Shown: one piece after another, positions 1 through 58,175 of the stretch
Layout of the letters: every line of letters starts with the position of its first letter
How positions within the stretch are numbered: the first letter of the stretch is position 1
Origin: Caldisericota bacterium
Lineage (GTDB): Bacteria; Caldisericota; JANLFM01
Reading direction: 5' to 3'
NCBI GenBank assembly: GCA_024655865.1
Contig: JANLFM010000001.1
Coordinates: 126,397 to 184,571, forward strand
Length of the DNA stretch: 58,175 nt
The notes under the pieces: generated by a model
Seen by the model: only the letters and a program-made list of their open reading frames with translations
The model's database searches: none
Told to the model about the DNA's origin: nothing
Made by a program: the position numbers and the translations under genes

Positions 1-572
1 TGGTCACCTCTGCGCGCCAGCAAATCTATCTGCGGTCCTCCTGGGTATGGCAAACCGAGGAAGCGGGCGATTTTATCCAGGGTTTCTCCGGCGGCATCGT
101 CTCTGGTGGTGCCGAGCTGACGGAACTTCTCCTCTTCATCAACAGCTATCAATTCCGTATGACCACCCGATACTACCAAAGCCAGTGCCGGGAGTTTTAC
201 CTCATTTTCCAAAAAGGCAGCATAAATGTGTCCCGCCAGGTGGTTCACCCCTAAAAGGGGGATCCCCAATCCAATAGAGAGCGCCTTCGCGGTTTCCATT
301 CCCACAAGCAGGGCCCCTACAAGCCCGGGCCCTCTGGTTACGGCAACGGCATCCACCTCTTTCAGGTTCAATCCGGCCTGGATCAGGGCTTCCTGAATTA
401 AAGGGGTGAGAACCTCTATGTGCCTGCGCGAGGCAAGCTCAGGAACAACGCCCCCATACTTCTGGTGCAGATCCACCTGAGAAGAGACGAGTGAGACCAG
501 TTGCTCTCTCTCGTCCTTCAGGAGGGCAACAGCCGTTTCGTCGCAGGAGGTCTCAATCCCCAGAAAAATCAT
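1..572 (-). CDS. tsaD: tRNA N6-threonylcarbamoyladenosine transferase TsaD (partial)
   Basis: TsaD transfers the threonylcarbamoyl group from TC-AMP to A37 of ANN-decoding tRNAs. Reading the minus strand from the ATG at 572 gives an uninterrupted frame to the window edge, about 190 residues of a roughly 330-residue family. The N-terminus has the ASKHA-type ETSCDET motif, then the metal-binding HxxxH-type region with VPELASRRH near residues 45-53, the RGPGL and NHLAGH motifs, and the VSGGHTEL phosphate loop. The C-terminal part lies beyond position 1. The start is one base after the threonine aldolase stop, so it is probably translated by coupling from that gene. Confidence 0.95.
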   Translation of the reverse strand, partial: MIFLGIETSCDETAVALLKDEREQLVSLVSSQVDLHQKYGGVVPELASRRHIEVLTPLIQEALIQAGLNLKEVDAVAVTRGPGLVGALLVGMETAKALSIGLGIPLLGVNHLAGHIYAAFLENEVKLPALALVVSGGHTELIAVDEEEKFRQLGTTRDDAAGETLDKIARFLGLPYPGGPQIDLLARRGD

Positions 573-573
573 C

Positions 574-1599
574 CTACTGGAGCAGTTCCCCTAAAACCTC
601 ACTTGCGTACCTGGCACCCTCAAAGGAAACGTCCTTATGGGTAACCATCCTGATACGGTAATCGTCCAGGTCCAGGCAAAGCACGCCTCGATCGGCGAGT
701 TTCTTTACTAACTCTCCCGCTTTCGGCTCCCTCAGGGAAAATATTATTATGTTGGTCTCAGGACGATTCCAGTCTGGTTTGACGAGATGGGAGCCCTCAA
801 TGGCCCTGGCGATAATTTTTGCCTTTTCGTGGTCCTCCTCGAGTCTGTCTATCATCTCAGTTAAGGCCACGATGCCACAGGCAGCCAGGATCCCAGCCTG
901 TCGCATCCCTCCACCATAAAGCTTGCGCGCTACCCTTGCTTCCTCAATGAAATCATTGTTCCCGACAACCATTGAGCCTACCGGGCAGCAAAGCCCCTTG
1001 GAGAGGCAGAACATCAGGGAGTCCACCGGTGCGGCAAAATCCCGGGCTGGTATTCCAGACGCTACTACAGCGTTAAACAATCGGGCGCCGTCCATGTGAA
1101 CCCTGGCTCCCTTTTCGTGAGCGAGGCGCGAAATTTCCTTGATCGTTTCCAGGGGATAAATGGTTCCCCCGGCCATCATGGAAGTCTGCTCAATGCACAC
1201 CAAACTGGTTTTGGGTGCGTGGATGTCCCCGGGTGGGCGGAAAAGAGGAGCTATGTCCTGGGGCTGGAGGATCCCCCTCACACCTTTAACCAGTCTGGTC
1301 TGAACCTGGGCTAAAGCGGCCAATCCCCCTACCTCGTGGAGGAAGATATGGGATTCCTCCTCCAATATGACCTCGCTTCCCCTGGGAGCTTGGACTCTTA
1401 CGCAGATCTGGTTGGCCATCGTCCCTGAGGGGACGAAAAGGGCAGCCTCCCTGCCGCAAATATCAGCAGCCATCTCCTGGAGGCGGTTAATGGTGGGATC
1501 CTCGCCAAAGACGTCATCCCCTACCTCCGCCTCGTACATGGCCTTCCTCATCTTTTCCGTGGGCACAGTCACTGTGTCCGATCGAAGATCAACTCTCAT
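574..1599 (-). CDS. ltaE: low-specificity L-threonine aldolase
   Basis: PLP enzyme of fold type I that cleaves L-threonine or L-allo-threonine to glycine and acetaldehyde. At 341 residues it has the usual family length. It opens with the diagnostic VDLRSDTVT motif, has the PSGTMANQ loop at 57-64, the HMDGAR motif that holds the PLP ring at 168-173, and the Schiff-base lysine in the LSKGL motif (Lys201). It sits just upstream of tsaD, with one base between stop and start. A perfect 18-bp hairpin separates it from the preceding aminotransferase gene, so it probably starts its own transcript. Glycine made here could feed one-carbon metabolism, which is inference. Confidence 0.93.
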   Translation of the reverse strand: MRVDLRSDTVTVPTEKMRKAMYEAEVGDDVFGEDPTINRLQEMAADICGREAALFVPSGTMANQICVRVQAPRGSEVILEEESHIFLHEVGGLAALAQVQTRLVKGVRGILQPQDIAPLFRPPGDIHAPKTSLVCIEQTSMMAGGTIYPLETIKEISRLAHEKGARVHMDGARLFNAVVASGIPARDFAAPVDSLMFCLSKGLCCPVGSMVVGNNDFIEEARVARKLYGGGMRQAGILAACGIVALTEMIDRLEEDHEKAKIIARAIEGSHLVKPDWNRPETNIIIFSLREPKAGELVKKLADRGVLCLDLDDYRIRMVTHKDVSFEGARYASEVLGELLQ

Positions 1600-1650
1600 T
1601 GTCGCACCCCTTTTAAATTTTACCTTACTATTTTAAGGGCCGAATGCAGT

Positions 1651-1690
1651 CAAATCAAAAAGGAGACCCAGAGGTCTCCTTTTTGATTTG
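1651..1690 (-). terminator. perfect 18-bp hairpin terminator
   Basis: Arms 1651-1668 and 1673-1690 are perfectly complementary over 18 bp around a CAGA tetraloop. The stem is G/C-rich next to the loop and A/T-rich at the base, so each strand ends in a short T run. It lies after the aminotransferase stop (1713, minus strand) and before the threonine aldolase start, consistent with an intrinsic terminator for the aminotransferase transcript. Confidence 0.8.
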
Positions 1691-1712
1691 TGGGCCGAAT
1701 ATTAGGGGTAAT

Positions 1713-2921
1713 TCAGGCAGCCAGCCTTTTCTTCACAATTTCCGAAAGCCTTTTAATTCCCTCTCGATTTATTTCCGGGGAGGAGAAAGAGAAATTCAAG
1801 CGCATGCAATTTTCACCTCCGCCATTAGGGAAAAACCCTGTCCCGGACACGTAAGCCACCTTCACCGAGAGCGCTTCCTTGAGCATTTCGTTGGTATCCA
1901 CTCCCTTTGGCAGCTCTGCCCAGAGAAAAAGGCCTCCTTGCGGTTTGGTCCAGCGCACCTTGTCCGGGAAAAACTCCTCCAGGGCGTTTAGCATTCCATC
2001 CCTTTTCTTTTTGTATTCCCTGTTGAGGACCTCCACATGGGGCTCAATGTACCCCCTCTTTGTGAATTCCAGAGCGATGAATTGAGTGAAAGGGGAAGTA
2101 CACAGGTCAGTGGCCTGCTTGGCCAGTGTGACCTTGCGGATAAAATCCTCAGGTCCGACGATCCATCCCAGGCGCAGGCCAGGGGAAAGAATTTTGGAGA
2201 ATGTTTCCAGGTAAATAACAGTTCCATTATTATCTAAAGAAGCGATTGAGGGAATGGGCTCGCCCTCGTATCGCAACTGGTGATAAGGGGCATCCTCCAC
2301 GATGGGGATGTTGTATTTATTTGAGATTTCAAGAAGCTGAAGGCGGCGCTGATATGAAAGGGTCACGCCTGCGGGATTCTGGAAAGTGGGAACTGTGTAG
2401 ATGAACTTCGGGGCTTTTCCCGAAGAGCGCAAGGTCTTAATGCGATTTTCTAAAATTTCGGTGCGCATACCCTCATCATCCATAGGAATTGGAATCATCT
2501 GAGCTTGAAAAGCGCCAAAGGCTTGAATGGCTCCTAAGTAGGAGGGGGCTTCCACAAAAACTATATCTCCAGGATTGATCAGGACTTTAGCCACCAGGTC
2601 AAGCGCCTGTTGAGAGGAAGCCACAACAATTACATTTTCGGGACTGCACTTTATGCCTTGCTTTTTGGATCGCTCCGCGATTAAGCTCCTCAAAGCGGGA
2701 ACTCCCTCGGTCGTTCCGTACTGCAAGGCCTCTTCGGGATGCTCTCTGAGCACGAGGTCCACGCACTCTTTGAACTTCTCTACGGGGAAGAGCTTGGGAT
2801 CGGGGAGTCCTCCTCCGAAGGAAATGATATCGGGCTGATTGACTAACTTGAGGAGCTCACGGATGGCAGAACTTTTCAGAGTTTTGGCTCGCTCTGAAAA
2901 CAAAGCGTCCCAGAAAATCAT
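1713..2921 (-). CDS. PLP-dependent aminotransferase, LysN/2-aminoadipate type (COG1167)
   Basis: A 402-residue class I/II aminotransferase of the LysN/MocR-like branch without the N-terminal GntR helix-turn-helix. Visible motifs are GGGLPDPKLFP at 36-46, the substrate-loop YTVPTFQNPAG around 175-185, the PLP-contacting VEDAPYH near 208-214, the catalytic lysine in ETFSKILSPGLR (Lys243), and the carboxylate-binding arginine in CMRLNFSF near the C-terminus. Family members use 2-aminoadipate, branched-chain or aromatic amino acids with 2-oxoglutarate; the substrate cannot be fixed from sequence. The start has a clear GGAGGT site. It is transcribed alone, ending at the hairpin 1651-1690. Confidence 0.9.
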   Translation of the reverse strand: MIFWDALFSERAKTLKSSAIRELLKLVNQPDIISFGGGLPDPKLFPVEKFKECVDLVLREHPEEALQYGTTEGVPALRSLIAERSKKQGIKCSPENVIVVASSQQALDLVAKVLINPGDIVFVEAPSYLGAIQAFGAFQAQMIPIPMDDEGMRTEILENRIKTLRSSGKAPKFIYTVPTFQNPAGVTLSYQRRLQLLEISNKYNIPIVEDAPYHQLRYEGEPIPSIASLDNNGTVIYLETFSKILSPGLRLGWIVGPEDFIRKVTLAKQATDLCTSPFTQFIALEFTKRGYIEPHVEVLNREYKKKRDGMLNALEEFFPDKVRWTKPQGGLFLWAELPKGVDTNEMLKEALSVKVAYVSGTGFFPNGGGENCMRLNFSFSSPEINREGIKRLSEIVKKRLAA

Positions 2922-3015
2922 CGCAAACCTCCAAAAGTGTTATTTGGGGGAGATTTGCAAGTAATTACTTTTAAATCCCTTTACTATTATGGCAACCACC
3001 TGAAAAAAAGGCAAG

Positions 3016-3708
3016 TCAAGAAGGAAAATCGTATCTCCAGATTTCCTCTCTGGATCTAAAATGCAGGTCCCTGTTAAATTGTTTTTCCACATTGTGAGAA
3101 AAGGCGCTGATCACTTCGTTCAAGCTGGTCTTTTTTCCCAATTCCCGTTCCATAGAGGTAACGGGAAGATTGGGTTCCCCGCAAGGGTTAATAAAAGAAA
3201 AATAGGAAAGGTCAGGGTTTACATTCAGGGCCAGGCCATGCTGGGTCACTTTTTGTCTCACAGCGATCCCAATTGAGCAAATCTTTTTCCCCTTAACCCA
3301 GACCCCTGGCTTTCCCTCGATCCTCTCCGCTTTAATCGCGAAGGGATCGAGGGTGGAGATCACCAGCTCCTCGAGGATTTCCACAAAGCGTTTAACCCTC
3401 AGGTCTTCGAGGAGAAAAACAAAATACACTATAAGCTGCCCGGGGCCATGATAGGTAATATCCCCTCCCCTGTCCACGCGAAAAAATTGGGCTTCCCTTT
3501 TCCTCAACTCCTCCTCCCCCAAAAGCAGGTTTTCCTCTTTCCCGTGCTTTCCCAGAGTGTAAACATGGGGGTGTTCCAGAAATAGGAGCACATCAGGAAT
3601 TTTTCTTTCCAGAACCAGGGGAAGTAACTTCTGCTGTAACCTCCAGGCGTCCTCGTAAGGGACCAATCCTAAATCGCTGGCCCAGATCTCAGGTGAAGTA
3701 AAGGCCAT
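3016..3708 (-). CDS. lipB: octanoyl-[acyl carrier protein]:protein transferase LipB
   Basis: LipB moves octanoate from ACP to the lipoyl domains of 2-oxoacid dehydrogenases or glycine cleavage H protein through an acyl-cysteine intermediate. The 230-residue product has the family signature RGGDITYHGPGQL at 80-92, the catalytic lysine in VKGKKICSIG (Lys141/142) and the nucleophile in INPCG (Cys176). Its start overlaps the end of the PPC-domain gene by about 20 bases, so the two are co-transcribed. Its presence implies a lipoylated complex in the cell; glycine cleavage would connect with the C1 genes elsewhere in the window, but no such gene is visible here. Confidence 0.94.
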   Translation of the reverse strand: MAFTSPEIWASDLGLVPYEDAWRLQQKLLPLVLERKIPDVLLFLEHPHVYTLGKHGKEENLLLGEEELRKREAQFFRVDRGGDITYHGPGQLIVYFVFLLEDLRVKRFVEILEELVISTLDPFAIKAERIEGKPGVWVKGKKICSIGIAVRQKVTQHGLALNVNPDLSYFSFINPCGEPNLPVTSMERELGKKTSLNEVISAFSHNVEKQFNRDLHFRSREEIWRYDFPS

Positions 3709-4111
3709 AAAGGCCGCTTTCCTCCTTTTTGCGGAAAATGGGGCAACTGATCTCCTGAATAAAAATTTCGTTAGTTATATGCACCGTTCCCTTGAAAAGG
3801 TGCCCCCCGGTAGCATCTCCATCAGGCTTGATCAGGATGACGTGCAGATGGAGGTTGTATCCCTCCTCTTGTTTGGAGATATTCCCGGAAAGGGAAGCCA
3901 ATTCGCAGGGAAAGGGCAAGTAATGGCGCTGATACCCTCTCTCCGGGCCATGGAAGTATCCCACCTCTACTTCTTTGAGCATGCCGATACCGGAGAGAAC
4001 TACCCCTGTGGCCAGATGATAGGATTCCGCAGCCTCTTTCAATTTTTCGAGTACATTTTCCCCTGTTTCCAGCCTAACCATAAGAATATTTCCCTCTTTT
4101 TTAGTGTACAC
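3689..4111 (-). CDS. PPC/DUF296-domain protein
   Basis: A 140-residue single-domain PPC (plants and prokaryotes conserved) protein, called DUF296 in bacteria and archaea. The fold forms trimers; plant relatives bind AT-rich DNA through an AT-hook that is absent here. The three histidines typical of the metal site are present as the LHLH motif (His88, His90) and GGHL (His104), with the DGDATGGHL loop. It precedes and overlaps lipB. The role of bacterial PPC proteins is not established, and calling it a transcription factor would be a guess. Confidence 0.85.
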   Translation of the reverse strand: MYTKKEGNILMVRLETGENVLEKLKEAAESYHLATGVVLSGIGMLKEVEVGYFHGPERGYQRHYLPFPCELASLSGNISKQEEGYNLHLHVILIKPDGDATGGHLFKGTVHITNEIFIQEISCPIFRKKEESGLYGLYFT

Positions 4112-4177
4112 GGTCTTTCCTCCTTCCTTATCCTAAAATGATACCGGAGCGGAAAAATACCGGTTCCGGGGAAAAGT

Positions 4178-5455
4178 TCAGGGCAACTCGCTGAGAATAT
4201 TCAAGGCAAGCTCCTCGTCCGGAGCCAGGATCAGGTATTGAGCCTGGCCCGAGGGATAGAGCAGACCCACTTCATTTTCTCCCACATAAAGGGAACCCCG
4301 ATAGTAATTAGTTGGCGCGAAACCAAAACGACTTTTCAGGAAATTCTCCAAGGCAAATTCAGCCTCGGAAGCATCCTGGGGAGAATCCCACCTGGATTCC
4401 AGTATAAAAACCATCATTCCCTCTTTTTCCCAGAGCTGGTAGCGGGAGCCATTCCAGCCCGTAGAAGCAACCAGGGCTTGATTTTCTGGCAAAACGGACT
4501 TAAAGAGGAAGCGGAAGTCGAACTCTCCCAGAGCATTATCCCTGACCAGGGTAAAACCCTCAAGGGATTTCCATTCTGGGAAAGTGATAGTAGCGGGTTG
4601 CTCGTTGGAAAGGTACTTCTCAGGATGGATAATCTGCTCGGTGGAAAAAGGAGGCTTTTCAAAGGCCTGATTGACAAACGTCCAACCACCCTTTTCATAA
4701 AGGGTTTTAACGAAAGTCATTCCCTCCTGGTAAGGGAAGAGCAGGGATTCTACAACATAGGGCGGTGCCGATTCCAGGGCGCTTTGATTTAAATCGAGGG
4801 AGTCAAGGAGAAGGCCCAGGCCAAAGCTCAAACTGCTGTTTTTCTGGACGTAGAGCACGGAGGTCCAGGAGGCGTCCCCCTCGTATAATGATTGTACGGC
4901 CATGAGCTCATCATCGCTTCCTTTAAAGTCGGGAGGGATAAATCTGGAGAGATCGAAATTCTGGTCCTGAATGCCATGAACAACCTCGTGCACTAATGCC
5001 AGGCGCTCCAGGGCAGTGGTTTTATCCTCTTTCTTCAGAACTTTAAGCTCCCCGCTTTCATGATCGTAGAAACCGTACACCTGCTCGCTTAAGACCTCCA
5101 AAAGCACCTCTTTCAGGCTCTGCTCGCCCTCCAAAATTCCCAGAAAGCGCAGCACCTTCTCTGTAGATTGGAGATCCTGCTGGCTTAGCTCATCCTCCAT
5201 GCTTTCTTTCAGTGCCTGATTAAGGGCCTCCTTATCCAGAAATCCTGCAGGGATTTCCTCTTTCAGGGGCAATTGTCTTAAATTGGACACCTCGCCCTGG
5301 ATGGCACTGATATCCAGAGAGGGGGGATTAAACTGGGAGGGCTCCTCTAATTTCACGGGAAAATAGTCCTTCAAAAGGAATCCGAGGAGCAAAGCGCAGA
5401 TCAAGAGCGCAGTTATTAAGACAAACTTCACGGCCAGTGGTGTCCTTTCATTCAT
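4178..5455 (-). CDS. membrane-anchored HExxH metallopeptidase-like protein
   Basis: A 425-residue protein with one N-terminal transmembrane segment (about residues 9-28) and an extracytoplasmic body. It carries HEVVH at 156-160, followed by a Glu about 32 residues later in LYEGDA (Glu192); this spacing suits a gluzincin-type zinc site. I do not recognise a named family with a known substrate. The start codon overlaps the stop of the DUF885 gene (ATGA), so both are in one operon with dcd. A role as a surface-anchored protease next to a second, DUF885-type metallopeptidase is inference. Confidence 0.7.
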   Translation of the reverse strand: MNERTPLAVKFVLITALLICALLLGFLLKDYFPVKLEEPSQFNPPSLDISAIQGEVSNLRQLPLKEEIPAGFLDKEALNQALKESMEDELSQQDLQSTEKVLRFLGILEGEQSLKEVLLEVLSEQVYGFYDHESGELKVLKKEDKTTALERLALVHEVVHGIQDQNFDLSRFIPPDFKGSDDELMAVQSLYEGDASWTSVLYVQKNSSLSFGLGLLLDSLDLNQSALESAPPYVVESLLFPYQEGMTFVKTLYEKGGWTFVNQAFEKPPFSTEQIIHPEKYLSNEQPATITFPEWKSLEGFTLVRDNALGEFDFRFLFKSVLPENQALVASTGWNGSRYQLWEKEGMMVFILESRWDSPQDASEAEFALENFLKSRFGFAPTNYYRGSLYVGENEVGLLYPSGQAQYLILAPDEELALNILSELP

Positions 5456-7062
5456 CCTAAAATCAACTTCCGCTGCAACTTCAAGGGCAGAGAGCCGTTC
5501 CTAAGAAGGGAATCATGAAAGTCTTTCAAGCGGCCGCCCCTTTTCATAAATTCTTCCCTCAACTTTAAAATTTCTCTCTTCCCAATCATGTAGGTCATGG
5601 GCTGGGTAGGGGTCTGGGTGTAGCGCCAGACTTCGGAGAGGGCACCGCTCTCTTCAAGACCCACGTGTTCCACGAGCATCTTCGCTCCCTCCTCAACGCT
5701 CATTTTTCCCGTGTGCAGCCCGACATCAATTATAATGCGATAGGCTCGAAAGAGCTGATCGGCCAGGCGGTTTAACCTGGCCTCGGGCTTTTCAAAAAAG
5801 CCCTGTTCCTCCATAAGTTCCTCGCAGTAAAAAGCCCAGCCCTCCACAAAAAGCGAGGAAACGAAGTGCCCAATTTTCCGGGGAAGAGAGCGAGAAGCGT
5901 TGGACCAGATGATCTGGAGGTGATGACCGGGATAGGCTTCGTGGACAGCAATCAGAGAAATTTTGGGGAAGGAGTGCGAGCTCAGCTTTTTGTCTTGTTC
6001 ATCAACAGGAAGTGTCCGATCCACGGGAGTGACCCAGAAAATCCCCTGCTGTTTCTCTGAAAGCGGCCCAGGGGGAAAATAGGCGGCGTAGGGAGTCAAA
6101 ATCTTATCAAACTCCGGGGTCTCCATCACCTCCAGGGTTTCCCATTGCGGAATTGAGGCGATGTCCTTTTCCTGAATAAACCTTCTGGCCTCTGAAACAG
6201 CCCTGCTGTAAGCTGGAATCAGCTCCTGGGCCCGGGGGTGATCCTCACCTGTTCGGGAAAGAACCTCCAGCATTCCCCTTTCAGGGTCAATGGTCCGAGC
6301 AAGAAGGCGCATCTCTTCCTCTGTTTGGGATACAAGCTCTCTCCCGTACTCCAGGATTTCTTCAGACCCGTAATCCAAAAGGTGGACCCTACGGGCATAC
6401 TCCTCCCAGAGATCTTTTCCCAGAGCAAAATCCTCCCTCGCCGAAGAGGGCAGGCTTTCTAAATAGGAGATGAACTCCTGGGACGAAAGCAAGGCCTGTT
6501 CAGACAGTTCCTCTATCTCCGATTTTAAGGAGGGATATGAGCTGGCCAGGGAGGGAATCACGGAACCTAAAAGGTCCCTCCCGGCCTTGAGGGTTTCTAC
6601 AGCAATCTTTACCCAGATGCGCGGGGGATTTTTCAGGTTTTCCTTCCCCCTCTGGAAGAGGGAGGGGATCAGTTTCAATCTTTCTCTCACGCTGTACAGC
6701 CTCTCCTCCAAGGGGGCAAAATCGTAGAGCAAGAGCAAGTAGGGCCCATAAATAGCGTCATCCACGTAATTGGAGGGATCCTTACTCAAAACTTCCGCTG
6801 CTTCCAGTTCCAGTATTATTCGAGTGGTCAAGGCTAACATCATCTCCCTGTCCACCTCAACCTGGGGATCATCAAAGGTTAAGTTCTGGTACCGGGAGTG
6901 CCACTTTTTAGTCCTTTCCAGGAAATCTGCAATCCTTTCTGGTGAATAGTCGGGCATTAGGGAATCAAAGCGATGATCTCCGAACTGGGTAGCCCAGATA
7001 GGGTTAAAGCGGAACAACTCCTCCAGATAGGAATTTACGTCCTGATAGAAATTCTTAATCAT
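5452..7062 (-). CDS. DUF885 family zinc carboxypeptidase-like protein
   Basis: A 536-residue DUF885 protein, close to the usual family length. The hallmark HEAYPGHHLQ motif is at 374-383 and the downstream EGWAFYCEEL gives the third, glutamate ligand, as in M32-like gluzincin peptidases. No signal peptide or membrane segment is evident, so it is probably cytoplasmic. It starts with an ATG sharing its A with the dcd stop codon (TAATG) and its stop overlaps the next gene, so translation of the three genes is coupled. Family members are presumed dipeptide/oligopeptide hydrolases; the substrate is unknown. Confidence 0.88.
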   Translation of the reverse strand: MIKNFYQDVNSYLEELFRFNPIWATQFGDHRFDSLMPDYSPERIADFLERTKKWHSRYQNLTFDDPQVEVDREMMLALTTRIILELEAAEVLSKDPSNYVDDAIYGPYLLLLYDFAPLEERLYSVRERLKLIPSLFQRGKENLKNPPRIWVKIAVETLKAGRDLLGSVIPSLASSYPSLKSEIEELSEQALLSSQEFISYLESLPSSAREDFALGKDLWEEYARRVHLLDYGSEEILEYGRELVSQTEEEMRLLARTIDPERGMLEVLSRTGEDHPRAQELIPAYSRAVSEARRFIQEKDIASIPQWETLEVMETPEFDKILTPYAAYFPPGPLSEKQQGIFWVTPVDRTLPVDEQDKKLSSHSFPKISLIAVHEAYPGHHLQIIWSNASRSLPRKIGHFVSSLFVEGWAFYCEELMEEQGFFEKPEARLNRLADQLFRAYRIIIDVGLHTGKMSVEEGAKMLVEHVGLEESGALSEVWRYTQTPTQPMTYMIGKREILKLREEFMKRGGRLKDFHDSLLRNGSLPLKLQRKLILG

Positions 7063-7643
7063 TATGGCTCCTTTTTGAACTCCTGATCCAAAGAAATTCG
7101 AGAGGGAGTGGGGCCTTTTTGTCCCTGATATTTGGAGGCTCGGCCCACTCCGTAAGGTCGGGCTACTTTACCGGTTTCCAGGAAGGAAACCTGGCAAATT
7201 CTCATCCCCGGGTACAGGGCAACCGGTATTTTTCCCACGTTAGAGATCTCTAATGTCACGGTACCCTCAAAGCCGGGGTCGATGTACCCGGCAGTGGAGT
7301 GAATAATAATCCCGATCCTCCCCAGGGAGCTTCTGCCCTCCACCCTTCCCACGTATTTCGGGGAAAGCCAGAGGTACTCCACCGTGCACCCTAAAACGAA
7401 TTCTCCGGGGTGCACAATAAAAGGATTTCCCTCCTTCACTTCCACCAGTTCCGTGATTTCTTCCAGGCTCATGGAAAAGGGATCAAAGACGGCGTATCTT
7501 GTGGGGTTGAATACTCGAAAGCTACAAGCGAGCCTTAAATCCACAGACGCTGGCTGGAGCTGGGTTTCCAGACAAATTTCCGGATGGAAGCGGATATCGC
7601 CCGCCCTCAAAGCTTCCAGAATCTGGGTATCCGAGAGTATCAT
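7062..7643 (-). CDS. dcd: dCTP deaminase (possibly dUMP-forming)
   Basis: Deaminates dCTP to dUTP for thymidylate synthesis; some homologues also hydrolyse the product to dUMP. The 193-residue trimer-forming dUTPase-fold protein shows the EGRSSLGRIG nucleotide loop at 102-111, the HSTAGYIDPGFEG core at 115-127 and the catalytic glutamate in the TLEISN motif (Glu132), with the C-terminal SKYQGQ triphosphate motif. Mono- versus bifunctional activity cannot be decided by eye. The promoter 7650-7679 places the expected transcription start at the A of the ATG, so the message may be leaderless. First gene of a three-gene operon. Confidence 0.93.
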   Translation of the reverse strand: MILSDTQILEALRAGDIRFHPEICLETQLQPASVDLRLACSFRVFNPTRYAVFDPFSMSLEEITELVEVKEGNPFIVHPGEFVLGCTVEYLWLSPKYVGRVEGRSSLGRIGIIIHSTAGYIDPGFEGTVTLEISNVGKIPVALYPGMRICQVSFLETGKVARPYGVGRASKYQGQKGPTPSRISLDQEFKKEP

Positions 7644-7649
7644 CCTTTA

Positions 7650-7679
7650 ATTATAGAATAATCCCCCGGGCCGTGGTAA
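7650..7679 (-). promoter_or_regulatory. sigma70-like promoter of dcd, probably leaderless
   Basis: On the minus strand TTACCA (7674-7679) and a perfect TATAAT (7650-7655) are 18 bases apart. The -10 box ends seven bases before the dcd ATG at 7643, where transcription is expected to begin. There is no room for a Shine-Dalgarno sequence at a working distance; only AAAGG abuts the start. Confidence 0.65.
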
Positions 7680-7711
7680 GCAGAATTTTAATTTCTGAAT
7701 CCGTACTGAGC

Positions 7712-8878
7712 TTAGCCCACTACTGCTGGCTCGCGTACCAGCTCCCCTTTCTGGAATCTTTGGTAATTCAGACGGGTGATGTCATAACTCAGGGTTTCAC
7801 CCAGGATCCATTCGGCCATCAGCTCGCCCACTACGGGGCCAAACATGAACCCGTGTCCGGAGCCACCGGCAGCAATATAAAGGCCCGGGACCTCATCGAT
7901 GGGACCCAGAATGTGGTGCGCATCCGGAGTCATCTCGTAAAGGCCGGCCCACTGGCGCACGATGTTCACGCTCTTGAGCATGGGAAGAACGCTTGTGGCT
8001 GCCTGGCTCATTCGCTCCAGGAAGCGCCAGGTAGGAGAGAAGTCAAAATCTCTGGGGTCATGCCAGTGTGCCGGGTTTTCCGGTCCAATTCCCATGATGA
8101 AGGAGCCGTGTGGGCGCTGTTGAATGTAATAACCGATGGAGAAAGAGATCACCATAGGAGCGAAAGCCCTCTCCAGGGGTTCGGTAATTAAAATCTCATG
8201 CTTCTCTCCCCAGAGAGGAATTTCTACGCCAACTGTCTTCATGAGGTGCGAGCTCCAAGCACCACAAGCCACGAGCACCTTCTCCCCTTCGATAAGCTCT
8301 CCGTTAACCTTTACCCCGCGGATTTTACCCCTCTCCTGAACCAGCCCCTCCACTCTGGTCCACTCCCTGATCTCTACCCCTAACCTGCGAGCTGCCCTGG
8401 CATAGGCAAAGGTAGTATGCAGGGGATCGGCGTGTCCATCGCGCTGGTGGAATGTTCCTCCGTAAACCCCGTTTAAGTTAAGTTGAGGAAAACGGGCTAT
8501 TATCTCCTCTACGGTTAAGATCTCGGTCATAATTCCCAGGCGATGCTGAACCTCCACCCTGGATTTCAGGTTTTCCCATTCCTTCTCACTATAAGCAAGA
8601 ACGAGGTATCCTCCCTGCCAGAGTTCAATCTTGTCCTCGGGGTAGTCTAACTCTCGAGCGAGGTGCTCGAATTTATCCAGGCTGCGCTTCATCAGGCCGA
8701 TGTTGAACTCAGTACCAAATTGGGCTCGAATTCCTGCAGCGCAGGAACCAGTGGAGCCCGCGGAGACGAACTCCTTTTCTAAAAGTAGGATCCTTCCCGC
8801 TTTCTTTTTGGCTAACTCGTAAGCGGTGGCCACTCCTGTAATGCCCCCGCCCACGATGATGATGTCGTAAGTGCTCAT
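7712..8878 (-). CDS. FAD-dependent amino acid dehydrogenase, DAO family (PdhB/HcnC-like catalytic subunit)
   Basis: A 388-residue D-amino-acid-oxidase-fold flavoprotein with the N-terminal FAD-binding VGGGITGVATAYELAKK motif (from about residue 9), the LLLEK strand that binds the ADP ribose and the C-terminal GGSGHGFMFGP motif that closes the FAD site. Relatives are beta subunits of heteromeric sarcosine oxidase, L-proline dehydrogenase and hydrogen cyanide synthase, which oxidise secondary or small amino acids. As the last gene of a five-gene operon with three Fe-S proteins and a second flavoprotein it is very likely the substrate-oxidising subunit. Its start overlaps the previous stop (ATGA). 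The substrate (proline, hydroxyproline, sarcosine or glycine) is not determined. Confidence 0.85.
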   Translation of the reverse strand: MSTYDIIIVGGGITGVATAYELAKKKAGRILLLEKEFVSAGSTGSCAAGIRAQFGTEFNIGLMKRSLDKFEHLARELDYPEDKIELWQGGYLVLAYSEKEWENLKSRVEVQHRLGIMTEILTVEEIIARFPQLNLNGVYGGTFHQRDGHADPLHTTFAYARAARRLGVEIREWTRVEGLVQERGKIRGVKVNGELIEGEKVLVACGAWSSHLMKTVGVEIPLWGEKHEILITEPLERAFAPMVISFSIGYYIQQRPHGSFIMGIGPENPAHWHDPRDFDFSPTWRFLERMSQAATSVLPMLKSVNIVRQWAGLYEMTPDAHHILGPIDEVPGLYIAAGGSGHGFMFGPVVGELMAEWILGETLSYDITRLNYQRFQKGELVREPAVVG

Positions 8879-9153
8879 TTCCCCTCCTTGGCAAAAACCT
8901 TTAGTGGCGTAGCACGCAAAGGCGGCCGCACAACAGTGGGCCTCGTTTTGACTTCGTCAATGGGAACATTCAAGTGTTGGGCGAGCTCTCGAAGGACGAG
9001 GATCCTGCAGGTTTTCCCGCCGCAGGGTCCCATCCCTATTCTCAGGACGCGCTTGAGCTGATCCCAGGAGGTATACCCTTCCTTAATGGCGTTCCGCACA
9101 TCCTCCAGGGTAATATCCTCGCAGCGACAGATAATCACCTTTTTAGGATCCAT
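8875..9153 (-). CDS. BFD-like [2Fe-2S]-binding subunit (PdhX-like)
   Basis: A 92-residue protein with the bacterioferritin-associated-ferredoxin-type 2Fe-2S site: CRC at residues 9-11 and CGGKTC at 44-49. I place the start at the ATG at 9153 because a strong AGGAGG site lies just upstream and the domain begins there; the frame stays open further upstream but only as read-through over the neighbouring gene. Small subunits like this occur as the delta subunit of archaeal proline dehydrogenase and as the C-terminal part of HcnB. It probably passes electrons between the two flavoproteins of the complex. Confidence 0.82.
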   Translation of the reverse strand: MDPKKVIICRCEDITLEDVRNAIKEGYTSWDQLKRVLRIGMGPCGGKTCRILVLRELAQHLNVPIDEVKTRPTVVRPPLRATPLKVFAKEGK

Positions 9154-9154
9154 A

Positions 9155-9643
9155 TCATTCTCTCCTCCTGAAGAAGCGCACTTCCATAATCTTCTCTGGC
9201 GGCACGCTGATGCGCACAAGCGAGGTCTTGGTCTTCTTATCAATTCCGGGTAAGGAATAAACCCTTTCCACTCTTGCCTCACAAACCGCCCTCCCGTATC
9301 TGTCCAGGCCGTCCACGATCTCTCCCGGGTTGGGCAGGGGAACGAACTCGTAGGCCAAGGTGATCAGCCCTCGATCTTCCTTCAACTCCATGAGGAAAAT
9401 AGCTATCCCTGGGCAAGCGGCAACGCACAAGCCACATCCGTTGCATAATTCATGATTTATCCTAGGGGTGGAAACCAGGGTCTCCATGGTAATAGCTTTT
9501 GTGGGGCAGGAATAGACACAGGGATCGCAGGGGATATCCTGGTAGCATTCGTGCATGGCCACGGCCTTCTTACGCATGCGCTCTTCCGTGGGCATGCTCG
9601 TTTTTAAATTCTCAAAAGTAGGAACGCCGTCAACCTCGATCAT
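9155..9643 (-). CDS. 4Fe-4S ferredoxin subunit of amino acid dehydrogenase (PdhF-like)
   Basis: A 162-residue protein with two 4Fe-4S motifs, Cys39/42/46 with an additional upstream Cys33, and Cys67/70/73/77. It resembles the PdhF gamma subunit of Thermococcus-type proline dehydrogenase in size and position. The start is the ATG at 9643, two bases after the upstream stop and behind an AAAGGAG site. It would link the internal flavins to an external acceptor such as ferredoxin or a quinone; the acceptor is not visible here. Confidence 0.83.
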   Translation of the reverse strand: MIEVDGVPTFENLKTSMPTEERMRKKAVAMHECYQDIPCDPCVYSCPTKAITMETLVSTPRINHELCNGCGLCVAACPGIAIFLMELKEDRGLITLAYEFVPLPNPGEIVDGLDRYGRAVCEARVERVYSLPGIDKKTKTSLVRISVPPEKIMEVRFFRRRE

Positions 9644-9645
9644 TT

Positions 9646-10728
9646 TTACACTCCTTTTGTATGGAGGCGCTCTAACCCCTGGCAAACCTTCTCGCTTAGG
9701 GAGGACCGCCGGAATTGAGTGAGAAGCATCTTCAGTTCATCAATTTCATCCTTGTTCACCTCATATCCTAAATCCAGGGCCGTTTGCAGTCCGGATATCC
9801 TTCCCTGGAGGGCAGCTGTGGTAGCCTCCTCAATTCCCGCAACATCTCCGGCGACGAAAATTTCAGGATGGGAAGTGCGACCTGTTTCATCGTGCCAGGG
9901 AACAAATCCCCCCAGCTCCGGAATATAGTATTCCCTGACGCCAAGCTCGAAGAGGAGCTCGCTTAAGGGCATCAATCCCACCGCCAGAAGGACTACATCC
10001 ACAGAGAAGGTCCTCTCGGTACCAGGAATGGGCTGAAATTTTTCGTCCACCCCGATGGTCTCCGCTCTCTCCACGTGTCCCTCTCCATAAACCCCGGTGA
10101 TGGTCCTTTTCAAGAGAATGGGAACACCTGCCCTTTGAATCTTAGCGGCATGCACCCAGTAAGCTCCACCCAGGCGAGGAAGGATATCAATAATTGCTTC
10201 CACTTTAGCCTGAGCCTGGAGCAACTGGTAGGCCACGATCACTCCTACGTTTCCCGAACCTACAATCAGGTATCTTTCTCCGGGGAGGACACCATAAACG
10301 TTCATCAGGGTCTGCACTGCGCCAGCACCATAAACTCCGGGATAATCGTTGTTCTCGAAGGTAATCATGCGCTCAGAGGCTCCAGTGGCAATCACTACGC
10401 GTTTGGGCTTAATTTTGTAGAAATCCTCCAAATCAGCGGCTAACCAGATTCCGTCTTTATAGGCGCCAATTACTTCAAATCCTAAAAGGGTTCGAATGCG
10501 AGGGTGGTTTTGAATCTCACCTTCCCACTTTTGCGCCAGTTCAAATCCTCGAGCTCCTGCTCCGCGAGCTGCCCAGCCGAAAAACTTGTGAGTCTGTTTG
10601 ACTAACTGACCTCCCAGGTTTTGAAATCGGTCCACCAGGAGAACGGTGGCTCCGGCATTGGCTGCAGCGAGTGCCGCGTTCATACCCGCAGGCCCCCCTC
10701 CAACCACCAGGACGTCTGGCTCGATCAT
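9646..10728 (-). CDS. NAD(P)/FAD-dependent oxidoreductase subunit (PdhA/HcnB-like)
   Basis: A 360-residue two-dinucleotide-domain flavoprotein. The FAD motif GGGPAGMNAA is at residues 10-19, the second Rossmann motif is VGSGNVG near the middle, and the ATG motif-type FVAGDVAGI that binds FAD is near the C-terminus. The start at 10728 overlaps the stop of the 2Fe-2S gene (ATGA), so the longer upstream frame is rejected. It matches the alpha subunit of HcnABC, heteromeric sarcosine oxidase and archaeal PdhA, but lacks a fused N-terminal Fer2 and C-terminal BFD domain; here both are separate genes in the same operon. Confidence 0.85.
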   Translation of the reverse strand: MIEPDVLVVGGGPAGMNAALAAANAGATVLLVDRFQNLGGQLVKQTHKFFGWAARGAGARGFELAQKWEGEIQNHPRIRTLLGFEVIGAYKDGIWLAADLEDFYKIKPKRVVIATGASERMITFENNDYPGVYGAGAVQTLMNVYGVLPGERYLIVGSGNVGVIVAYQLLQAQAKVEAIIDILPRLGGAYWVHAAKIQRAGVPILLKRTITGVYGEGHVERAETIGVDEKFQPIPGTERTFSVDVVLLAVGLMPLSELLFELGVREYYIPELGGFVPWHDETGRTSHPEIFVAGDVAGIEEATTAALQGRISGLQTALDLGYEVNKDEIDELKMLLTQFRRSSLSEKVCQGLERLHTKGV

Positions 10729-11033
10729 TTGAGCACTCCCTTGTCTTTTTGAATTTCCACTTTCATCCCTTCCCTTAATGGCGTGATGCAAGTACGAATG
10801 TTTGGCTTGCCATCCACAACCATCAAGCAGGAGGAGCAATTACCGATAGCACAGAAAAAACCACGAGGCCTGTGAAGGTTCACACTTTCCCTCATCTCAT
10901 AGAAACCGTTGGCCACGAGAGCTGCAGCAATTGGCTCCCCTTCGTATCCCTCTACCTCTCGCCCTTCAAAAATGAATTTAACTTTTTTCTTGGGTGGGAA
11001 ATTAAGGATAGGATGGACTGTGATCCTGCGCAT
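10725..11033 (-). CDS. Fer2_4-type [2Fe-2S] protein (HcnA-like)
   Basis: A 102-residue plant-type 2Fe-2S domain with ligands Cys61, Cys66, Cys69 and Cys82. It is the counterpart of HcnA and of the N-terminal domain of the sarcosine oxidase alpha subunit. It is the first gene of the five-gene dehydrogenase operon; an AAGGAG site precedes the ATG at 11033, and the stop overlaps the next start. Confidence 0.85.
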   Translation of the reverse strand: MRRITVHPILNFPPKKKVKFIFEGREVEGYEGEPIAAALVANGFYEMRESVNLHRPRGFFCAIGNCSSCLMVVDGKPNIRTCITPLREGMKVEIQKDKGVLK

Positions 11034-11343
11034 GCGACCTCATCTCCTTTCTTATTGGAAGGACAAAAGTCCCAAGGCTTATCATTAATTATGAATTTTA
11101 CAACTCATTGCTTTATATGTAAATTGAGATAAACGGCAATTAAAGGCTGGGAAGTTCTTTTCTAATGATGTTTCTCGGGTTCTCATGTAAAATTTTAAAT
11201 TTTATTTTTAATTTCGCTCAATTTTCCTGGCACGAGGAAACGAATACTACAATTTCGAAAAGTTATTTTTTGATCCAAATTTATCAAGAGTGCTATAATT
11301 ATTCTGGATTTATAGAAATAAATACTAAGGCCGTGGAGGCCAA
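11034..11343. other. AT-rich divergent intergenic region
   Basis: About 310 bases between the dehydrogenase operon (leftward) and the glycosyltransferase gene (rightward). Apart from the rightward promoter at 11270-11299 and the two ribosome binding sites, I see only AT-rich sequence, with no open frame of convincing composition, hairpin or repeat. A leftward promoter must lie here but I could not pick one with confidence. Confidence 0.5.
11270..11299 (+). promoter_or_regulatory. sigma70-like promoter with extended -10
   Basis: TTGATC (11270-11275) and a perfect TATAAT (11294-11299) separated by 18 bases, with TG one base before the -10 box (11291-11292). The glycosyltransferase ATG lies 45 bases downstream behind a GGAGG site. 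Confidence 0.65.
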
Positions 11344-12495
11344 ATGGCTTTATTTTTTGTTATTTTAATTTCGATATCTTGCTTTTACTGGCTGGTATTG
11401 ATGGCCACCTCTCTGCATTTTTTCCATCAGCTATTCCCCTCAGCCAAAAGCCTGCCTCCGATATCCGTACTCAAGCCTGTGAAGGGGATTGACCCCGAAG
11501 CCTATGAAAGCTTTTCCTCCTTTTTGAAGCAGGATTATCCTGAGTTTGAGGTAATTTTTGGGGTGATGGACGCGAACGATCCCGCTATTCCCTTGATCAG
11601 GAGAATCCAGAGCGATTTTCCCGAAAGAAGCGTGAGCCTGGTAATTGCCCAACCATTCGGTACCAATCAAAAAACAGCGATTCTACACTCCCTCTCCAGG
11701 GAGGCCAAATATGACCTGCTGGTTCTTGCAGATTCCGACATCAGCGTTAATCCTGATTTTCTTAAGCGGCTGGCCTCGTTTTTCCAGGACGAGAAGGTTG
11801 GCCTCGTGGGGTGCCTTTACCGCAGCTTGGGCATAAACCTCTGGAGCAAGGTGGAATCCCTATTGATTAGCACCTTTCTCCTGCCCTCGGGAATTCTTGG
11901 CCACCGCATACTAGGATTAAGGTACGCTTTTGGTGCGGCCCTGGCTGTTCGGCGCAAGGCTCTTTCAGACATTGGCGGGTTCGCCTCGTTCAAGAATCAT
12001 GTGGCGGACGACCACGAGATAGCAAGGTTAATTCACAAAGCCGGCTGGAACATTCTCCTTATTCCTTACGTGGTCTCCAACCACCTGAATTGCGTATCTA
12101 AATCAGAATTCTGGGCTAGACAGTTGAGATGGATGAAAGTTGCCTTCGTTTGCCACAGGAGCGCCTATCCCGCCATCTTCCTTACCTTTTCTTTTCCCTT
12201 AGCGCTGCTCTTTGTCCTTCTTTCATCGTTTTCTCCCATCTCTCTCTGGTTTTTGGTCGTCACCTTTGGTGTCCGCTTTGTGGTAGGAGTTCTTATGGCT
12301 GATCTCCTGGAACACAAAGAGCTGAGGCGCTGGCTTTACTTGATGCCCCTGGTGGACCTGGTTTTCGCTTTTCTCTGGATTACAGCTCCTGTTTTTAAGA
12401 GGTTCACCTGGAGGCACGACGAGTACATCATCCTTCCTGATGGCAGAATGGTTCCTATTGTTAGCGATGAATTGAAAGAAGTGCCCCGAGCTTGA
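11344..12495 (+). CDS. GT21-type membrane glycosyltransferase (ceramide glucosyltransferase/HpnI-like)
   Basis: A 383-residue integral membrane glycosyltransferase with an N-terminal transmembrane segment (about 3-28), a cytoplasmic GT-A domain and about three C-terminal membrane helices. GT21 signatures are present: KPVKG at 44-48, the metal-binding ADSD at 129-132, the DDHE catalytic motif at 222-225 and RQLRW at 259-263. Family members glucosylate ceramide or transfer a sugar to hopanoid or other lipid acceptors. No hopanoid genes are nearby, so I call the general activity only: sugar transfer to a membrane lipid. It appears monocistronic. Confidence 0.85.
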   Translation: MALFFVILISISCFYWLVLMATSLHFFHQLFPSAKSLPPISVLKPVKGIDPEAYESFSSFLKQDYPEFEVIFGVMDANDPAIPLIRRIQSDFPERSVSLVIAQPFGTNQKTAILHSLSREAKYDLLVLADSDISVNPDFLKRLASFFQDEKVGLVGCLYRSLGINLWSKVESLLISTFLLPSGILGHRILGLRYAFGAALAVRRKALSDIGGFASFKNHVADDHEIARLIHKAGWNILLIPYVVSNHLNCVSKSEFWARQLRWMKVAFVCHRSAYPAIFLTFSFPLALLFVLLSSFSPISLWFLVVTFGVRFVVGVLMADLLEHKELRRWLYLMPLVDLVFAFLWITAPVFKRFTWRHDEYIILPDGRMVPIVSDELKEVPRA

Positions 12496-12604
12496 CTCTT
12501 TAAAAATAATTCCCACCTTTACATAATTTACAATTCTTTATTTGTTATTTTTAATGAGGCTTTGGTAAAGAGGAGATATACTCGCCTTAGGAAGGAAGGT
12601 AGAA

Positions 12605-14170
12605 GTGGCTCTCTGGAAGAAAGTTGTTGTGATCGTCGTAGTTATAGCCCTCCTTGTGTCCGGAGGGATTTATCTGGTATTGCGTTTCAGGGGCACCGGG
12701 GAGGCCCAGCCCATCGTGGCTAAGGTGGAGAGGGGAGAAATCCAGCGAATACTGTCCTTTTCCGGTTCAATTAGCCACATCAATCAGGTAGAGGTAACCC
12801 CGAAAGTAGCAGGTAGGGTCTCGGAAATCCTGGTAAAGGTAGGAGACAGAGTGGAGAAAGGCCAGGAGTTAATCAAAATCGAGATTCCCGACCTTGATTA
12901 TCAGATTGCTCAGGCTCAGCTCAACCTGGATGCTGCTCGTCTAAAACTCCAGCAATTAGAAGAAGGCCCTTCAGCGGAAGAACTTAATACTTTGAAGCTT
13001 TCCGTGGAAAAAGCTCAGCAGGATTTGATGAGGGCTGAAGAAAATTACAGCAGAGTATTGGAAACCGCCACCTTCACTGCTTCTGTTGCGGAAAAAGCCG
13101 TGAACGTTGCTGAAAGAAGATTGAAAGAGGCACAGGATAATCTGGAGCTCACAAAAAAGAGCGTGGCGCAATCAATTCAAATAGCGCAAACCTCGGTAGA
13201 CCAAGCACTTGAGGATGTGGAAAATGCTCCCAATGCTACATCCAGGGAAGCAGCAGAGCGTAAGCTGAACCTGGCGGAGGAACAGCTGGAGGCTCAAAAA
13301 ATTGCTGGGGAGCAGCAGATCAGGGCTGCCGAATCGCAGGTTAAAGCAGCCGAGGACTCCCTGGAACAGGCCAGGCAAAACCTGGAACAGAGAAAGTTGA
13401 GCAACAGAGATCTGATCGCACAAGCTGAAGCCGCCCTGGAATCAGCCAGAATGGGCCTGAAAATTGCTCAGGCTCAATACGATCAGCGCTCAACTCAGGT
13501 ATCTCCCACCACCATCGAACTTCAAAAGACGGCTATCGAGCAGGCCGAACTGACCCTGAATAACCTCCTTAAAGAAAAAGAGGATGCGGTAATTCGCTCT
13601 CCCTCTCAAGGAGTAGTGGGAATTTTAAATGTCAAAGTTGGGGATCCAGTCATGGTCAGCACTCCGCTGATTTCCCTTGTGGATCTCGATATGCTTGAGG
13701 TCCAGGCTAATATCCCTGAGGTAAACATCGGCTTCCTCCGCCCCTCAATGGAGGCCACGGTCAAAGCAGACGCTTTTCCTGATTTGGCATTCAAGGCAAT
13801 CCTTTCTTATTTTAATCCTTTAGCCTCGGTTACCCAGGGCGTGGTGAACTACATCGCTCATTTTACCCTGGAGGAGAGCGCTATGACCTACCTTAAGCCG
13901 GGAATGACCGTGGAGCTGGAAATCGTTGTAGAAAAATCCACCAATACCCTGATCATTCCTCGTCCTGCCCTTCATCAGGAAGGCTCCCAGGATTACGTTT
14001 ACATCTGGGATGGGCAGAAGATGGAATACAGGGCGGTTAAAGTTGGTATTCAGAATGAAATCCAGGTAGAGATTAAGGAGGGCTTGAAGGAAGGCGAAGA
14101 AGTAGTGCTCTCTTTGAAGAGCAGCACGTTCACCCTTACCCATCCCACCCCCTCCAGTTCTCTGCCATGA
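12605..14170 (+). CDS. MacA/HlyD-type efflux adaptor protein
   Basis: A 521-residue periplasmic or extracytoplasmic adaptor. The N-terminus has one transmembrane anchor (about 7-26), followed by a barrel-sandwich half (the VEVTPKVAGRV region), a very long helical hairpin of Gln/Glu/Ala-rich coiled coil from about 100 to 330, the second lipoyl half (SPSQGVVG), and beta-barrel and membrane-proximal domains. It uses a GTG start behind GGAAGG. Located directly before an ATPase and a MacB-type permease, it should couple that transporter to export across the envelope. The coiled coil is longer than in typical Gram-positive YknX proteins. Confidence 0.9.
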   Translation: MALWKKVVVIVVVIALLVSGGIYLVLRFRGTGEAQPIVAKVERGEIQRILSFSGSISHINQVEVTPKVAGRVSEILVKVGDRVEKGQELIKIEIPDLDYQIAQAQLNLDAARLKLQQLEEGPSAEELNTLKLSVEKAQQDLMRAEENYSRVLETATFTASVAEKAVNVAERRLKEAQDNLELTKKSVAQSIQIAQTSVDQALEDVENAPNATSREAAERKLNLAEEQLEAQKIAGEQQIRAAESQVKAAEDSLEQARQNLEQRKLSNRDLIAQAEAALESARMGLKIAQAQYDQRSTQVSPTTIELQKTAIEQAELTLNNLLKEKEDAVIRSPSQGVVGILNVKVGDPVMVSTPLISLVDLDMLEVQANIPEVNIGFLRPSMEATVKADAFPDLAFKAILSYFNPLASVTQGVVNYIAHFTLEESAMTYLKPGMTVELEIVVEKSTNTLIIPRPALHQEGSQDYVYIWDGQKMEYRAVKVGIQNEIQVEIKEGLKEGEEVVLSLKSSTFTLTHPTPSSSLP

Positions 14171-14176
14171 AGCAAT

Positions 14177-14908
14177 ATGCCTGTAATTGAAGTCCGCGAA
14201 TTGAAGAAAAACTATCACTTGAGCAGGACCACGATCGTGCCTGCCCTGAGGGGAATCTCTTTTAAGGTGGAGGCCGGAGAATTCGTAGCCATTATGGGGC
14301 CCTCTGGCTCTGGCAAATCTACCTTGATGCACATCCTGGGATGCTTGGACGTCCCCACATCCGGGGTCTACTTCTTAGAAGGTCAGGATACGCGCAAGCT
14401 CACGGATAACGAACTTGCCAGATTAAGGAATAGGAAAATCGGTTTCGTCTTTCAAAACTTCAACTTGCTCCCCAGGAACACGGCGCTGGAAAACGTGGAG
14501 CTTCCGTTAATTTACAACGATCATCGCGCACCGAGGGAGCTGGCGCGCAAAGCCCTGATCAAAGTTGGTCTGGAGGAAAGAATGAACCACAGGCCGAATG
14601 AGCTCTCTATTGGCCAGCAGCAGAGAGTAGCTATTGCACGGGCTCTGGTCACTAACCCGGCAATTATTTTGGCCGATGAACCCACGGGGAACCTGGACAC
14701 CCGTTCTTCTGAGGAGGTTATGGCCATCATTCAGGAATTAAACTGCGAGGGACACACGATAGTCCTGGTTACTCACGAACCGGATATTGCACAGCATGCC
14801 AAGCGCCTGATCAGGATCAAGGATGGACTCTTAATTGCTGATGAACCTGTGAAGAAGCAATTTGACGCCCGGGAAATTTTGGCTTCCATGAGCTCGGAGA
14901 AGGGATAA
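14177..14908 (+). CDS. MacB/LolD-type ABC transporter ATPase
   Basis: A 243-residue ATP-binding subunit. Walker [10 protein letters not shown] is at 41-49, the Q-loop FQNFNLL near 92-98, Walker [13 protein letters not shown] from 163, and the H-loop VTHEP near 195. The ABC signature reads LSIGQQQR at 143-150 instead of the usual LSGGQQQR. The gene lies six bases after the adaptor and directly abuts the permease gene (TAAATG). Confidence 0.93.
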
Positions 14909-16132
14909 ATGAGGTTTTTACGCAATTTAAGAATTGCTCTCGGCGCACTCTTTCATAACAAGAGTCGGGCTTTTTTGACAATTTTGGGCGTGATCATCGG
15001 AGTGGCTGCCGTAATGATGATGCTTTCCATCGGTACCGGTGCGGAGGTAGCGGTGACAGAGGAAATCAAAGCCCTGGGGTCCAACCTCCTTCTGGTGGTT
15101 CCGGGCTCCATGACTGCTTCCGGAATAAGAACCGGAGGAGGAAGTACGACCTCCCTGACCCTGGACGACGCCCAGGCAATCTCTCGTATTCCCGGGGTCG
15201 TGGACGCCGTCCCTAGCATCCAGCGACAGGCTCAGGTAATTGTTGGAGAAAGGAACACGCAGACTTCGGTTGTGGGAACAAGCGCCAGTTACGAGAAAGT
15301 GTTGAATACTTCGGTAAGCGAAGGAAACTTTTTCTCCCCTTCTCAGGTGGAAAGGTGGGAAAGAGTAGCGTTAATTGGAGCAACTGTAAAAGATAACCTA
15401 TTCCCCGATGCTAACCCCATAGGGAAAACTATTCAGATCGTGAACGGGCCAAGGAGGGTCAGTTTTCGCGTCATTGGTGTTCTGGAATCTAAGGGAGCGT
15501 CGGGTTTCGTGAACAGGGATGACCAGATCCTGATTCCCGTGACCACGGCTCAAAAGCTCCTTTTTGGGGTTAAGAATATAGGCTCCATTACAGTCGAGGT
15601 TTCCTCCCCGGAGAAAATGGATCAGGTGTCCACAGAAATCTCCTCACTGCTTCGGCTCCGGCATAACATCCCTAAAGATAAGGAGAATGATTTCACTATT
15701 TTCAGCCAAAAGGACATATTGGGAACCCTGGGTTCCGTGATGAATTACTTCACGATCGTCCTTGCAGGAATCGCCAGCATTTCCCTACTGGTGGGGGGAA
15801 TTGGCATTATGAACATTATGCTTGTTTCTGTAACTGAAAGGACCAGGGAAATCGGGTTAAGGAAGGCAATTGGAGCCTTAAAAAGGGACGTCGTACTTCA
15901 GTTCCTCCTGGAGGCCATAATCCTGTCCACTACGGGAGGAATTATAGGGATTATTTTAGGCTACGGGGGCTCCCTGATCATCGCCAAAATTGCTGGCTGG
16001 CCCGCCGTGGTTACCCCTTTATCAATTCTTCTGGGATTTTTCTTCTCCATGGCCGTGGGCCTCTTTTTCGGAATTTATCCGGCCCAGAAGGCAGCAAGCC
16101 TCAACCCCATTGATGCCCTGCGCTATGAGTAG
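14909..16132 (+). CDS. MacB/FtsX-type ABC transporter permease
   Basis: A 407-residue permease with the MacB architecture: one N-terminal membrane helix (ALFHNKSRAFLTILGVIIG region), a large extracytoplasmic MacB_PCD domain (about 45-245), and three C-terminal helices in the FtsX domain including the conserved VTERTREIGLRKA cytoplasmic motif and the ending PAQKAASLNPIDALRYE. With the adaptor and ATPase it forms a mechanotransmission-type exporter of antibiotics, peptides or lipids; the substrate is unknown. Confidence 0.93.
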   Translation: MRFLRNLRIALGALFHNKSRAFLTILGVIIGVAAVMMMLSIGTGAEVAVTEEIKALGSNLLLVVPGSMTASGIRTGGGSTTSLTLDDAQAISRIPGVVDAVPSIQRQAQVIVGERNTQTSVVGTSASYEKVLNTSVSEGNFFSPSQVERWERVALIGATVKDNLFPDANPIGKTIQIVNGPRRVSFRVIGVLESKGASGFVNRDDQILIPVTTAQKLLFGVKNIGSITVEVSSPEKMDQVSTEISSLLRLRHNIPKDKENDFTIFSQKDILGTLGSVMNYFTIVLAGIASISLLVGGIGIMNIMLVSVTERTREIGLRKAIGALKRDVVLQFLLEAIILSTTGGIIGIILGYGGSLIIAKIAGWPAVVTPLSILLGFFFSMAVGLFFGIYPAQKAASLNPIDALRYE

Positions 16133-16159
16133 AGTTTTCACGAAATTTTAATTTTCCTG

Positions 16160-16168
16160 TGTTATACT
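16160..16168 (+). promoter_or_regulatory. extended -10 promoter for lemA
   Basis: TGT followed by TATACT (16163-16168), 32 bases before the lemA ATG. No good -35 box is visible, which is tolerable for an extended -10 promoter. Confidence 0.5.
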
Positions 16169-16200
16169 TAAAAATTAATTAACGAAGGAGGTAGGTAAAA

Positions 16201-16764
16201 ATGATTGCATTGTGGATTGTCCTTGGATTGATAGTTTTAATTCTAATCTGGGGCATCGCCACTTATAACGGTTTTATGGTCTTAAAAAGGCGAATCGAAA
16301 ATGCCTGGGCGCAGATCGATGTCCAACTCAAAAGAAGATACGATTTGATCCCTAACCTGGTAAATTCAGTCAAGGGATACATGAAATATGAGCAGGAAAC
16401 CCTGAACAAGGTAGTGGACGCCAGGGCGAAGGCCGTTTCCGCCCAAACAATACCGGATAAAATCCAGGCTGAAGGTGCCCTTACTCAAGCCCTGAGGGGG
16501 CTTCTGGCGGTAGTGGAAAACTACCCTGATTTGAAAGCCAGCGAGGAAGTTTCTACCTTGATGGAGGAGCTTCGAAACACGGAAAACCTGATTTCCTTCG
16601 CCCGTCAGTTCTACAATGATAATGTCATGACCTATAACACCAAGCTTTCCATCTTCCCGGCTAACGTCGTCGGGAACATGTTTGCCTTTAAACCGGCTAC
16701 TTTCTGGGAGATAGCCGCTGCCGAGGAACGGGAGGCACCAAAGGTAGATCTTACCAAGCTATAA
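16201..16764 (+). CDS. lemA: LemA family protein
   Basis: A 187-residue LemA protein: one N-terminal membrane helix (residues 2-22) followed by a long helical bundle with the family motifs NAWAQIDVQLKRRYDLIPNL near 38-57 and FARQFYNDNVMTYNT near 137-151. The start is preceded by a strong AAGGAGG. LemA genes are commonly next to htpX as here, but the biochemical role is not established. Confidence 0.93.
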   Translation: MIALWIVLGLIVLILIWGIATYNGFMVLKRRIENAWAQIDVQLKRRYDLIPNLVNSVKGYMKYEQETLNKVVDARAKAVSAQTIPDKIQAEGALTQALRGLLAVVENYPDLKASEEVSTLMEELRNTENLISFARQFYNDNVMTYNTKLSIFPANVVGNMFAFKPATFWEIAAAEEREAPKVDLTKL

Positions 16765-16765
16765 A

Positions 16766-17740
16766 ATGAGCGTTTTCAGCTTCTGGGAAGAACAGAGAAA
16801 GAACGTCACAAGAAGCTACCTCTTAATTTTCTTTTTCGTCATCCTCATGGGGGGTTTCGGCTTCCTCATCGACTATTTCTTTGAAACCGGGCCCTGGTTC
16901 ACTGTGGTCTTTTTGGGGGTAGCTCTAATTCAGGTGCTGGTGGGGGTGCTCTCTGGCCCGAGTCTGGTTCTCTCTTCGGTAGGGGCACGGCCCATCAATC
17001 CCCTTGATCCAGAGCATAAGCAACTGGAAAACATTATTAACGAGATGGGGATTGCCTCCGGACTAAAGCCTTTGCCCAAGATCTATTATATTCCTGGGGA
17101 AAAGTCCATCAATGCCTTTGCTACAGGGTTAAAGAGCGAAAACGCTTATATCTGCGTCACCGAGGGCTTACTTGAGGCCCTGAATCGGGAGGAAACTCAG
17201 GGGGTCATTGCCCACGAGTTGAGTCACATCTACAACAAAGACATGCTCTACATGACGCTTCTTTCTGCTATTTTAGGCGCAGTGGTAATCATCCAGGTGA
17301 TGGCCTTCAGGGGAGCCTGGTTAGTGGCGCGGACGGGCGGCGGAAGATCGAGAAGGGACTCCTCAGGATGTGCCTACGCCATCGTCTTTCTGATCGTAGT
17401 GGGGCTTCTGGCCACCATATTTGCTTTCCTGGGCCGCATCCTTCTTTTTGCCGTATCTCGCCAGAGAGAGTATCTGGCGGACGCCAAGGCTGCGGAGTTC
17501 ACAAGAAACCCTCAGGGGTTGGCTTCAGCTTTAAGAAAAATAGCTCTAACTGCAGGAAAGGTTCAAAACGCCAGTATCGCTACCGCGCATCTTTTCATCT
17601 CTGATCCCTTAAAAAGAAAAGTCAACGAAAAAGAGGGGTTTTTCGCCAACCTTTTCAGCACTCATCCCCCGATCTATAAAAGGATAGCCCGGTTAGAAGG
17701 GAAAAGCCCGGAACAGGTATTAATGGAGCTGGAGCAGTAA
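16766..17740 (+). CDS. htpX: HtpX-like M48 membrane metalloprotease, copy 1
   Basis: A 324-residue zinc protease of the M48B family for membrane protein quality control. Two N-terminal helices (about 18-37 and 45-68) precede the zinc motif HELSH at 150-154; two further helices flank a GGGRSRRDSS linker, and the third ligand is the Glu of REYLADAKA. It starts one base after the lemA stop. The product is very similar to the next gene, so the two arose by tandem duplication. Confidence 0.93.
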   Translation: MSVFSFWEEQRKNVTRSYLLIFFFVILMGGFGFLIDYFFETGPWFTVVFLGVALIQVLVGVLSGPSLVLSSVGARPINPLDPEHKQLENIINEMGIASGLKPLPKIYYIPGEKSINAFATGLKSENAYICVTEGLLEALNREETQGVIAHELSHIYNKDMLYMTLLSAILGAVVIIQVMAFRGAWLVARTGGGRSRRDSSGCAYAIVFLIVVGLLATIFAFLGRILLFAVSRQREYLADAKAAEFTRNPQGLASALRKIALTAGKVQNASIATAHLFISDPLKRKVNEKEGFFANLFSTHPPIYKRIARLEGKSPEQVLMELEQ

Positions 17741-17808
17741 AAGAGTCCGGGATCCCATGTCAAGGTTTCTCCCTATGAATGGGCGGTTAGAAGAATAAAT
17801 AGTCCCTA

Positions 17809-18861
17809 ATGGCAGTCATCAATTTTTACTTTGAGGAAAAAAGGAACAAGCGCAGAAGCTTTTTTCTAATTGTGCTTTTCATCACAACAATGGGGCTTTT
17901 CGGACTCCTTGTGGACTCCGGGTTAGATTCTTTTCCCTGGTTTACCGCGGCTTTCCTCATTCTGGCGCTCGGGCAAGTTCTTTTAGGGATATACTTCGGA
18001 CCAAAAATGGTTCTCAATTCGGTAGGGGCGAAAATAATTTCCTCCAAAAACCGGGAACACCGAGAGCTTCATAATATCTTGAACGAACTTTGCGTGGCCT
18101 CCGGATGGTGCCCGCAGCCAAAAGTTTATTACATTCCCAAAGACCCTAACATTAATGCTTTTGCTACTGGGGTATTCCGGGATGATTCATATATCTGTGT
18201 TACGGAAGGCCTTTTAGAAACCCTGGGGCGCGTGGAGACCCAGGGAGTAATCGCTCATGAGCTAAGCCACATTCAGCATAGGGACACCCTTTATATGACC
18301 CTGATTTCCTCCATTCTGGGGGCAACTATGTTGATTAAGTCGATTTCCTTCGAAGTACTGCGGGGGTCTTTCTCAAGGAAGGATGATTCTGAAGGAATTT
18401 CCTTTGGGTGTAGTGCAATGTTTTTCTATCTCTTTTTCGTGTGGATTCTGGCAGCCATTTTTTCCTTTCTGGGGCGCATCCTGCTTTTTGCTATCTCGCG
18501 CTCCAGGGAATACCTTGCCGATGCCCATGCCGTAGAGCTCACCAGAAACCCCTTTGGTTTGAGTCAAGCCCTGCGCAAAATTGCAATTAAGAACATTAGA
18601 AACCCAAAGGCTTCTCTGGCAATCGCTCACCTTTTCATCTCAGATCCTTTGAAAAGGGCTGTGAATGAAAGAAGCGGATTCTGGGCAGACCTCTTCAGCA
18701 CTCACCCTCCCATACATCTGCGCATCGCTAAATTGGAGAACAAGGCGCCACAAATGGTACTGCAAGAACTGGAGGAAGAGTTTTCCTCTTTAAAGGCGCC
18801 CCACACAACCCCTTTAAACCAGAAAGAGGGGGAGCAAAAAGAGGAACCTCGAGAGGTATAA
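17809..18861 (+). CDS. htpX: HtpX-like M48 membrane metalloprotease, copy 2
   Basis: A 350-residue paralogue of the preceding protease. HELSH falls at the same residues (150-154), the VTEGLLE and REYLADAHA motifs are kept, and the membrane layout is the same. The C-terminus is longer, with a charged Glu/Lys-rich tail of about 25 residues not found in copy 1. The 68-base spacer after copy 1 has no clear terminator, so co-transcription with lemA and copy 1 is likely. Confidence 0.92.
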   Translation: MAVINFYFEEKRNKRRSFFLIVLFITTMGLFGLLVDSGLDSFPWFTAAFLILALGQVLLGIYFGPKMVLNSVGAKIISSKNREHRELHNILNELCVASGWCPQPKVYYIPKDPNINAFATGVFRDDSYICVTEGLLETLGRVETQGVIAHELSHIQHRDTLYMTLISSILGATMLIKSISFEVLRGSFSRKDDSEGISFGCSAMFFYLFFVWILAAIFSFLGRILLFAISRSREYLADAHAVELTRNPFGLSQALRKIAIKNIRNPKASLAIAHLFISDPLKRAVNERSGFWADLFSTHPPIHLRIAKLENKAPQMVLQELEEEFSSLKAPHTTPLNQKEGEQKEEPREV

Positions 18862-18874
18862 TTGAGACTAAAAT

Positions 18875-19747
18875 ATGCCTATGAACGGAAACGGTTTAGT
18901 CTGGCTTAACGGAAGTTTTATGAGTTTTGAGGAAGCGAGGATCTCGATTGAGGATCGAGGCTTCCAGTTCGCAGATGGAGTCTATGAGGTCGTAAGAGTC
19001 TATGATGGCAAACCTTTTACTTTCCAGGAACATTTAAAAAGGTTAAGGCAGAGCGCTTCCCTGATCGAGCTCGATTTTAAAATAGAGGACGATAGGCTCA
19101 AAGAAATCGGGCAGGAACTGGTTTCTCGCTCAGATCTAAAGGACGCCGAGCTTTACATCCAGATCACAAGGGGAGTAGCTCCCCGTTCCCACGCCTTCCC
19201 CAGGGAGATTTACCCGACTATCCTGCTCTCCATTCGCCCCGTGCGCCCTTTGCCCGAAGGAGCTCTGGAAAAGGGAGTGAGCGCTATTACCCTTCCTGAT
19301 GAGCGCTGGGCCCGATGCAATATCAAATCCATTTCCTTGCTGCCTAACGTGCTCGCTAAGGAAAAGGCCCGGAGGGCCGGGGCCTACGAAGCTATTTTTA
19401 TCAGGAACGGCATCGTCACGGAAGGGGCCTCTTCCAACATTTTCCTTCTCCTTGAGGGAGTTTTGCGCACTCCCCCTGCTGACTGGCGCATCTTGAGAGG
19501 GATCACCAGGGACTTGGTTTTAAATTTAGCAGGAAAAGAAGGGCTACCTTCCAAAGAGGAGGAATTCGGAGTAGAGAAGCTTTATCAGGCAGAGGAGGTT
19601 TTTATTACCAGTACGGCCATCGAGATCCTTCCCGTCGTAGAGATAGACAAAAGGAAAATTGGTGCAGGCAAGCCAGGAACAGTTCAGCACCTCCTCTATC
19701 AAAAGTTCAAGCAATTAGTCAAAGAAAATCCCGCACCTGCCCTCTAA
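18875..19747 (+). CDS. dat: D-amino acid aminotransferase (class IV PLP)
   Basis: Interconverts D-alanine plus 2-oxoglutarate and pyruvate plus D-glutamate, supplying D-amino acids for peptidoglycan. The 290-residue class IV fold shows RGFQFADGVYEV near 28-39, the catalytic lysine in RCNIKSISLLPN (Lys151) and the PLP-binding TEGASSN motif (182-188). The RWARCNIKS context is typical of D-alanine transaminases rather than branched-chain enzymes. It fits with the alanine racemase at 33.1-34.2 kb. It starts 13 bases after htpX copy 2 and is followed by a hairpin. Confidence 0.88.
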   Translation: MPMNGNGLVWLNGSFMSFEEARISIEDRGFQFADGVYEVVRVYDGKPFTFQEHLKRLRQSASLIELDFKIEDDRLKEIGQELVSRSDLKDAELYIQITRGVAPRSHAFPREIYPTILLSIRPVRPLPEGALEKGVSAITLPDERWARCNIKSISLLPNVLAKEKARRAGAYEAIFIRNGIVTEGASSNIFLLLEGVLRTPPADWRILRGITRDLVLNLAGKEGLPSKEEEFGVEKLYQAEEVFITSTAIEILPVVEIDKRKIGAGKPGTVQHLLYQKFKQLVKENPAPAL

Positions 19748-19768
19748 GGACTTAGGGGATGTATTTCA

Positions 19769-19799
19769 CCCCAGGAAAATGTGAAACATTTTCCTGGGG
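19769..19799 (+). terminator. 13-bp hairpin downstream of dat
   Basis: Perfect inverted repeat CCCCAGGAAAATG (19769-19781) and its complement (19787-19799) around a TGAAA loop, 22 bases after the dat stop. The T-tract after it is poor, so termination may be partial. Confidence 0.6.
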
Positions 19800-19838
19800 G
19801 CCTTAATAGCTGAAAATGCTGGCCAAGGAGGAAGAAGA

Positions 19839-20207
19839 ATGAAGATTGAGTACCCAATTACCTTTTTTTATGTCCGCAACCTGGAGAAAGAAACTTCTTT
19901 TTACCGCGACATTTTGGGGTTCAAGCTGGTCTTGGACCAGGGATGGATCAAATATTTTGCGTTAAACGATCACGCTCAACTGGGCCTGGTGGACGCCTCA
20001 CGTGGATCGATTAAAGCCAGCGAGGACAAGCCTGTCCTTCTTTCCTTTGTGGTTGACGACCCGGACGCTTATTATCAACGCTTGAAGGAAGCCCAATACG
20101 AGAAGCCAGTTCCCGAGCCAGTGACCAGAGAAGACATTGGCATTCGCGCTTTTATTTTCGAAGATCCGGAAGGCTACAAGTTAGAGTTCCAGAAGTTCCT
20201 GAAATAA
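19839..20207 (+). CDS. VOC superfamily (glyoxalase/bleomycin-resistance fold) protein
   Basis: A 122-residue single vicinal-oxygen-chelate module pair with the start TFFYVRNLEKETSFYRDILGFK, and the FEDPEGYKLEF ending in which the final Glu is a usual metal ligand. A strong AAGGAGG precedes the ATG. These folds serve as glyoxalase I, dioxygenases, epimerases or binding proteins; nothing nearby indicates which. Confidence 0.85.
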   Translation: MKIEYPITFFYVRNLEKETSFYRDILGFKLVLDQGWIKYFALNDHAQLGLVDASRGSIKASEDKPVLLSFVVDDPDAYYQRLKEAQYEKPVPEPVTREDIGIRAFIFEDPEGYKLEFQKFLK

Positions 20208-20480
20208 AGTTCACCGCCCAGGGAACGGTTAATTCTTAATCTTGCTGTATGAATTGGCCTGCGTCACGCTTTTGGGAATTGGATAGCCTCGAGCGCTGTC
20301 TTCCTCTTCTATTCATGAAAAAGCGAGCTTCTGGTTGCTCCGAAACTGATTTCCTAACTGCTCCATAATAAAGGAGGGGCTCTGAATTGCTTTTGCCGAA
20401 GGAGCACCGTTAAGGAGGAAATTCGGCAGCCCGGGAACAAGTTTTCACTCTTTTGCGTCCAAAGTTAAAGAGGTGAAAAA
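20208..20480. other. intergenic leader before the SLH gene with short inverted repeats
   Basis: 273 bases without a gene. The last 120 bases hold two possible stems: a GCTCC/GGAGG pair at about 20360-20377 and TGCCGAA (20394-20400) with TTCGGCA (20422-20428). They may form a 5' untranslated structure of the SLH gene. I could not match it to a known riboswitch class. Confidence 0.3.
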
Positions 20481-21821
20481 ATGAGAAAGATGGAGAAAAT
20501 AACCATTGTGTTACTGACCTTTCTTTTTATCTCTGGAGGGGTAAACGCTGCTCCTGTTGCGCCTCCAGGTGGCACCCTGTATTTTCAGGTTTTCCCGGAA
20601 AAGCAGAGCTACGCTCCTGGAGAAAAGGTGGTTCTGCACTTAGTTCTGGAAAATCCGGGAAAGACGCCTTTGACCCTTCAATTTTCCACTTCTCAGGTTT
20701 ACGATATTCAGATTACCGGCCCCGGTTCATATTTCTGGAGGTGGTCTAAAGGTCGCATGTTCGCCCAGGTGATCACCACGATCACCCTCGAGCCCGGAGA
20801 GAAAAAGGAGTTTCAGGAGACCTGGGAAACCGAACCCTCCCTTTCTCCCGGAGAATACGAGGTTTTAGCCTGGCTCGTTTCCCCTAATTTAGAAGTACAG
20901 GCCAGCACCCAGGTGAACCTCGGGGAAGGCTCAACGGGAAAGGCAGTGGCCCTGATCTCTGACCCGGAAGGTTGCATGATCCTGGTTCGAGTTCCAGACT
21001 CTTCACGGCTTTTAGCACTTAAGACCATGCTCCAGGAAAATAGGGTACTCTGGGTAGGAGGAAAGGTGGAAGCGGATCGCTTCGCCAATCCTCCTTGGCA
21101 CTTCCGCTTTGACCCTGAAACTCTGGAAGTCGCCGAGGTAACAGCCGAGGGGCTTCAGGCAGTGTATTTGCGCACAATAGATTCCGAGTTGGATTACTGG
21201 ATGCGGATCTCCCCGGCCTACATTCAGGGGAAGGTTGTGGCCATCTATGAAACTCCACCCTTCAATGACGCTGGGGAGAACTGGGCCTATCCTGTGATCC
21301 TGATGCTTTACGCCAAGGGGATAATTAACGGCTTCCCGGATGGGAACTTTTATCCTGAGCGCACCCTCACCAGGGCAGAATTTGTCAAGATGCTTCTTCT
21401 GGCACTCCATCCGGCTATTCCTATGGTTCGTATCCTTAACCCCACTTTCTCAGATGTTCCCTTCTCTCACTGGGCCTCCGATTTCGTGGAAAATGCGGTA
21501 CTTTTGGGATGGATCAAAGGTTTCCCCGACGGAACCTTTCGTCCGGATGACCCTCTCACCAAGGAGCAAATACTGACAATTCTGGCTCGCGCCGCGGGTT
21601 GGACAAAGGATGGGTACGAGCAATCCCTCCCTCAAAGTCCTACCTTTCCGGACATCCCCAAAGCTCACTGGGCTTTCCCTTATGTGGAAATTGCTGTAGA
21701 AAAGGGGTTGATCGGTTTAGGAGACCCTCACCTAACTGATGGCACTTTCGGGGTGGGTTTTCCAGCTTTGAGGAATCAGACCTGTTTGCTTTTAGTGCGT
21801 TATCTCTTTTTCCAGAAATAG
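20481..21821 (+). CDS. secreted BsuPI-domain protein with three SLH repeats
   Basis: A 446-residue surface protein. A signal peptide covers residues 1 to about 23 (ending GGVNA). A BsuPI-type immunoglobulin-like domain follows (about 30-145; YAPGEKVVLHLVLENPGKTPLTL region and the QETWE strand), then a roughly 100-residue linker domain and three S-layer-homology repeats at the C-terminus (about 265-312, 328-378 and 395-446), each with the NGFPDGNF/KGFPDGTF-type turn. SLH repeats tether proteins to secondary cell wall polymers, so this sits in the cell envelope. The start has a GAGGTG site. Confidence 0.88.
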   Translation: MRKMEKITIVLLTFLFISGGVNAAPVAPPGGTLYFQVFPEKQSYAPGEKVVLHLVLENPGKTPLTLQFSTSQVYDIQITGPGSYFWRWSKGRMFAQVITTITLEPGEKKEFQETWETEPSLSPGEYEVLAWLVSPNLEVQASTQVNLGEGSTGKAVALISDPEGCMILVRVPDSSRLLALKTMLQENRVLWVGGKVEADRFANPPWHFRFDPETLEVAEVTAEGLQAVYLRTIDSELDYWMRISPAYIQGKVVAIYETPPFNDAGENWAYPVILMLYAKGIINGFPDGNFYPERTLTRAEFVKMLLLALHPAIPMVRILNPTFSDVPFSHWASDFVENAVLLGWIKGFPDGTFRPDDPLTKEQILTILARAAGWTKDGYEQSLPQSPTFPDIPKAHWAFPYVEIAVEKGLIGLGDPHLTDGTFGVGFPALRNQTCLLLVRYLFFQK

Positions 21822-21910
21822 ATCACGCAGGTACCCCAAGGCTTGCTTGAAAGCTAAATAAAAGATAAGAGAATATAATAGGGGAAAAGCGGAGGGAAAA
21901 AGCGGGGAAG

Positions 21911-22594
21911 ATGCGGGTTTACGTGGGCACAAGTGGCTGGTTTTATTCCTGGAACGAGGGTGGCAACCTGGAATGGTACCTCCAGAACTCTGGTCTGAAC
22001 ACCGTGGAGCTCAACGCCAGTTTCTACCGCTTCCCCTTTCGCAATCAGATTACAGGTTGGGCCAAGAAAGGAAAGGATCTGCGCTGGGCGGTAAAAGTAC
22101 ACCGCCTGATCACCCACCAGCACAAATTAAATGAGGAAGCCCTGGGAACCTGGGAGAGGTTCAAGGAGCTCTTTACTCCCCTCGATCCCCTGGTGGATTT
22201 TTACCTTTTTCAGCTTCCTCCTGGTTTTATGGACCTGGAAAAGGTTGTGGCTTTCTCGGAGAAAATTAGCCTGGGTCCTCGTCTCGCTCTGGAACTTAGA
22301 AACAAAAACCTTCTCAACGACCCTGAACTTCCCTCCAGGCTTCCCCCAGATTTAGTCCTTGTTTCCCAGGACTCGCCTGATTTCCAGGAAAAGCTTTTCC
22401 CGGGTCGCATCATTTACCTCAGGATGCACGGTCGCAGTGGATGGTACTCCCATGATTATTCCCACGAAGAACTGAAAAGCCTGGCCTCAAAAATCAGGAC
22501 TTTGAATCCGGAAAGAGTTTACGTCTTTTTTAATAACGATCACGCCATGCTTAAGAATGCCCGATCTATGCTGGAGATTTTAACTCAAGGTTAG
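21911..22594 (+). CDS. DUF72 family protein (YecE-like)
   Basis: A 227-residue TIM-barrel-like DUF72 protein. Family motifs are VGTSGWFY at 4-11, NTVELNASFYRFP near 31-43, AVKVHRLITH around 59-68, the LRMHGR strand near 172-177 and the C-terminal VYVFFNND. The function is not known; proposals include nucleic-acid or sugar related enzymes. It appears monocistronic. Confidence 0.88.
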   Translation: MRVYVGTSGWFYSWNEGGNLEWYLQNSGLNTVELNASFYRFPFRNQITGWAKKGKDLRWAVKVHRLITHQHKLNEEALGTWERFKELFTPLDPLVDFYLFQLPPGFMDLEKVVAFSEKISLGPRLALELRNKNLLNDPELPSRLPPDLVLVSQDSPDFQEKLFPGRIIYLRMHGRSGWYSHDYSHEELKSLASKIRTLNPERVYVFFNNDHAMLKNARSMLEILTQG

Positions 22595-22850
22595 GGCGGG
22601 CTCTTTCTCTTCCTCTAAGTAGGTCTTGAGCTCAGAGTAAAAGGGGAAATCCTGAAGCTTCTCGTAGTAATAGCCCACGGGGTGACGCACCCTGTCGGGC
22701 TTATCCTCAAGAAAGCTCTGAAATAAGAGAAAACAGCCTCTGAGCTTTCAAGGAGGGATGGAAGAAAAAGAGCAAGGAAACCAGGTAGAAGCCAGAAGCT
22801 GCCGCTTTTTTCAATGATTTTATGAATAAAGCCTGGAACAATACAAAAAT
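22580..22850 (-). pseudogene. possible C-terminal gene remnant with a frameshift
   Basis: On the minus strand, two adjacent frames give protein-like sequence: an upstream piece ending in KAQRLFSLISELS and, after a frame change near 22730-22745, a piece beginning FLEDKPDRVRHPVGYYYEK and ending at the TAA at 22580. No start codon or ribosome binding site is visible. Composition looks coding but I do not recognise the family; it may be a decayed gene end. Confidence 0.25.
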
Positions 22851-22872
22851 AATTTTATCTTATATTTTTATC

Positions 22873-23988
22873 TTATATTTCCACTAATTCGTACTCCGTG
22901 GAACCGAGGCCGATCTCCTGCCCGTAGTGGAGCTGGTGCCTGTGGTCGATCCTGTCCCTCTCCCTGATCCCTGTGAATTTATCCTCACCTGGAGCCAGAT
23001 GCCTCTCTAAGAGGGAACTCTCAAAACCAGGCATCTGATTTACGAGATCTAAGGAAGCAGCGTCTATGGCCACCGGGTCCAGGGAAGCCAGGATTCCTAT
23101 ATCCCTTACGATTGGGACATCGCTCCAAGGGAGGCAGTCGCAATCAGGCACGATGTTGATCAAGAAGTTCATGAAGCCCACTTTTCCCTTTTTATTCAGG
23201 ATAGCTCCATAGGCGTGCTCTACCATCCTCTCCAGGAAGGACTGGACATCGCTTTCCCAGTTCGGGGAAATGGCCCTTACGGGGCAGACACTGATGCACT
23301 CCCCACAGCCGATGCAGATGTTGTGGTCGATTAAGGCCTTTCCTGAAGAGAATTCAATGGCTCCCGTGGGGCAGACTTCCGAGCACTTCTTGCAGACGGT
23401 GCACTTCTCCTGCTTTACCTGGGGCTTCATGGCTGAATGTTGCCTCTGCTTACCTGCCGCAGGGGCGCAGCCCATGGCCAGGTTTTTGATCGCCCCGCCA
23501 AAGCCGGCCTCCACGTGTCCCTTAAAGTGGCTGAGAACAATCATGCTGTCCGCAAAATAAATATCGCCAGCGATCTTCACGCTCTTGAAGTTCTTCTTGT
23601 TGATTTCCACCTCCACCGAGTTCTTGCTCTTCAGACCATCGGCAATAATGATGGGAGCGCCAACTACAGCATAATCGAAGCCATGCTCGATGGCCGTAAT
23701 CAGATGATCTACAGCATTGGATCTGGAACCCGTATAAAGGGTATTAGTATCGGTGAGAAAAGGCCTTCCTCCTTTGGCCAGAACCTTATCCACAACCTGG
23801 CGAACCCAAACCGGGTTCAGGTATGCGTCGTTACCCCTCTCCCCAAAGTGCAGCTTAATAGCTGTGAGGTCCCTTTCTGAGATCACGCTTCCTAATCCCG
23901 CAAGCTCAAAGAGTCTGGAGATTTTGGAAATTCTGTTCTCTCTCTCATTTTTGGCGCGCAGGTTAGCGAAATAGACCTTGCTTCTCAT
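22873..23988 (-). CDS. DUF362 Fe-S protein (COG2768)
   Basis: A 371-residue protein with an N-terminal DUF362 domain (about 1-185; IKLHFGERGN and LTDTNTLYTGSR motifs, and HFKGHVEAGFGGAIKNLAMGC-like region) followed by two 4Fe-4S motifs, CTVCKKCSEVCP near 195-206 and CIGCGECISVCP near 224-235, then the remaining DUF362 part. Such proteins are common in anaerobes, and some are linked to electron transfer or carbohydrate metabolism; no function is fixed. The NLAMG-CAP motif is typical of this subgroup. Confidence 0.87.
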   Translation of the reverse strand: MRSKVYFANLRAKNERENRISKISRLFELAGLGSVISERDLTAIKLHFGERGNDAYLNPVWVRQVVDKVLAKGGRPFLTDTNTLYTGSRSNAVDHLITAIEHGFDYAVVGAPIIIADGLKSKNSVEVEINKKNFKSVKIAGDIYFADSMIVLSHFKGHVEAGFGGAIKNLAMGCAPAAGKQRQHSAMKPQVKQEKCTVCKKCSEVCPTGAIEFSSGKALIDHNICIGCGECISVCPVRAISPNWESDVQSFLERMVEHAYGAILNKKGKVGFMNFLINIVPDCDCLPWSDVPIVRDIGILASLDPVAIDAASLDLVNQMPGFESSLLERHLAPGEDKFTGIRERDRIDHRHQLHYGQEIGLGSTEYELVEI

Positions 23989-24091
23989 ATTCTTCGACTC
24001 CTTTCCGGAACCGCTGGATCACCTTTGATTTCCTTATTTTCTTCTCTATTTTAAGATAGAACTAAGATGGAAAACAGGCCAGGTCATAAAA

Positions 24092-24424
24092 TTGAGAATC
24101 TGGGACATATCTCCTGGAAGACTTTACAGATCACACCTCCTTGCCGAGCACCGGGAGATCCATGCCATCTGGAACATCCTTACCCTGGGAAAGAAAGGAT
24201 ACTCCGGGCACCAGGAGACTTTAAGGTGGAAAGGTAAGCTCAAAGCACTATTTCTGCGCCACGAGGTAGTGATAAAGGAAATGGAGCGGAGGGGCTTCAG
24301 GTACAATTCTCAGCGTGAAGAGAGCCTGGCTACGGGTTCTCCCGTTCAGGACAAGTATCTGCAAACGCCCGAGGAGCAGAGAGAAATTTTGCGGAAAAAG
24401 GGGTGTTCTTGCAAGGTTATTTAG
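24092..24424 (+). CDS. pyrimidine dimer DNA glycosylase (T4 endonuclease V-like)
   Basis: A 110-residue member of the Pyr_excise family that removes UV-induced cyclobutane dimers with glycosylase/AP-lyase chemistry. The family pattern is clear: an opening RIWDISPGRL, the EHREIHAIW helix, GYSGHQETLRW, and RHEVVIKEMERRGFRYNS. The start is a TTG because the only upstream ATG (24067) is in another frame and the domain begins right at this codon. It seems to stand alone. Confidence 0.8.
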   Translation: MRIWDISPGRLYRSHLLAEHREIHAIWNILTLGKKGYSGHQETLRWKGKLKALFLRHEVVIKEMERRGFRYNSQREESLATGSPVQDKYLQTPEEQREILRKKGCSCKVI

Positions 24425-24483
24425 AGTCACAGGATCTCCTTTATTGATTTGAAATTCTTGATGAGCACCTTTTATTCTTCTGG

Positions 24484-27324
24484 TTACCCTTTGAGTCCAA
24501 TTTCTTTCAATAGAAGAGCAGTCTTCCTGGTTTCCGGGTGATTCTCCCCCAGAGCCTCTCTCTGAATCCTGTAGGCTTCCTGGTAAAGGGAGGAAGCTTC
24601 CTCAATCTTCCCCTCTTGTTCATAGATCTGCCCCAGCAAGCGCATGCTGAGAGCCACTTCTGGATGATCACAAGAAAAAAAGGTCCTGCACATCTTCAGG
24701 GATTCCTCTGCCTGTTTGTATGCGCTTTCCAAATCTCCCAGCTTGAGGTTCGCTGAACTTAGACCGCGAAGGGTCTCCGCCATTTCAGGATGTTCGGAGC
24801 CAAAGAACTTCCTCTGAAGGGCCAGGGCTCTCTTCAAATTTGTGAGAGCCTCCTCGTAGTTTCCTAATTCAGCATAGATGCTCCCCAAACGTCTGTAGGC
24901 CAGGGCAGTGTCGGGGTGTTCCTCCCCCAGCGTCCTCAGCCGGATATTCAGAGACCTGGAGTAGTAACTCAGGGCTTCCTTTGACTCGCCTTCGCTTTCC
25001 AGTATCCCCCCGATGTTCTCATAGGTTCCCGCAACGTAAGGATGGATTTCTCCAAAAACCTCCCTGTAAATTTTGAGGGCTTTCTTGTAGTAATCTAAGG
25101 CCAACTCATAATCTCCGGCATCCTCATAAGCCGTTCCCAGATTTATATAGCTTGCTGCCACCTCAGGATGCTCTGGAGGAAGCATCTTCAGCTTAATCTC
25201 CAGCGCCTTTTTATGGCTCTCAATCGCCTGAGTCAACTTTCCTTGAGCGTGATAGACAAGCCCCAGGTTATTGTAGGAGCCGGCCACATAAGGATGATCC
25301 CGTCCGAGGTGCTTCAGGCGCACCTCCAGGGCGGCCTGGTAATACTCAATGGCCCGATCATAATCCCCGATCGTGTTGTACACGTTTCCCAAGCTGTTCA
25401 GGCTTAAGGAAACATCAAGGTGATCGGGGCCCAGAACCTCTTTCCAGATCTTCAGGGCCTTTTCGTGATATTCAATGGCCCTGGCGAAATCCCCTAACTG
25501 CCGGTAGGCGATCCCTAAATTGTTGTAGGAGCGGGCAATTTCCGCACTGTCCTGGGGTAGTACTCTGGTTTGTATACCCAGAGCCTTCTCTCGGAGTGCC
25601 ACCGCTGATTGATAATCCCCTTGTGCGAAAGCGATGCTGCCTAATTTGTTTAAAGTGCGGGCTACCTCCGGGCTCTCCGGACCAAACGTTTTTTCTTCCA
25701 GGGAAAGAGCCTCATTCTGACACTCGGAGGCTTTGCTGTAATCTCCCTTGGCGTAATAGGCTTCTCCCAAAAGAGGAAGGAAAATGAGCTTCTCTTTCTC
25801 GGTTTTAAGGCGTGGTTCTGCGATTTCAATCACGAAATCAGGGGCAAAATGCTTTTCCAGAAAAGACCTTAACTTCTCCAAAGCCCAGCTCAGGTCCTCC
25901 TCTTTACCCGTTTCCAGCGAGTGTCGAACGGCCTCCTTCAGGGATTCTGCATCGCTCTCTCCGGATTTCAGATATCTTTCTTTAAAGAGGTTCAGGAAAA
26001 AAGTGTGAACGACCCGGAATTCTATGGGGTAATCCTCCTTAAATCTCTGTCGCACCAGGTCGCTGACCGCGCGATCAATGGTATAAATTCCCTGCTTCAA
26101 CTCTTTGACGAAAGCGTAGCTCGTAAGCGAGGGAAAATCGCCTATCCCCCAGCTGATGTTGCACTGCCGGGCTACTTCCTGAGAGACTTCTCGATCAAAC
26201 CAGGAGACGAAGGAGAGCATTTCCAGCATTTTGCGGGTTTCAGGCCAGAGATGCCTGAAGACTCGGTCACAGAGGGAACGGAAGTCCAACACCTCCAGTT
26301 CCCGAAAGTCCACTTTCTCTTCGGTCTGCATCTGAAAGTAGCGCAGGCAGGAAAGGTATAGTGCCAGGGGGAGGCCTTCAGTGGTACGGAAAATTAAAGG
26401 GTGATATTCTTCGGGAATCCCCGCACCGAGGAGGAATTTCTCAGCATCGGAACGACTGAGTTTCTCTAAAGGGATGGCCTTGATTTTCTCCTTCCACCCC
26501 TTATCGGTTGCCTCCCAGGCCAGGCGCTCCCTTCCTGCAACCACACACAGGACCTTCTGTTCCATTCCGCTGAAGTTCCCCAAAAATTGCCGGAACCAGT
26601 AGTCGCACTCCGGAGAATAACCAGAGCGCTGCTCGTAAAATTTCTCATGAGTATCAAAGAGGAGGACGAGATTTGAAAAGTTTTGTGACTGGTGTGCAAT
26701 GTCCTCGTAAAGCGCAAGATCGAGCAGGGCTTCCTGCTCCCAGAGGGGCCTTTCCTCGAAGAATTCCAGAAACTCCCGAGCATAATCCATTTTCCTTCTC
26801 TGGGCTTCGGTCATTTTTACGAGTAAGGTTCTGGTCAGCCATTTTACCCCTAAACCCAGGTAGCTTCCTCCGATAAGCCCCGCTAAGTCCGTGATCGCCA
26901 TTCCCAGAGTACGCAAGGGTTGCATCCTGTTCGTGCGCAGGCTTTCGGCTTCTTCCCTTCTCCCCCTTCTCAAGTAAAAATCCATCAGGGCCAGATAGAA
27001 CAGGGGAAAATTCAGGCCGTGCCTCTCTAATTGTTCCGTCAAATTTAGGAGCGAGGATATGACATCCGTGGCCAGTTCGAAATTGAGGTAGGAGAACGCC
27101 ACTTTCTTCTTATCCTCCCTTTGCGCTTTTAGATAGATCTCGAACCTCCTGAGCAGGCTGGTTTTGCCGCTTCCCCCAATTCCATAAATGTTTATTACGA
27201 GGTATTGTTCCTCTCCGCTCAGGCGCCTCTCGAATTCTTCAAAGAGGCTCTCCCGATTCACGAAGAGCCCGGCGATTCTGGAAATTAACCTGTTTTCGAA
27301 CTGCTCCCTGTTCCCTAAGGACAT
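24484..27324 (-). CDS. STAND-type P-loop ATPase with ten kinesin-light-chain-type TPR units
   Basis: A 946-residue regulator-like ATPase. The N-terminal NTPase has Walker A YGIGGSGKTSL (47-57) and a Walker B LVLLFD (219-224) followed by T-x-E; a winged-helix-like arm region follows (about 340-480). From about 505 to 935 there are ten 42-residue TPR units with the spacing consensus LG..HP.V between helices. No effector domain precedes the NTPase, and no membrane segment is present. STAND proteins switch between closed and ATP-bound oligomeric states; the TPR part is the likely sensor. The gene is monocistronic with damaged genes next to it. Confidence 0.85.
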   Translation of the reverse strand: MSLGNREQFENRLISRIAGLFVNRESLFEEFERRLSGEEQYLVINIYGIGGSGKTSLLRRFEIYLKAQREDKKKVAFSYLNFELATDVISSLLNLTEQLERHGLNFPLFYLALMDFYLRRGRREEAESLRTNRMQPLRTLGMAITDLAGLIGGSYLGLGVKWLTRTLLVKMTEAQRRKMDYAREFLEFFEERPLWEQEALLDLALYEDIAHQSQNFSNLVLLFDTHEKFYEQRSGYSPECDYWFRQFLGNFSGMEQKVLCVVAGRERLAWEATDKGWKEKIKAIPLEKLSRSDAEKFLLGAGIPEEYHPLIFRTTEGLPLALYLSCLRYFQMQTEEKVDFRELEVLDFRSLCDRVFRHLWPETRKMLEMLSFVSWFDREVSQEVARQCNISWGIGDFPSLTSYAFVKELKQGIYTIDRAVSDLVRQRFKEDYPIEFRVVHTFFLNLFKERYLKSGESDAESLKEAVRHSLETGKEEDLSWALEKLRSFLEKHFAPDFVIEIAEPRLKTEKEKLIFLPLLGEAYYAKGDYSKASECQNEALSLEEKTFGPESPEVARTLNKLGSIAFAQGDYQSAVALREKALGIQTRVLPQDSAEIARSYNNLGIAYRQLGDFARAIEYHEKALKIWKEVLGPDHLDVSLSLNSLGNVYNTIGDYDRAIEYYQAALEVRLKHLGRDHPYVAGSYNNLGLVYHAQGKLTQAIESHKKALEIKLKMLPPEHPEVAASYINLGTAYEDAGDYELALDYYKKALKIYREVFGEIHPYVAGTYENIGGILESEGESKEALSYYSRSLNIRLRTLGEEHPDTALAYRRLGSIYAELGNYEEALTNLKRALALQRKFFGSEHPEMAETLRGLSSANLKLGDLESAYKQAEESLKMCRTFFSCDHPEVALSMRLLGQIYEQEGKIEEASSLYQEAYRIQREALGENHPETRKTALLLKEIGLKG

Positions 27325-27607
27325 GAAATTTTGCCTTCCTCCAATCGCTTCTTAAAAGGAGTAGTTTCAGCCTCTGAGTAAATTGTATCAGATGTTCCCA
27401 CAGATTCCGAAAAAATAAAGCGTTTTCAGTACAATTGAGATTTTCTAAATTTCACTTCTTGAAAAATTGGGCTGAAATGACCTCTCATGATCGGCTGATG
27501 AGTGATTAGGGCTTAAGGCTGGAGAATTTGGAGTAAAAACAGTATTATTTTTTAAATCTTCTTTTAGTCAGGCTTAATTAAAATGGGTTTCTTCAAGGAG
27601 GAGATGG

Positions 27608-28355
27608 ATGGAGAACGAAAAACCGTGGCACGACCAGGATACCTTCTGGCAGGAGGCGTACCCTACCATCTTTACGGGATGGATAAGAGAGCGCTCCTCG
27701 GGAAGTAGAAAAGATTATAAGCCTTTTGGGGATAAGGGTTCCAGCTCAGGTTCTTGATCTTTGCTGTGGCATAGGCAGGCACTCCATTGAGCTTGCCCGC
27801 CTTGGCTTCGAGGTTACCGGTGTAGATCGCACCAGAGCGTTTCTGGAGGAGGCTAAAAGCAAAGCTTCATCCGAAAACCTAAACCTGGAATTTGTGGAGG
27901 CAGACATGGGCTCCTTTAGAAGGGCTGAGGCTTTCGATGCCATTTTGAACTACTTCACTTCTTTTGGATACTTTGAGACCTTAGAAGAGGATAGAAAGGT
28001 CCTGGAAAACGCCTACCAATCCCTGAAGCCCGGGGGGAGATTGCTTATGGACATAATGGGTAAAGAGCTCATTCTTTCGAACTTCCGAGTAAAGGACTGG
28101 TTTGAGGTGGACGACCTTTTCGTTCTTGAGGAGCGAAAGCTCTCGGAAAATTTTGAACGCCTGGAAACCCGGCGCATCATGATCAGGGATGGAAAGCGCT
28201 CTGAGGTCTCATTTTCCCTCAGGCTTTATTCCGCAATGGAAATGAGGCTACTATTGCATCAAGCGGGCTTCAAAAAAGTAGAATTTTATGGCTCCCTTGA
28301 GGGCACTCCCTATAACCAAAACGCGCGCAGACTGGTGGCAGTGGCGGAAAAATAG
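27608..28355 (+). pseudogene. class I SAM methyltransferase disrupted by a +1 frameshift
   Basis: An AAGGAGGAG site and ATG at 27608 start a frame encoding MENEKPWHDQ and onward to WIRERSS, which then runs into a stop. The rest of the protein continues in the next frame from EVEKIISLLGIRVP through SAM motif I (VLDLCCGIGRHS) to the TAG at 28355. Removing one G from the GGG at 27700-27702 restores a single reading frame of about 247 codons, the normal length for this methyltransferase family. The disruption may be real or a sequencing/assembly error. A shorter protein from the internal ATG at 27726 would lack the first helices. Confidence 0.8.
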
Positions 28356-28370
28356 TGCCAGAATATCCTT

Positions 28371-29918
28371 GTGGAGAATGAGATTGAGATCAACGAGCAG
28401 TTCCAGAGAGCCCTGGATCTCCTGGAAAACACTTCCAAGGTGCTCTTCATCACCGGCAGGGCTGGAACTGGGAAGTCCACTCTTTTAAGGTATTTCAGGG
28501 AACACTCACACAAAAAATCGGTGGTCCTGGCACCCACCGGTGTGGCCGCCCTGAACGTCCAGGGCCAAACCATTCATTCCTTTTTCGGCTTCGATCCAGA
28601 AATCACGGTTCCTGAAGCACAGCGCATTGCGCGCATCATAAGCGAAAAGGAGCTCTACCGCAGGGTAGAGGTAATCATTATAGACGAGGTCTCCATGGTC
28701 CGTGCTGACCTCCTGGACTGCATAGATGTGTTTTTGAGGACCATCAGGGGGAAAAATCTGCCTTTCGGGGGAGCGCAACTGGTTTTCATCGGGGATCTCT
28801 ATCAGCTTCCTCCCGTCGTTAAAGGAGAGGAGGAGAAAATTCTTTCTTTTCAGTACCCAACCCCCTTTTTCTTTGACGCTCTGGTGATGCGGGAATAGGA
28901 GGAGCTGGAGAATATCGAGTTCGTGGAGCTGGAGAAAATTTACAGGCAGGAAGATGAAGAGTTTATCAACATTCTCAATGCTATCCGCTCGCGGCGCATC
29001 ACTCCGGAGATGCTCGAGCGCCTGAACTCCCGCTTTTTCCCATATCCTGAGGAATTAGAAGAGGACCACATCGTACTCACTTCCACAAATCAGCAGGCCA
29101 ACGAGATAAACTCTTCCCACTTGAATCGATTAAAAGGGAAAGAAAAAATCTACCAGGGCGTCCTGGAGGGAAACTTCGAAAAAAGGGATCTTCCTACGGA
29201 AACCGAGCTCGCTTTAAAAGAAAAAGCCAGGGTGATGTTCCTGGTCAACGATCCCTATGACCGCTTCGTGAACGGAACTCTGGGAACTGTGGTGGAGATT
29301 GGTAAGGAACTCATTGTGGTGACGGATGACGGGCTGGAGGTGGAATTAGAACCCTTTACCTGGGAAATGTACCGCTCCCGCTGGAACCCTGAGGAGGAGA
29401 CGATCGAGAGGGAAATTATGGGGACATTCACGCAGATTCCCTTGCGCCTGGCCTGGGCAATTACCATTCACAAGAGCCAGGGAAAGACCTTCCCGCGAGT
29501 GATCATTGATCTGGGTAAGGGAGCTTTTGCTTCAGGACAGGTCTATGTGGCGCTGAGCAGGTGCACCTCCCTGGAGGGGATTATCCTGAAAAAGCCTATT
29601 CGCCTGAGGGACATTCGCATAGATTACCGGGTTGTGAGGTACTTGACTAGATTGCAGGCGAAATTGTCTGAGCGGGAAATGCCATTTGAGGAGAAGGTGA
29701 GGATCCTCCAACAAGCTATCAGTAAGGGCGAGGAACTGGTAATCATCTACCTCGATGGTAGTGGCGATAAATCCACGCGAAAGATCTTGCCCTTTTCTCT
29801 GGAAGAGACGGAGTACATGGGCAAAACATTTTTGGGGCTCTCCGCTTTATGCTATAAGAGGAACGCCAGAAGGATGTTCCGCGTCGACCGGATTATTAAA
29901 ATTGAGAAGACAAATTAG
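28371..29918 (+). pseudogene. PIF1/RecD-like superfamily 1 helicase interrupted by an in-frame TAG
   Basis: Both halves are in the same frame: 28371-28898 encodes the Walker A GRAGTGKST (29-37), the APTGVAALN motif, Walker B IIDEVSM and the GDLYQLPPV motif; 28923-29918 continues with LEKIYRQ, LTSTNQQANEIN and the C-terminal IHKSQGKTF and VYVALSRC motifs. A single TAG at 28896-28898 separates them. Without it the product would be about 515 residues, typical for this helicase family. Either the gene has a fresh nonsense mutation or the base call is wrong. It starts with GTG 15 bases after the methyltransferase. Confidence 0.85.
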
Positions 29919-29935
29919 TTATGAGGTGAGATGCT

Positions 29936-30130
29936 ATGGAGTGCCACCTGGAGTTGAATTTAAAGAAGTGTAATTGCACTTACGAGCCCTGCCCCCGAAA
30001 GGGACGCTGCTGCGAGTGCCTTCTTTATCACCGAGAAAACGGCGAGCTCCCCGCCTGCTACTTCTCTGAGGAAGCGGAGCGCACCTACAATCGCTCCATT
30101 TCCTTCTTCATTAAGACTTATAAAGGTTAG
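29936..30130 (+). CDS. small Cys-rich protein (DUF6485-like)
   Basis: A 64-residue protein with nine cysteines, eight of them in a conserved pattern ([21 protein letters not shown] and later LPACYF), suggesting a small Fe-S or zinc protein. I recognise it as the DUF6485 type found in anaerobes; the function is unknown. GAGGTGA lies seven bases before the ATG. It is intact although the genes on both sides are damaged. Confidence 0.75.
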
Positions 30131-30152
30131 AGGCGTACCCTAAAGAGTCCGT

Positions 30153-31089
30153 TTAAACTTCCTTTTCAGAACTGGCAAGAATTGGCTCGGGTTCATCCTC
30201 ATCGTGATCGGGCAGTATTCTCTCCGCGTTCCTGATGACTGGAAATAAGTATCCGCTCAGTCCCGAAATCACCACGAGGAGGTTAAAGAGAAAGATCATC
30301 ATGGCCATTCCCGAGCCCGGCCCTACTCCGAAAATTGAGCCAAAAGAACTGGCCAGTGAACCTCCCGGCTGGAACGCTGGTTCAAATACGTAATCCGCAA
30401 GAGGTCCGGCGATAAGCAAAGCGATGGGAGACACCACCTATTCCTCCCGCAGCCTCGGCAGCCGCTAAAGCTGTGGCGTTACTTCCAGTTCGAGCCAGGA
30501 TCATGGGGACAGCTACGGTCCAGGAAAAGCTGGAAAACAGGTTGCCAAAGAGAAAAATCAGTTGCAGGCCCAGAAGGCTGGGCTTGGAGAAAATATACCG
30601 GAATCCATACAGGGATTCCTTAAGCAGGGAACCCGCTCCCTCTATTCCCTCCTTTGAACGGGTAGGACTGGGAATGCGGGAAAAAATCAGGGTAGTAAGA
30701 GCGATTATCAGGGAGAAAAGGTCAATCAAAAAAATTGGGGCGATCCCCACAAACCCCATCAAGAAAACAGCCAGAACGGGAGCTAAAATTCCCGTTCCCG
30801 CCTCCGCCATGGTAACCAGAGCCGTGGCGCGGGAGTATTGGTGTTTGGGGATAAGAAGGGTCATGGCAGCGGAATAGGCGGGCCAGTGAAAGGCAGCAAA
30901 TATCCCGGCAAAGGCGCCGAGGGCATGGACATGCCAGATCTCAAGGTTTCCCATCAAAAACAGGATAAAAATTACCAGAGTGGAAACTCCCATAGCGCTA
31001 TCGGCAAGGGCAATAATAAGCTTTCTATTCCACCTGTCCACCAGGGCTCCAGCAATGGGGCTCATGAAAATCTCGGGCCCAAAGTTCCC
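30153..31089 (-). pseudogene. MFS drug exporter remnant (MefA-like), truncated and internally deleted
   Basis: Two pieces of one major facilitator protein lie in different frames. The upstream piece begins in mid-protein (SPIAGALVDRWNRK, the loop after helix 2) with an in-frame TAA at 31090-31092 and no start, and ends after AEAAGGIGG. It joins near 30432-30440 to the last helices (SPIALLIAGPLADY to the C-terminus DHDEDEPEP). Compared with the usual family of about 420 residues, the first 50 and roughly 110 internal residues (helices 7-10) are missing. It is almost certainly nonfunctional. Confidence 0.82.
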
Positions 31090-31252
31090 TTATTCCACAA
31101 ATTCCATTTGAACGGCGAATCGCCAATTTGATTTCTGCTTGCTAATTTTTTCAGGTTGCTCCTTTGAAAACGGGTTTTGCCGGGCTCTCTGCGTCCTGCA
31201 AACGATCCCCTTGCCTTGTGAATTTAGGCTCTTTGAAAGGATGAGAGCTAAA

Positions 31253-31801
31253 TTAAAGAATAAGCCTCACCAGAGGGTACTCGGGATCGTCCCTCAAAAT
31301 GTGGAAGCCGGAATTGAGGTAGAGCTCCACCGGTCCGGAGGGGTTCTCCAGGCCACTCTTCCTGGCAAAGGTCTCCACTGCTTTGAACCCTCTTTCTCGA
31401 AGTTCCTCAAGTATCTCTTGAAGGAGCTTTTTCCCCAGGCCCAAACCGGAGAATTTTTTATTGCCGATAAAAAGGCAGGCCAAAAATATGGCGTCCTCAC
31501 TTAAGGGCCCAGAAGGGTATTCTGCGGCATTGGGGAAAAATCTGGGTGGTCCATATTGAGCGTAAACCGCCCCTTCCCCATCCAGGAAGAGGATTTTTCC
31601 GCATGGGCCGAACTCCTTCCTCACTTCCTCAACCCAGCGAAGTTTCTCTTCGAAAGCTCTTTCCTGCCACCCAGGAGAGTTTTCCTGCATTTTCTCCGGG
31701 TGTTCCCAGTAAAGGCAACGTTTGCAGGAAAAAGGAAACCGGTCGAATTCCGGAGCCCGGGGCAGGGTGCTCTCGTTTAAATCCTTAATTTCTATTTTCA
31801 T
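31253..31801 (-). CDS. GNAT family N-acetyltransferase
   Basis: A 182-residue GNAT protein. The acetyl-CoA motif A appears as ACLFIGNKKFSGLGLGKKLLQEI near 108-130, with the Q/R-x-x-G-x-G/A loop as SGLGLGK. An N-terminal CKRCLYWE pair of cysteines is unusual and shared with a subgroup of these proteins. The substrate is unknown. It lies in a leftward group with a thiamine-binding protein and another GNAT. Confidence 0.78.
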   Translation of the reverse strand: MKIEIKDLNESTLPRAPEFDRFPFSCKRCLYWEHPEKMQENSPGWQERAFEEKLRWVEEVRKEFGPCGKILFLDGEGAVYAQYGPPRFFPNAAEYPSGPLSEDAIFLACLFIGNKKFSGLGLGKKLLQEILEELRERGFKAVETFARKSGLENPSGPVELYLNSGFHILRDDPEYPLVRLIL

Positions 31802-31827
31802 TCCCTTCCTTATTTATTAGCTTTTCC

Positions 31828-32136
31828 TTAATCAGAATGACCCAGCTTCTCCTTTACGGAATGGATCTTCCCCTCCAGGGTAAGCTCTTTATCCCGTCTT
31901 TCGTCTATCTTTACAGTAGTGGCCACTCTCAGCACCCCTTGCTCGAACAGGCACTCGTGAACTTTCTTCACCAAAGTTAAGATTTCGTCCACCGATCCTT
32001 GAATGCAGGTAGACATGGGAGTTAGCACATAGGGAATTCCGCTTTCCTCGATGATTTTTTCCACCTCAGCTACATAGCGAGAGAGACTGGGAGAGCCAGT
32101 CCCCAGCGGAGTAACAGTGATCTCGGCAACCGCCAT
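31828..32136 (-). CDS. MTH1187-family thiamine-binding protein
   Basis: A 102-residue ferredoxin-like-fold protein of the thiamine-binding family (formerly DUF77). It shows the opening VAEITVTPLGTGSPSLSRYVAEVEK-like region and the LTPMSTCIQG motif. The family forms tetramers that bind thiamine or related cations in the cytoplasm. I choose the ATG at 32136 over the upstream GTG (32145) because GAGGTGAGGAG is better spaced to it. Confidence 0.85.
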   Translation of the reverse strand: MAVAEITVTPLGTGSPSLSRYVAEVEKIIEESGIPYVLTPMSTCIQGSVDEILTLVKKVHECLFEQGVLRVATTVKIDERRDKELTLEGKIHSVKEKLGHSD

Positions 32137-32188
32137 TCTCCTCACCTCACATAAGATAAGATTTCAACTTTTCAAGTCGAGGGTTTCT

Positions 32189-32998
32189 TCAAACCCCCTT
32201 CTCGAGGCCGAGCGCCCCGCGGACCTCTCTCATGAACTCCTCCTTTTCCAGGACAAAGGCTTTGATGGGAATGCCGTTGACTACTATCCCTTCGAATCCT
32301 CCTCTCTTCTGGAACTCTTCAGGCTCTTCCGCCCAATTTACCCAGCGGATGGGGATTTCAGGCGTCAATTTCTCAATTGCCTGTTCCGCCAGCTTGCAAA
32401 AGTAGTACTCCCAGGGGCAAAAAGAAGGCCCATAGAGGATCACTACCCTTCCTTTGTCCTCATCTTGCCTGACGTAAAGGGGTGGCTTCTTTTTCCCTTT
32501 TAAGTGAAAACCTTCCTCAAGGGGGAGAGATAGAAAGTCAGGATCATCAGGAGAAGGCTGAAAACCCCTCTTAAGAAAAAAATCCTTCATGGAAAGTTGC
32601 CCCTCTGCCTCTCCAGAGAAAGCCCAAACAGTAATCCCGGAGGCCGGCTTTCCTCCATTCCAATCCTGAGGCTTCCTGGCCTCCTCTATCAGAGAATCGA
32701 GGAGCAACGAGCCTATGCCCTTTCCCCAGTGTTCCTTGCGGGGCACGAAAATACACAGAAGGTGAAATATTCCTTCTTCGGGGACCGGTTGAAATTGAAC
32801 CATTCCCGCTATTCCTCCCTCCAGAATAGCTATCCTGGCGAATGGTTCTCCTCTATCCAGCTTATCCCGAACCCAGGCCTCTTTCAGGGCTACGCCCTTG
32901 AGGAACGCCTCATCCTTTGCTCGATGTTCAGGAACGCAAAATCTTGAGAACTCAGGGATGAGTTCTCTGGAAATGTCCACCACAAAGGGTTTCTCCAT
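32189..32998 (-). CDS. GNAT acetyltransferase fused to a YoaP-like thioredoxin-fold domain
   Basis: A 269-residue two-domain protein. Residues 1-160 form a GNAT domain with a KEHWGKGIGSLLLDSL acetyl-CoA motif (88-103). Residues 185-265 form a thioredoxin-like domain with the paired cysteines Cys194 and Cys201 (YGPSFCPWEYYFC), resembling the C-terminus of B. subtilis YoaP. Substrate unknown. It lies upstream of the thiamine-binding gene with a 52-base gap. Confidence 0.78.
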   Translation of the reverse strand: MEKPFVVDISRELIPEFSRFCVPEHRAKDEAFLKGVALKEAWVRDKLDRGEPFARIAILEGGIAGMVQFQPVPEEGIFHLLCIFVPRKEHWGKGIGSLLLDSLIEEARKPQDWNGGKPASGITVWAFSGEAEGQLSMKDFFLKRGFQPSPDDPDFLSLPLEEGFHLKGKKKPPLYVRQDEDKGRVVILYGPSFCPWEYYFCKLAEQAIEKLTPEIPIRWVNWAEEPEEFQKRGGFEGIVVNGIPIKAFVLEKEEFMREVRGALGLEKGV

Positions 32999-33102
32999 AC
33001 AGCTCTCCCATTGGAAAGATTAACTACAGGGATATTTTCTCAGATGAGAAGGGAAAGCACAAAAGACTTTGTTTTGAAAATTTAAGGCCCCTTCGCAGGA
33101 AG

Positions 33103-34215
33103 TCATTCTTCCGTATTCTTATAATCCCGAGGGACCAGTCTTCCCAGGGAGCAAAGGATCTCATAGCTGATAGTGCCGATCAGATCAGAGAGCTCGTCCA
33201 CAGGTAAACCTTCCCCGAAAACGATTACTTCTTCGCCCGGTTTTATGTTCTCAATACCAGTCACATCCAGAGCGCACATGTCCATACATACTCTCCCCAC
33301 CTGAGGTACCTTTTTCCCTCGGATGAGAAAATAGCTAAGGTTGGAAAAAAGCCTTGTGTATCCATTTCCATAACCCAGAGGAATTATGGCGATCTTGCGC
33401 TTTTCCTTTGCCGTATATGCCCTTCCATAGCTGACCGTCTCCCCGGGCTCAACCTCCCGGATGCTCATCACCTTGGTTTTGACGGTCATGGCAGGCCTTA
33501 GGGAAATGACCCTCTTTACTTCATTTGAGGGGTAAACGCCGTAGACCATAATTCCCACGCGTACTAAATCCAGGCGAGATTCTGGCAGCTCTAAGGTGGC
33601 CGCGCTATTGGCCATATGCTTTAGAGGAACCCTGATCCCCGCCCTTTCCAGGTCCCGCAGGCACTGGCGGAACCTTTCCAGCTGGAAGCGGGCAAAGGTT
33701 TTATCCTCTTCGTCTGCAGTAGCAAAGTGGCTGAAAACACCTTCAAGCTCCAATCCCGGATGCCCAAGAATTTCTTTTGCGACCTTCAATGCGTCCTCGC
33801 ATCGGACACCTAACCTGTTCATTCCTGTATCTATTTTCAGATGAACTCTGATTCTCTTTCTCACTTTTTGCGCTTCCCGATCAAGCACTTTCAGGGTCGA
33901 GGGACTCTCTACGGTTTGGGAAAGACCGTAATTTGCCACAATTTGCGCTTCCTCGGGTTCAATTGGCAGAAGGACCAGAATTGGAGCCTTAATCCCCGCC
34001 TCTCGCAGTAGTTTCCCCTCAATTGGGTTGGCCACGCCTAACCAGGTAGCACCACTTTTTATGGCAACCTGGCCCACTTCAAGAGCTCCGTGTCCATAGC
34101 CATCGGCCTTCACTACCGCCATTAAATGGCATTTTTCCCCGATCAGGCCCTTGATGGCTTTAACGTTTTGCGCAATCGCTTCCAGATCAATGACTGCTTT
34201 GGTCGAATTCGCCAT
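33103..34215 (-). CDS. alr: alanine racemase
   Basis: Interconverts L- and D-alanine for peptidoglycan, the strongest single sign that the host is a bacterium with a cell wall. The 370-residue protein has the PLP lysine in VVKADGYGHG (Lys36), the second catalytic base in TVSYGRAY (Tyr263), and the HFATADEED and YGNGYTR motifs. Complementary in function to the D-amino acid transaminase at 18.9 kb. Apparently monocistronic. Confidence 0.95.
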   Translation of the reverse strand: MANSTKAVIDLEAIAQNVKAIKGLIGEKCHLMAVVKADGYGHGALEVGQVAIKSGATWLGVANPIEGKLLREAGIKAPILVLLPIEPEEAQIVANYGLSQTVESPSTLKVLDREAQKVRKRIRVHLKIDTGMNRLGVRCEDALKVAKEILGHPGLELEGVFSHFATADEEDKTFARFQLERFRQCLRDLERAGIRVPLKHMANSAATLELPESRLDLVRVGIMVYGVYPSNEVKRVISLRPAMTVKTKVMSIREVEPGETVSYGRAYTAKEKRKIAIIPLGYGNGYTRLFSNLSYFLIRGKKVPQVGRVCMDMCALDVTGIENIKPGEEVIVFGEGLPVDELSDLIGTISYEILCSLGRLVPRDYKNTEE

Positions 34216-34303
34216 GGCATACTCCTAAAAGAACCGCGCGGGCCAATTCTTCGCCGGCGCATGTGCTTGATTTTACTTTTTTTAGACGGAAAATGGTAGG
34301 AGT

Positions 34304-35329
34304 TTAATTCTTTTTCTTCTTGAAGGAAGGCAGGGTGGGGGGTTCAGTATTAAATCCCTTCTCCCTCCATCCGCGCCTCCTTTCCGCGCAGGGGAAATTG
34401 CTTTCTCCTTGCTTTCTCAGAGTAAAGAAAGCCGTATGGATCAATGAACCGGCGTGGATCAGAGAGGAACCAACCACCCTTTTTCCACTGAATCTATAAT
34501 CTATGCCATACCCCACGGAATTGAAGACTTCAACTTTGCACTTCTTGATCTCCTCAATAAAGGTTTGGGGAAGGGTAATCCGTTGAAGATCTCGAGTTAG
34601 GTGCAAAAGGGCATCAAGCGCATAACTTCCCAGAATTTTCCTGTACAGCCTGAAATAGGCTTTGGAGGAAGAAAGAAATTCCATTCCCACAATAATCCCG
34701 TCGATCTGGACCATTAAGCCCTTCTGCTCCGGCAGTGGTTCAAAAGCCTGGAGGTATTCCTCAAGGTCCTCGGACTTTTCCCGCGCTATGTCGCGAAAGG
34801 CCCCGGTTTCGGGTCTGCAGTTCGCTTCCTGGGCAATTTGATCAATTTCTCTCCAGATGGATCCCTGATCGGAACGGAATCCCGTTTTACTTCTCAGGGA
34901 CTCGGTAACGGTTTTCACTTTCTCCTCCCTGATCCTTGAGGAGATAAAAAAATCAGAATTGCCAAAACTCTTCGATACCTGAAACCATCTTCCCCTTTCT
35001 GTACAGCTTACGGGAATAATCGTTTTCGATTTTTCCTTGAGAAGGATGGTAGTGTTCAGGGTCCTGTTCTGTTTGGCGCCAATTAATTCCTCCCCATCCA
35101 GGATGAGCACGGGGAGATCGGCTTCGTTTATCGCCAGTAGTTCTGGCACTACCCCTATTTGGTCCTTTTCCCTGATTGTGAGGAGGCCCGCTTCCAGTGC
35201 TTCGTCAAAAGTAAGGTATTCCAGCCCCTGGGCGTCATCATAATAAAGTGGGGCAATGGACATATTTTTGTAGTTGTGGAACTCCCCCACCTGCAGTTTC
35301 TCAAGGAGGGAAACAAACAAACCTTGCAC
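34304..35329 (-). CDS. ARPP-1 (DUF6569) domain protein
   Basis: A 341-residue protein of the ARPP-1 family, recognised by the ILDGEELIGAKQNR motif near 76-89, the VPVSCTERGRW-like stretch near 105-115 and the later GYGIDYRFSGKRVVGSSLIH region. The family occurs next to ADP-ribosylglycohydrolase and rhodanese-phosphatase genes in other genomes; neither is present here. No enzymatic function is known. The start is GTG behind GAGGGGTGA. Confidence 0.8.
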   Translation of the reverse strand: MQGLFVSLLEKLQVGEFHNYKNMSIAPLYYDDAQGLEYLTFDEALEAGLLTIREKDQIGVVPELLAINEADLPVLILDGEELIGAKQNRTLNTTILLKEKSKTIIPVSCTERGRWFQVSKSFGNSDFFISSRIREEKVKTVTESLRSKTGFRSDQGSIWREIDQIAQEANCRPETGAFRDIAREKSEDLEEYLQAFEPLPEQKGLMVQIDGIIVGMEFLSSSKAYFRLYRKILGSYALDALLHLTRDLQRITLPQTFIEEIKKCKVEVFNSVGYGIDYRFSGKRVVGSSLIHAGSLIHTAFFTLRKQGESNFPCAERRRGWREKGFNTEPPTLPSFKKKKN

Positions 35330-35551
35330 CGTAAATCACCCCTCATCAGTAAATTTTGTTTGATCATAAACCCCGAACGCTGCCAGCTTATGTGTCACCA
35401 TTACCAAAAATTAAAAATAAAGGGCTTTTATGACCCGGACCATTCTCTCTCCCATTCGGTCAAATGCAACTTCAAAGAGAGGCTGAATTCTCTCCCCGGG
35501 CGTGCGGAAATGATAAAATGTGGGGTGTACTCAGTCATCTGGAGGGGTAAA

Positions 35552-36394
35552 ATGGCTCACTATACGGGCAAATTTAGAGGGGCCGGAGATCTGGAGCTTT
35601 TCTACCAGTGCTGGGAAACGGATGTGCCCAATAAAGTGAACCTTCTAATCATTCACGGCTTCGGGGAGCACAGTGGAAGGTACATGAACCTCGTTGACCA
35701 CCTTGTACCCAGAGGGTATACGGTCTGGGGCTTTGATCATCGCGGACATGGAAGATCCCCGGGGCAGCGCGGACACATCAACAGCTGGCAAGAATTCAGG
35801 GAGGATGTGCGATCCTTTGTTCAGATGGTGAGGGAAAAAGAGCAGCGCACTCCAATTTTTATTTTCGGGCACAGCCTGGGAGGCCTGATTGCTTTGGAGT
35901 TTGCCTTACACTACCCCGAAGGCTTAAAGGGGGTTATCGCCTCAAGTCCCGCTCTGGCACAAGTAGGTGTGTCCCCACTCCTTCTGGCTCTTTCGAAGAT
36001 CCTTTCCGCGCTCTGCCCCCGGATTTCCATAAATATCAAATTGAATGCTGATCTTATCTCCAGGGATAAGGAGGTTGTTCGCGCTTACCGCGAGGATCCT
36101 CTGGTGCACAGTCTGGCAACCCCCAGGTTAGGGCCGGAACTGGATAAAGCAAAGTTTTGGACGATGGAACACGCTCAGGAATGGAAGCTGCCGCTGTTAA
36201 TCTTGCAGGGAACCGCGGACTCCCTCGTTTCTCCAGAGGGGAGCAGAATCTTTTTTGAAAGGGTCCCCATTCAGGATAAAAAGCTTATAGAGTACGAGGG
36301 GGGATACCATGAATCGCATAACGATCTCCATTTTGAACAGGTGATGAAGGACCTGGAAGCCTGGTTGGAAGCTCACTTAGCTCAATCAATTTAG
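35552..36394 (+). CDS. alpha/beta hydrolase, monoacylglycerol lipase-like
   Basis: A 280-residue serine hydrolase of the Hydrolase_4/lysophospholipase family. The nucleophile is in GHSLGG (Ser108), the oxyanion segment is IHGFGEHSGRY (34-44), the acid is in GTADSLVSPEGS and the histidine in GGYHESHND. The ATG at 35552 is chosen over a long upstream open frame because a GGAGGGG site sits just before it and the family domain begins there. Likely acts on monoglycerides or lysophospholipids. Confidence 0.88.
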   Translation: MAHYTGKFRGAGDLELFYQCWETDVPNKVNLLIIHGFGEHSGRYMNLVDHLVPRGYTVWGFDHRGHGRSPGQRGHINSWQEFREDVRSFVQMVREKEQRTPIFIFGHSLGGLIALEFALHYPEGLKGVIASSPALAQVGVSPLLLALSKILSALCPRISINIKLNADLISRDKEVVRAYREDPLVHSLATPRLGPELDKAKFWTMEHAQEWKLPLLILQGTADSLVSPEGSRIFFERVPIQDKKLIEYEGGYHESHNDLHFEQVMKDLEAWLEAHLAQSI

Positions 36395-36803
36395 CTTTCG
36401 CTTCCCGTTTTGCTTTCTCTATTTTCTTTCTATAAGTTTCGGGCTATCGTCCAGCTTGAAGGGCTTAGCTTTTGAACTGTAATGCAAAATTCAAAAACAT
36501 CATTTACCTGAACTTATGACTTATGTGCGAGTTTCTTTCACAGGTTGAGGCCAGGCCCAGTGGTTGCGAAAAATTTTCAAAAGTTTTTAAAATTTCCCGA
36601 ATTTTATGGTAAAATTAGTTTAAAGTTAAAGAGGGTGGCCCGAAGTAATCACCTGTAAAAACCTCGAATACTTTATATACCTTTAGTTCCTATCTCATGA
36701 TTCACCCTCAAAAAGAGAGGTGATGCGTAAAGGGAAAGCTGTTAGGATTTCAAAAGAAGTTTGGGAAATTTTATAAAAAAAGAAAGGGGGACTTTTTAGT
36801 AAT
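36395..36803 (+). other. long leader region upstream of the DUF2193 gene
   Basis: 409 bases between the hydrolase and the DUF2193 gene, AT-rich in the first two thirds. A weak promoter-like pair is TTTAAA (36586-36591) and TAAAAT (36610-36615) with an 18-base spacer. Downstream are two pairs of complementary 7-mers in crossing order: GAGGGTG 36631-36637 with CACCCTC 36703-36709, and ATCACCT 36648-36654 with AGGTGAT 36718-36724. They could fold as a pseudoknot or as alternative hairpins. The last arm contains the ribosome binding site and start of a 17-codon ORF. Confidence 0.45.
36723..36776 (+). CDS. 17-codon ORF in the DUF2193 leader
   Basis: ATG at 36723 behind GAGAGG encodes MRKGKAVRISKEVWEIL and stops with TAA. 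The sequence resembles the first strand and helix of a ribbon-helix-helix protein, so it may be a remnant; it could equally be a regulatory leader peptide. It ends 27 bases before the DUF2193 start. Confidence 0.35.
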   Translation: MRKGKAVRISKEVWEIL

Positions 36804-38345
36804 ATGCCAGATAAGGCGATTTATGAAAAGATGGTAAAAGAGGCTGTAGGGGCTGCGAGGGCTGATTATGGTGTAATTAAGCAAAAGAGGGGTGGTCAAT
36901 TCAAACTTACCGACGCCAAGCCATACGTAGATGCTGCAACCTCAATGAAGCCCGGCCCGGGTCAATCCAAAGAGATCTTTGACCTTCACGTTGAGTCCGT
37001 AAAAGCCCATTATGACATTTTAGTAGGTCTCACTGATACCATCCGCCCCGAGGACGATCCCTTCGTAGAGCACTACCAGACACCCCCCATCCTGGAAATC
37101 CTTTATGAGGTAGACCCGGCTTTCAAGGCCTCGATGTGGAAGTTCATCGACGCCATCGCTGCCAACAAAGCCCTAGTCGGCCGCGAGGCTGCAAGGCGCT
37201 ACGGTGGCATGTATGGTCCCACCTGTGTTGTGGACTTCGCAATGTCGGTGGGCTCCACTTCCAACGTAGTCAACCAGATCCTGAGGACCCTGGACATTCC
37301 CGCTGACCACAAGAAGACCATTCTCGCTGCCAAGAGCTGGGGAATGAACACCTCCTACGGAATTGGCTCCGCTTTCCGGGCCGCCGTTGAAGCTGGGAAA
37401 ACCCTGGCCGAGGCCGAGCAGGCAGAGGTCGAGACGCTCCAGTTCATTTACCGCGAGCCGGTAGCTGCTCAGGCCCACCTGATGGACACCCATAACCTGG
37501 GCGGGCACGGACCGCACACCTCCTTCGATACGAGAAAATACATGGCCCAGTACAAGGAGAGAATCAGGCCATTCGTCTTGGCTGCTCTGAACGCTAAAGT
37601 ACATCCTGCAAACATCGTGGTTGTCCCCGCCTACTGCGTGGGTGACGTCGGCCACCATATTGCCCAGTCCGCTTATAACATGTTCAAGGATGACATGGTC
37701 TTCGGAATCTACGAAGCCGTCACGGACGTCTTAGAGAACACCCTGAGGAAGGGCCTGGAGCTGGATGCTTACAAGAGTGAATGGGACGTCCTGACTGTGG
37801 CAACCGGTGCCCCTGCTGCGGCCACAGCTTACATTCTCTGGTTGGATTCCTTCACCGTTCCCATGGTAATTGACCTCTTCACCAAGCGCTTCTACAACTA
37901 TGCCGCCATGAATCCCAAGCGCGGTGAGGCTGATGAGCTCCACAACGTGGACTTCATGGATATCCTCCTCCGCGGCGAGTCCATCCTGGACATCAGCCCC
38001 ATCGGCGGTGGCGCCAAGATCAAGGGAATTCCCATCGACTTCAGCCCCATTGACAAGCACGAGGCCGTTTCCAACCCGCAGCGCTACACCTATCCCGCCT
38101 GCGCCATCACCCAGCGCTTCGCCGCATTGATGAGCCTGGCGGACTTCCCCTGCTATCTCACTCCCGAGTGCGTAACGGCGACACTTTCCACTAACTGCAT
38201 CGCCTTCCACCCAGAGACCCCTGGCGCTCCCGTAAGAGGATGCAAGCACTGCGCTGCCACCACCTTAATTAAGAGGAACGTTCCCTTCGTCAAGGGAGTC
38301 GGAAAAGGCAACAAGGGTTACTGCCAGTGGGATGTAGCCGTATAA
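36804..38345 (+). CDS. DUF2193 family protein
   Basis: A 513-residue protein of DUF2193, which I know from methanogenic and related archaea and whose function is unknown. Visible features are a GQSKEIFDLHVESVKAHYD segment near 53-71, DPFVEHYQTPP near 87-97, a conserved YGGMYGPTCVVDFA-type stretch near 132-145, a His-rich loop HLMDTHNLGGHGPH near 226-239 and a cysteine group at the C-terminus (CKHC at 480-483, Cys507 in GYCQW) that could bind metal. No membrane segment or signal is seen. Codons become strongly C-ending in the body of the gene, unlike neighbours, suggesting high expression. It has its own terminator and precedes the H4MPT operon. Confidence 0.82.
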   Translation: MPDKAIYEKMVKEAVGAARADYGVIKQKRGGQFKLTDAKPYVDAATSMKPGPGQSKEIFDLHVESVKAHYDILVGLTDTIRPEDDPFVEHYQTPPILEILYEVDPAFKASMWKFIDAIAANKALVGREAARRYGGMYGPTCVVDFAMSVGSTSNVVNQILRTLDIPADHKKTILAAKSWGMNTSYGIGSAFRAAVEAGKTLAEAEQAEVETLQFIYREPVAAQAHLMDTHNLGGHGPHTSFDTRKYMAQYKERIRPFVLAALNAKVHPANIVVVPAYCVGDVGHHIAQSAYNMFKDDMVFGIYEAVTDVLENTLRKGLELDAYKSEWDVLTVATGAPAAATAYILWLDSFTVPMVIDLFTKRFYNYAAMNPKRGEADELHNVDFMDILLRGESILDISPIGGGAKIKGIPIDFSPIDKHEAVSNPQRYTYPACAITQRFAALMSLADFPCYLTPECVTATLSTNCIAFHPETPGAPVRGCKHCAATTLIKRNVPFVKGVGKGNKGYCQWDVAV

Positions 38346-38379
38346 GGCTACCTCCTTTTGGTGGTTTAGTGTAATTTAT

Positions 38380-38418
38380 GCCACTGGTGAGGGAATCCCT
38401 CACCAGTGGCTGTTTTTA
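38380..38418 (+). terminator. strong intrinsic terminator after DUF2193
   Basis: A perfect inverted repeat of at least 13 bp (from 38380; closing at 38410) around a GAATC loop, followed by TGTTTTTAAT. It should end most transcription from the DUF2193 gene and separates it from the mtdB operon. Confidence 0.88.
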
Positions 38419-38524
38419 ATCGGAGGGGGCTTAATTCATTCAATGGAAACCCTTCCTTGATTTTTCATGAAAAGGGGCTCGGATTGTTTTAAAATAATTC
38501 CAAATCAATTGCTTGGAGGTGAAA

Positions 38525-39403
38525 ATGAAAAACGTACTTATTTACCTTGATACTGATAAAAGAGCCAGCCTTTTTGACATCCTTTTTTCCTACGATGTCG
38601 GGTATGATGTAGTGGTCCCACTGGGAGGGGTTACGGCTGATGAAGTGAGAGCACTGGTTCAGGATGCCATGTTTCCCAGGGGACCGCAGGGAGCGAAATG
38701 CACCACCCTCTTCTTTGGCGGAAGCAACCCTGAGGAGGCCGAGGAGATGGCAGAAATTGCGAGGAAGACTATGTTCCCGCCCTTCCAGCTTTCCGTCGTT
38801 ATCGACCCCAAAGGAGCATTCACCACGTCCTCTGCCATGATCGCAAAAGCTGTGGAGGCCTTGAAAACCAGAAACGAAAGCCTTCAGGGTAAGAGGGCCC
38901 TGATCCTCGCCGGAACCGGACCTGTAGGAAGAATCGCCGCCAGGATCCTCGCAAAAGAGGGCGTGAATGTTTTCCTTACTTCCCGTTCAAGCAAAAAAGC
39001 TGAAGAAATCGCGGAAAAGGTAACTCAAAAGGTGGGAAAACTCGTGAAAGGGGTAAAAGCGGAAACCCCGGAGGAAGTCTTCGCGCTGGCTCAAGATTGC
39101 GAGCTCCTCCTTTCCACGGGAGCTGCGGGAGTGGAATTAATCCCCCAGAGTTATGTCGAGAAACTTTCTAAATGCCTTGTTGCTGTGGATGCTAACGCTG
39201 TCCCTCCCACTGGAATTGGCGGCGTCAATCCCGGCGACGACAAGAAGGAAGTCGGGAAAGCACTGGCAGTTGGGGCGCTCGCCGTAGGCGGTTTGAGGAA
39301 CAAGATCGCACGGAAAATGCTCCAGGTGGCAATGGAAACCGGGGGATCTTTCCTCGATTACGAAAGCGGGTACAAATTTGCAAAGGAACTGGTGGGGTTT
39401 TAG
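38525..39403 (+). CDS. mtdB: NAD(P)-dependent methylene-tetrahydromethanopterin dehydrogenase
   Basis: Oxidises methylene-H4MPT to methenyl-H4MPT with NAD(P)+. The 292-residue product has the N-terminal Mpt_N-type domain (IYLDTDKRASLFDI, then PRGPQGAK near 51-58) and a Rossmann domain with GTGPVGR at 130-136, followed by an SRSSKKAEE cofactor-selectivity loop compatible with NADP. I start it at the ATG at 38525 because GGAGGT is four bases upstream; the TTG at 38513 overlaps that site. It is the first gene of the C1 operon. The NAD(P) type is the one found in methylotrophic bacteria, in contrast to the F420-dependent archaeal Mtd. Confidence 0.9.
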   Translation: MKNVLIYLDTDKRASLFDILFSYDVGYDVVVPLGGVTADEVRALVQDAMFPRGPQGAKCTTLFFGGSNPEEAEEMAEIARKTMFPPFQLSVVIDPKGAFTTSSAMIAKAVEALKTRNESLQGKRALILAGTGPVGRIAARILAKEGVNVFLTSRSSKKAEEIAEKVTQKVGKLVKGVKAETPEEVFALAQDCELLLSTGAAGVELIPQSYVEKLSKCLVAVDANAVPPTGIGGVNPGDDKKEVGKALAVGALAVGGLRNKIARKMLQVAMETGGSFLDYESGYKFAKELVGF

Positions 39404-39418
39404 GCAATTATAGAAAAA

Positions 39419-40591
39419 TTGCGCATCCTGATTACGGGTTTTTCAACCAGAGGGATTGCGGAAGCCGCAGTAAGGAGTGGATATTCTGCGGTAACCATCG
39501 ATTTCTTTGGCGATTACGATCAGCGCTTGCTTGTGAAGAATTACTCCTTAATGCGGGACTTTGGACTCTCCTTTTCTACAAAAAACATTTTGCAGGTTTC
39601 AAGCAAAATCAAAACGGAAGCCGATGCTCTGGTCTACATTTCCCCCTTTGAGAACCATCCCGGGGACGTGCAGAGAATGAGCCGCGGTCGCATGCTCCTG
39701 GGGAACGCTCCGGAATCATTGAGAAAAGTACGCAACTGGCGCCTTATCCGTTCTTTCTTAAAGGAAGAGGGTATCGGTTTTCCGGAAACCATCTTCACGG
39801 GGGAGACGCTCCCCCAGTCCGGAACCTGGGTAGTAAAACCGGTAAAAAGCGGCGGTGGTCATAGGATTAAACTCTGGCAGGGTGAACGGCTGAAAAAGGG
39901 ATACTTTCTGCAAAAGCTGGTAAATGGCATTCCTTGCTCAGCAGTTTTCGTAGCCAATGAAGAAAAAAGCGTGCTCCTGGGAATCACGGAGCAGTTAATC
40001 GGAAGGCCCGAATTAGGGTCCAGGGGGTTTACCTGGTGCGGCAACATTACCCCTGTTGAACTGGATAAAGAAGCCCTTGAGACTTTAGTTACAAGAATTG
40101 ATGAGATCGCTTTTAAGCTAACCAAGTTCTTCGGGCTCAGGGGCATTAACGGCTTCGATTTCATTCTCTCCGAACCAGATAACGCACCCGTCCTTGTGGA
40201 AATCAATCCCAGGTATCCAGCTTCCGTGGAAATAATTGAAGCAGCTTTTGGCCTTCCCGTCTTCGACATCCATGTCAGGGGATGCCTGGGAAAGCTTCCA
40301 GATTTCTCTCTGGGCGAGCGACTTAATAACCCTCGTTATTACGGGAAAGCTATTGTCTATGCGAAGGAAGACGTGAGAATTCCTCCTGAGGCCGCTTATT
40401 GGGTTCTTTTAAAAAGAAAGGACGTACCCTTTCCGGGCGAAACTATCAGGAAAGGGCACCCTATCTGCACTGTGTTTGCCACCGGCGAGACGAGAGAGGA
40501 ATGTTGGAACGCTCTTTTGACTGAGGCGGGGAAATTAGAAGCAGAACTCAAACCCTGCCTTATCTTGACATCCAAGGAGAAAGAAGAATGA
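39419..40591 (+). CDS. ATP-grasp ligase, COG2232 type
   Basis: A 390-residue ATP-grasp protein. It begins MRILITGFSTRGIAEAA, an N-terminal preATP-grasp fold, with the ATP-binding WVVKPVKSGGGHRI segment near 140-153 and the metal-binding INGFDF and EINPRYPAS motifs near 242-265. Homologues (COG2232) occur in archaea and in bacterial H4MPT gene clusters, so it is probably a carboxylate-amine ligase in pterin or methanofuran synthesis; this is inference. The start is TTG (no nearer ATG), 15 bases after mtdB. Confidence 0.78.
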   Translation: MRILITGFSTRGIAEAAVRSGYSAVTIDFFGDYDQRLLVKNYSLMRDFGLSFSTKNILQVSSKIKTEADALVYISPFENHPGDVQRMSRGRMLLGNAPESLRKVRNWRLIRSFLKEEGIGFPETIFTGETLPQSGTWVVKPVKSGGGHRIKLWQGERLKKGYFLQKLVNGIPCSAVFVANEEKSVLLGITEQLIGRPELGSRGFTWCGNITPVELDKEALETLVTRIDEIAFKLTKFFGLRGINGFDFILSEPDNAPVLVEINPRYPASVEIIEAAFGLPVFDIHVRGCLGKLPDFSLGERLNNPRYYGKAIVYAKEDVRIPPEAAYWVLLKRKDVPFPGETIRKGHPICTVFATGETREECWNALLTEAGKLEAELKPCLILTSKEKEE

Positions 40592-40929
40592 AAAGCTGGA
40601 AATTCTTGTTAATTACGGGCCGCAGCTTAAAACAGGGGCAAGCGGCCGAACAAGGAAAGTTCTCCCCGGAATACATTAATGAGACCACTACCGTAGAGAT
40701 TGGTAAAGAGGACGCCGAAAAACTCGGGTTAAGTGATGGTATGGAAGTAAAGTTAAAAAATACCTGCGGGGAGGGCATCTTTCATGTGCGGATCTCTCAG
40801 GGGTTGCCCTCCGGAATCCTGTTCATCCCCTACGGCCCTTCAGCTAACTTACTCATTCCCGCAGAGACCGGAGGCACCGGAATGCCCGGTTGCAAAGGGA
40901 TTGATGTAGAACTTTTGAAGGAGAGATAA
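40588..40929 (+). CDS. fwdD: formylmethanofuran dehydrogenase subunit D
   Basis: A 113-residue molybdopterin-dinucleotide-binding domain with the FwdD layout: LLITGRSLKQG near 7-17, TTTVEIGKEDAEKLGLSDG in the middle, and a VRISQGLPSGILFIPYGPSAN segment near 67-87, ending with the GTGMPGCKGIDVEL motif. In archaea FwdD closes over the W/Mo bis-MGD bound by FwdB. Bacterial methylotroph Fhc complexes do not use such a subunit. Start overlaps the previous stop (ATGA); its stop abuts fwdB (TAAATG). Confidence 0.88.
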   Translation: MKSWKFLLITGRSLKQGQAAEQGKFSPEYINETTTVEIGKEDAEKLGLSDGMEVKLKNTCGEGIFHVRISQGLPSGILFIPYGPSANLLIPAETGGTGMPGCKGIDVELLKER

Positions 40930-42198
40930 ATGGAAACTATAAGTGCAACCTGTCCGTTTTGCGGATGCCTTTGCGATGATATCCAGATTGTTGTGGAGAA
41001 TGGGAAAGTGCTGGAGGTGAAAAATGGGTGCAGCATCTCTAAGACTTTGTTCACCCACCATGATCCGGATGATCTGGTACCGCAAATTGAGGGCAAGAAA
41101 GCGAGCCTGGAGGAAGCTCTTGATAGGGCAGCCTCCATCATCCGCCAGGCTCGCTTTCCGCTCGTGTTTGGGCTTTCCATGACAAGCTGCGAAGCCCAAA
41201 GGAAGGCTGTGGAACTTGCGGAGTTCATCGGAGGGAATATCGACAGCACTTCAACGTTCTGCCATGGTCCCACAACACTTGCCATGCAATCGGTTGGGGA
41301 ACCAACCTGCACCCTTGGAGAGATTAAAAATCGAGCGGACCTGGTGGTATTCTGGGGATGCAACCCGGTGGAGGCCCACCCAAGGCACATTGCCAGATAT
41401 TCGGTGTCACCGAAGGGGTTGTTCAACCCTGCCGGGAGGAGAGGAAGAACCGTGGTAACGGTGGATGTAAGGGCTACCCCTACAGCTCGGGTCTCGGATA
41501 TTTTCCTCCAAATCCAGCCTCACAAAGACTACGAGGTATTTGAGGTGCTCCGGGCTCTCCTTAAGGGAAAAGACCTGCGCATTGACAGTGTGGGCGGAAT
41601 CCCCCTTGATGCCCTGAAAGACCTGGTGAACAAAATGAAGAGCTGCAAATTCGGGATCATTCTCTTCGGCATGGGTTTGACGATGACCAGGGGCCGACAC
41701 CTGAATATAGAGGCTGCCATCTCGCTCGTTCGAGACCTCAACCAGTTCACCAAGTTCCTGATTATCCCGATGAGAGGGCACTATAACGTCACTGGAGCAG
41801 ATGCTGTGCTCACCTGGCAGACAGGATACCCCTACGCTTTAAACTTCAGCCGTGGTTATCCACAATATAATCCAGGAGAATTTACTACCGTTGACCTTTT
41901 GCGCAGGAAGGAAGTGGACGCGGCTTTAATCCTTGCATCAGATCCCATGGCCAGTTTGCCCCGCCAGGCATCGAGTTATCTGGAAGAAATTCCTTTTGTA
42001 GTGCTGGATTGCAGGAAAAGCTATTCTGCCAGTTTCGCTACCGTTTTTATACCTGTGGCTGCTTCAGGAGTGAGCATCTCCGGGACCGCCTATCGCATGG
42101 ATGGTGTTCCCGTCCTTTTAAAAAAGGTCCTGGATTCCCCGCACCCCACGGATGAACAAGTTCTGGATGGCATACTCAAGAGGTTAAGGCAAAGATGA
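40930..42198 (+). CDS. fwdB: formylmethanofuran dehydrogenase subunit B, redox-type
   Basis: The catalytic redox subunit that interconverts CO2 and formate at a molybdenum or tungsten centre, which the FwdA site then condenses with methanofuran. The 422-residue protein begins with the 4Fe-4S motif CPFCGCLCDD (8-17, with Cys34 as further ligand). The metal-ligating cysteine is present as TFCHGP (Cys111), as in archaeal FwdB/FmdB, whereas non-redox bacterial FhcB lacks it. Further motifs are WGCNPVEAHPRH and the MRGHYNVTGAD region. Bis-MGD would be made with the MobA at 50.5-51.1 kb. Confidence 0.9.
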   Translation: METISATCPFCGCLCDDIQIVVENGKVLEVKNGCSISKTLFTHHDPDDLVPQIEGKKASLEEALDRAASIIRQARFPLVFGLSMTSCEAQRKAVELAEFIGGNIDSTSTFCHGPTTLAMQSVGEPTCTLGEIKNRADLVVFWGCNPVEAHPRHIARYSVSPKGLFNPAGRRGRTVVTVDVRATPTARVSDIFLQIQPHKDYEVFEVLRALLKGKDLRIDSVGGIPLDALKDLVNKMKSCKFGIILFGMGLTMTRGRHLNIEAAISLVRDLNQFTKFLIIPMRGHYNVTGADAVLTWQTGYPYALNFSRGYPQYNPGEFTTVDLLRRKEVDAALILASDPMASLPRQASSYLEEIPFVVLDCRKSYSASFATVFIPVAASGVSISGTAYRMDGVPVLLKKVLDSPHPTDEQVLDGILKRLRQR

Positions 42199-43829
42199 TT
42201 CGCATAACCAAAGGAAAAGTATATGACCCGATAAATGGCATCAACGGCAAGGAATTAGATATCTGGGTTGATGGGGGAAAAATCGTTCAGGTCGGTGACG
42301 CCCCGGATCTCGTTGCCGAGCGCATAATTGATGCCGAAGGTTGCATCGTAATGCCGGGAGGAATAGATATCCATTCCCATATTGCTGGGGGTAAAGTCAA
42401 TCTTGGCAGGAAACTGAGGCCAGAAGATCATCGCAAGGACGTTGTGCCCAGAACAGAGACAACCCGCTCCGGAGTGGGCCACTCCATTCCTTCCACTTTC
42501 GTTACCGGTTATCGGTATGCGCAAATGGGTTACACCATGGTCATGGAAGCTGCGATGCCTCCATTAACGGCAAAACACACTCACGAGGAATTGCACGACA
42601 TTCCTATAATTGACAAGGGCTCCTATACCCTGATGGGAAACAACCACTTCATTTTAAAGTTCATCGAAAAGGGTGAAATTGAGAAAGTGAAGTCCTTCAT
42701 CTCCTGGTTATTGAAAACCACCAAGGGTTATACGATCAAAATCGTCAATCCCTGTGGGGTCGAAAGCTGGAAGTGGGGGAAAAATGTGGAAAACATTGAC
42801 CAGCAGGCTGCCGATTACGCCGTCACCCCAAGACAACTGATTTCCATTTTGTCCCAGATAGCGGATGAGCTCGGTCTCCCCCACTCCATCCACCTGCACT
42901 GTAACAACATCGGAGTTCCGGGAAACTACGAAACCACCGTTGAATCGATGAAGGCCACGGGTACAAACAGAGTCCACGTCACTCATGCTCAGTTTAATAG
43001 TTACGGAGGAAAGGGCTGGGCTGATATCCACTCAAAAGCTCGGGAGGTCGTCGAGTACGTAAATGAGCACCCAAACGTCACTTTTGATGCTGGGCAAATC
43101 GTGTTCGGCGATACCACAACCATGACCGCCGATGGACCATGGCAGTATCGTTTATATCTTTTATCGGGAAACAAGTGGGTCAACGCCGATGTGGAAATGG
43201 AGACCAGTGCTGGTATCGTACCCTATACCTTCCGCAAGAAAAGCCTGGTCAATGCCGTCCAGTGGGCAATTGGTCTGGAACTAATGCTTCTCGCCGAGGA
43301 TCCCTGGAGGGCGTTCATGACCACTGACCATCCAAATGGGGGGCCCTTCACCTTCTATCCCCAGATCATCAAACTCTTAATGAGCAGAGCCGCAAGGGAA
43401 GAGATGATTGCTCAACTTCCCAGGAGAGCTCTCGAAAGGATCTCTCTTCCCCAAATTACCAGAGAATACTCCCTTTACGAGATAGCGATAATTACCAGAG
43501 CTGCTCCCAGCAAGCTTCTCGGGTTACACCAGAAGGGGCATCTGGGTGTCGGGGCGGATGCGGACATCGCTATTTACAGGGAAAACCCTGACGTTGAGAA
43601 AGTGTTCTCTTCCGTCCAGTATTTGCTCAAAGATGGGGAGGTCGTGGTAGAAAACGGCATTGTGCTCAAAAGCACCTCGGGGAGAATCCTCTATGTGGAT
43701 CCCGGGGAAGAAGGAGATATTGAGGAATACATCCGTGAGGAGTTCGAGAAGTTCTACACAGTCACTCTGGATGGCTATGGAGTTCCTGAAAATTACCTGG
43801 AGCGGGGTGAATGCGTATCATGTGGATAA
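42195..43829 (+). CDS. fwdA: formylmethanofuran dehydrogenase subunit A
   Basis: An amidohydrolase-fold subunit carrying the binuclear zinc site that condenses formate with methanofuran. The 544-residue product has the HxH motif GIDIHSHIAGG (His60, His62), the lysine expected to be carbamylated in TIKIVNP (Lys182), the ligand-bearing HLHCNN and HVTHAQF motifs, and the catalytic aspartate in TTDHPNGG. All expected residues appear intact. Start and stop overlap neighbours (ATGA before; 19-base overlap with ftr). Confidence 0.94.
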   Translation: MIRITKGKVYDPINGINGKELDIWVDGGKIVQVGDAPDLVAERIIDAEGCIVMPGGIDIHSHIAGGKVNLGRKLRPEDHRKDVVPRTETTRSGVGHSIPSTFVTGYRYAQMGYTMVMEAAMPPLTAKHTHEELHDIPIIDKGSYTLMGNNHFILKFIEKGEIEKVKSFISWLLKTTKGYTIKIVNPCGVESWKWGKNVENIDQQAADYAVTPRQLISILSQIADELGLPHSIHLHCNNIGVPGNYETTVESMKATGTNRVHVTHAQFNSYGGKGWADIHSKAREVVEYVNEHPNVTFDAGQIVFGDTTTMTADGPWQYRLYLLSGNKWVNADVEMETSAGIVPYTFRKKSLVNAVQWAIGLELMLLAEDPWRAFMTTDHPNGGPFTFYPQIIKLLMSRAAREEMIAQLPRRALERISLPQITREYSLYEIAIITRAAPSKLLGLHQKGHLGVGADADIAIYRENPDVEKVFSSVQYLLKDGEVVVENGIVLKSTSGRILYVDPGEEGDIEEYIREEFEKFYTVTLDGYGVPENYLERGECVSCG

Positions 43830-44707
43830 ATGGAGTAGAAATTGAAGATACCTTTGCCGAGGCCTTCAAAATGTATGCCGCGAGGATCATCGTCACGGCC
43901 GTTAACCGCCAATGGGCTTTGGAAGCAGCAACCAAGTTATCCGGCTTTGCCACCTCCATCATCGCTTGCGGATGTGAGGCAGGAATAGAAGCGGAAATTT
44001 CTCCGGAAGAGACTCCCGATGGTCGTCCCGGGGTATCTGTGCTCCTCTTTACCATGGGGAAAAAGGGAATGGAGGAACAACTGCTTAATCGCATCGGCCA
44101 GACAGTTATGACCTGCCCGACAACTGCCTGCTTTAACGGAGTAACCTCCCAGGAAAAGGTTAAGGTCGGCGGAAAACTGAGGTACTTCGGAGATGGTTTT
44201 CAAATAAGCAAGCTTCTTGGGGAAAGAAGGTTCTGGCGAATCCCGGTCATGGAAGGAGAATTTCTGGTGGAGGACTATTTCGGGATCCAACCAGCGGTGG
44301 GGGGAGGAAATTTTCTCATCCTGGGGGAAACTCCGGAGCAAACCCTGAAGGCGGCGGAGAGAGCTGCCGAGGCTTCAAGGAGTGTCAAAGGGGTAGTGCT
44401 GCCTTTCCCGGGTGGGATCGTCAGAAGTGGAAGTAAAGCGGGCTCCAGATACAAATTTCTGCGCGCCTCCACCAACACGGCTTTCTGCCCCACGATCAGG
44501 GAGCAGGTGAAATCCGAACTCCCACCTGGAGTGAATTGTGTCCTGGAGATAGTCATCGATGGCCTGGATGAGGAAGTTATCCGGCAATCGATGAAGCGCG
44601 GCATTGAAGCAGCCTGTATCGAGGGCATAAAGAGGATTTCCGCAGGAAATTATGGGGGTAAGCTTGGTCCCTTCCATTTTTATCTCCATGAATTATTCAA
44701 ACAATGA
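43811..44707 (+). CDS. ftr: formylmethanofuran-tetrahydromethanopterin N-formyltransferase
   Basis: Moves the formyl group between methanofuran and H4MPT. The 298-residue length matches the family. Motifs include the opening GVEIEDTFAEAFKMYAARI-like segment, IIACGCEAGIE near 55-65, TTACFNG near 98-104, and a C-terminal AACIEGIKRISAGNYGGKLG-type end. It overlaps the end of fwdA and precedes fwdC with an ATGA overlap, so its level is tied to the Fwd subunits. The order fwdA-ftr-fwdC resembles fhcA-fhcD-fhcC of methylotrophs. Confidence 0.95.
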   Translation: MRIMWINGVEIEDTFAEAFKMYAARIIVTAVNRQWALEAATKLSGFATSIIACGCEAGIEAEISPEETPDGRPGVSVLLFTMGKKGMEEQLLNRIGQTVMTCPTTACFNGVTSQEKVKVGGKLRYFGDGFQISKLLGERRFWRIPVMEGEFLVEDYFGIQPAVGGGNFLILGETPEQTLKAAERAAEASRSVKGVVLPFPGGIVRSGSKAGSRYKFLRASTNTAFCPTIREQVKSELPPGVNCVLEIVIDGLDEEVIRQSMKRGIEAACIEGIKRISAGNYGGKLGPFHFYLHELFKQ

Positions 44708-45549
44708 GCGGGGTTGGAGAAATGAATGAGATCTTATTGAGACCAAAAGTTGAATTCGACGTCCCGGTGGAAGCTGAGGTCATTTCGCCAGACCTCTTCG
44801 CTGAAAAAAGCCACGAGGAGATTGGAAGCCTGCCTGTTTTTTTAGGCAACAGGAAAATGTGCCTGAAGGACCTATTCGAAATAGAAGGTCAGTCCTCAAC
44901 GAACATTGTCCTGGAGGGCGACTTTTCCCGGGTGAAAAAAATCGGTTACGGCATGTCTCGAGGGAAAATTCACATTAAAGGTAACGTGGGAATGCACACC
45001 GGAGCCACTATGAAAGGCGGGGAAATCATCGTTGAGGGTGACGCTATGGACTGGCTGGGTGCCGAAATGAACGGCGGATTGATTTGGGTTAAGGGCAGTG
45101 TTGGCCACTTCGCGGGAGCATCCTACTGGGGGAGTAAGCATGGAATGAATCGGGGCATGATCCTGATCGAGGGAAATACCGGAAACGAAGTAGGAAAGAA
45201 AATGCGCAGGGGCACAATCGCCATAAAGGGAAAAACGGGAGACTTTTTGGGAGTAGGTATGATCGGAGGAACTATCCTTGCCTTTTCTGAGACCGGAGAA
45301 AGACCAGGAGCCGAGATGAAGAGGGGAAGCATTGTTCTCTTTCTGGAAAACTGTACCAACCCTCCTCCGCTTCTTCCCACCTTCACTTATAACTGCACAT
45401 ACAGCCCTACCTTCCTTAGGGTTTACCTAAAAACCCTAAGGAAACTCGGATTTCCGGTTAAGGAAGAGTACATTTCTGGGAAGTACAGGCGCTATAACGG
45501 GGACATCGTGGAATTAGGGAAAGGAGAGATCCTGATTTATGAACCCTGA
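44704..45549 (+). CDS. fwdC: formylmethanofuran dehydrogenase subunit C
   Basis: A 281-residue right-handed beta-helix protein related to the C-terminal domain of glutamate synthase. Glycine-rich GxxM repeats run from about 75 to 210 (GYGMSRGKI, GATMKGGEI, GAEMNGGLI, GMNRGMI, GKKMRRGTI, GVGMIGGTI, GAEMKRGSI). It is the scaffold subunit in Fwd and Fhc complexes. An alternative start is the ATG at 44725. The end overlaps mch by 11 bases. Confidence 0.93.
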   Translation: MSGVGEMNEILLRPKVEFDVPVEAEVISPDLFAEKSHEEIGSLPVFLGNRKMCLKDLFEIEGQSSTNIVLEGDFSRVKKIGYGMSRGKIHIKGNVGMHTGATMKGGEIIVEGDAMDWLGAEMNGGLIWVKGSVGHFAGASYWGSKHGMNRGMILIEGNTGNEVGKKMRRGTIAIKGKTGDFLGVGMIGGTILAFSETGERPGAEMKRGSIVLFLENCTNPPPLLPTFTYNCTYSPTFLRVYLKTLRKLGFPVKEEYISGKYRRYNGDIVELGKGEILIYEP

Positions 45550-46480
45550 GCTCAGTTTAAACCTTCAAGCCGAAAAAATAGTTGAGCGAATGATCGAACA
45601 AGCCCCCATCCTGGGTATAACCGTCAAGGAACTGGGAAACGGTTCTAAAATTTTGGATGCTACTTTCGGAGGATACCGGGCCGGCAAATTGTTCGCAGAG
45701 GTGTGCATGGGTGGACTGGGAGAGGTTACCCTTACCTCTCTGGAATTCTCCTCCCTTTCCTTGCCGGGGGTGAGCGTCTCCGTTGAGTATCCCTTCCTTG
45801 CCTGTCTTGCTTCCCAATACGCTGGCTGGAGCATCAAGGTGGGCAGTTTCTTTGCCCTGGGCTCAGGACCGGCACGGGCTTTAGCGCGAGTAGAGAAACT
45901 TTTTGAGGAGTTGAAATACGAAGAGAGCGCGGACAGGGCGGTAATAGTTCTGGAATGCAGAAATGCCCCAAGCGAGGAGGTCGCGAATTATGTAGCTCAA
46001 CAATGCCGGGTGAAACCTGAAAACCTCTATATCCTTTTTGCCCCCACAGCAAGCCTCGTGGGTTCCATCCAGATTGCCGCGCGAATAGTTGAAACAGGGA
46101 TGCATAAGATGAAGGAATTGGGGTTCGACATCAAGAAAGTACTCGCAGGCTACGGTACCTGCCCCATCGCCCCTATTGCTAAGGACGACCTCCAGGCTAT
46201 TGGAAGAACTAACGACTGCGTTCTTTACGGTGGCAAGGCTTTCTATCTGGTAGAGGACAATGAGAACCTGATTGCCGATATAGTATCTGAAGTACCCTCC
46301 TCCGCTTCCCGAGATTACGGAGCCCCCTTCCTGGAGTTATTCAATCGCTATGGAAATTTCTACGATATCGATCCCATGCTCTTCAGCCCGGCTGAGGTCT
46401 ATGTGAACAACCTGACAAATGGAAAAACTTACCACGCAGGGCAACACAACCTGGAAATCCTTCAGAGATTGCTGAGTTGA
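45539..46480 (+). CDS. mch: methenyl-tetrahydromethanopterin cyclohydrolase
   Basis: Interconverts methenyl-H4MPT and N5-formyl-H4MPT. The 313-residue trimer-forming enzyme has the family motifs DATFGGYRAG near 38-47, EVCMGGLGEV, FFALGSGPARALAR near 104-117, and YGTCPIAPIAKDDLQAIGRTND near 203-224. It completes the set linking methylene-H4MPT to CO2 together with mtdB, ftr and fwdABCD. It overlaps fwdC upstream and the ligase gene downstream. Confidence 0.95.
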   Translation: MNPELSLNLQAEKIVERMIEQAPILGITVKELGNGSKILDATFGGYRAGKLFAEVCMGGLGEVTLTSLEFSSLSLPGVSVSVEYPFLACLASQYAGWSIKVGSFFALGSGPARALARVEKLFEELKYEESADRAVIVLECRNAPSEEVANYVAQQCRVKPENLYILFAPTASLVGSIQIAARIVETGMHKMKELGFDIKKVLAGYGTCPIAPIAKDDLQAIGRTNDCVLYGGKAFYLVEDNENLIADIVSEVPSSASRDYGAPFLELFNRYGNFYDIDPMLFSPAEVYVNNLTNGKTYHAGQHNLEILQRLLS

Positions 46481-47355
46481 AAATAGGAATACTGGGGCAA
46501 AGGAGAAGCTGGCACGTCCAGACTTTACAGGATGCCTTTTTAAGAAAAGGGGCCGTTTGCGATTTTCTCTCTATCACCCGTATCGTAGCTGGAATTTTCC
46601 AGAGACCCTATGCCTCTACCGAAGGGCGGATACTGGAGAGCTACGACGCTCTGGTTGTGAGAAGCATCCCCTCTGGATCGCTTGAGCAGATTATTTTCCG
46701 CGTGGACGTCCTGCACAGGCTGGAGAACCTTGGTGTCAAGGTAATCAATTCCGCCACTACCCTGGAAAGGAGCGTGGACAAGTATTACACCTCTTCTCTC
46801 CTTGAGGACGCCGGCATCCCTACTCCCCGCACTATAGTGGCGGAGCGCTTCGAAAACGCCATGGAAGCGTTCCTCCAATTTAAGGATGTTGTGGTCAAGC
46901 CCCTTTTTGGCTCGGAAGGGAAGGGAATTGTCAGAATCCAGGATGAGGATATGGCATACAGGGTATTCAAGGCTCTGGAGTTAGGAAATTACATCTTCTA
47001 CATTCAGGAGTTTATCCCTCACCGAAACCGGGACATCAGGGTTTTCCTCGTTGGTGACGAACCAATAGCAGGAATGGTAAGGGAAAGCGATCTATGGAAA
47101 ACCAATATCGCAAGGGGGGCTAAAGCCCAGGCCCTTGAGCTTACCACTACTCTGAAAGACCTCAGCATCAGAGCCGCCAAAATCCTGGGGGCATTTTATG
47201 CAGGAGTGGACATTCTGGAAAGCGAGGATGGGAAATTGTTCGTGACCGAGGTTAACGGGATTCCAGGCTGGCATGGCTTGCAGAGCACTACGGATATCAA
47301 CATAGCTGAGCGCATAGCGGAACACGTGATTATGCTGACTCAGGAGCAAAGATGA
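46477..47355 (+). CDS. RimK-family ATP-grasp ligase, MptN-like
   Basis: A 292-residue RimK-type alpha-L-glutamate ligase. ATP-grasp signatures are VKPLFGSEGKGI near 134-145, the YIQEFIPHRNRDIRVFLVG segment near 172-190 and the metal-binding VTEVNGIPGWHG near 246-257. In methanogens the related MptN adds glutamate to H4MPT to give sarcinapterin, and CofF acts on F420; lying after mch in the H4MPT operon, an MptN-like role is the better guess. The start is a TTG in a TTGA overlap with the mch stop. Confidence 0.8.
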   Translation: MKIGILGQRRSWHVQTLQDAFLRKGAVCDFLSITRIVAGIFQRPYASTEGRILESYDALVVRSIPSGSLEQIIFRVDVLHRLENLGVKVINSATTLERSVDKYYTSSLLEDAGIPTPRTIVAERFENAMEAFLQFKDVVVKPLFGSEGKGIVRIQDEDMAYRVFKALELGNYIFYIQEFIPHRNRDIRVFLVGDEPIAGMVRESDLWKTNIARGAKAQALELTTTLKDLSIRAAKILGAFYAGVDILESEDGKLFVTEVNGIPGWHGLQSTTDINIAERIAEHVIMLTQEQR

Positions 47356-48230
47356 AAAAAGGTAATAAAGCCCGCCTGAGCGCAAAAGAGGTGTCACAAT
47401 TAGCGCAAATTGCCTGTCTTTTGGAAGTCACTGCGGAGAAACCCGGCAATGTCACCCGGTGGAAAGATGCCAGTGATATGGGCTATTTGGATTTTCTTTT
47501 AAGCGCCGTGGCTATAGCACCGGCCATCGAGAGCGCCAGGAACAAAGCTGTGGGGGAGGTGATTTTGAAGGCCATCAGGGATACGCACCGCTTCACCTCT
47601 TTTAATACCAACCTAGGGATCGTGCTTCTTTTCGCCCCCATAGCGAAAGCATATTTCTCTGGCAGTAACCTCAGGGATTCCTTGCATGGGGTTCTTTCTT
47701 CCCTCACCGTAGAGGACGCGCAGAAAACCTACGAGGCGATCAGGATCGCTAATCCAGGTGGAATGGGAAAAATCGAAAAGTATGATATCAGTCAGAAAGA
47801 AGTGGACATCAACTTAAAGAAGGCTATGGAATTAGCGCAGGACAGGGACCTGATCGCCAAAGAGTATGTGACCGACTTCGAAATTACTTTTACCCTGGGA
47901 GTCCCAGAACTGATGAAAAACTGGAGGAAGTTAGGAAGCTTATTGGATTCGATCGTACAAACCTTTCTCGTTATCCTCTCCCAAAATTGGGACTCCAAAA
48001 TTTCCCGTACGCATGGGAAAAAAGTCGCCCAGGAAGTCACCTCCAGGGCAAATGAAATTCTCGAAGCAGGGGGAATTTATACTCCTCTTGGTAGGAATTT
48101 ACTTACCCAATTCGATCTTTTTTTGAGAGAGAACAAACTGAACCCCGGTACTACAGCAGATCTGGTCACGGCTTCTCTATTCGTGGCATTTCTTGAGGAG
48201 GGCCTCGAAGAATTCTTCAAAGAGCATTGA
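47352..48230 (+). CDS. CitG/MdcB-like triphosphoribosyl transferase family protein, copy 1
   Basis: A 292-residue protein of the triphosphoribosyl-dephospho-CoA synthase family (COG1767). The family motif near the N-terminus reads TAEKPGNVTRWKDA (about 27-40), and the second motif reads FNTNLGIVLLFAPIA (about 77-91). CitG displaces adenine from ATP and attaches the ribose triphosphate to an OH of dephospho-CoA. No citrate or malonate lyase genes are near; the genes around are for H4MPT, so a ribosyl transfer in pterin cofactor synthesis is a plausible role. ATGA overlap with the ligase gene. Confidence 0.82.
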   Translation: MKKGNKARLSAKEVSQLAQIACLLEVTAEKPGNVTRWKDASDMGYLDFLLSAVAIAPAIESARNKAVGEVILKAIRDTHRFTSFNTNLGIVLLFAPIAKAYFSGSNLRDSLHGVLSSLTVEDAQKTYEAIRIANPGGMGKIEKYDISQKEVDINLKKAMELAQDRDLIAKEYVTDFEITFTLGVPELMKNWRKLGSLLDSIVQTFLVILSQNWDSKISRTHGKKVAQEVTSRANEILEAGGIYTPLGRNLLTQFDLFLRENKLNPGTTADLVTASLFVAFLEEGLEEFFKEH

Positions 48231-49252
48231 ACCCGATGGATAAGCCTATAGAAGGCTATTACCTCGAATCGGTGGAGGGGTTTTTCTTTGCCGTAAAAGG
48301 GGTGATCCACCCTCCTTGTAGGATTTTCGCTATCTTAAGATACGCACCGGATGAAGCAGGAGAAAGGGTCAGAAAAGGAATCCGCTATCGCAGACTGTAC
48401 GAGTTTGAAGAGCAGCAAGCCCTGCTTGAAAAGAAAAACCCTTCTTACCTATTATTTGATCCCATTTTGGGAACCTGGGTCCAGTGCGTTCCCAACGAGC
48501 TTATAGGAAAGATCCACAGTCCCCGCCTGAAGCTGGAGGAATTTCGCCACAGGGAGCTGGACGAGGTGGAAACGGACGTCCTTCAGCTTGCTGAGCTCCT
48601 CGAAAAGGAATCGGGAATATGGGGCTGGGATTTAGGCGTTTCTGGTTCCGTTCTCCTTGGGCTTCACCTGTCAGATTCGGATATTGACCTCGTCGTATAT
48701 GGCGCTGAACCCTCGAGAAAGGTCTATGCGACCTTAACCAGGTTAATAGAGGGCTCCGTTGGCGGTCTTAAAAGGTTGGACATGGAAGATTTAAGGCAGC
48801 TCTACAGGCGCCGTTCTCAAGAAAGAGCTGTCTCTTTTGAAATGTTCCAAAAAACGGAACACGGTAAGGTGTTACAGGGTAAATTCCGGGGGAGGGAGTA
48901 TTTCATCAGGCTGGTAAAGGAACCCTGGGAAGTAAATGAGAAATACGGTGATAAAATATATTCCTCCCTGGGAAAGGTTAAAATTAGAGGAAAAGTCAAG
49001 GATGCGAGCGAAGCTTTTTTCACTCCCTGTACCTATAAAATCGAGGAGGTTGAAGTTCTGGAAGGTAAAACCGCAGCCATCCCCGGGGAGATAGTCTCCT
49101 TTCGGGGGAGATTTTGCGAGCAGGCAAAGGAGGGAGAGATCGTCCTGGCCAGGGGAAAATTAGAAAAAATACTTTCCAATGAAGGGAAGGTAAATTACAG
49201 GATCCTCCTCTGCGACTCTGAAGATTTCATGATTCCGGAATTTCCAGATTAG
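48227..49252 (+). CDS. COG1665-type predicted nucleotidyltransferase
   Basis: A 341-residue protein with a nucleotidyltransferase-fold motif in the middle: VSGSVLLGLHLSDSDIDLVVYG (about 137-158), where the GS and DxD residues are those used for metal and NTP binding. The N-terminal 110 and C-terminal 120 residues are specific to this family, which I know from archaea. The reaction is not known. It is the last gene of the operon; the start may be the TTG at 48227, in a TTGA overlap, or the ATG at 48236. Confidence 0.72.
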   Translation: MNPMDKPIEGYYLESVEGFFFAVKGVIHPPCRIFAILRYAPDEAGERVRKGIRYRRLYEFEEQQALLEKKNPSYLLFDPILGTWVQCVPNELIGKIHSPRLKLEEFRHRELDEVETDVLQLAELLEKESGIWGWDLGVSGSVLLGLHLSDSDIDLVVYGAEPSRKVYATLTRLIEGSVGGLKRLDMEDLRQLYRRRSQERAVSFEMFQKTEHGKVLQGKFRGREYFIRLVKEPWEVNEKYGDKIYSSLGKVKIRGKVKDASEAFFTPCTYKIEEVEVLEGKTAAIPGEIVSFRGRFCEQAKEGEIVLARGKLEKILSNEGKVNYRILLCDSEDFMIPEFPD

Positions 49253-49286
49253 CTGGCCAAAGCCCGCAGTAGAGTGCTCTTATCCT

Positions 49287-50384
49287 CTATCCTTTGAGAA
49301 CCAGGGGTTCCCAATCTTTGCCCGCAATAAAAGCCTCGGTTTTTACCCGGGCATCCTCATCGGAATATTGCAGGGGTGGGGATTTCATAAAGTAAGCGGA
49401 GGGCCCAACAATAGCACCTGCCAATCCTCTATCTAAAGCCAGCTTACAGCATCTTATAGCATCGATTACCACGCCGGCCGAGTTAGGGCTGTCCCAGACT
49501 TCGAGTTTGAGCTCGAGCGACAGGGGAACATCGCCAAAAGCCCGCCCTTCCATCCTGATATAGCAGAACTTGCGATCCTTAAGCCAGGGAACATAATCGC
49601 TTGGACCCACGTGAATGTCACTAGGTGGCAATTCATAGTCCAATTGAGACGTGACGGAGCTTGTTTTGGAAATCTTCTTGGATTCCAGGCGCTCCCGCTC
49701 TAACATGTTGAAGAAATCGGTATTGCCCCCAAAATTTAACTGGTAAGTGCGCTCCAGCTTTACGCCCCGCTCCCTGAAAAGCCTGGTAAGCACTCGATGC
49801 ACAATGGTGGCACCCACCTGCGATTTGACATCGTCCCCGATGATTGGTAGCCCCTTTTGGGCAAACCTTCGTTGCCAGTAGGGCTCACGGGCGATAAACA
49901 CGGGAATACAGTTCACGAAACCACAACCAGCTTCCAATACCTGCTCAATGTACCACTTTGTGGCTTCTTCACTTCCAACTGGAAGGTAATTTACTACTAC
50001 ATCCGTTTTTGTCTCTTTGAGGATTTCCACGATGTCCGCGGTGGGCCCAGGGGCTTTGGTGATAATCTGCGATAGATATTTCCCCAGCCCATCATGGGTC
50101 ATTCCCCTGGCTACCTTAACCCCGATTAAAGGAACTTCACAGAACTTGATGGTGTTATTAGGGGGAGTGAATATAGCTTCCGCCAGGTCTTTCCCCACCT
50201 TATTTACATCAATGTCAAATGCGGCCACGAAATTGATGTCGCTTATATGGTATCCGCCCAGGTTAACGTGCATTAAACCGGGAACGAATTCGTTTTCTTT
50301 GGCGTCTTTATAGTACTGCACCCCCTGAACAAGGGATGAAGCACAATTTCCAACCCCGATGATGGCCACGTTAATCTTTCCCAT
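49287..50384 (-). CDS. ino1: myo-inositol-1(3)-phosphate synthase
   Basis: Converts glucose-6-phosphate to 1D-myo-inositol-3-phosphate with bound NAD. The 365-residue protein is of the short prokaryotic type: N-terminal [13 protein letters not shown], the [16 protein letters not shown] segment, [12 protein letters not shown] in the catalytic domain and [12 protein letters not shown]. The start is placed at the ATG at 50384 because GAAGGAGAGG precedes it; an upstream in-frame start exists at 50408. It is convergent with the C1 operon and downstream of mobA. Products could be inositol phospholipids, or di-myo-inositol phosphate in thermophiles. Confidence 0.94.
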
Positions 50385-50460
50385 AGATTCCTCTCCTTCT
50401 CTGCACATGAGGAATTTTAAGGGAAGTCCTCATGCCAATCTGTTTTTAAAACCCACAGGC

Positions 50461-51105
50461 CTAATATAACTCATTATGATCCAATATTGCGCCCTCTCTT
50501 CCCAAAAGGAGTGCCCTCTTCAGATCTGATGGTGAATTGATGTTGAAGAAGCTAATCATTTGAGGGTCAAAATTTATGATCTCTTCCTCCTCCAGGTACC
50601 TCACGTGGAGGTTTGAAAGAGCGAGCGTGAGCTTAAGGAGGTTTTTCTCCAGATCACTTTTAAAAGCGGGAAGGCATTCTCTGGAGTAGAGCGCATGGAG
50701 GGGTTGAACTTTGCCTTTAAGACGGGGGACAACCGCATCGAATCCTGGAACAATTTCGACCATATGCAGGAGAAGGGTGCGATTAAGAAAGGGCATGTCG
50801 CATCCAAAAGCAAAGGCCAGTTGAGTTTTGCTCGAAGAAATTCCGGTATAGAGTCCCCCAAGCGGCCCGCGTGCCGGGAAAATGTCGGGTATTATTCTCG
50901 TTTTAGGGTGATGCATGGGCAGGGTCTGATCATCAGAGATTACCAGAATCTCATAACTGAGGAGTTCCACCCTTTTTATAACCCACTCGAGCAGGGGTTT
51001 TCCCAAAAAGGGCAGGGTGGCTTTACTTCTCCCCAGGCGCTTTCCCTGCCCACCAGCAAGAATTATAGTGCTGACCCTTTGGGAAATAGAGTCGAGGTTC
51101 TCCAT
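50461..51105 (-). CDS. mobA: molybdenum cofactor guanylyltransferase
   Basis: Joins GMP from GTP to molybdopterin to make MGD, the precursor of the bis-MGD cofactor in FwdB. The 214-residue product has the nucleotide loop LAGGQGKRLGRSKA near 17-30, the PARGPLGGLYTGI segment near 77-89 and the metal site GCDMPFL near 100-106. No Moco biosynthesis genes other than this are in the window. Its position facing the fwd genes supports the call of a pterin-metal containing Fwd. It follows citG-like copy 2 by 27 bases. Confidence 0.9.
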   Translation of the reverse strand: MENLDSISQRVSTIILAGGQGKRLGRSKATLPFLGKPLLEWVIKRVELLSYEILVISDDQTLPMHHPKTRIIPDIFPARGPLGGLYTGISSSKTQLAFAFGCDMPFLNRTLLLHMVEIVPGFDAVVPRLKGKVQPLHALYSRECLPAFKSDLEKNLLKLTLALSNLHVRYLEEEEIINFDPQMISFFNINSPSDLKRALLLGREGAILDHNELY

Positions 51106-51132
51106 GGTTGCAATTTAAGTTTTCCCGAAAAA

Positions 51133-52179
51133 CTAAAACCGTAGACCGAGAAGAAAGGCTATGAACAAAGTGGCCGCAGTAAAATCAGCAGCGGTTGCAG
51201 GGTAAAGTTCCCCCTCAGATTGGCTCAGTTCCTGATCCAGTTCCAGTAAAGCCTCGGTTCCCTCTTTAGTCCTCAAACCGCCCAGTTTGAGAATTTCCTT
51301 CGCTTCATGCGAGATTTCCTGGGCTTTGTTTCTGCCGATATTAACCGCTTCGCGAATATCTCTGGCATTCTTTAATCCCACCCACCTGGCTATGCAGGGA
51401 TCTCCTTGCTCAAAGCTGGCAAGGATTGTCAGGAAAGCTTCTACAGTTGCCGTGTTTATGTCCCTGGTCTCCCTGAAACTGTTAATCAAGGTTGGGTAGC
51501 CAATCTTAAAGCAGGTGGATTTAAGTCCATTCGCCCATTCCTGCGCAAATTCATCCCAGGTGCAGGCTTTCATGGCCTCATAAAGGGTAATTCCCTGGGA
51601 TATAATTTTAGACTCCGCCTCCTCATCAAATATGTCAGGTACTTCCACCTCGGCGGTCTCCGAGAGGCGCCCCAACTCCTCGGGGGAACAGCCCATGCGC
51701 ATTACTTGATAGAAATCAACCGCGTCATGGGAAGTGGTCGAAGAAATAACCTCACTGATATTTTCCTGCAAGCCTTCCAGGGTCAAGGTACCCTTTTCGG
51801 CAAAGGTTTTACCGCTTGCAGCTGCGATCGGAACAAATAAAAGAATCGGTCCCGAGTGAGTATCCCCTCCCAGGTGCCACAGACGCACGCTCTCCATCCC
51901 CTGTTTTATCAGGTTACCAATACGGATATTGGAGATTTTTAGCTTTTTTTCTCCGGCGCGGATCCCCCTTAGGGCAGCTTCGCGAATCGTGGGTCCAATC
52001 GCCACCCCACCGGTCAGGAAATGCTCATATGTCCCTGCGCGTCGAAGAGGGAGATCAGCAGTTTTGCTTACGCTCCCAGGTTTTGGTCCGGTACTGACCT
52101 CAACTATTGAAGCGAGCTGACCGCAAAGCATAATGTAATCCGCAATCTCTTGCCTGGAAGAGGAAACAAGCTTCGTCAT
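51133..52179 (-). CDS. CitG/MdcB-like triphosphoribosyl transferase family protein, copy 2
   Basis: A 348-residue COG1767 protein, about 55 residues longer than copy 1. The N-terminal motif is VSTGPKPGSVSKTADL (28-43) and the second motif is GGDTHSGPILLF, close to the classical GVNTHKGAIF of CitG, so this copy keeps the motif better than copy 1. It lies upstream of mobA on the strand opposite to the C1 operon. A role in pterin cofactor ribosylation is inferred from context. Sequence divergence from copy 1 is large, so they probably act on different substrates. Confidence 0.82.
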   Translation of the reverse strand: MTKLVSSSRQEIADYIMLCGQLASIVEVSTGPKPGSVSKTADLPLRRAGTYEHFLTGGVAIGPTIREAALRGIRAGEKKLKISNIRIGNLIKQGMESVRLWHLGGDTHSGPILLFVPIAAASGKTFAEKGTLTLEGLQENISEVISSTTSHDAVDFYQVMRMGCSPEELGRLSETAEVEVPDIFDEEAESKIISQGITLYEAMKACTWDEFAQEWANGLKSTCFKIGYPTLINSFRETRDINTATVEAFLTILASFEQGDPCIARWVGLKNARDIREAVNIGRNKAQEISHEAKEILKLGGLRTKEGTEALLELDQELSQSEGELYPATAADFTAATLFIAFLLGLRF

Positions 52180-52198
52180 CTTAATTTAAATTTCAATT

Positions 52199-52228
52199 TA
52201 GATATCATTTTAATTGTTTCGCGGTCAA
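52199..52228 (-). promoter_or_regulatory. possible promoter of the citG-like/mobA group
   Basis: On the minus strand TTGACC (52223-52228) and TATCTA (52199-52204) are 18 bases apart, ending 19 bases before the ATG at 52179. The -10 box is weak. Confidence 0.35.
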
Positions 52229-52361
52229 GGCATCGCTTGCTTTTCCTGTCTTAAGAGTAGCTTTTCAATTTCCTTTTAAGCCAGCTTCTCTGGTTTGCAA
52301 TTTTGATCGAAAAAGCGAGCAACTGCACCTACCCCGCATCGTGTAATTGCTTCAAGTAGAT

Positions 52362-52367
52362 TATAAT
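52362..52367 (+). promoter_or_regulatory. TATAAT -10 box before the small membrane protein
   Basis: A perfect TATAAT 37 bases before the ATG at 52405. I see no convincing -35 hexamer. Confidence 0.4.
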
Positions 52368-52404
52368 AAATAATTGAAGTTCACGAAAGAAAGCGGGGGT
52401 TATC

Positions 52405-52812
52405 ATGGACGAGCGGATTGAACCAGAAGAGCGAAGGGAAGAGGACTTGAATCGAGAGGAATTCAGGGAAAAGGAAAGCCCCTGGCGCCATACCGGGTCC
52501 CTCACCGGAGCGTTAATTTTAATCGTAGTGGGAATTGTCTTCCTTTTGGACAATGCCTGGGGAATCAAAGTAGGTAATTGGTGGGCGCTCATTATTCTTA
52601 TCCCCGCATTTGCCGCCTTCGCACGCGCCTGGTCCGTTTATCGGGCAAAGAGCAGATTTACCTATGAGGCTTCCAGCTCCCTGACCGGAGGGCTGATCCT
52701 GGCTTTGGTAGCTTTCATCTTTCTCTTCTCCCTGGATTGGGGCAAAGTCTGGCCTGCATTCTTGGTTGTTCTTGGTCTTGGAGCCCTACTGGGCGCAATG
52801 CTCCGGAGATAG
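52405..52812 (+). CDS. LiaI/LiaF-type small membrane protein
   Basis: A 135-residue protein with a 30-residue acidic, charged N-terminus followed by four predicted membrane helices (about 32-50, 57-74, 92-108 and 111-131), arranged as two helix pairs. The layout matches the LiaI-LiaF-like transmembrane region found in envelope stress and small hypothetical proteins. No partner kinase or regulator is next to it. Function unknown. Confidence 0.7.
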   Translation: MDERIEPEERREEDLNREEFREKESPWRHTGSLTGALILIVVGIVFLLDNAWGIKVGNWWALIILIPAFAAFARAWSVYRAKSRFTYEASSSLTGGLILALVAFIFLFSLDWGKVWPAFLVVLGLGALLGAMLRR

Positions 52813-53088
52813 AACTTCGGGCCTGGTAAATTGCTCCTAAGGTAATGTGGCTGAAAATGCCTCCTAAATAGGGGATCTGGTCTCCCTATACATCCCCTTA
52901 ATTTGTACCTGCACTGACCTTCCTGAGGGCAAAATGAGGCCATTTTCAGGGTGTACAAGACTAATTAAAAGTGCAGGAAAATAGTCAAAACTATAAGAAA
53001 AAGAGACCGTAGCCGCTCGCTTTTTGATGCTTTCAATCGCTTTTTTTGAGGGGCAAAGAATTGAACACCTAAGATCAGGAGGAAGTGC
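52813..53088. other. intergenic region with nested inverted repeats
   Basis: 276 bases without a gene. It holds several complementary pairs: CTGAAAATGCCTC (52851-52863) with GAGGCCATTTTCAG (52936-52949, one extra base); AGGGGAT (52870-52876) with ATCCCCT (52892-52898); TTGTAC (52903-52908) with GTACAA (52953-52958); CCTGCACT (52908-52915) with AGTGCAGG (52970-52977). These suggest a folded RNA or a decayed element. Confidence 0.4.
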
Positions 53089-53598
53089 ATGAAGGATAAA
53101 GCAGGAAAGGGAATAAAGTGGAAATCCCGCAAGACCTGGAGGGAGAAACTGGAAAAAGAGCAGGAACGGAAGATTGTCCCCGTTCCAGAAAAGTGGCAAA
53201 AGCAGTACGGTACTGGAACCATGCTCGTCCCCAGGCCTCTGGATGTGGATTCCCTAATCAGACAGGTTCCCAGGGGGGAACTTGTGACCATCTCTCAGAT
53301 CAGAGAAAGGTTGGCTTCCCTTTATGGCGCTGATACATGCTGCCCTTTGACCTGTGGGATTTTTCTCAGGATTAGTGCTGAAGCCGCCGAGGAGGACCTG
53401 CGCTTAAGTGAAATGCCCCTGGATCGGGTCACACCTTACTGGAGAGTTATCAGGGAGGACGGGAGCTTGATCGACAAATTCCCGGGAAACGGAGAGCTAC
53501 AGAGGGCTTATCTGGAAGAGGAGGGCCATGTTCTGGAATCTGGTAAAAAGGGTATCCTTCGGGTAAAAAATTTTGAAAAATCCCTGCACAGGTTTTAA
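53089..53598 (+). CDS. MGMT-family DNA-binding protein (alkyltransferase-like)
   Basis: A 169-residue protein with a basic N-terminus (about 1-40) and a domain similar to the C-terminal DNA-binding part of O6-methylguanine-DNA methyltransferase: the VDSLIRQVPRGELVTISQIRERLA helix-turn-helix near 52-75 and a TPYWRVIREDG segment near 124-134. The nucleophilic Cys of PCHRV is replaced here, while a CCPLTC group lies earlier. It may recognise alkylated DNA without repair, as alkyltransferase-like proteins do, or act in another way. A GGAGG site precedes the start. Confidence 0.75.
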   Translation: MKDKAGKGIKWKSRKTWREKLEKEQERKIVPVPEKWQKQYGTGTMLVPRPLDVDSLIRQVPRGELVTISQIRERLASLYGADTCCPLTCGIFLRISAEAAEEDLRLSEMPLDRVTPYWRVIREDGSLIDKFPGNGELQRAYLEEEGHVLESGKKGILRVKNFEKSLHRF

Positions 53599-53615
53599 AG
53601 TTTTTGGCATTGGGA

Positions 53616-54530
53616 ATGATTTCACGGCTATGTTTTGAACTCTCACCCATTTTTCTGATCATTACGGGGGGTGTTTTTCTTGCCCTTTATTTAGGAAAAA
53701 GGCCCCTATGGTTGATCATTATCTCGGTCCTCTTTCTGGCCTTGGGCTTCCTTTTGATTTACGCCATCCACATTGCCCCTCAGGCGCTGAAAGTGAATGG
53801 AGTCACTTTCAGCCTCAGTACCACGATCGAAAAGCCTTCTTACAGAATTGCCTTGTTTTCCGACCTTCACGTTGGCGCCCTAAAAGGGCGAAGATGGGCA
53901 GAGAGGGTGGTGGAAACGATCAACAAGGAAAATCCAGATTTAATCCTAATTGGTGGAGATTTTGTTTTCCAGGCTGACCCTCAAAAGTTAAAGGACTACC
54001 TCGGGCCTTTAAAGGAGTTGAAAGCAAGGGAGGGCGTTTATGCGGTTTTGGGAAACCATGATTATGGAGTCCCCGGGGAGGATGTATCCTCAGAGTTGGA
54101 ACTGGTTCTGGCTGAACTGGGAATTTCCCTCCTCCATAATCAAAGCGTGGAGTTTCAGAACTTCACCCTCGTCGGCGTTGACGAGGTGTGGGCAGGGAAG
54201 TCGAACCTCGAAAATGCCTTTCTTAAGGTGAAAAACGACAAACCCGTAATTTCCCTTTGCCACAATCCGGATATCTTTCTCTCCCCATCAAACTCCGAGG
54301 GGATCGGTGCCTTCCACGCTGATCTCTGGCTATTGGGCCACACTCATAATGGCCAGGTGAGGCTTCCCCTTTTGGGTCCCGTTTTTCTCCCCACGGAAAC
54401 AGGAATGGAATGGGGATTTTACGATACCCCCTATGGCCCAGCCTTTATCACTCAGGGCGTGGGGGAAAGCGGGGCAAAGATCCGCTTTCTCACGGCTCCT
54501 GAAGTGGTAATTCTCGATTTAAAAATTTAG
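53616..54530 (+). CDS. YkuE-type membrane-anchored metallophosphoesterase
   Basis: A 304-residue phosphoesterase with two N-terminal membrane helices (about 7-25 and 31-51) and a calcineurin-like domain. Metal-site motifs are FSDLHVG, GGDFVF, LGNHDYG and the late GHTHNGQ. The start is uncertain: ATG at 53616 is given, but an in-frame TTG at 53604 lies just upstream and neither has a good ribosome binding site. Relatives cut UDP-2,3-diacylglucosamine or other phosphodiesters at the membrane; the substrate is unknown. Confidence 0.85.
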   Translation: MISRLCFELSPIFLIITGGVFLALYLGKRPLWLIIISVLFLALGFLLIYAIHIAPQALKVNGVTFSLSTTIEKPSYRIALFSDLHVGALKGRRWAERVVETINKENPDLILIGGDFVFQADPQKLKDYLGPLKELKAREGVYAVLGNHDYGVPGEDVSSELELVLAELGISLLHNQSVEFQNFTLVGVDEVWAGKSNLENAFLKVKNDKPVISLCHNPDIFLSPSNSEGIGAFHADLWLLGHTHNGQVRLPLLGPVFLPTETGMEWGFYDTPYGPAFITQGVGESGAKIRFLTAPEVVILDLKI

Positions 54531-54593
54531 ACAGTATTTTTAAATTGATAAACCCGTTGCCTCCTCCAGTGCCTTCAGGTTAAACTCTAAACC

Positions 54594-55778
54594 ATGAAGG
54601 AGAAGCCCTGGAATCTTCAGCTCATCCTGATCAGCATCGTCCGACTGATCCTCACTACCGGCCTGAGAATGGCTTATCCTTTCCTACCGGAGATTGCCCG
54701 GGGCCTGAACGTTTCCACTGAGACCGTTTCCCGCCTGATTTCCTTTCGCGCCCTGGCAGGATTTTTGAGCCCCCTTTTTGGCCCTCTTTCCGAAGCTTTG
54801 GGGAGGAAGGCGATCATGCTCCTGGGAATAGCGCTTTTCTCCATGATCTCGTTACTTGTGGCCCTTTTCCCTTCCATCTGGACTCTGGGGATCGCTCTCT
54901 TTTTAATCGGACTGTCCAAGGCCATTTTCGATCCAGCGATGCAGTCCTACCTTGGCGATCGGGTCCCTTACAGGAAAAGGGGCTGGGCGGTGGCGGTAAC
55001 CGAGTTTTCCTGGTCCGGTTCTCTTCTTTTGGGCGCGCCATTTGTTGGGCTCTTGATCCAATTGCAGGGCTGGTCCTCTCCTTTTTTGGCCCTTTCCGTC
55101 CTGGGATTCGCCTTTACGTTCATCCTTGGTTTGGCCATCCCTCAAATAAAGGGGGGAACGATCGGAGAAACCCCAAAATTCGCCAGGGTTCTCAAGGAGA
55201 ATCCAGTAATATTTTCCGCAGCCGTCTTCGCCACCCTGACCCTTTTTGCCAACGAGGCGATCATGATCGTTTACGGGGTCTGGATGGAGAGCTCATTCAA
55301 TTTGAGCATTACCGGGCTGGGGCTTACTGCTGGGTTGATCGGCGGTGGGGAGCTTCTGGGGGAATTAACGGCGGGGCTCGCCGTGGATCGTTTTGGAAAA
55401 AGGAGGGTGATCATAATCTTTTCCGCTCTGACTGCGCTTATTTACCTGCTTATCCCCCTCATCAGCAGGTCCCTCTGGAGCGCTCTGCTTTCTCTGTTTC
55501 TCCTTTTTTACTCCTTTGAAACTACTATCGTAGCCGTAATCCCTTTGTTCACAGAACTTGTGCCTCAAGCCAGGAGCGTGATGATGTCCGTTTCTGTGGC
55601 CTCTCAGAGCATGGGAAGAGCATTGGGAGCTCTACTGGGCCCGTCTATTTATGCCTGGAAGGGCTTTGGCTTAAGTGGCATTCTGGCCTTCATCTTTATG
55701 TTCTTAGCACTGGCAATCTTCGCCCTTAAGGTGAAGGAATCTCGCCCTCGACCCCAAGCAGGCGAACTGAGAGTTTAG
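54594..55778 (+). CDS. MFS transporter
   Basis: A 394-residue major facilitator with about twelve membrane helices. The loop 2-3 motif appears as SPLFGPLSEALGRKAIM (near 55-71) and a second, related loop as GELTAGLAVDRFGKRRV (near 255-271). The family suggests efflux of drugs or metabolites; no substrate evidence. It is intact, unlike the exporter remnant at 30.2-31.1 kb. Start at 54594 has only a weak ribosome binding site. Confidence 0.88.
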   Translation: MKEKPWNLQLILISIVRLILTTGLRMAYPFLPEIARGLNVSTETVSRLISFRALAGFLSPLFGPLSEALGRKAIMLLGIALFSMISLLVALFPSIWTLGIALFLIGLSKAIFDPAMQSYLGDRVPYRKRGWAVAVTEFSWSGSLLLGAPFVGLLIQLQGWSSPFLALSVLGFAFTFILGLAIPQIKGGTIGETPKFARVLKENPVIFSAAVFATLTLFANEAIMIVYGVWMESSFNLSITGLGLTAGLIGGGELLGELTAGLAVDRFGKRRVIIIFSALTALIYLLIPLISRSLWSALLSLFLLFYSFETTIVAVIPLFTELVPQARSVMMSVSVASQSMGRALGALLGPSIYAWKGFGLSGILAFIFMFLALAIFALKVKESRPRPQAGELRV

Positions 55779-55844
55779 AACCCCTTTTCCTGCTTGAAAG
55801 GTGGATTTATAAAAGAGTGGAGCCCTTTAGAGAGGCTCGCCATT

Positions 55845-56279
55845 CTAAAGCTGGGAGGTGCAGTGGGGACACCTTGTGGCCTTCGAGGGGATCTGGGAGA
55901 GGCAGTAAGGACATTCCTTGGTGGCTGGAACTGGAGCTTCTTTTTTCCTGCGGAAACGATTTATCTGCCGGATTACAAGGAAGAGCACGAAGCTCACGAC
56001 GAGAAAGTTTAATACCTCATTGAGAAAAACCCCATAATTAATAGTAGGCGCTCCCGCTGCCTTGGCTTCGGCCAGCGAGGCGTAATGAGTCCTTGAAAGG
56101 TTGATGAATAAATTGGAGAAGTCCACCTTCCCCAAGAGCATCCCGATAGGAGGCATGATTACGTCATTGATTAAAGATTTAACCAAGGTACTTGTTGCCG
56201 CTCCCAAGATGATTCCCACTGTCATGTCAATCAGCGAACCCCTCAGAGCGAATTCCTTAAACTCTTTCCACAAGCTCAA
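55845..56279 (-). CDS. mscL: large-conductance mechanosensitive channel MscL with zinc-ribbon tail
   Basis: MscL opens under membrane tension to release osmolytes on hypo-osmotic shock. The 144-residue protein has the N-terminal helix [20 protein letters not shown], the pore-forming TM1 (about 16-43) and TM2 (about 84-104). The usual charged cytoplasmic helix is replaced by a linker and a four-cysteine zinc ribbon at the C-terminus (CPYC and CPHC, about 122-140). Confidence 0.93.
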
Positions 56280-56356
56280 TCACCTCCATTTTGAGATTAC
56301 TGAAAACAGGGCCAGCACAAACAGGCTAGCTAGCAAGTACCCGCTCTCTCTCGGGC

Positions 56357-57748
56357 TCAGAGCTCAATAGTTTTACCCCTCTCCGCAACAATCACAGCGG
56401 GAAACAACTCCTGGAACTTATCGGGATGCAGGGTATGAATGGGAATTAAAAAATCCGGGTTGATCGCGCTTACTAATTCCCCAAGCTCTTCCCGACAGGC
56501 GTGCCCTGAGGCATGAGAATCCACTCTTTCCAGGTTGAAGCGTTGACACCAGTTCTTCAAAATATCGGACTCGAGCTCGTCAATGGGGTCCTCCAGGATC
56601 TCGGACATGGAAAAGATATACAGGCTTCCCGGCTCCGGCCTGACCTCCACGAGTTCAGTGAGATGGTAGAAATCCAGAACCCAGATGAACTCCTCCTGGG
56701 ATTTTCCGATCTCCATAGCGGTTATTTTTCTCTCTCTGAGGCAGGGTCTCTCCCAGCTTTTTGCCCCTTCCTCTTTAAGCATACAGCTTTGATAGTCTTT
56801 ATCGAGGAAATCCCCGGTTTTCGCCCGATGAAAGTGCACCAGAACGTTCTTCTTATCCTCCCACATAGCCTTAGCCAGGCCCAGGTGGGGATCGTCCTTT
56901 AAGGAATCGATCACGCAAGCGGTTTTCAAGGGAATGGCGAGCTTTCTTTTACTGTCTTTGGCAATTCTGTAAAAGGTGTATAACCTGTCAAGGTCCTTGG
57001 GATAAAGACCCACGACCACGAGCTTACTGGCTTTTTTCACCTTTTCTGAACACATCAGGTAGACGTTTTCCTCCGAGTCCCGCCGGGAGGAATCGATCCT
57101 CGTTCCTTCCAGGATAAGCGCCTTAGGGCGAGCTTGAGCCGCTTCTTTTAGAAAATCCTCCGAGAGCTGGGAAAATGGACCGTGAAAACGAATATCTCCG
57201 GAGTAAGCCAAGGTTCCATCGGGAGTTTCCACTATAAAGCCATAGGCTCCGGGCACGGAGTGATCCACATGAATGGGCCGCACCAGAATGTTTTCCCCCA
57301 CCTGGATCTTATCTCCTGTTCGGAAACAGCGTAATTCCTGGTGCTTTCCTAACTTGAATCTCGTTCCTGTAAGCTCTACCGCGGAGAGAATGGAAAAAGT
57401 GGTTTCTCCCATATACAGGGGGATCTCAGGGTGCAGAAACTTGACAAACATACAATGATCGCCGTGAGCGTGTGAAATGAAGACACCGGAATAGCGAAGG
57501 TCTTGGGGTTTAAGGCTGGTAAGTTTAAGGAGTTCGGGATGGTACAGGCCTGAAAGAGGGGGAACTAAGTCAAATTCAAGATAATCCAGAAGACCAGCGC
57601 TGTTCCTCGGTTGCAGGAACTCATAGAAATACTCTTTCCCCCGGGAAAAGCTTTGCCCGAAATCCAAAAGGATACGCTCACCGCCAGCTTCAAGCTCCAC
57701 AATATTTCCTCCGATCTCCCCCACTCCGCCCCATAAGGTAACCTTCAT
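56357..57748 (-). CDS. RNase J-like beta-CASP metallo-hydrolase
   Basis: A 463-residue MBL-fold hydrolase. Motif 1 GGVGEIGGN is near 7-15, the zinc motif HAHGDH is at 93-98, YSGDIRFHGP carries the metal-bridging Asp (near 183-192) and the late HASGHA matches the beta-CASP C motif. It resembles RNase J and its relatives but has an unusual insert after residue 35 and lacks the C-terminal RNase J domain. RNA or another phosphodiester may be the substrate. It starts one base before the end of the WYL gene. Confidence 0.85.
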   Translation of the reverse strand: MKVTLWGGVGEIGGNIVELEAGGERILLDFGQSFSRGKEYFYEFLQPRNSAGLLDYLEFDLVPPLSGLYHPELLKLTSLKPQDLRYSGVFISHAHGDHCMFVKFLHPEIPLYMGETTFSILSAVELTGTRFKLGKHQELRCFRTGDKIQVGENILVRPIHVDHSVPGAYGFIVETPDGTLAYSGDIRFHGPFSQLSEDFLKEAAQARPKALILEGTRIDSSRRDSEENVYLMCSEKVKKASKLVVVGLYPKDLDRLYTFYRIAKDSKRKLAIPLKTACVIDSLKDDPHLGLAKAMWEDKKNVLVHFHRAKTGDFLDKDYQSCMLKEEGAKSWERPCLRERKITAMEIGKSQEEFIWVLDFYHLTELVEVRPEPGSLYIFSMSEILEDPIDELESDILKNWCQRFNLERVDSHASGHACREELGELVSAINPDFLIPIHTLHPDKFQELFPAVIVAERGKTIEL

Positions 57749-57749
57749 A

Positions 57750-58175
57750 TCATGTCTCCCGGGAATATTCGGCTAAGAGGTTCCGGAGAATCTTTACCGC
57801 TTCTTTGCGGAGTTCTGGGGGACGAAGTATTTCGGACTTATCCCCCCAAGACATTGCCCACCACAAAACCTCTCTGGGTTCCGCCACCCTTACTGTAAAA
57901 AGCAGATGGCCGTCCTTTTTCCTTTTTAAGTTCTGGGTGGGGTGCCACATAACCTCTTCGATCATGGGAGCTATTGAGGGTTCAAACCGGACAACCACTT
58001 CTTTCAATTCAGTTCCCCCTATGACCTGAAAGGCCCCCTCTAAAAAACTCTCCAGGTTAAACCCTTTTTTAATTTCGAAGGTAAAGGGGGTCAAATTAAC
58101 TCTGGAGAACCGGTTAAGGCGAAAGAGCCTTACCTCTTTTTCCTGATGCGAATAGGCTATTACATACCAGGAGTG
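57750..58175 (-). CDS. WYL-domain regulator (partial, N-terminus outside window)
   Basis: The frame is open from the window edge to the stop at 57750, about 141 residues. It begins with SWYVIAYSHQEKEVRLFRLNR, the hallmark WYL start, followed by the VREVLWWAMSWGD type C-terminal WCX part (EPREVLWWAMSWGD). The upstream helix-turn-helix lies outside. WYL regulators sense ligands or nucleic acids; some control defence genes. A shorter ORF start at 58094 is internal to the domain and is not the real start. Confidence 0.82.
   Translation of the reverse strand, partial: HSWYVIAYSHQEKEVRLFRLNRFSRVNLTPFTFEIKKGFNLESFLEGAFQVIGGTELKEVVVRFEPSIAPMIEEVMWHPTQNLKRKKDGHLLFTVRVAEPREVLWWAMSWGDKSEILRPPELRKEAVKILRNLLAEYSRET

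What the first reader, a model, noticed from the sequence alone, without database searches (positions are those of the whole stretch)
38525..49252. Redox-type (archaeal) formylmethanofuran dehydrogenase inside a bacterial H4MPT operon
The operon holds mtdB, fwdD, fwdB, fwdA, ftr, fwdC and mch. Seen directly: FwdB keeps the CPFCGCLC cluster motif and the metal-ligating Cys111 (TFCHGP), and fwdD is present. Known: the Fhc complex of aerobic methylotrophs lacks an active redox B subunit and works as a formyltransferase/hydrolase. Inference: this bacterium can oxidise formyl-MFR to CO2, or fix CO2, at a W/Mo centre, while mtdB uses NAD(P) as in methylotrophs. The gene order B-A-ftr-C resembles bacterial fhc, so this looks like an intermediate between archaeal Fwd and bacterial Fhc.
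Basis: partly seen in the sequence, partly recalled or inferred. Interest (0 to 1): 0.85.

Follow-up and report, generated by a model that had tools for sequence, protein, structure and literature searches.

The report
Bacterial CO2-linked formylmethanofuran dehydrogenase operon
A bacterium carries, in one operon with the rest of a methanogen-like one-carbon pathway, the metal-dependent form of an enzyme that interconverts CO2 and a bound formyl group; this is real and intact, but the same operon is already known from, or shown here in, many other bacteria, so it is a new member rather than a new kind.

Summary
Window 38525-48230 encodes MtdB, a MyfA-like ATP-grasp ligase, FwdD, FwdB, FwdA, Ftr, FwdC, Mch, a MyfB/MptN-like ligase and a CitG-like protein. 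FwdB keeps four cluster cysteines and Cys111, which aligns with metal-ligating Cys118 of the solved tungsten enzyme; that column is Cys (one Sec) in all 80 redox FwdB rows compared but Gly/Ala/Ser in six FhcB. FwdB falls outside the FhcB clade, in a mostly bacterial redox clade; the contig is bacterial. The genome has MoaC, a MobA-like gene near the operon and no recognised formate dehydrogenase, so CO2-level redox chemistry at FwdB is the best reading. It lacks ACS, MTHFR and Fae, so Wood-Ljungdahl autotrophy and canonical formaldehyde entry are not supported. Bacterial redox Fwd is already published (PMC7325909, PMC10100899), and the same gene set appears here in Chloroflexi, Actinobacteria, Desulfobacteraceae, NC10, Bacillota and others. 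'Intermediate between Fwd and Fhc' is only partly supported. Leads: DUF2193 (36804-38345) is linked to this operon across phyla and never co-occurs with canonical Fae in the sample; a sister lineage lost the metal ligand independently of Fhc; one actinobacterial FwdB has an in-frame TGA exactly at Cys111.

The parts
36804..38345 (+). DUF2193 protein, function unknown, linked to the operon in several phyla
   Evidence: PF09959 766 bits; adjacent or within ~7 kb of the operon in 8 of 11 carrying genomes
38525..39403 (+). mtdB, NAD(P)-type methylene-H4MPT dehydrogenase (possible TTG start at 38513)
   Evidence: Mpt_N; PDB 6TGE/1LU9 E~1e-50
39419..40591 (+). ATP-grasp ligase, MyfA/OrfY (MfnD)-like, methylofuran/methanofuran side chain
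   Evidence: ATP-grasp_3, weak MfnD hit, homologue of the ATP-grasp gene beside MtdB in Azospirillum; MyfA role from PMC8141765
40588..40929 (+). fwdD, molybdopterin-dinucleotide-binding subunit
   Evidence: PF01568, FwdD model 80 bits (below its 175 cut-off)
40930..42198 (+). fwdB, catalytic redox subunit with Cys8/11/15/34 cluster ligands and Cys111 metal ligand
   Evidence: TIGR03129 568 bits; 5T5I/8RJA alignment; 93 of 98 conserved redox columns kept
42195..43829 (+). fwdA, amidohydrolase subunit with all metal-ligand motifs
   Evidence: TIGR03121 780 bits; 5T5I A alignment; ligand motifs
43811..44707 (+). ftr, formylmethanofuran:H4MPT formyltransferase
   Evidence: TIGR03119 443 bits
44704..45549 (+). 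fwdC
   Evidence: TIGR03122 272 bits
45539..46480 (+). mch, methenyl-H4MPT cyclohydrolase
   Evidence: TIGR03120 402 bits
46477..47355 (+). RimK-type glutamate ligase, MyfB or MptN-like
   Evidence: MptN model 291 bits, below its 350 cut-off; 35% to the RimK ligase beside mch in Azospirillum
47352..48230 (+). CitG-like protein found in the same place in methylotroph clusters
   Evidence: PF01874; 'triphosphoribosyl-dephospho-CoA synthase' in L121
48227..49252 (+). nucleotidyltransferase-like protein of unknown role, co-located in Chloroflexi and Bathyarchaeota loci
   Evidence: PF01909; homologues in L010, L016
50461..51105 (-). mobA-like molybdenum cofactor guanylyltransferase, convergent, near the operon
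   Evidence: PF12804; MobA models up to 163 bits, below their cut-offs

Best explanation
The operon encodes a complete formyl branch of H4MPT-linked one-carbon metabolism that ends in a redox-active FwdABCD formylmethanofuran dehydrogenase. Most likely use: methylene-H4MPT is oxidised by MtdB with NAD(P)+, Mch opens methenyl-H4MPT to formyl-H4MPT, Ftr moves the formyl group to a polyglutamylated furan carrier made with the two ATP-grasp ligases, FwdA hydrolyses it to formate inside the complex, and FwdB/FwdD oxidises that formate to CO2 at a bis-MGD Mo or W centre, passing electrons through the FwdB [4Fe-4S] cluster to a ferredoxin. Shown: genes, order, catalytic residues, phylogenetic place. 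Inferred: metal, carrier, electron acceptor and direction; all steps are reversible and the reductive direction is possible. My estimate: redox-active 0.85; oxidative as the main direction 0.6. The source of methylene-H4MPT is unknown because Fae was not found.
For: FwdB and FwdA align end to end with solved FwdB/FwdA. Cys111 column: Cys (one of them Sec) in 80 of 80 redox rows, Gly/Ala/Ser in six FhcB. In one actinobacterium the same codon is TGA in an otherwise open frame, as in methanogen Sec-FwdB (family motif UHxP in PMC13188914). FwdD present. FwdA metal-site motifs intact. MoaC twice in the own genome and a MobA-like gene near the operon. The only other PF00384 match in the genome is a NuoG/HoxU-like protein beside a NiFe hydrogenase, so no formate dehydrogenase was recognised to deal with free formate. 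FwdB lies in a 27-row starred clade with 23 named bacteria and one archaeon, apart from FhcB. Operon conserved in the same genus, FwdB 81% identical.
Against: No FwdF/FwdG/FwdE gene in or beside the operon, so the electron acceptor is not identified. No Fae and no MTHFR in the genome, so the neighbouring steps are missing or done by other families; Mer and Mtr were not searched. RFAP synthase and most H4MPT biosynthesis genes were not searched in the genome. Direction cannot be read from sequence.
Confidence: 0.75

Rival explanations
1. It works as an Fhc: Ftr plus FwdA transfer and hydrolyse the formyl group and release formate, and FwdB is only a scaffold.
For: Gene order B-A-ftr-C and the MyfA/MyfB/CitG-like neighbours are those of methylotroph Fhc clusters. 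FwdA metal site is intact.
Against: Cys111 and 93 of 98 redox-conserved FwdB columns kept, against 42-52 of 98 in FhcB; fwdD present, absent from Fhc clusters; FwdB outside the FhcB clade; no formate dehydrogenase recognised in the genome.
Confidence: 0.1
2. The operon runs reductively and fixes CO2, either as the methyl branch of a Wood-Ljungdahl pathway or to supply methylene groups for biosynthesis.
For: Fwd is the CO2-fixing entry enzyme in methanogens (established knowledge); a NiFe hydrogenase with a NuoG/HoxU-like partner is in the genome and HypA/HypB-like genes lie on the same contig.
Against: No ACS, no MTHFR. MtdB in methylotrophs works oxidatively with NAD(P) (established knowledge). 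Mer was not searched.
Confidence: 0.25
3. The operon is an archaeal contaminant or a chimeric contig.
For: FwdA groups near archaeal FwdA in the single-gene tree.
Against: The 189-kb contig holds bacterial housekeeping genes (GyrA, LeuRS, AlaRS, GlyQS, LepA, GroEL-like, DnaG-like by inspection); even G+C through the window; same operon and flanks (ino1 91%, citG2 89%) in the congener.
Confidence: 0.02

Closest known systems
FwdABCD/Fmd formylmethanofuran dehydrogenase of methanogens (PDB 5T5I, 8RJA, 9SFI)
   Same: A, B, C, D subunits, metal ligand Cys, cluster cysteines, FwdA ligands
   Different: No FwdF/G/E in the operon; sits in a bacterial operon with MtdB, Ftr, Mch and cofactor ligases
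fwdDBA-ftr-fwdC operon of Hakuba actinobacteria (PMC7325909) and bacterial FwdB in general (PMC10100899)
   Same: Same order and same intact Cys and cluster motif
   Different: Here mtdB, mch and ligases are in the same operon and ACS is absent; the Hakuba genomes have the Wood-Ljungdahl pathway and the authors did not observe methanopterin synthesis genes
Fhc of aerobic methylotrophs (PDB 6S6Y; Azospirillum, Azoarcus, Thiodictyon clusters)
   Same: Order B-A-ftr-C; in Azospirillum also MtdB, Mch, ATP-grasp, RimK and CitG neighbours
   Different: FhcB lost the metal ligand, Fhc clusters have no fwdD, and Azoarcus pairs it with fae
Chloroflexi/Acetocimmeria/Clostridiales PH28/Desulfobacteraceae operons (L016, L028, L046, L053, L031)
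   Same: mtdB-ATP-grasp-fwdD-B-A-ftr-C-mch-mptN order
   Different: Some have H4MPT synthesis genes inserted between fwdA and ftr; FwdB 53-56% identical

Membership tests
FwdB/FmdB (redox formylmethanofuran dehydrogenase subunit B) | TIGR03129 above cut-off | tested here: met
   568 vs 328 bits
FwdB/FmdB (redox formylmethanofuran dehydrogenase subunit B) | Cys or Sec metal ligand at the CHGP motif | tested here: met
   Cys111 = Cys118 of 5T5I
FwdB/FmdB (redox formylmethanofuran dehydrogenase subunit B) | Four N-terminal [4Fe-4S] cysteines | tested here: met
   Cys8, 11, 15, 34
FwdB/FmdB (redox formylmethanofuran dehydrogenase subunit B) | Separate FwdD MGD-binding subunit | tested here: met
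   40588-40929, PF01568
FwdB/FmdB (redox formylmethanofuran dehydrogenase subunit B) | Mo or W with bis-MGD bound | not testable with these tools
   only cofactor genes seen: MoaC, MobA-like
Archaeal Fwd holoenzyme | FwdF/FwdG polyferredoxin partners | tested here: inconclusive
   none in the operon or recognised by inspection on the contig; genome not searched for them
Fhc formyltransferase/hydrolase complex | B subunit without metal ligand | tested here: not met
   Cys111 present
Fhc formyltransferase/hydrolase complex | No D (MGD-binding) subunit | tested here: not met
   fwdD present
Fhc formyltransferase/hydrolase complex | FwdA hydrolase site intact and Ftr in the same operon | tested here: met
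Wood-Ljungdahl H4MPT branch | ACS (CdhC/AcsB) | tested here: not met
   PF03598 absent from the genome
Methylotrophic H4MPT pathway | Fae formaldehyde-activating enzyme | tested here: not met
   PF08714 absent

The most novel reading that the evidence does not exclude
DUF2193, whose function is unknown, is the entry enzyme that loads one-carbon units on H4MPT in these bacteria in place of Fae. It sits next to or near this operon in Chloroflexi, Actinobacteria, Bacillota and GBS-1, in three loci beside a MIP channel for small solutes, and never co-occurs with canonical Fae in the bacterial genomes sampled.
Probability: 0.12. Interest if true: 0.7.

Novelty: new member of a known kind. Interest (0 to 1): 0.42.

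Why it matters
It adds a small bacterial lineage to those with a redox Fwd beside MtdB, and shows such operons outside the Wood-Ljungdahl setting (no ACS, no MTHFR, no Fae). Together with the relative that lost the metal ligand independently, it makes the repeated step from CO2-linked dehydrogenase to formate-releasing hydrolase testable by direct comparison of two close complexes. It also gives DUF2193, a conserved methanogen protein without a function, a pathway context.

Tried and rejected
Cluster motif as evidence of redox activity: rejected as non-diagnostic, since most FhcB keep it; it was also used as a search pattern, so its conservation among the retrieved rows is partly built in, whereas Cys111 was not used. 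A second, degenerate fwd operon 'in the same genus' (G001 contig C2): its tree place is sister to the window's operon and a union with Fhc is rejected (AU p 6.8e-6, grouping chosen after seeing the tree), but its G+C (0.42 vs 0.51) and tetranucleotide profile are foreign to G001, so I treat it as a relative's contig, not a proven paralogue. DUF2193 fold: model of moderate confidence (pLDDT 70) and no PDB match under E 0.001; no sequence match in PDB. DUF2193 versus Fae: Fisher p 0.003 among bacteria, but only 4-6 independent pairs on the tree, too few for significance, and 3 of 11 have distant Fae-like proteins. Ftr of locus L055 was mislabelled between its two operons in the first concatenation; the tree was rebuilt. 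Naming the organism: not possible with these tools; the genome's phylum has 54 held genomes and the operon was found only in its genus. The paper of Adam et al. 2019 (doi 10.1038/s41564-019-0534-2), the key comparison, is not held.

Full report
What is there. On the + strand: DUF2193 (36804-38345), mtdB (38525-39403), an ATP-grasp ligase (39419-40591), fwdD, fwdB, fwdA, ftr, fwdC, mch, a RimK-type ligase, a CitG-like gene and a nucleotidyltransferase-like gene (to 49252). From the ATP-grasp gene to the nucleotidyltransferase-like gene the neighbours abut or overlap by up to about 20 bases, as in one transcription unit (inference). A MobA-like gene lies downstream on the other strand (50461-51105).

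Is FwdB the redox type? Yes by every sequence test available. It aligns end to end with solved archaeal-type FwdB, best 8RJA (E 8e-132) and 5T5I (E 3e-130), and only over its C-terminal half and much more weakly with 6S6Y (E 1e-18), which I take to be the Fhc B subunit of Methylorubrum. Cys111 aligns with the metal ligand Cys118. In an alignment of 80 other redox rows the column is Cys throughout (one Sec entered as Cys); in six FhcB it is Gly, Ala or Ser. Of 98 columns conserved at 90% in redox FwdB the window keeps 93, the FhcB rows 42-52. FwdA keeps its metal-site motifs.

Where does it sit in the family? The FwdB tree puts it in a starred clade of 27 rows, 23 of them named bacteria plus the archaeon UBA186, and apart from FhcB. 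FwdA alone puts it nearer archaea with weak support; Ftr gathers all bacteria, FhcD included, with support 77-80. The concatenated FwdA-Ftr-FwdC tree leaves the deep bacterial branches open. So the bacterial redox enzymes and Fhc share a gene neighbourhood and probably a history, but which is ancestral to which was not resolved here.

How new is it? Not new as a kind. The fwdDBA-ftr-fwdC order with intact cysteines was described in Hakuba actinobacteria (PMC7325909). A survey counted 149 bacterial FwdB and proposed transfer from archaea (PMC10100899). The scan of genome contigs gave the same or nearly the same gene set in Chloroflexi, Actinomycetota, Methylomirabilota, Desulfobacteraceae, Bacillota and others, with fwdD-fwdB also in Planctomycetota.

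What the genome adds. The window is on a 189-kb contig with bacterial housekeeping genes of a 1.82-Mb, 96% complete genome. Among five genomes of its class only the congener has the operon, and none other of 54 in the phylum. The genome has no ACS, no Fae, no MTHFR; it has FolD, GcvT and MoaC twice. PF00384 finds only FwdB and a 550-residue NuoG/HoxU-like protein next to NiFe hydrogenase genes. Without a recognised formate dehydrogenase, an Fhc that releases formate would leave it unused, whereas a redox Fwd oxidises it in place (inference).

Proposed working. MtdB, Mch and Ftr convert methylene-H4MPT to a formyl group on a furan carrier; FwdA hydrolyses it, formate reaches FwdB through the complex as in the archaeal enzyme (established for 5T5I, assumed here), and FwdB/FwdD oxidises it to CO2. 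The two ligases resemble MyfA and MyfB, which build the polyglutamate tail of methylofuran (PMC8141765). The ferredoxin partner, the metal and the main direction are inferred. How methylene-H4MPT is made is open: Fae was not found and Mer was not searched.

DUF2193. It is 94% identical in the congener and about 74-82% in Chloroflexi, Actinomycetota and GBS-1, more conserved than FwdB. In 8 of 11 carriers it is next to or within about 7 kb of the operon; in the other three it lies on a different, short contig. In L037, L116 and L117 a MIP channel gene follows it (by inspection). None of 11 carriers has canonical Fae, against 8 of 14 bacteria without DUF2193 (p 0.003), but phylogenetic pairs are too few to test this. 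The only paper found suggests a metal-binding motif and an iron-related response in Methanococcus voltae (PMC9431491). Methanosarcina acetivorans has both DUF2193 and Fae, which argues against simple replacement there. The fold search gave nothing.

A parallel loss. The low-G+C contig L100, binned with G001, has ATP-grasp-fwdB-fwdA-ftr-fwdC-RimK without fwdD and mch; its FwdB has Trp at the ligand position while keeping the cluster cysteines, and its FwdA site is intact. The tree makes it sister to the window's operon and rejects a union with Fhc. If the contig is sound, the step from dehydrogenase to a hydrolase-type complex happened more than once.

Noticed in passing
L064:777-2030 (Actinomycetota bacterium AS06rmzACSIP_249): FwdB with an in-frame TGA exactly at the Cys111 position (YUHGP), otherwise open: a likely bacterial selenocysteine FwdB. 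The RNA after the TGA has a small hairpin but its folding is not significant (z -1.4).
   Followed up: partly
L100:1-8860 (contig binned with G001): Fwd-like operon without fwdD and mch whose FwdB lost the metal ligand (Trp) but keeps cluster cysteines; composition foreign to the bin.
   Followed up: partly
L055:9495-20300 (Gammaproteobacteria RBG_16_51_14): A redox fwdDBA-ftr-C set and an Fhc set (B without the ligand) side by side in one locus.
   Followed up: partly
L006 (Euryarchaeota UBA186): An archaeal locus with a bacterial-type MtdB (43% identical) near a similar fwd operon; its FwdB joins the bacterial clade.
   Followed up: no
window 7712-10839: Sarcosine oxidase/proline dehydrogenase-like FAD subunits (nearest solved chain 1Y56_B) with an Fe-S ORF between; a possible source of one-carbon units.
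   Followed up: partly
G001 contig C1 (L104:216-2939): A formate dehydrogenase-like protein on a low-G+C contig, perhaps of the same foreign organism as L100.
   Followed up: no
G000 contig C60 (L103:7472-11122): NiFe hydrogenase small and large subunits with a NuoG/HoxU-like protein; HypA/HypB-like genes near the end of the window's contig.
   Followed up: no
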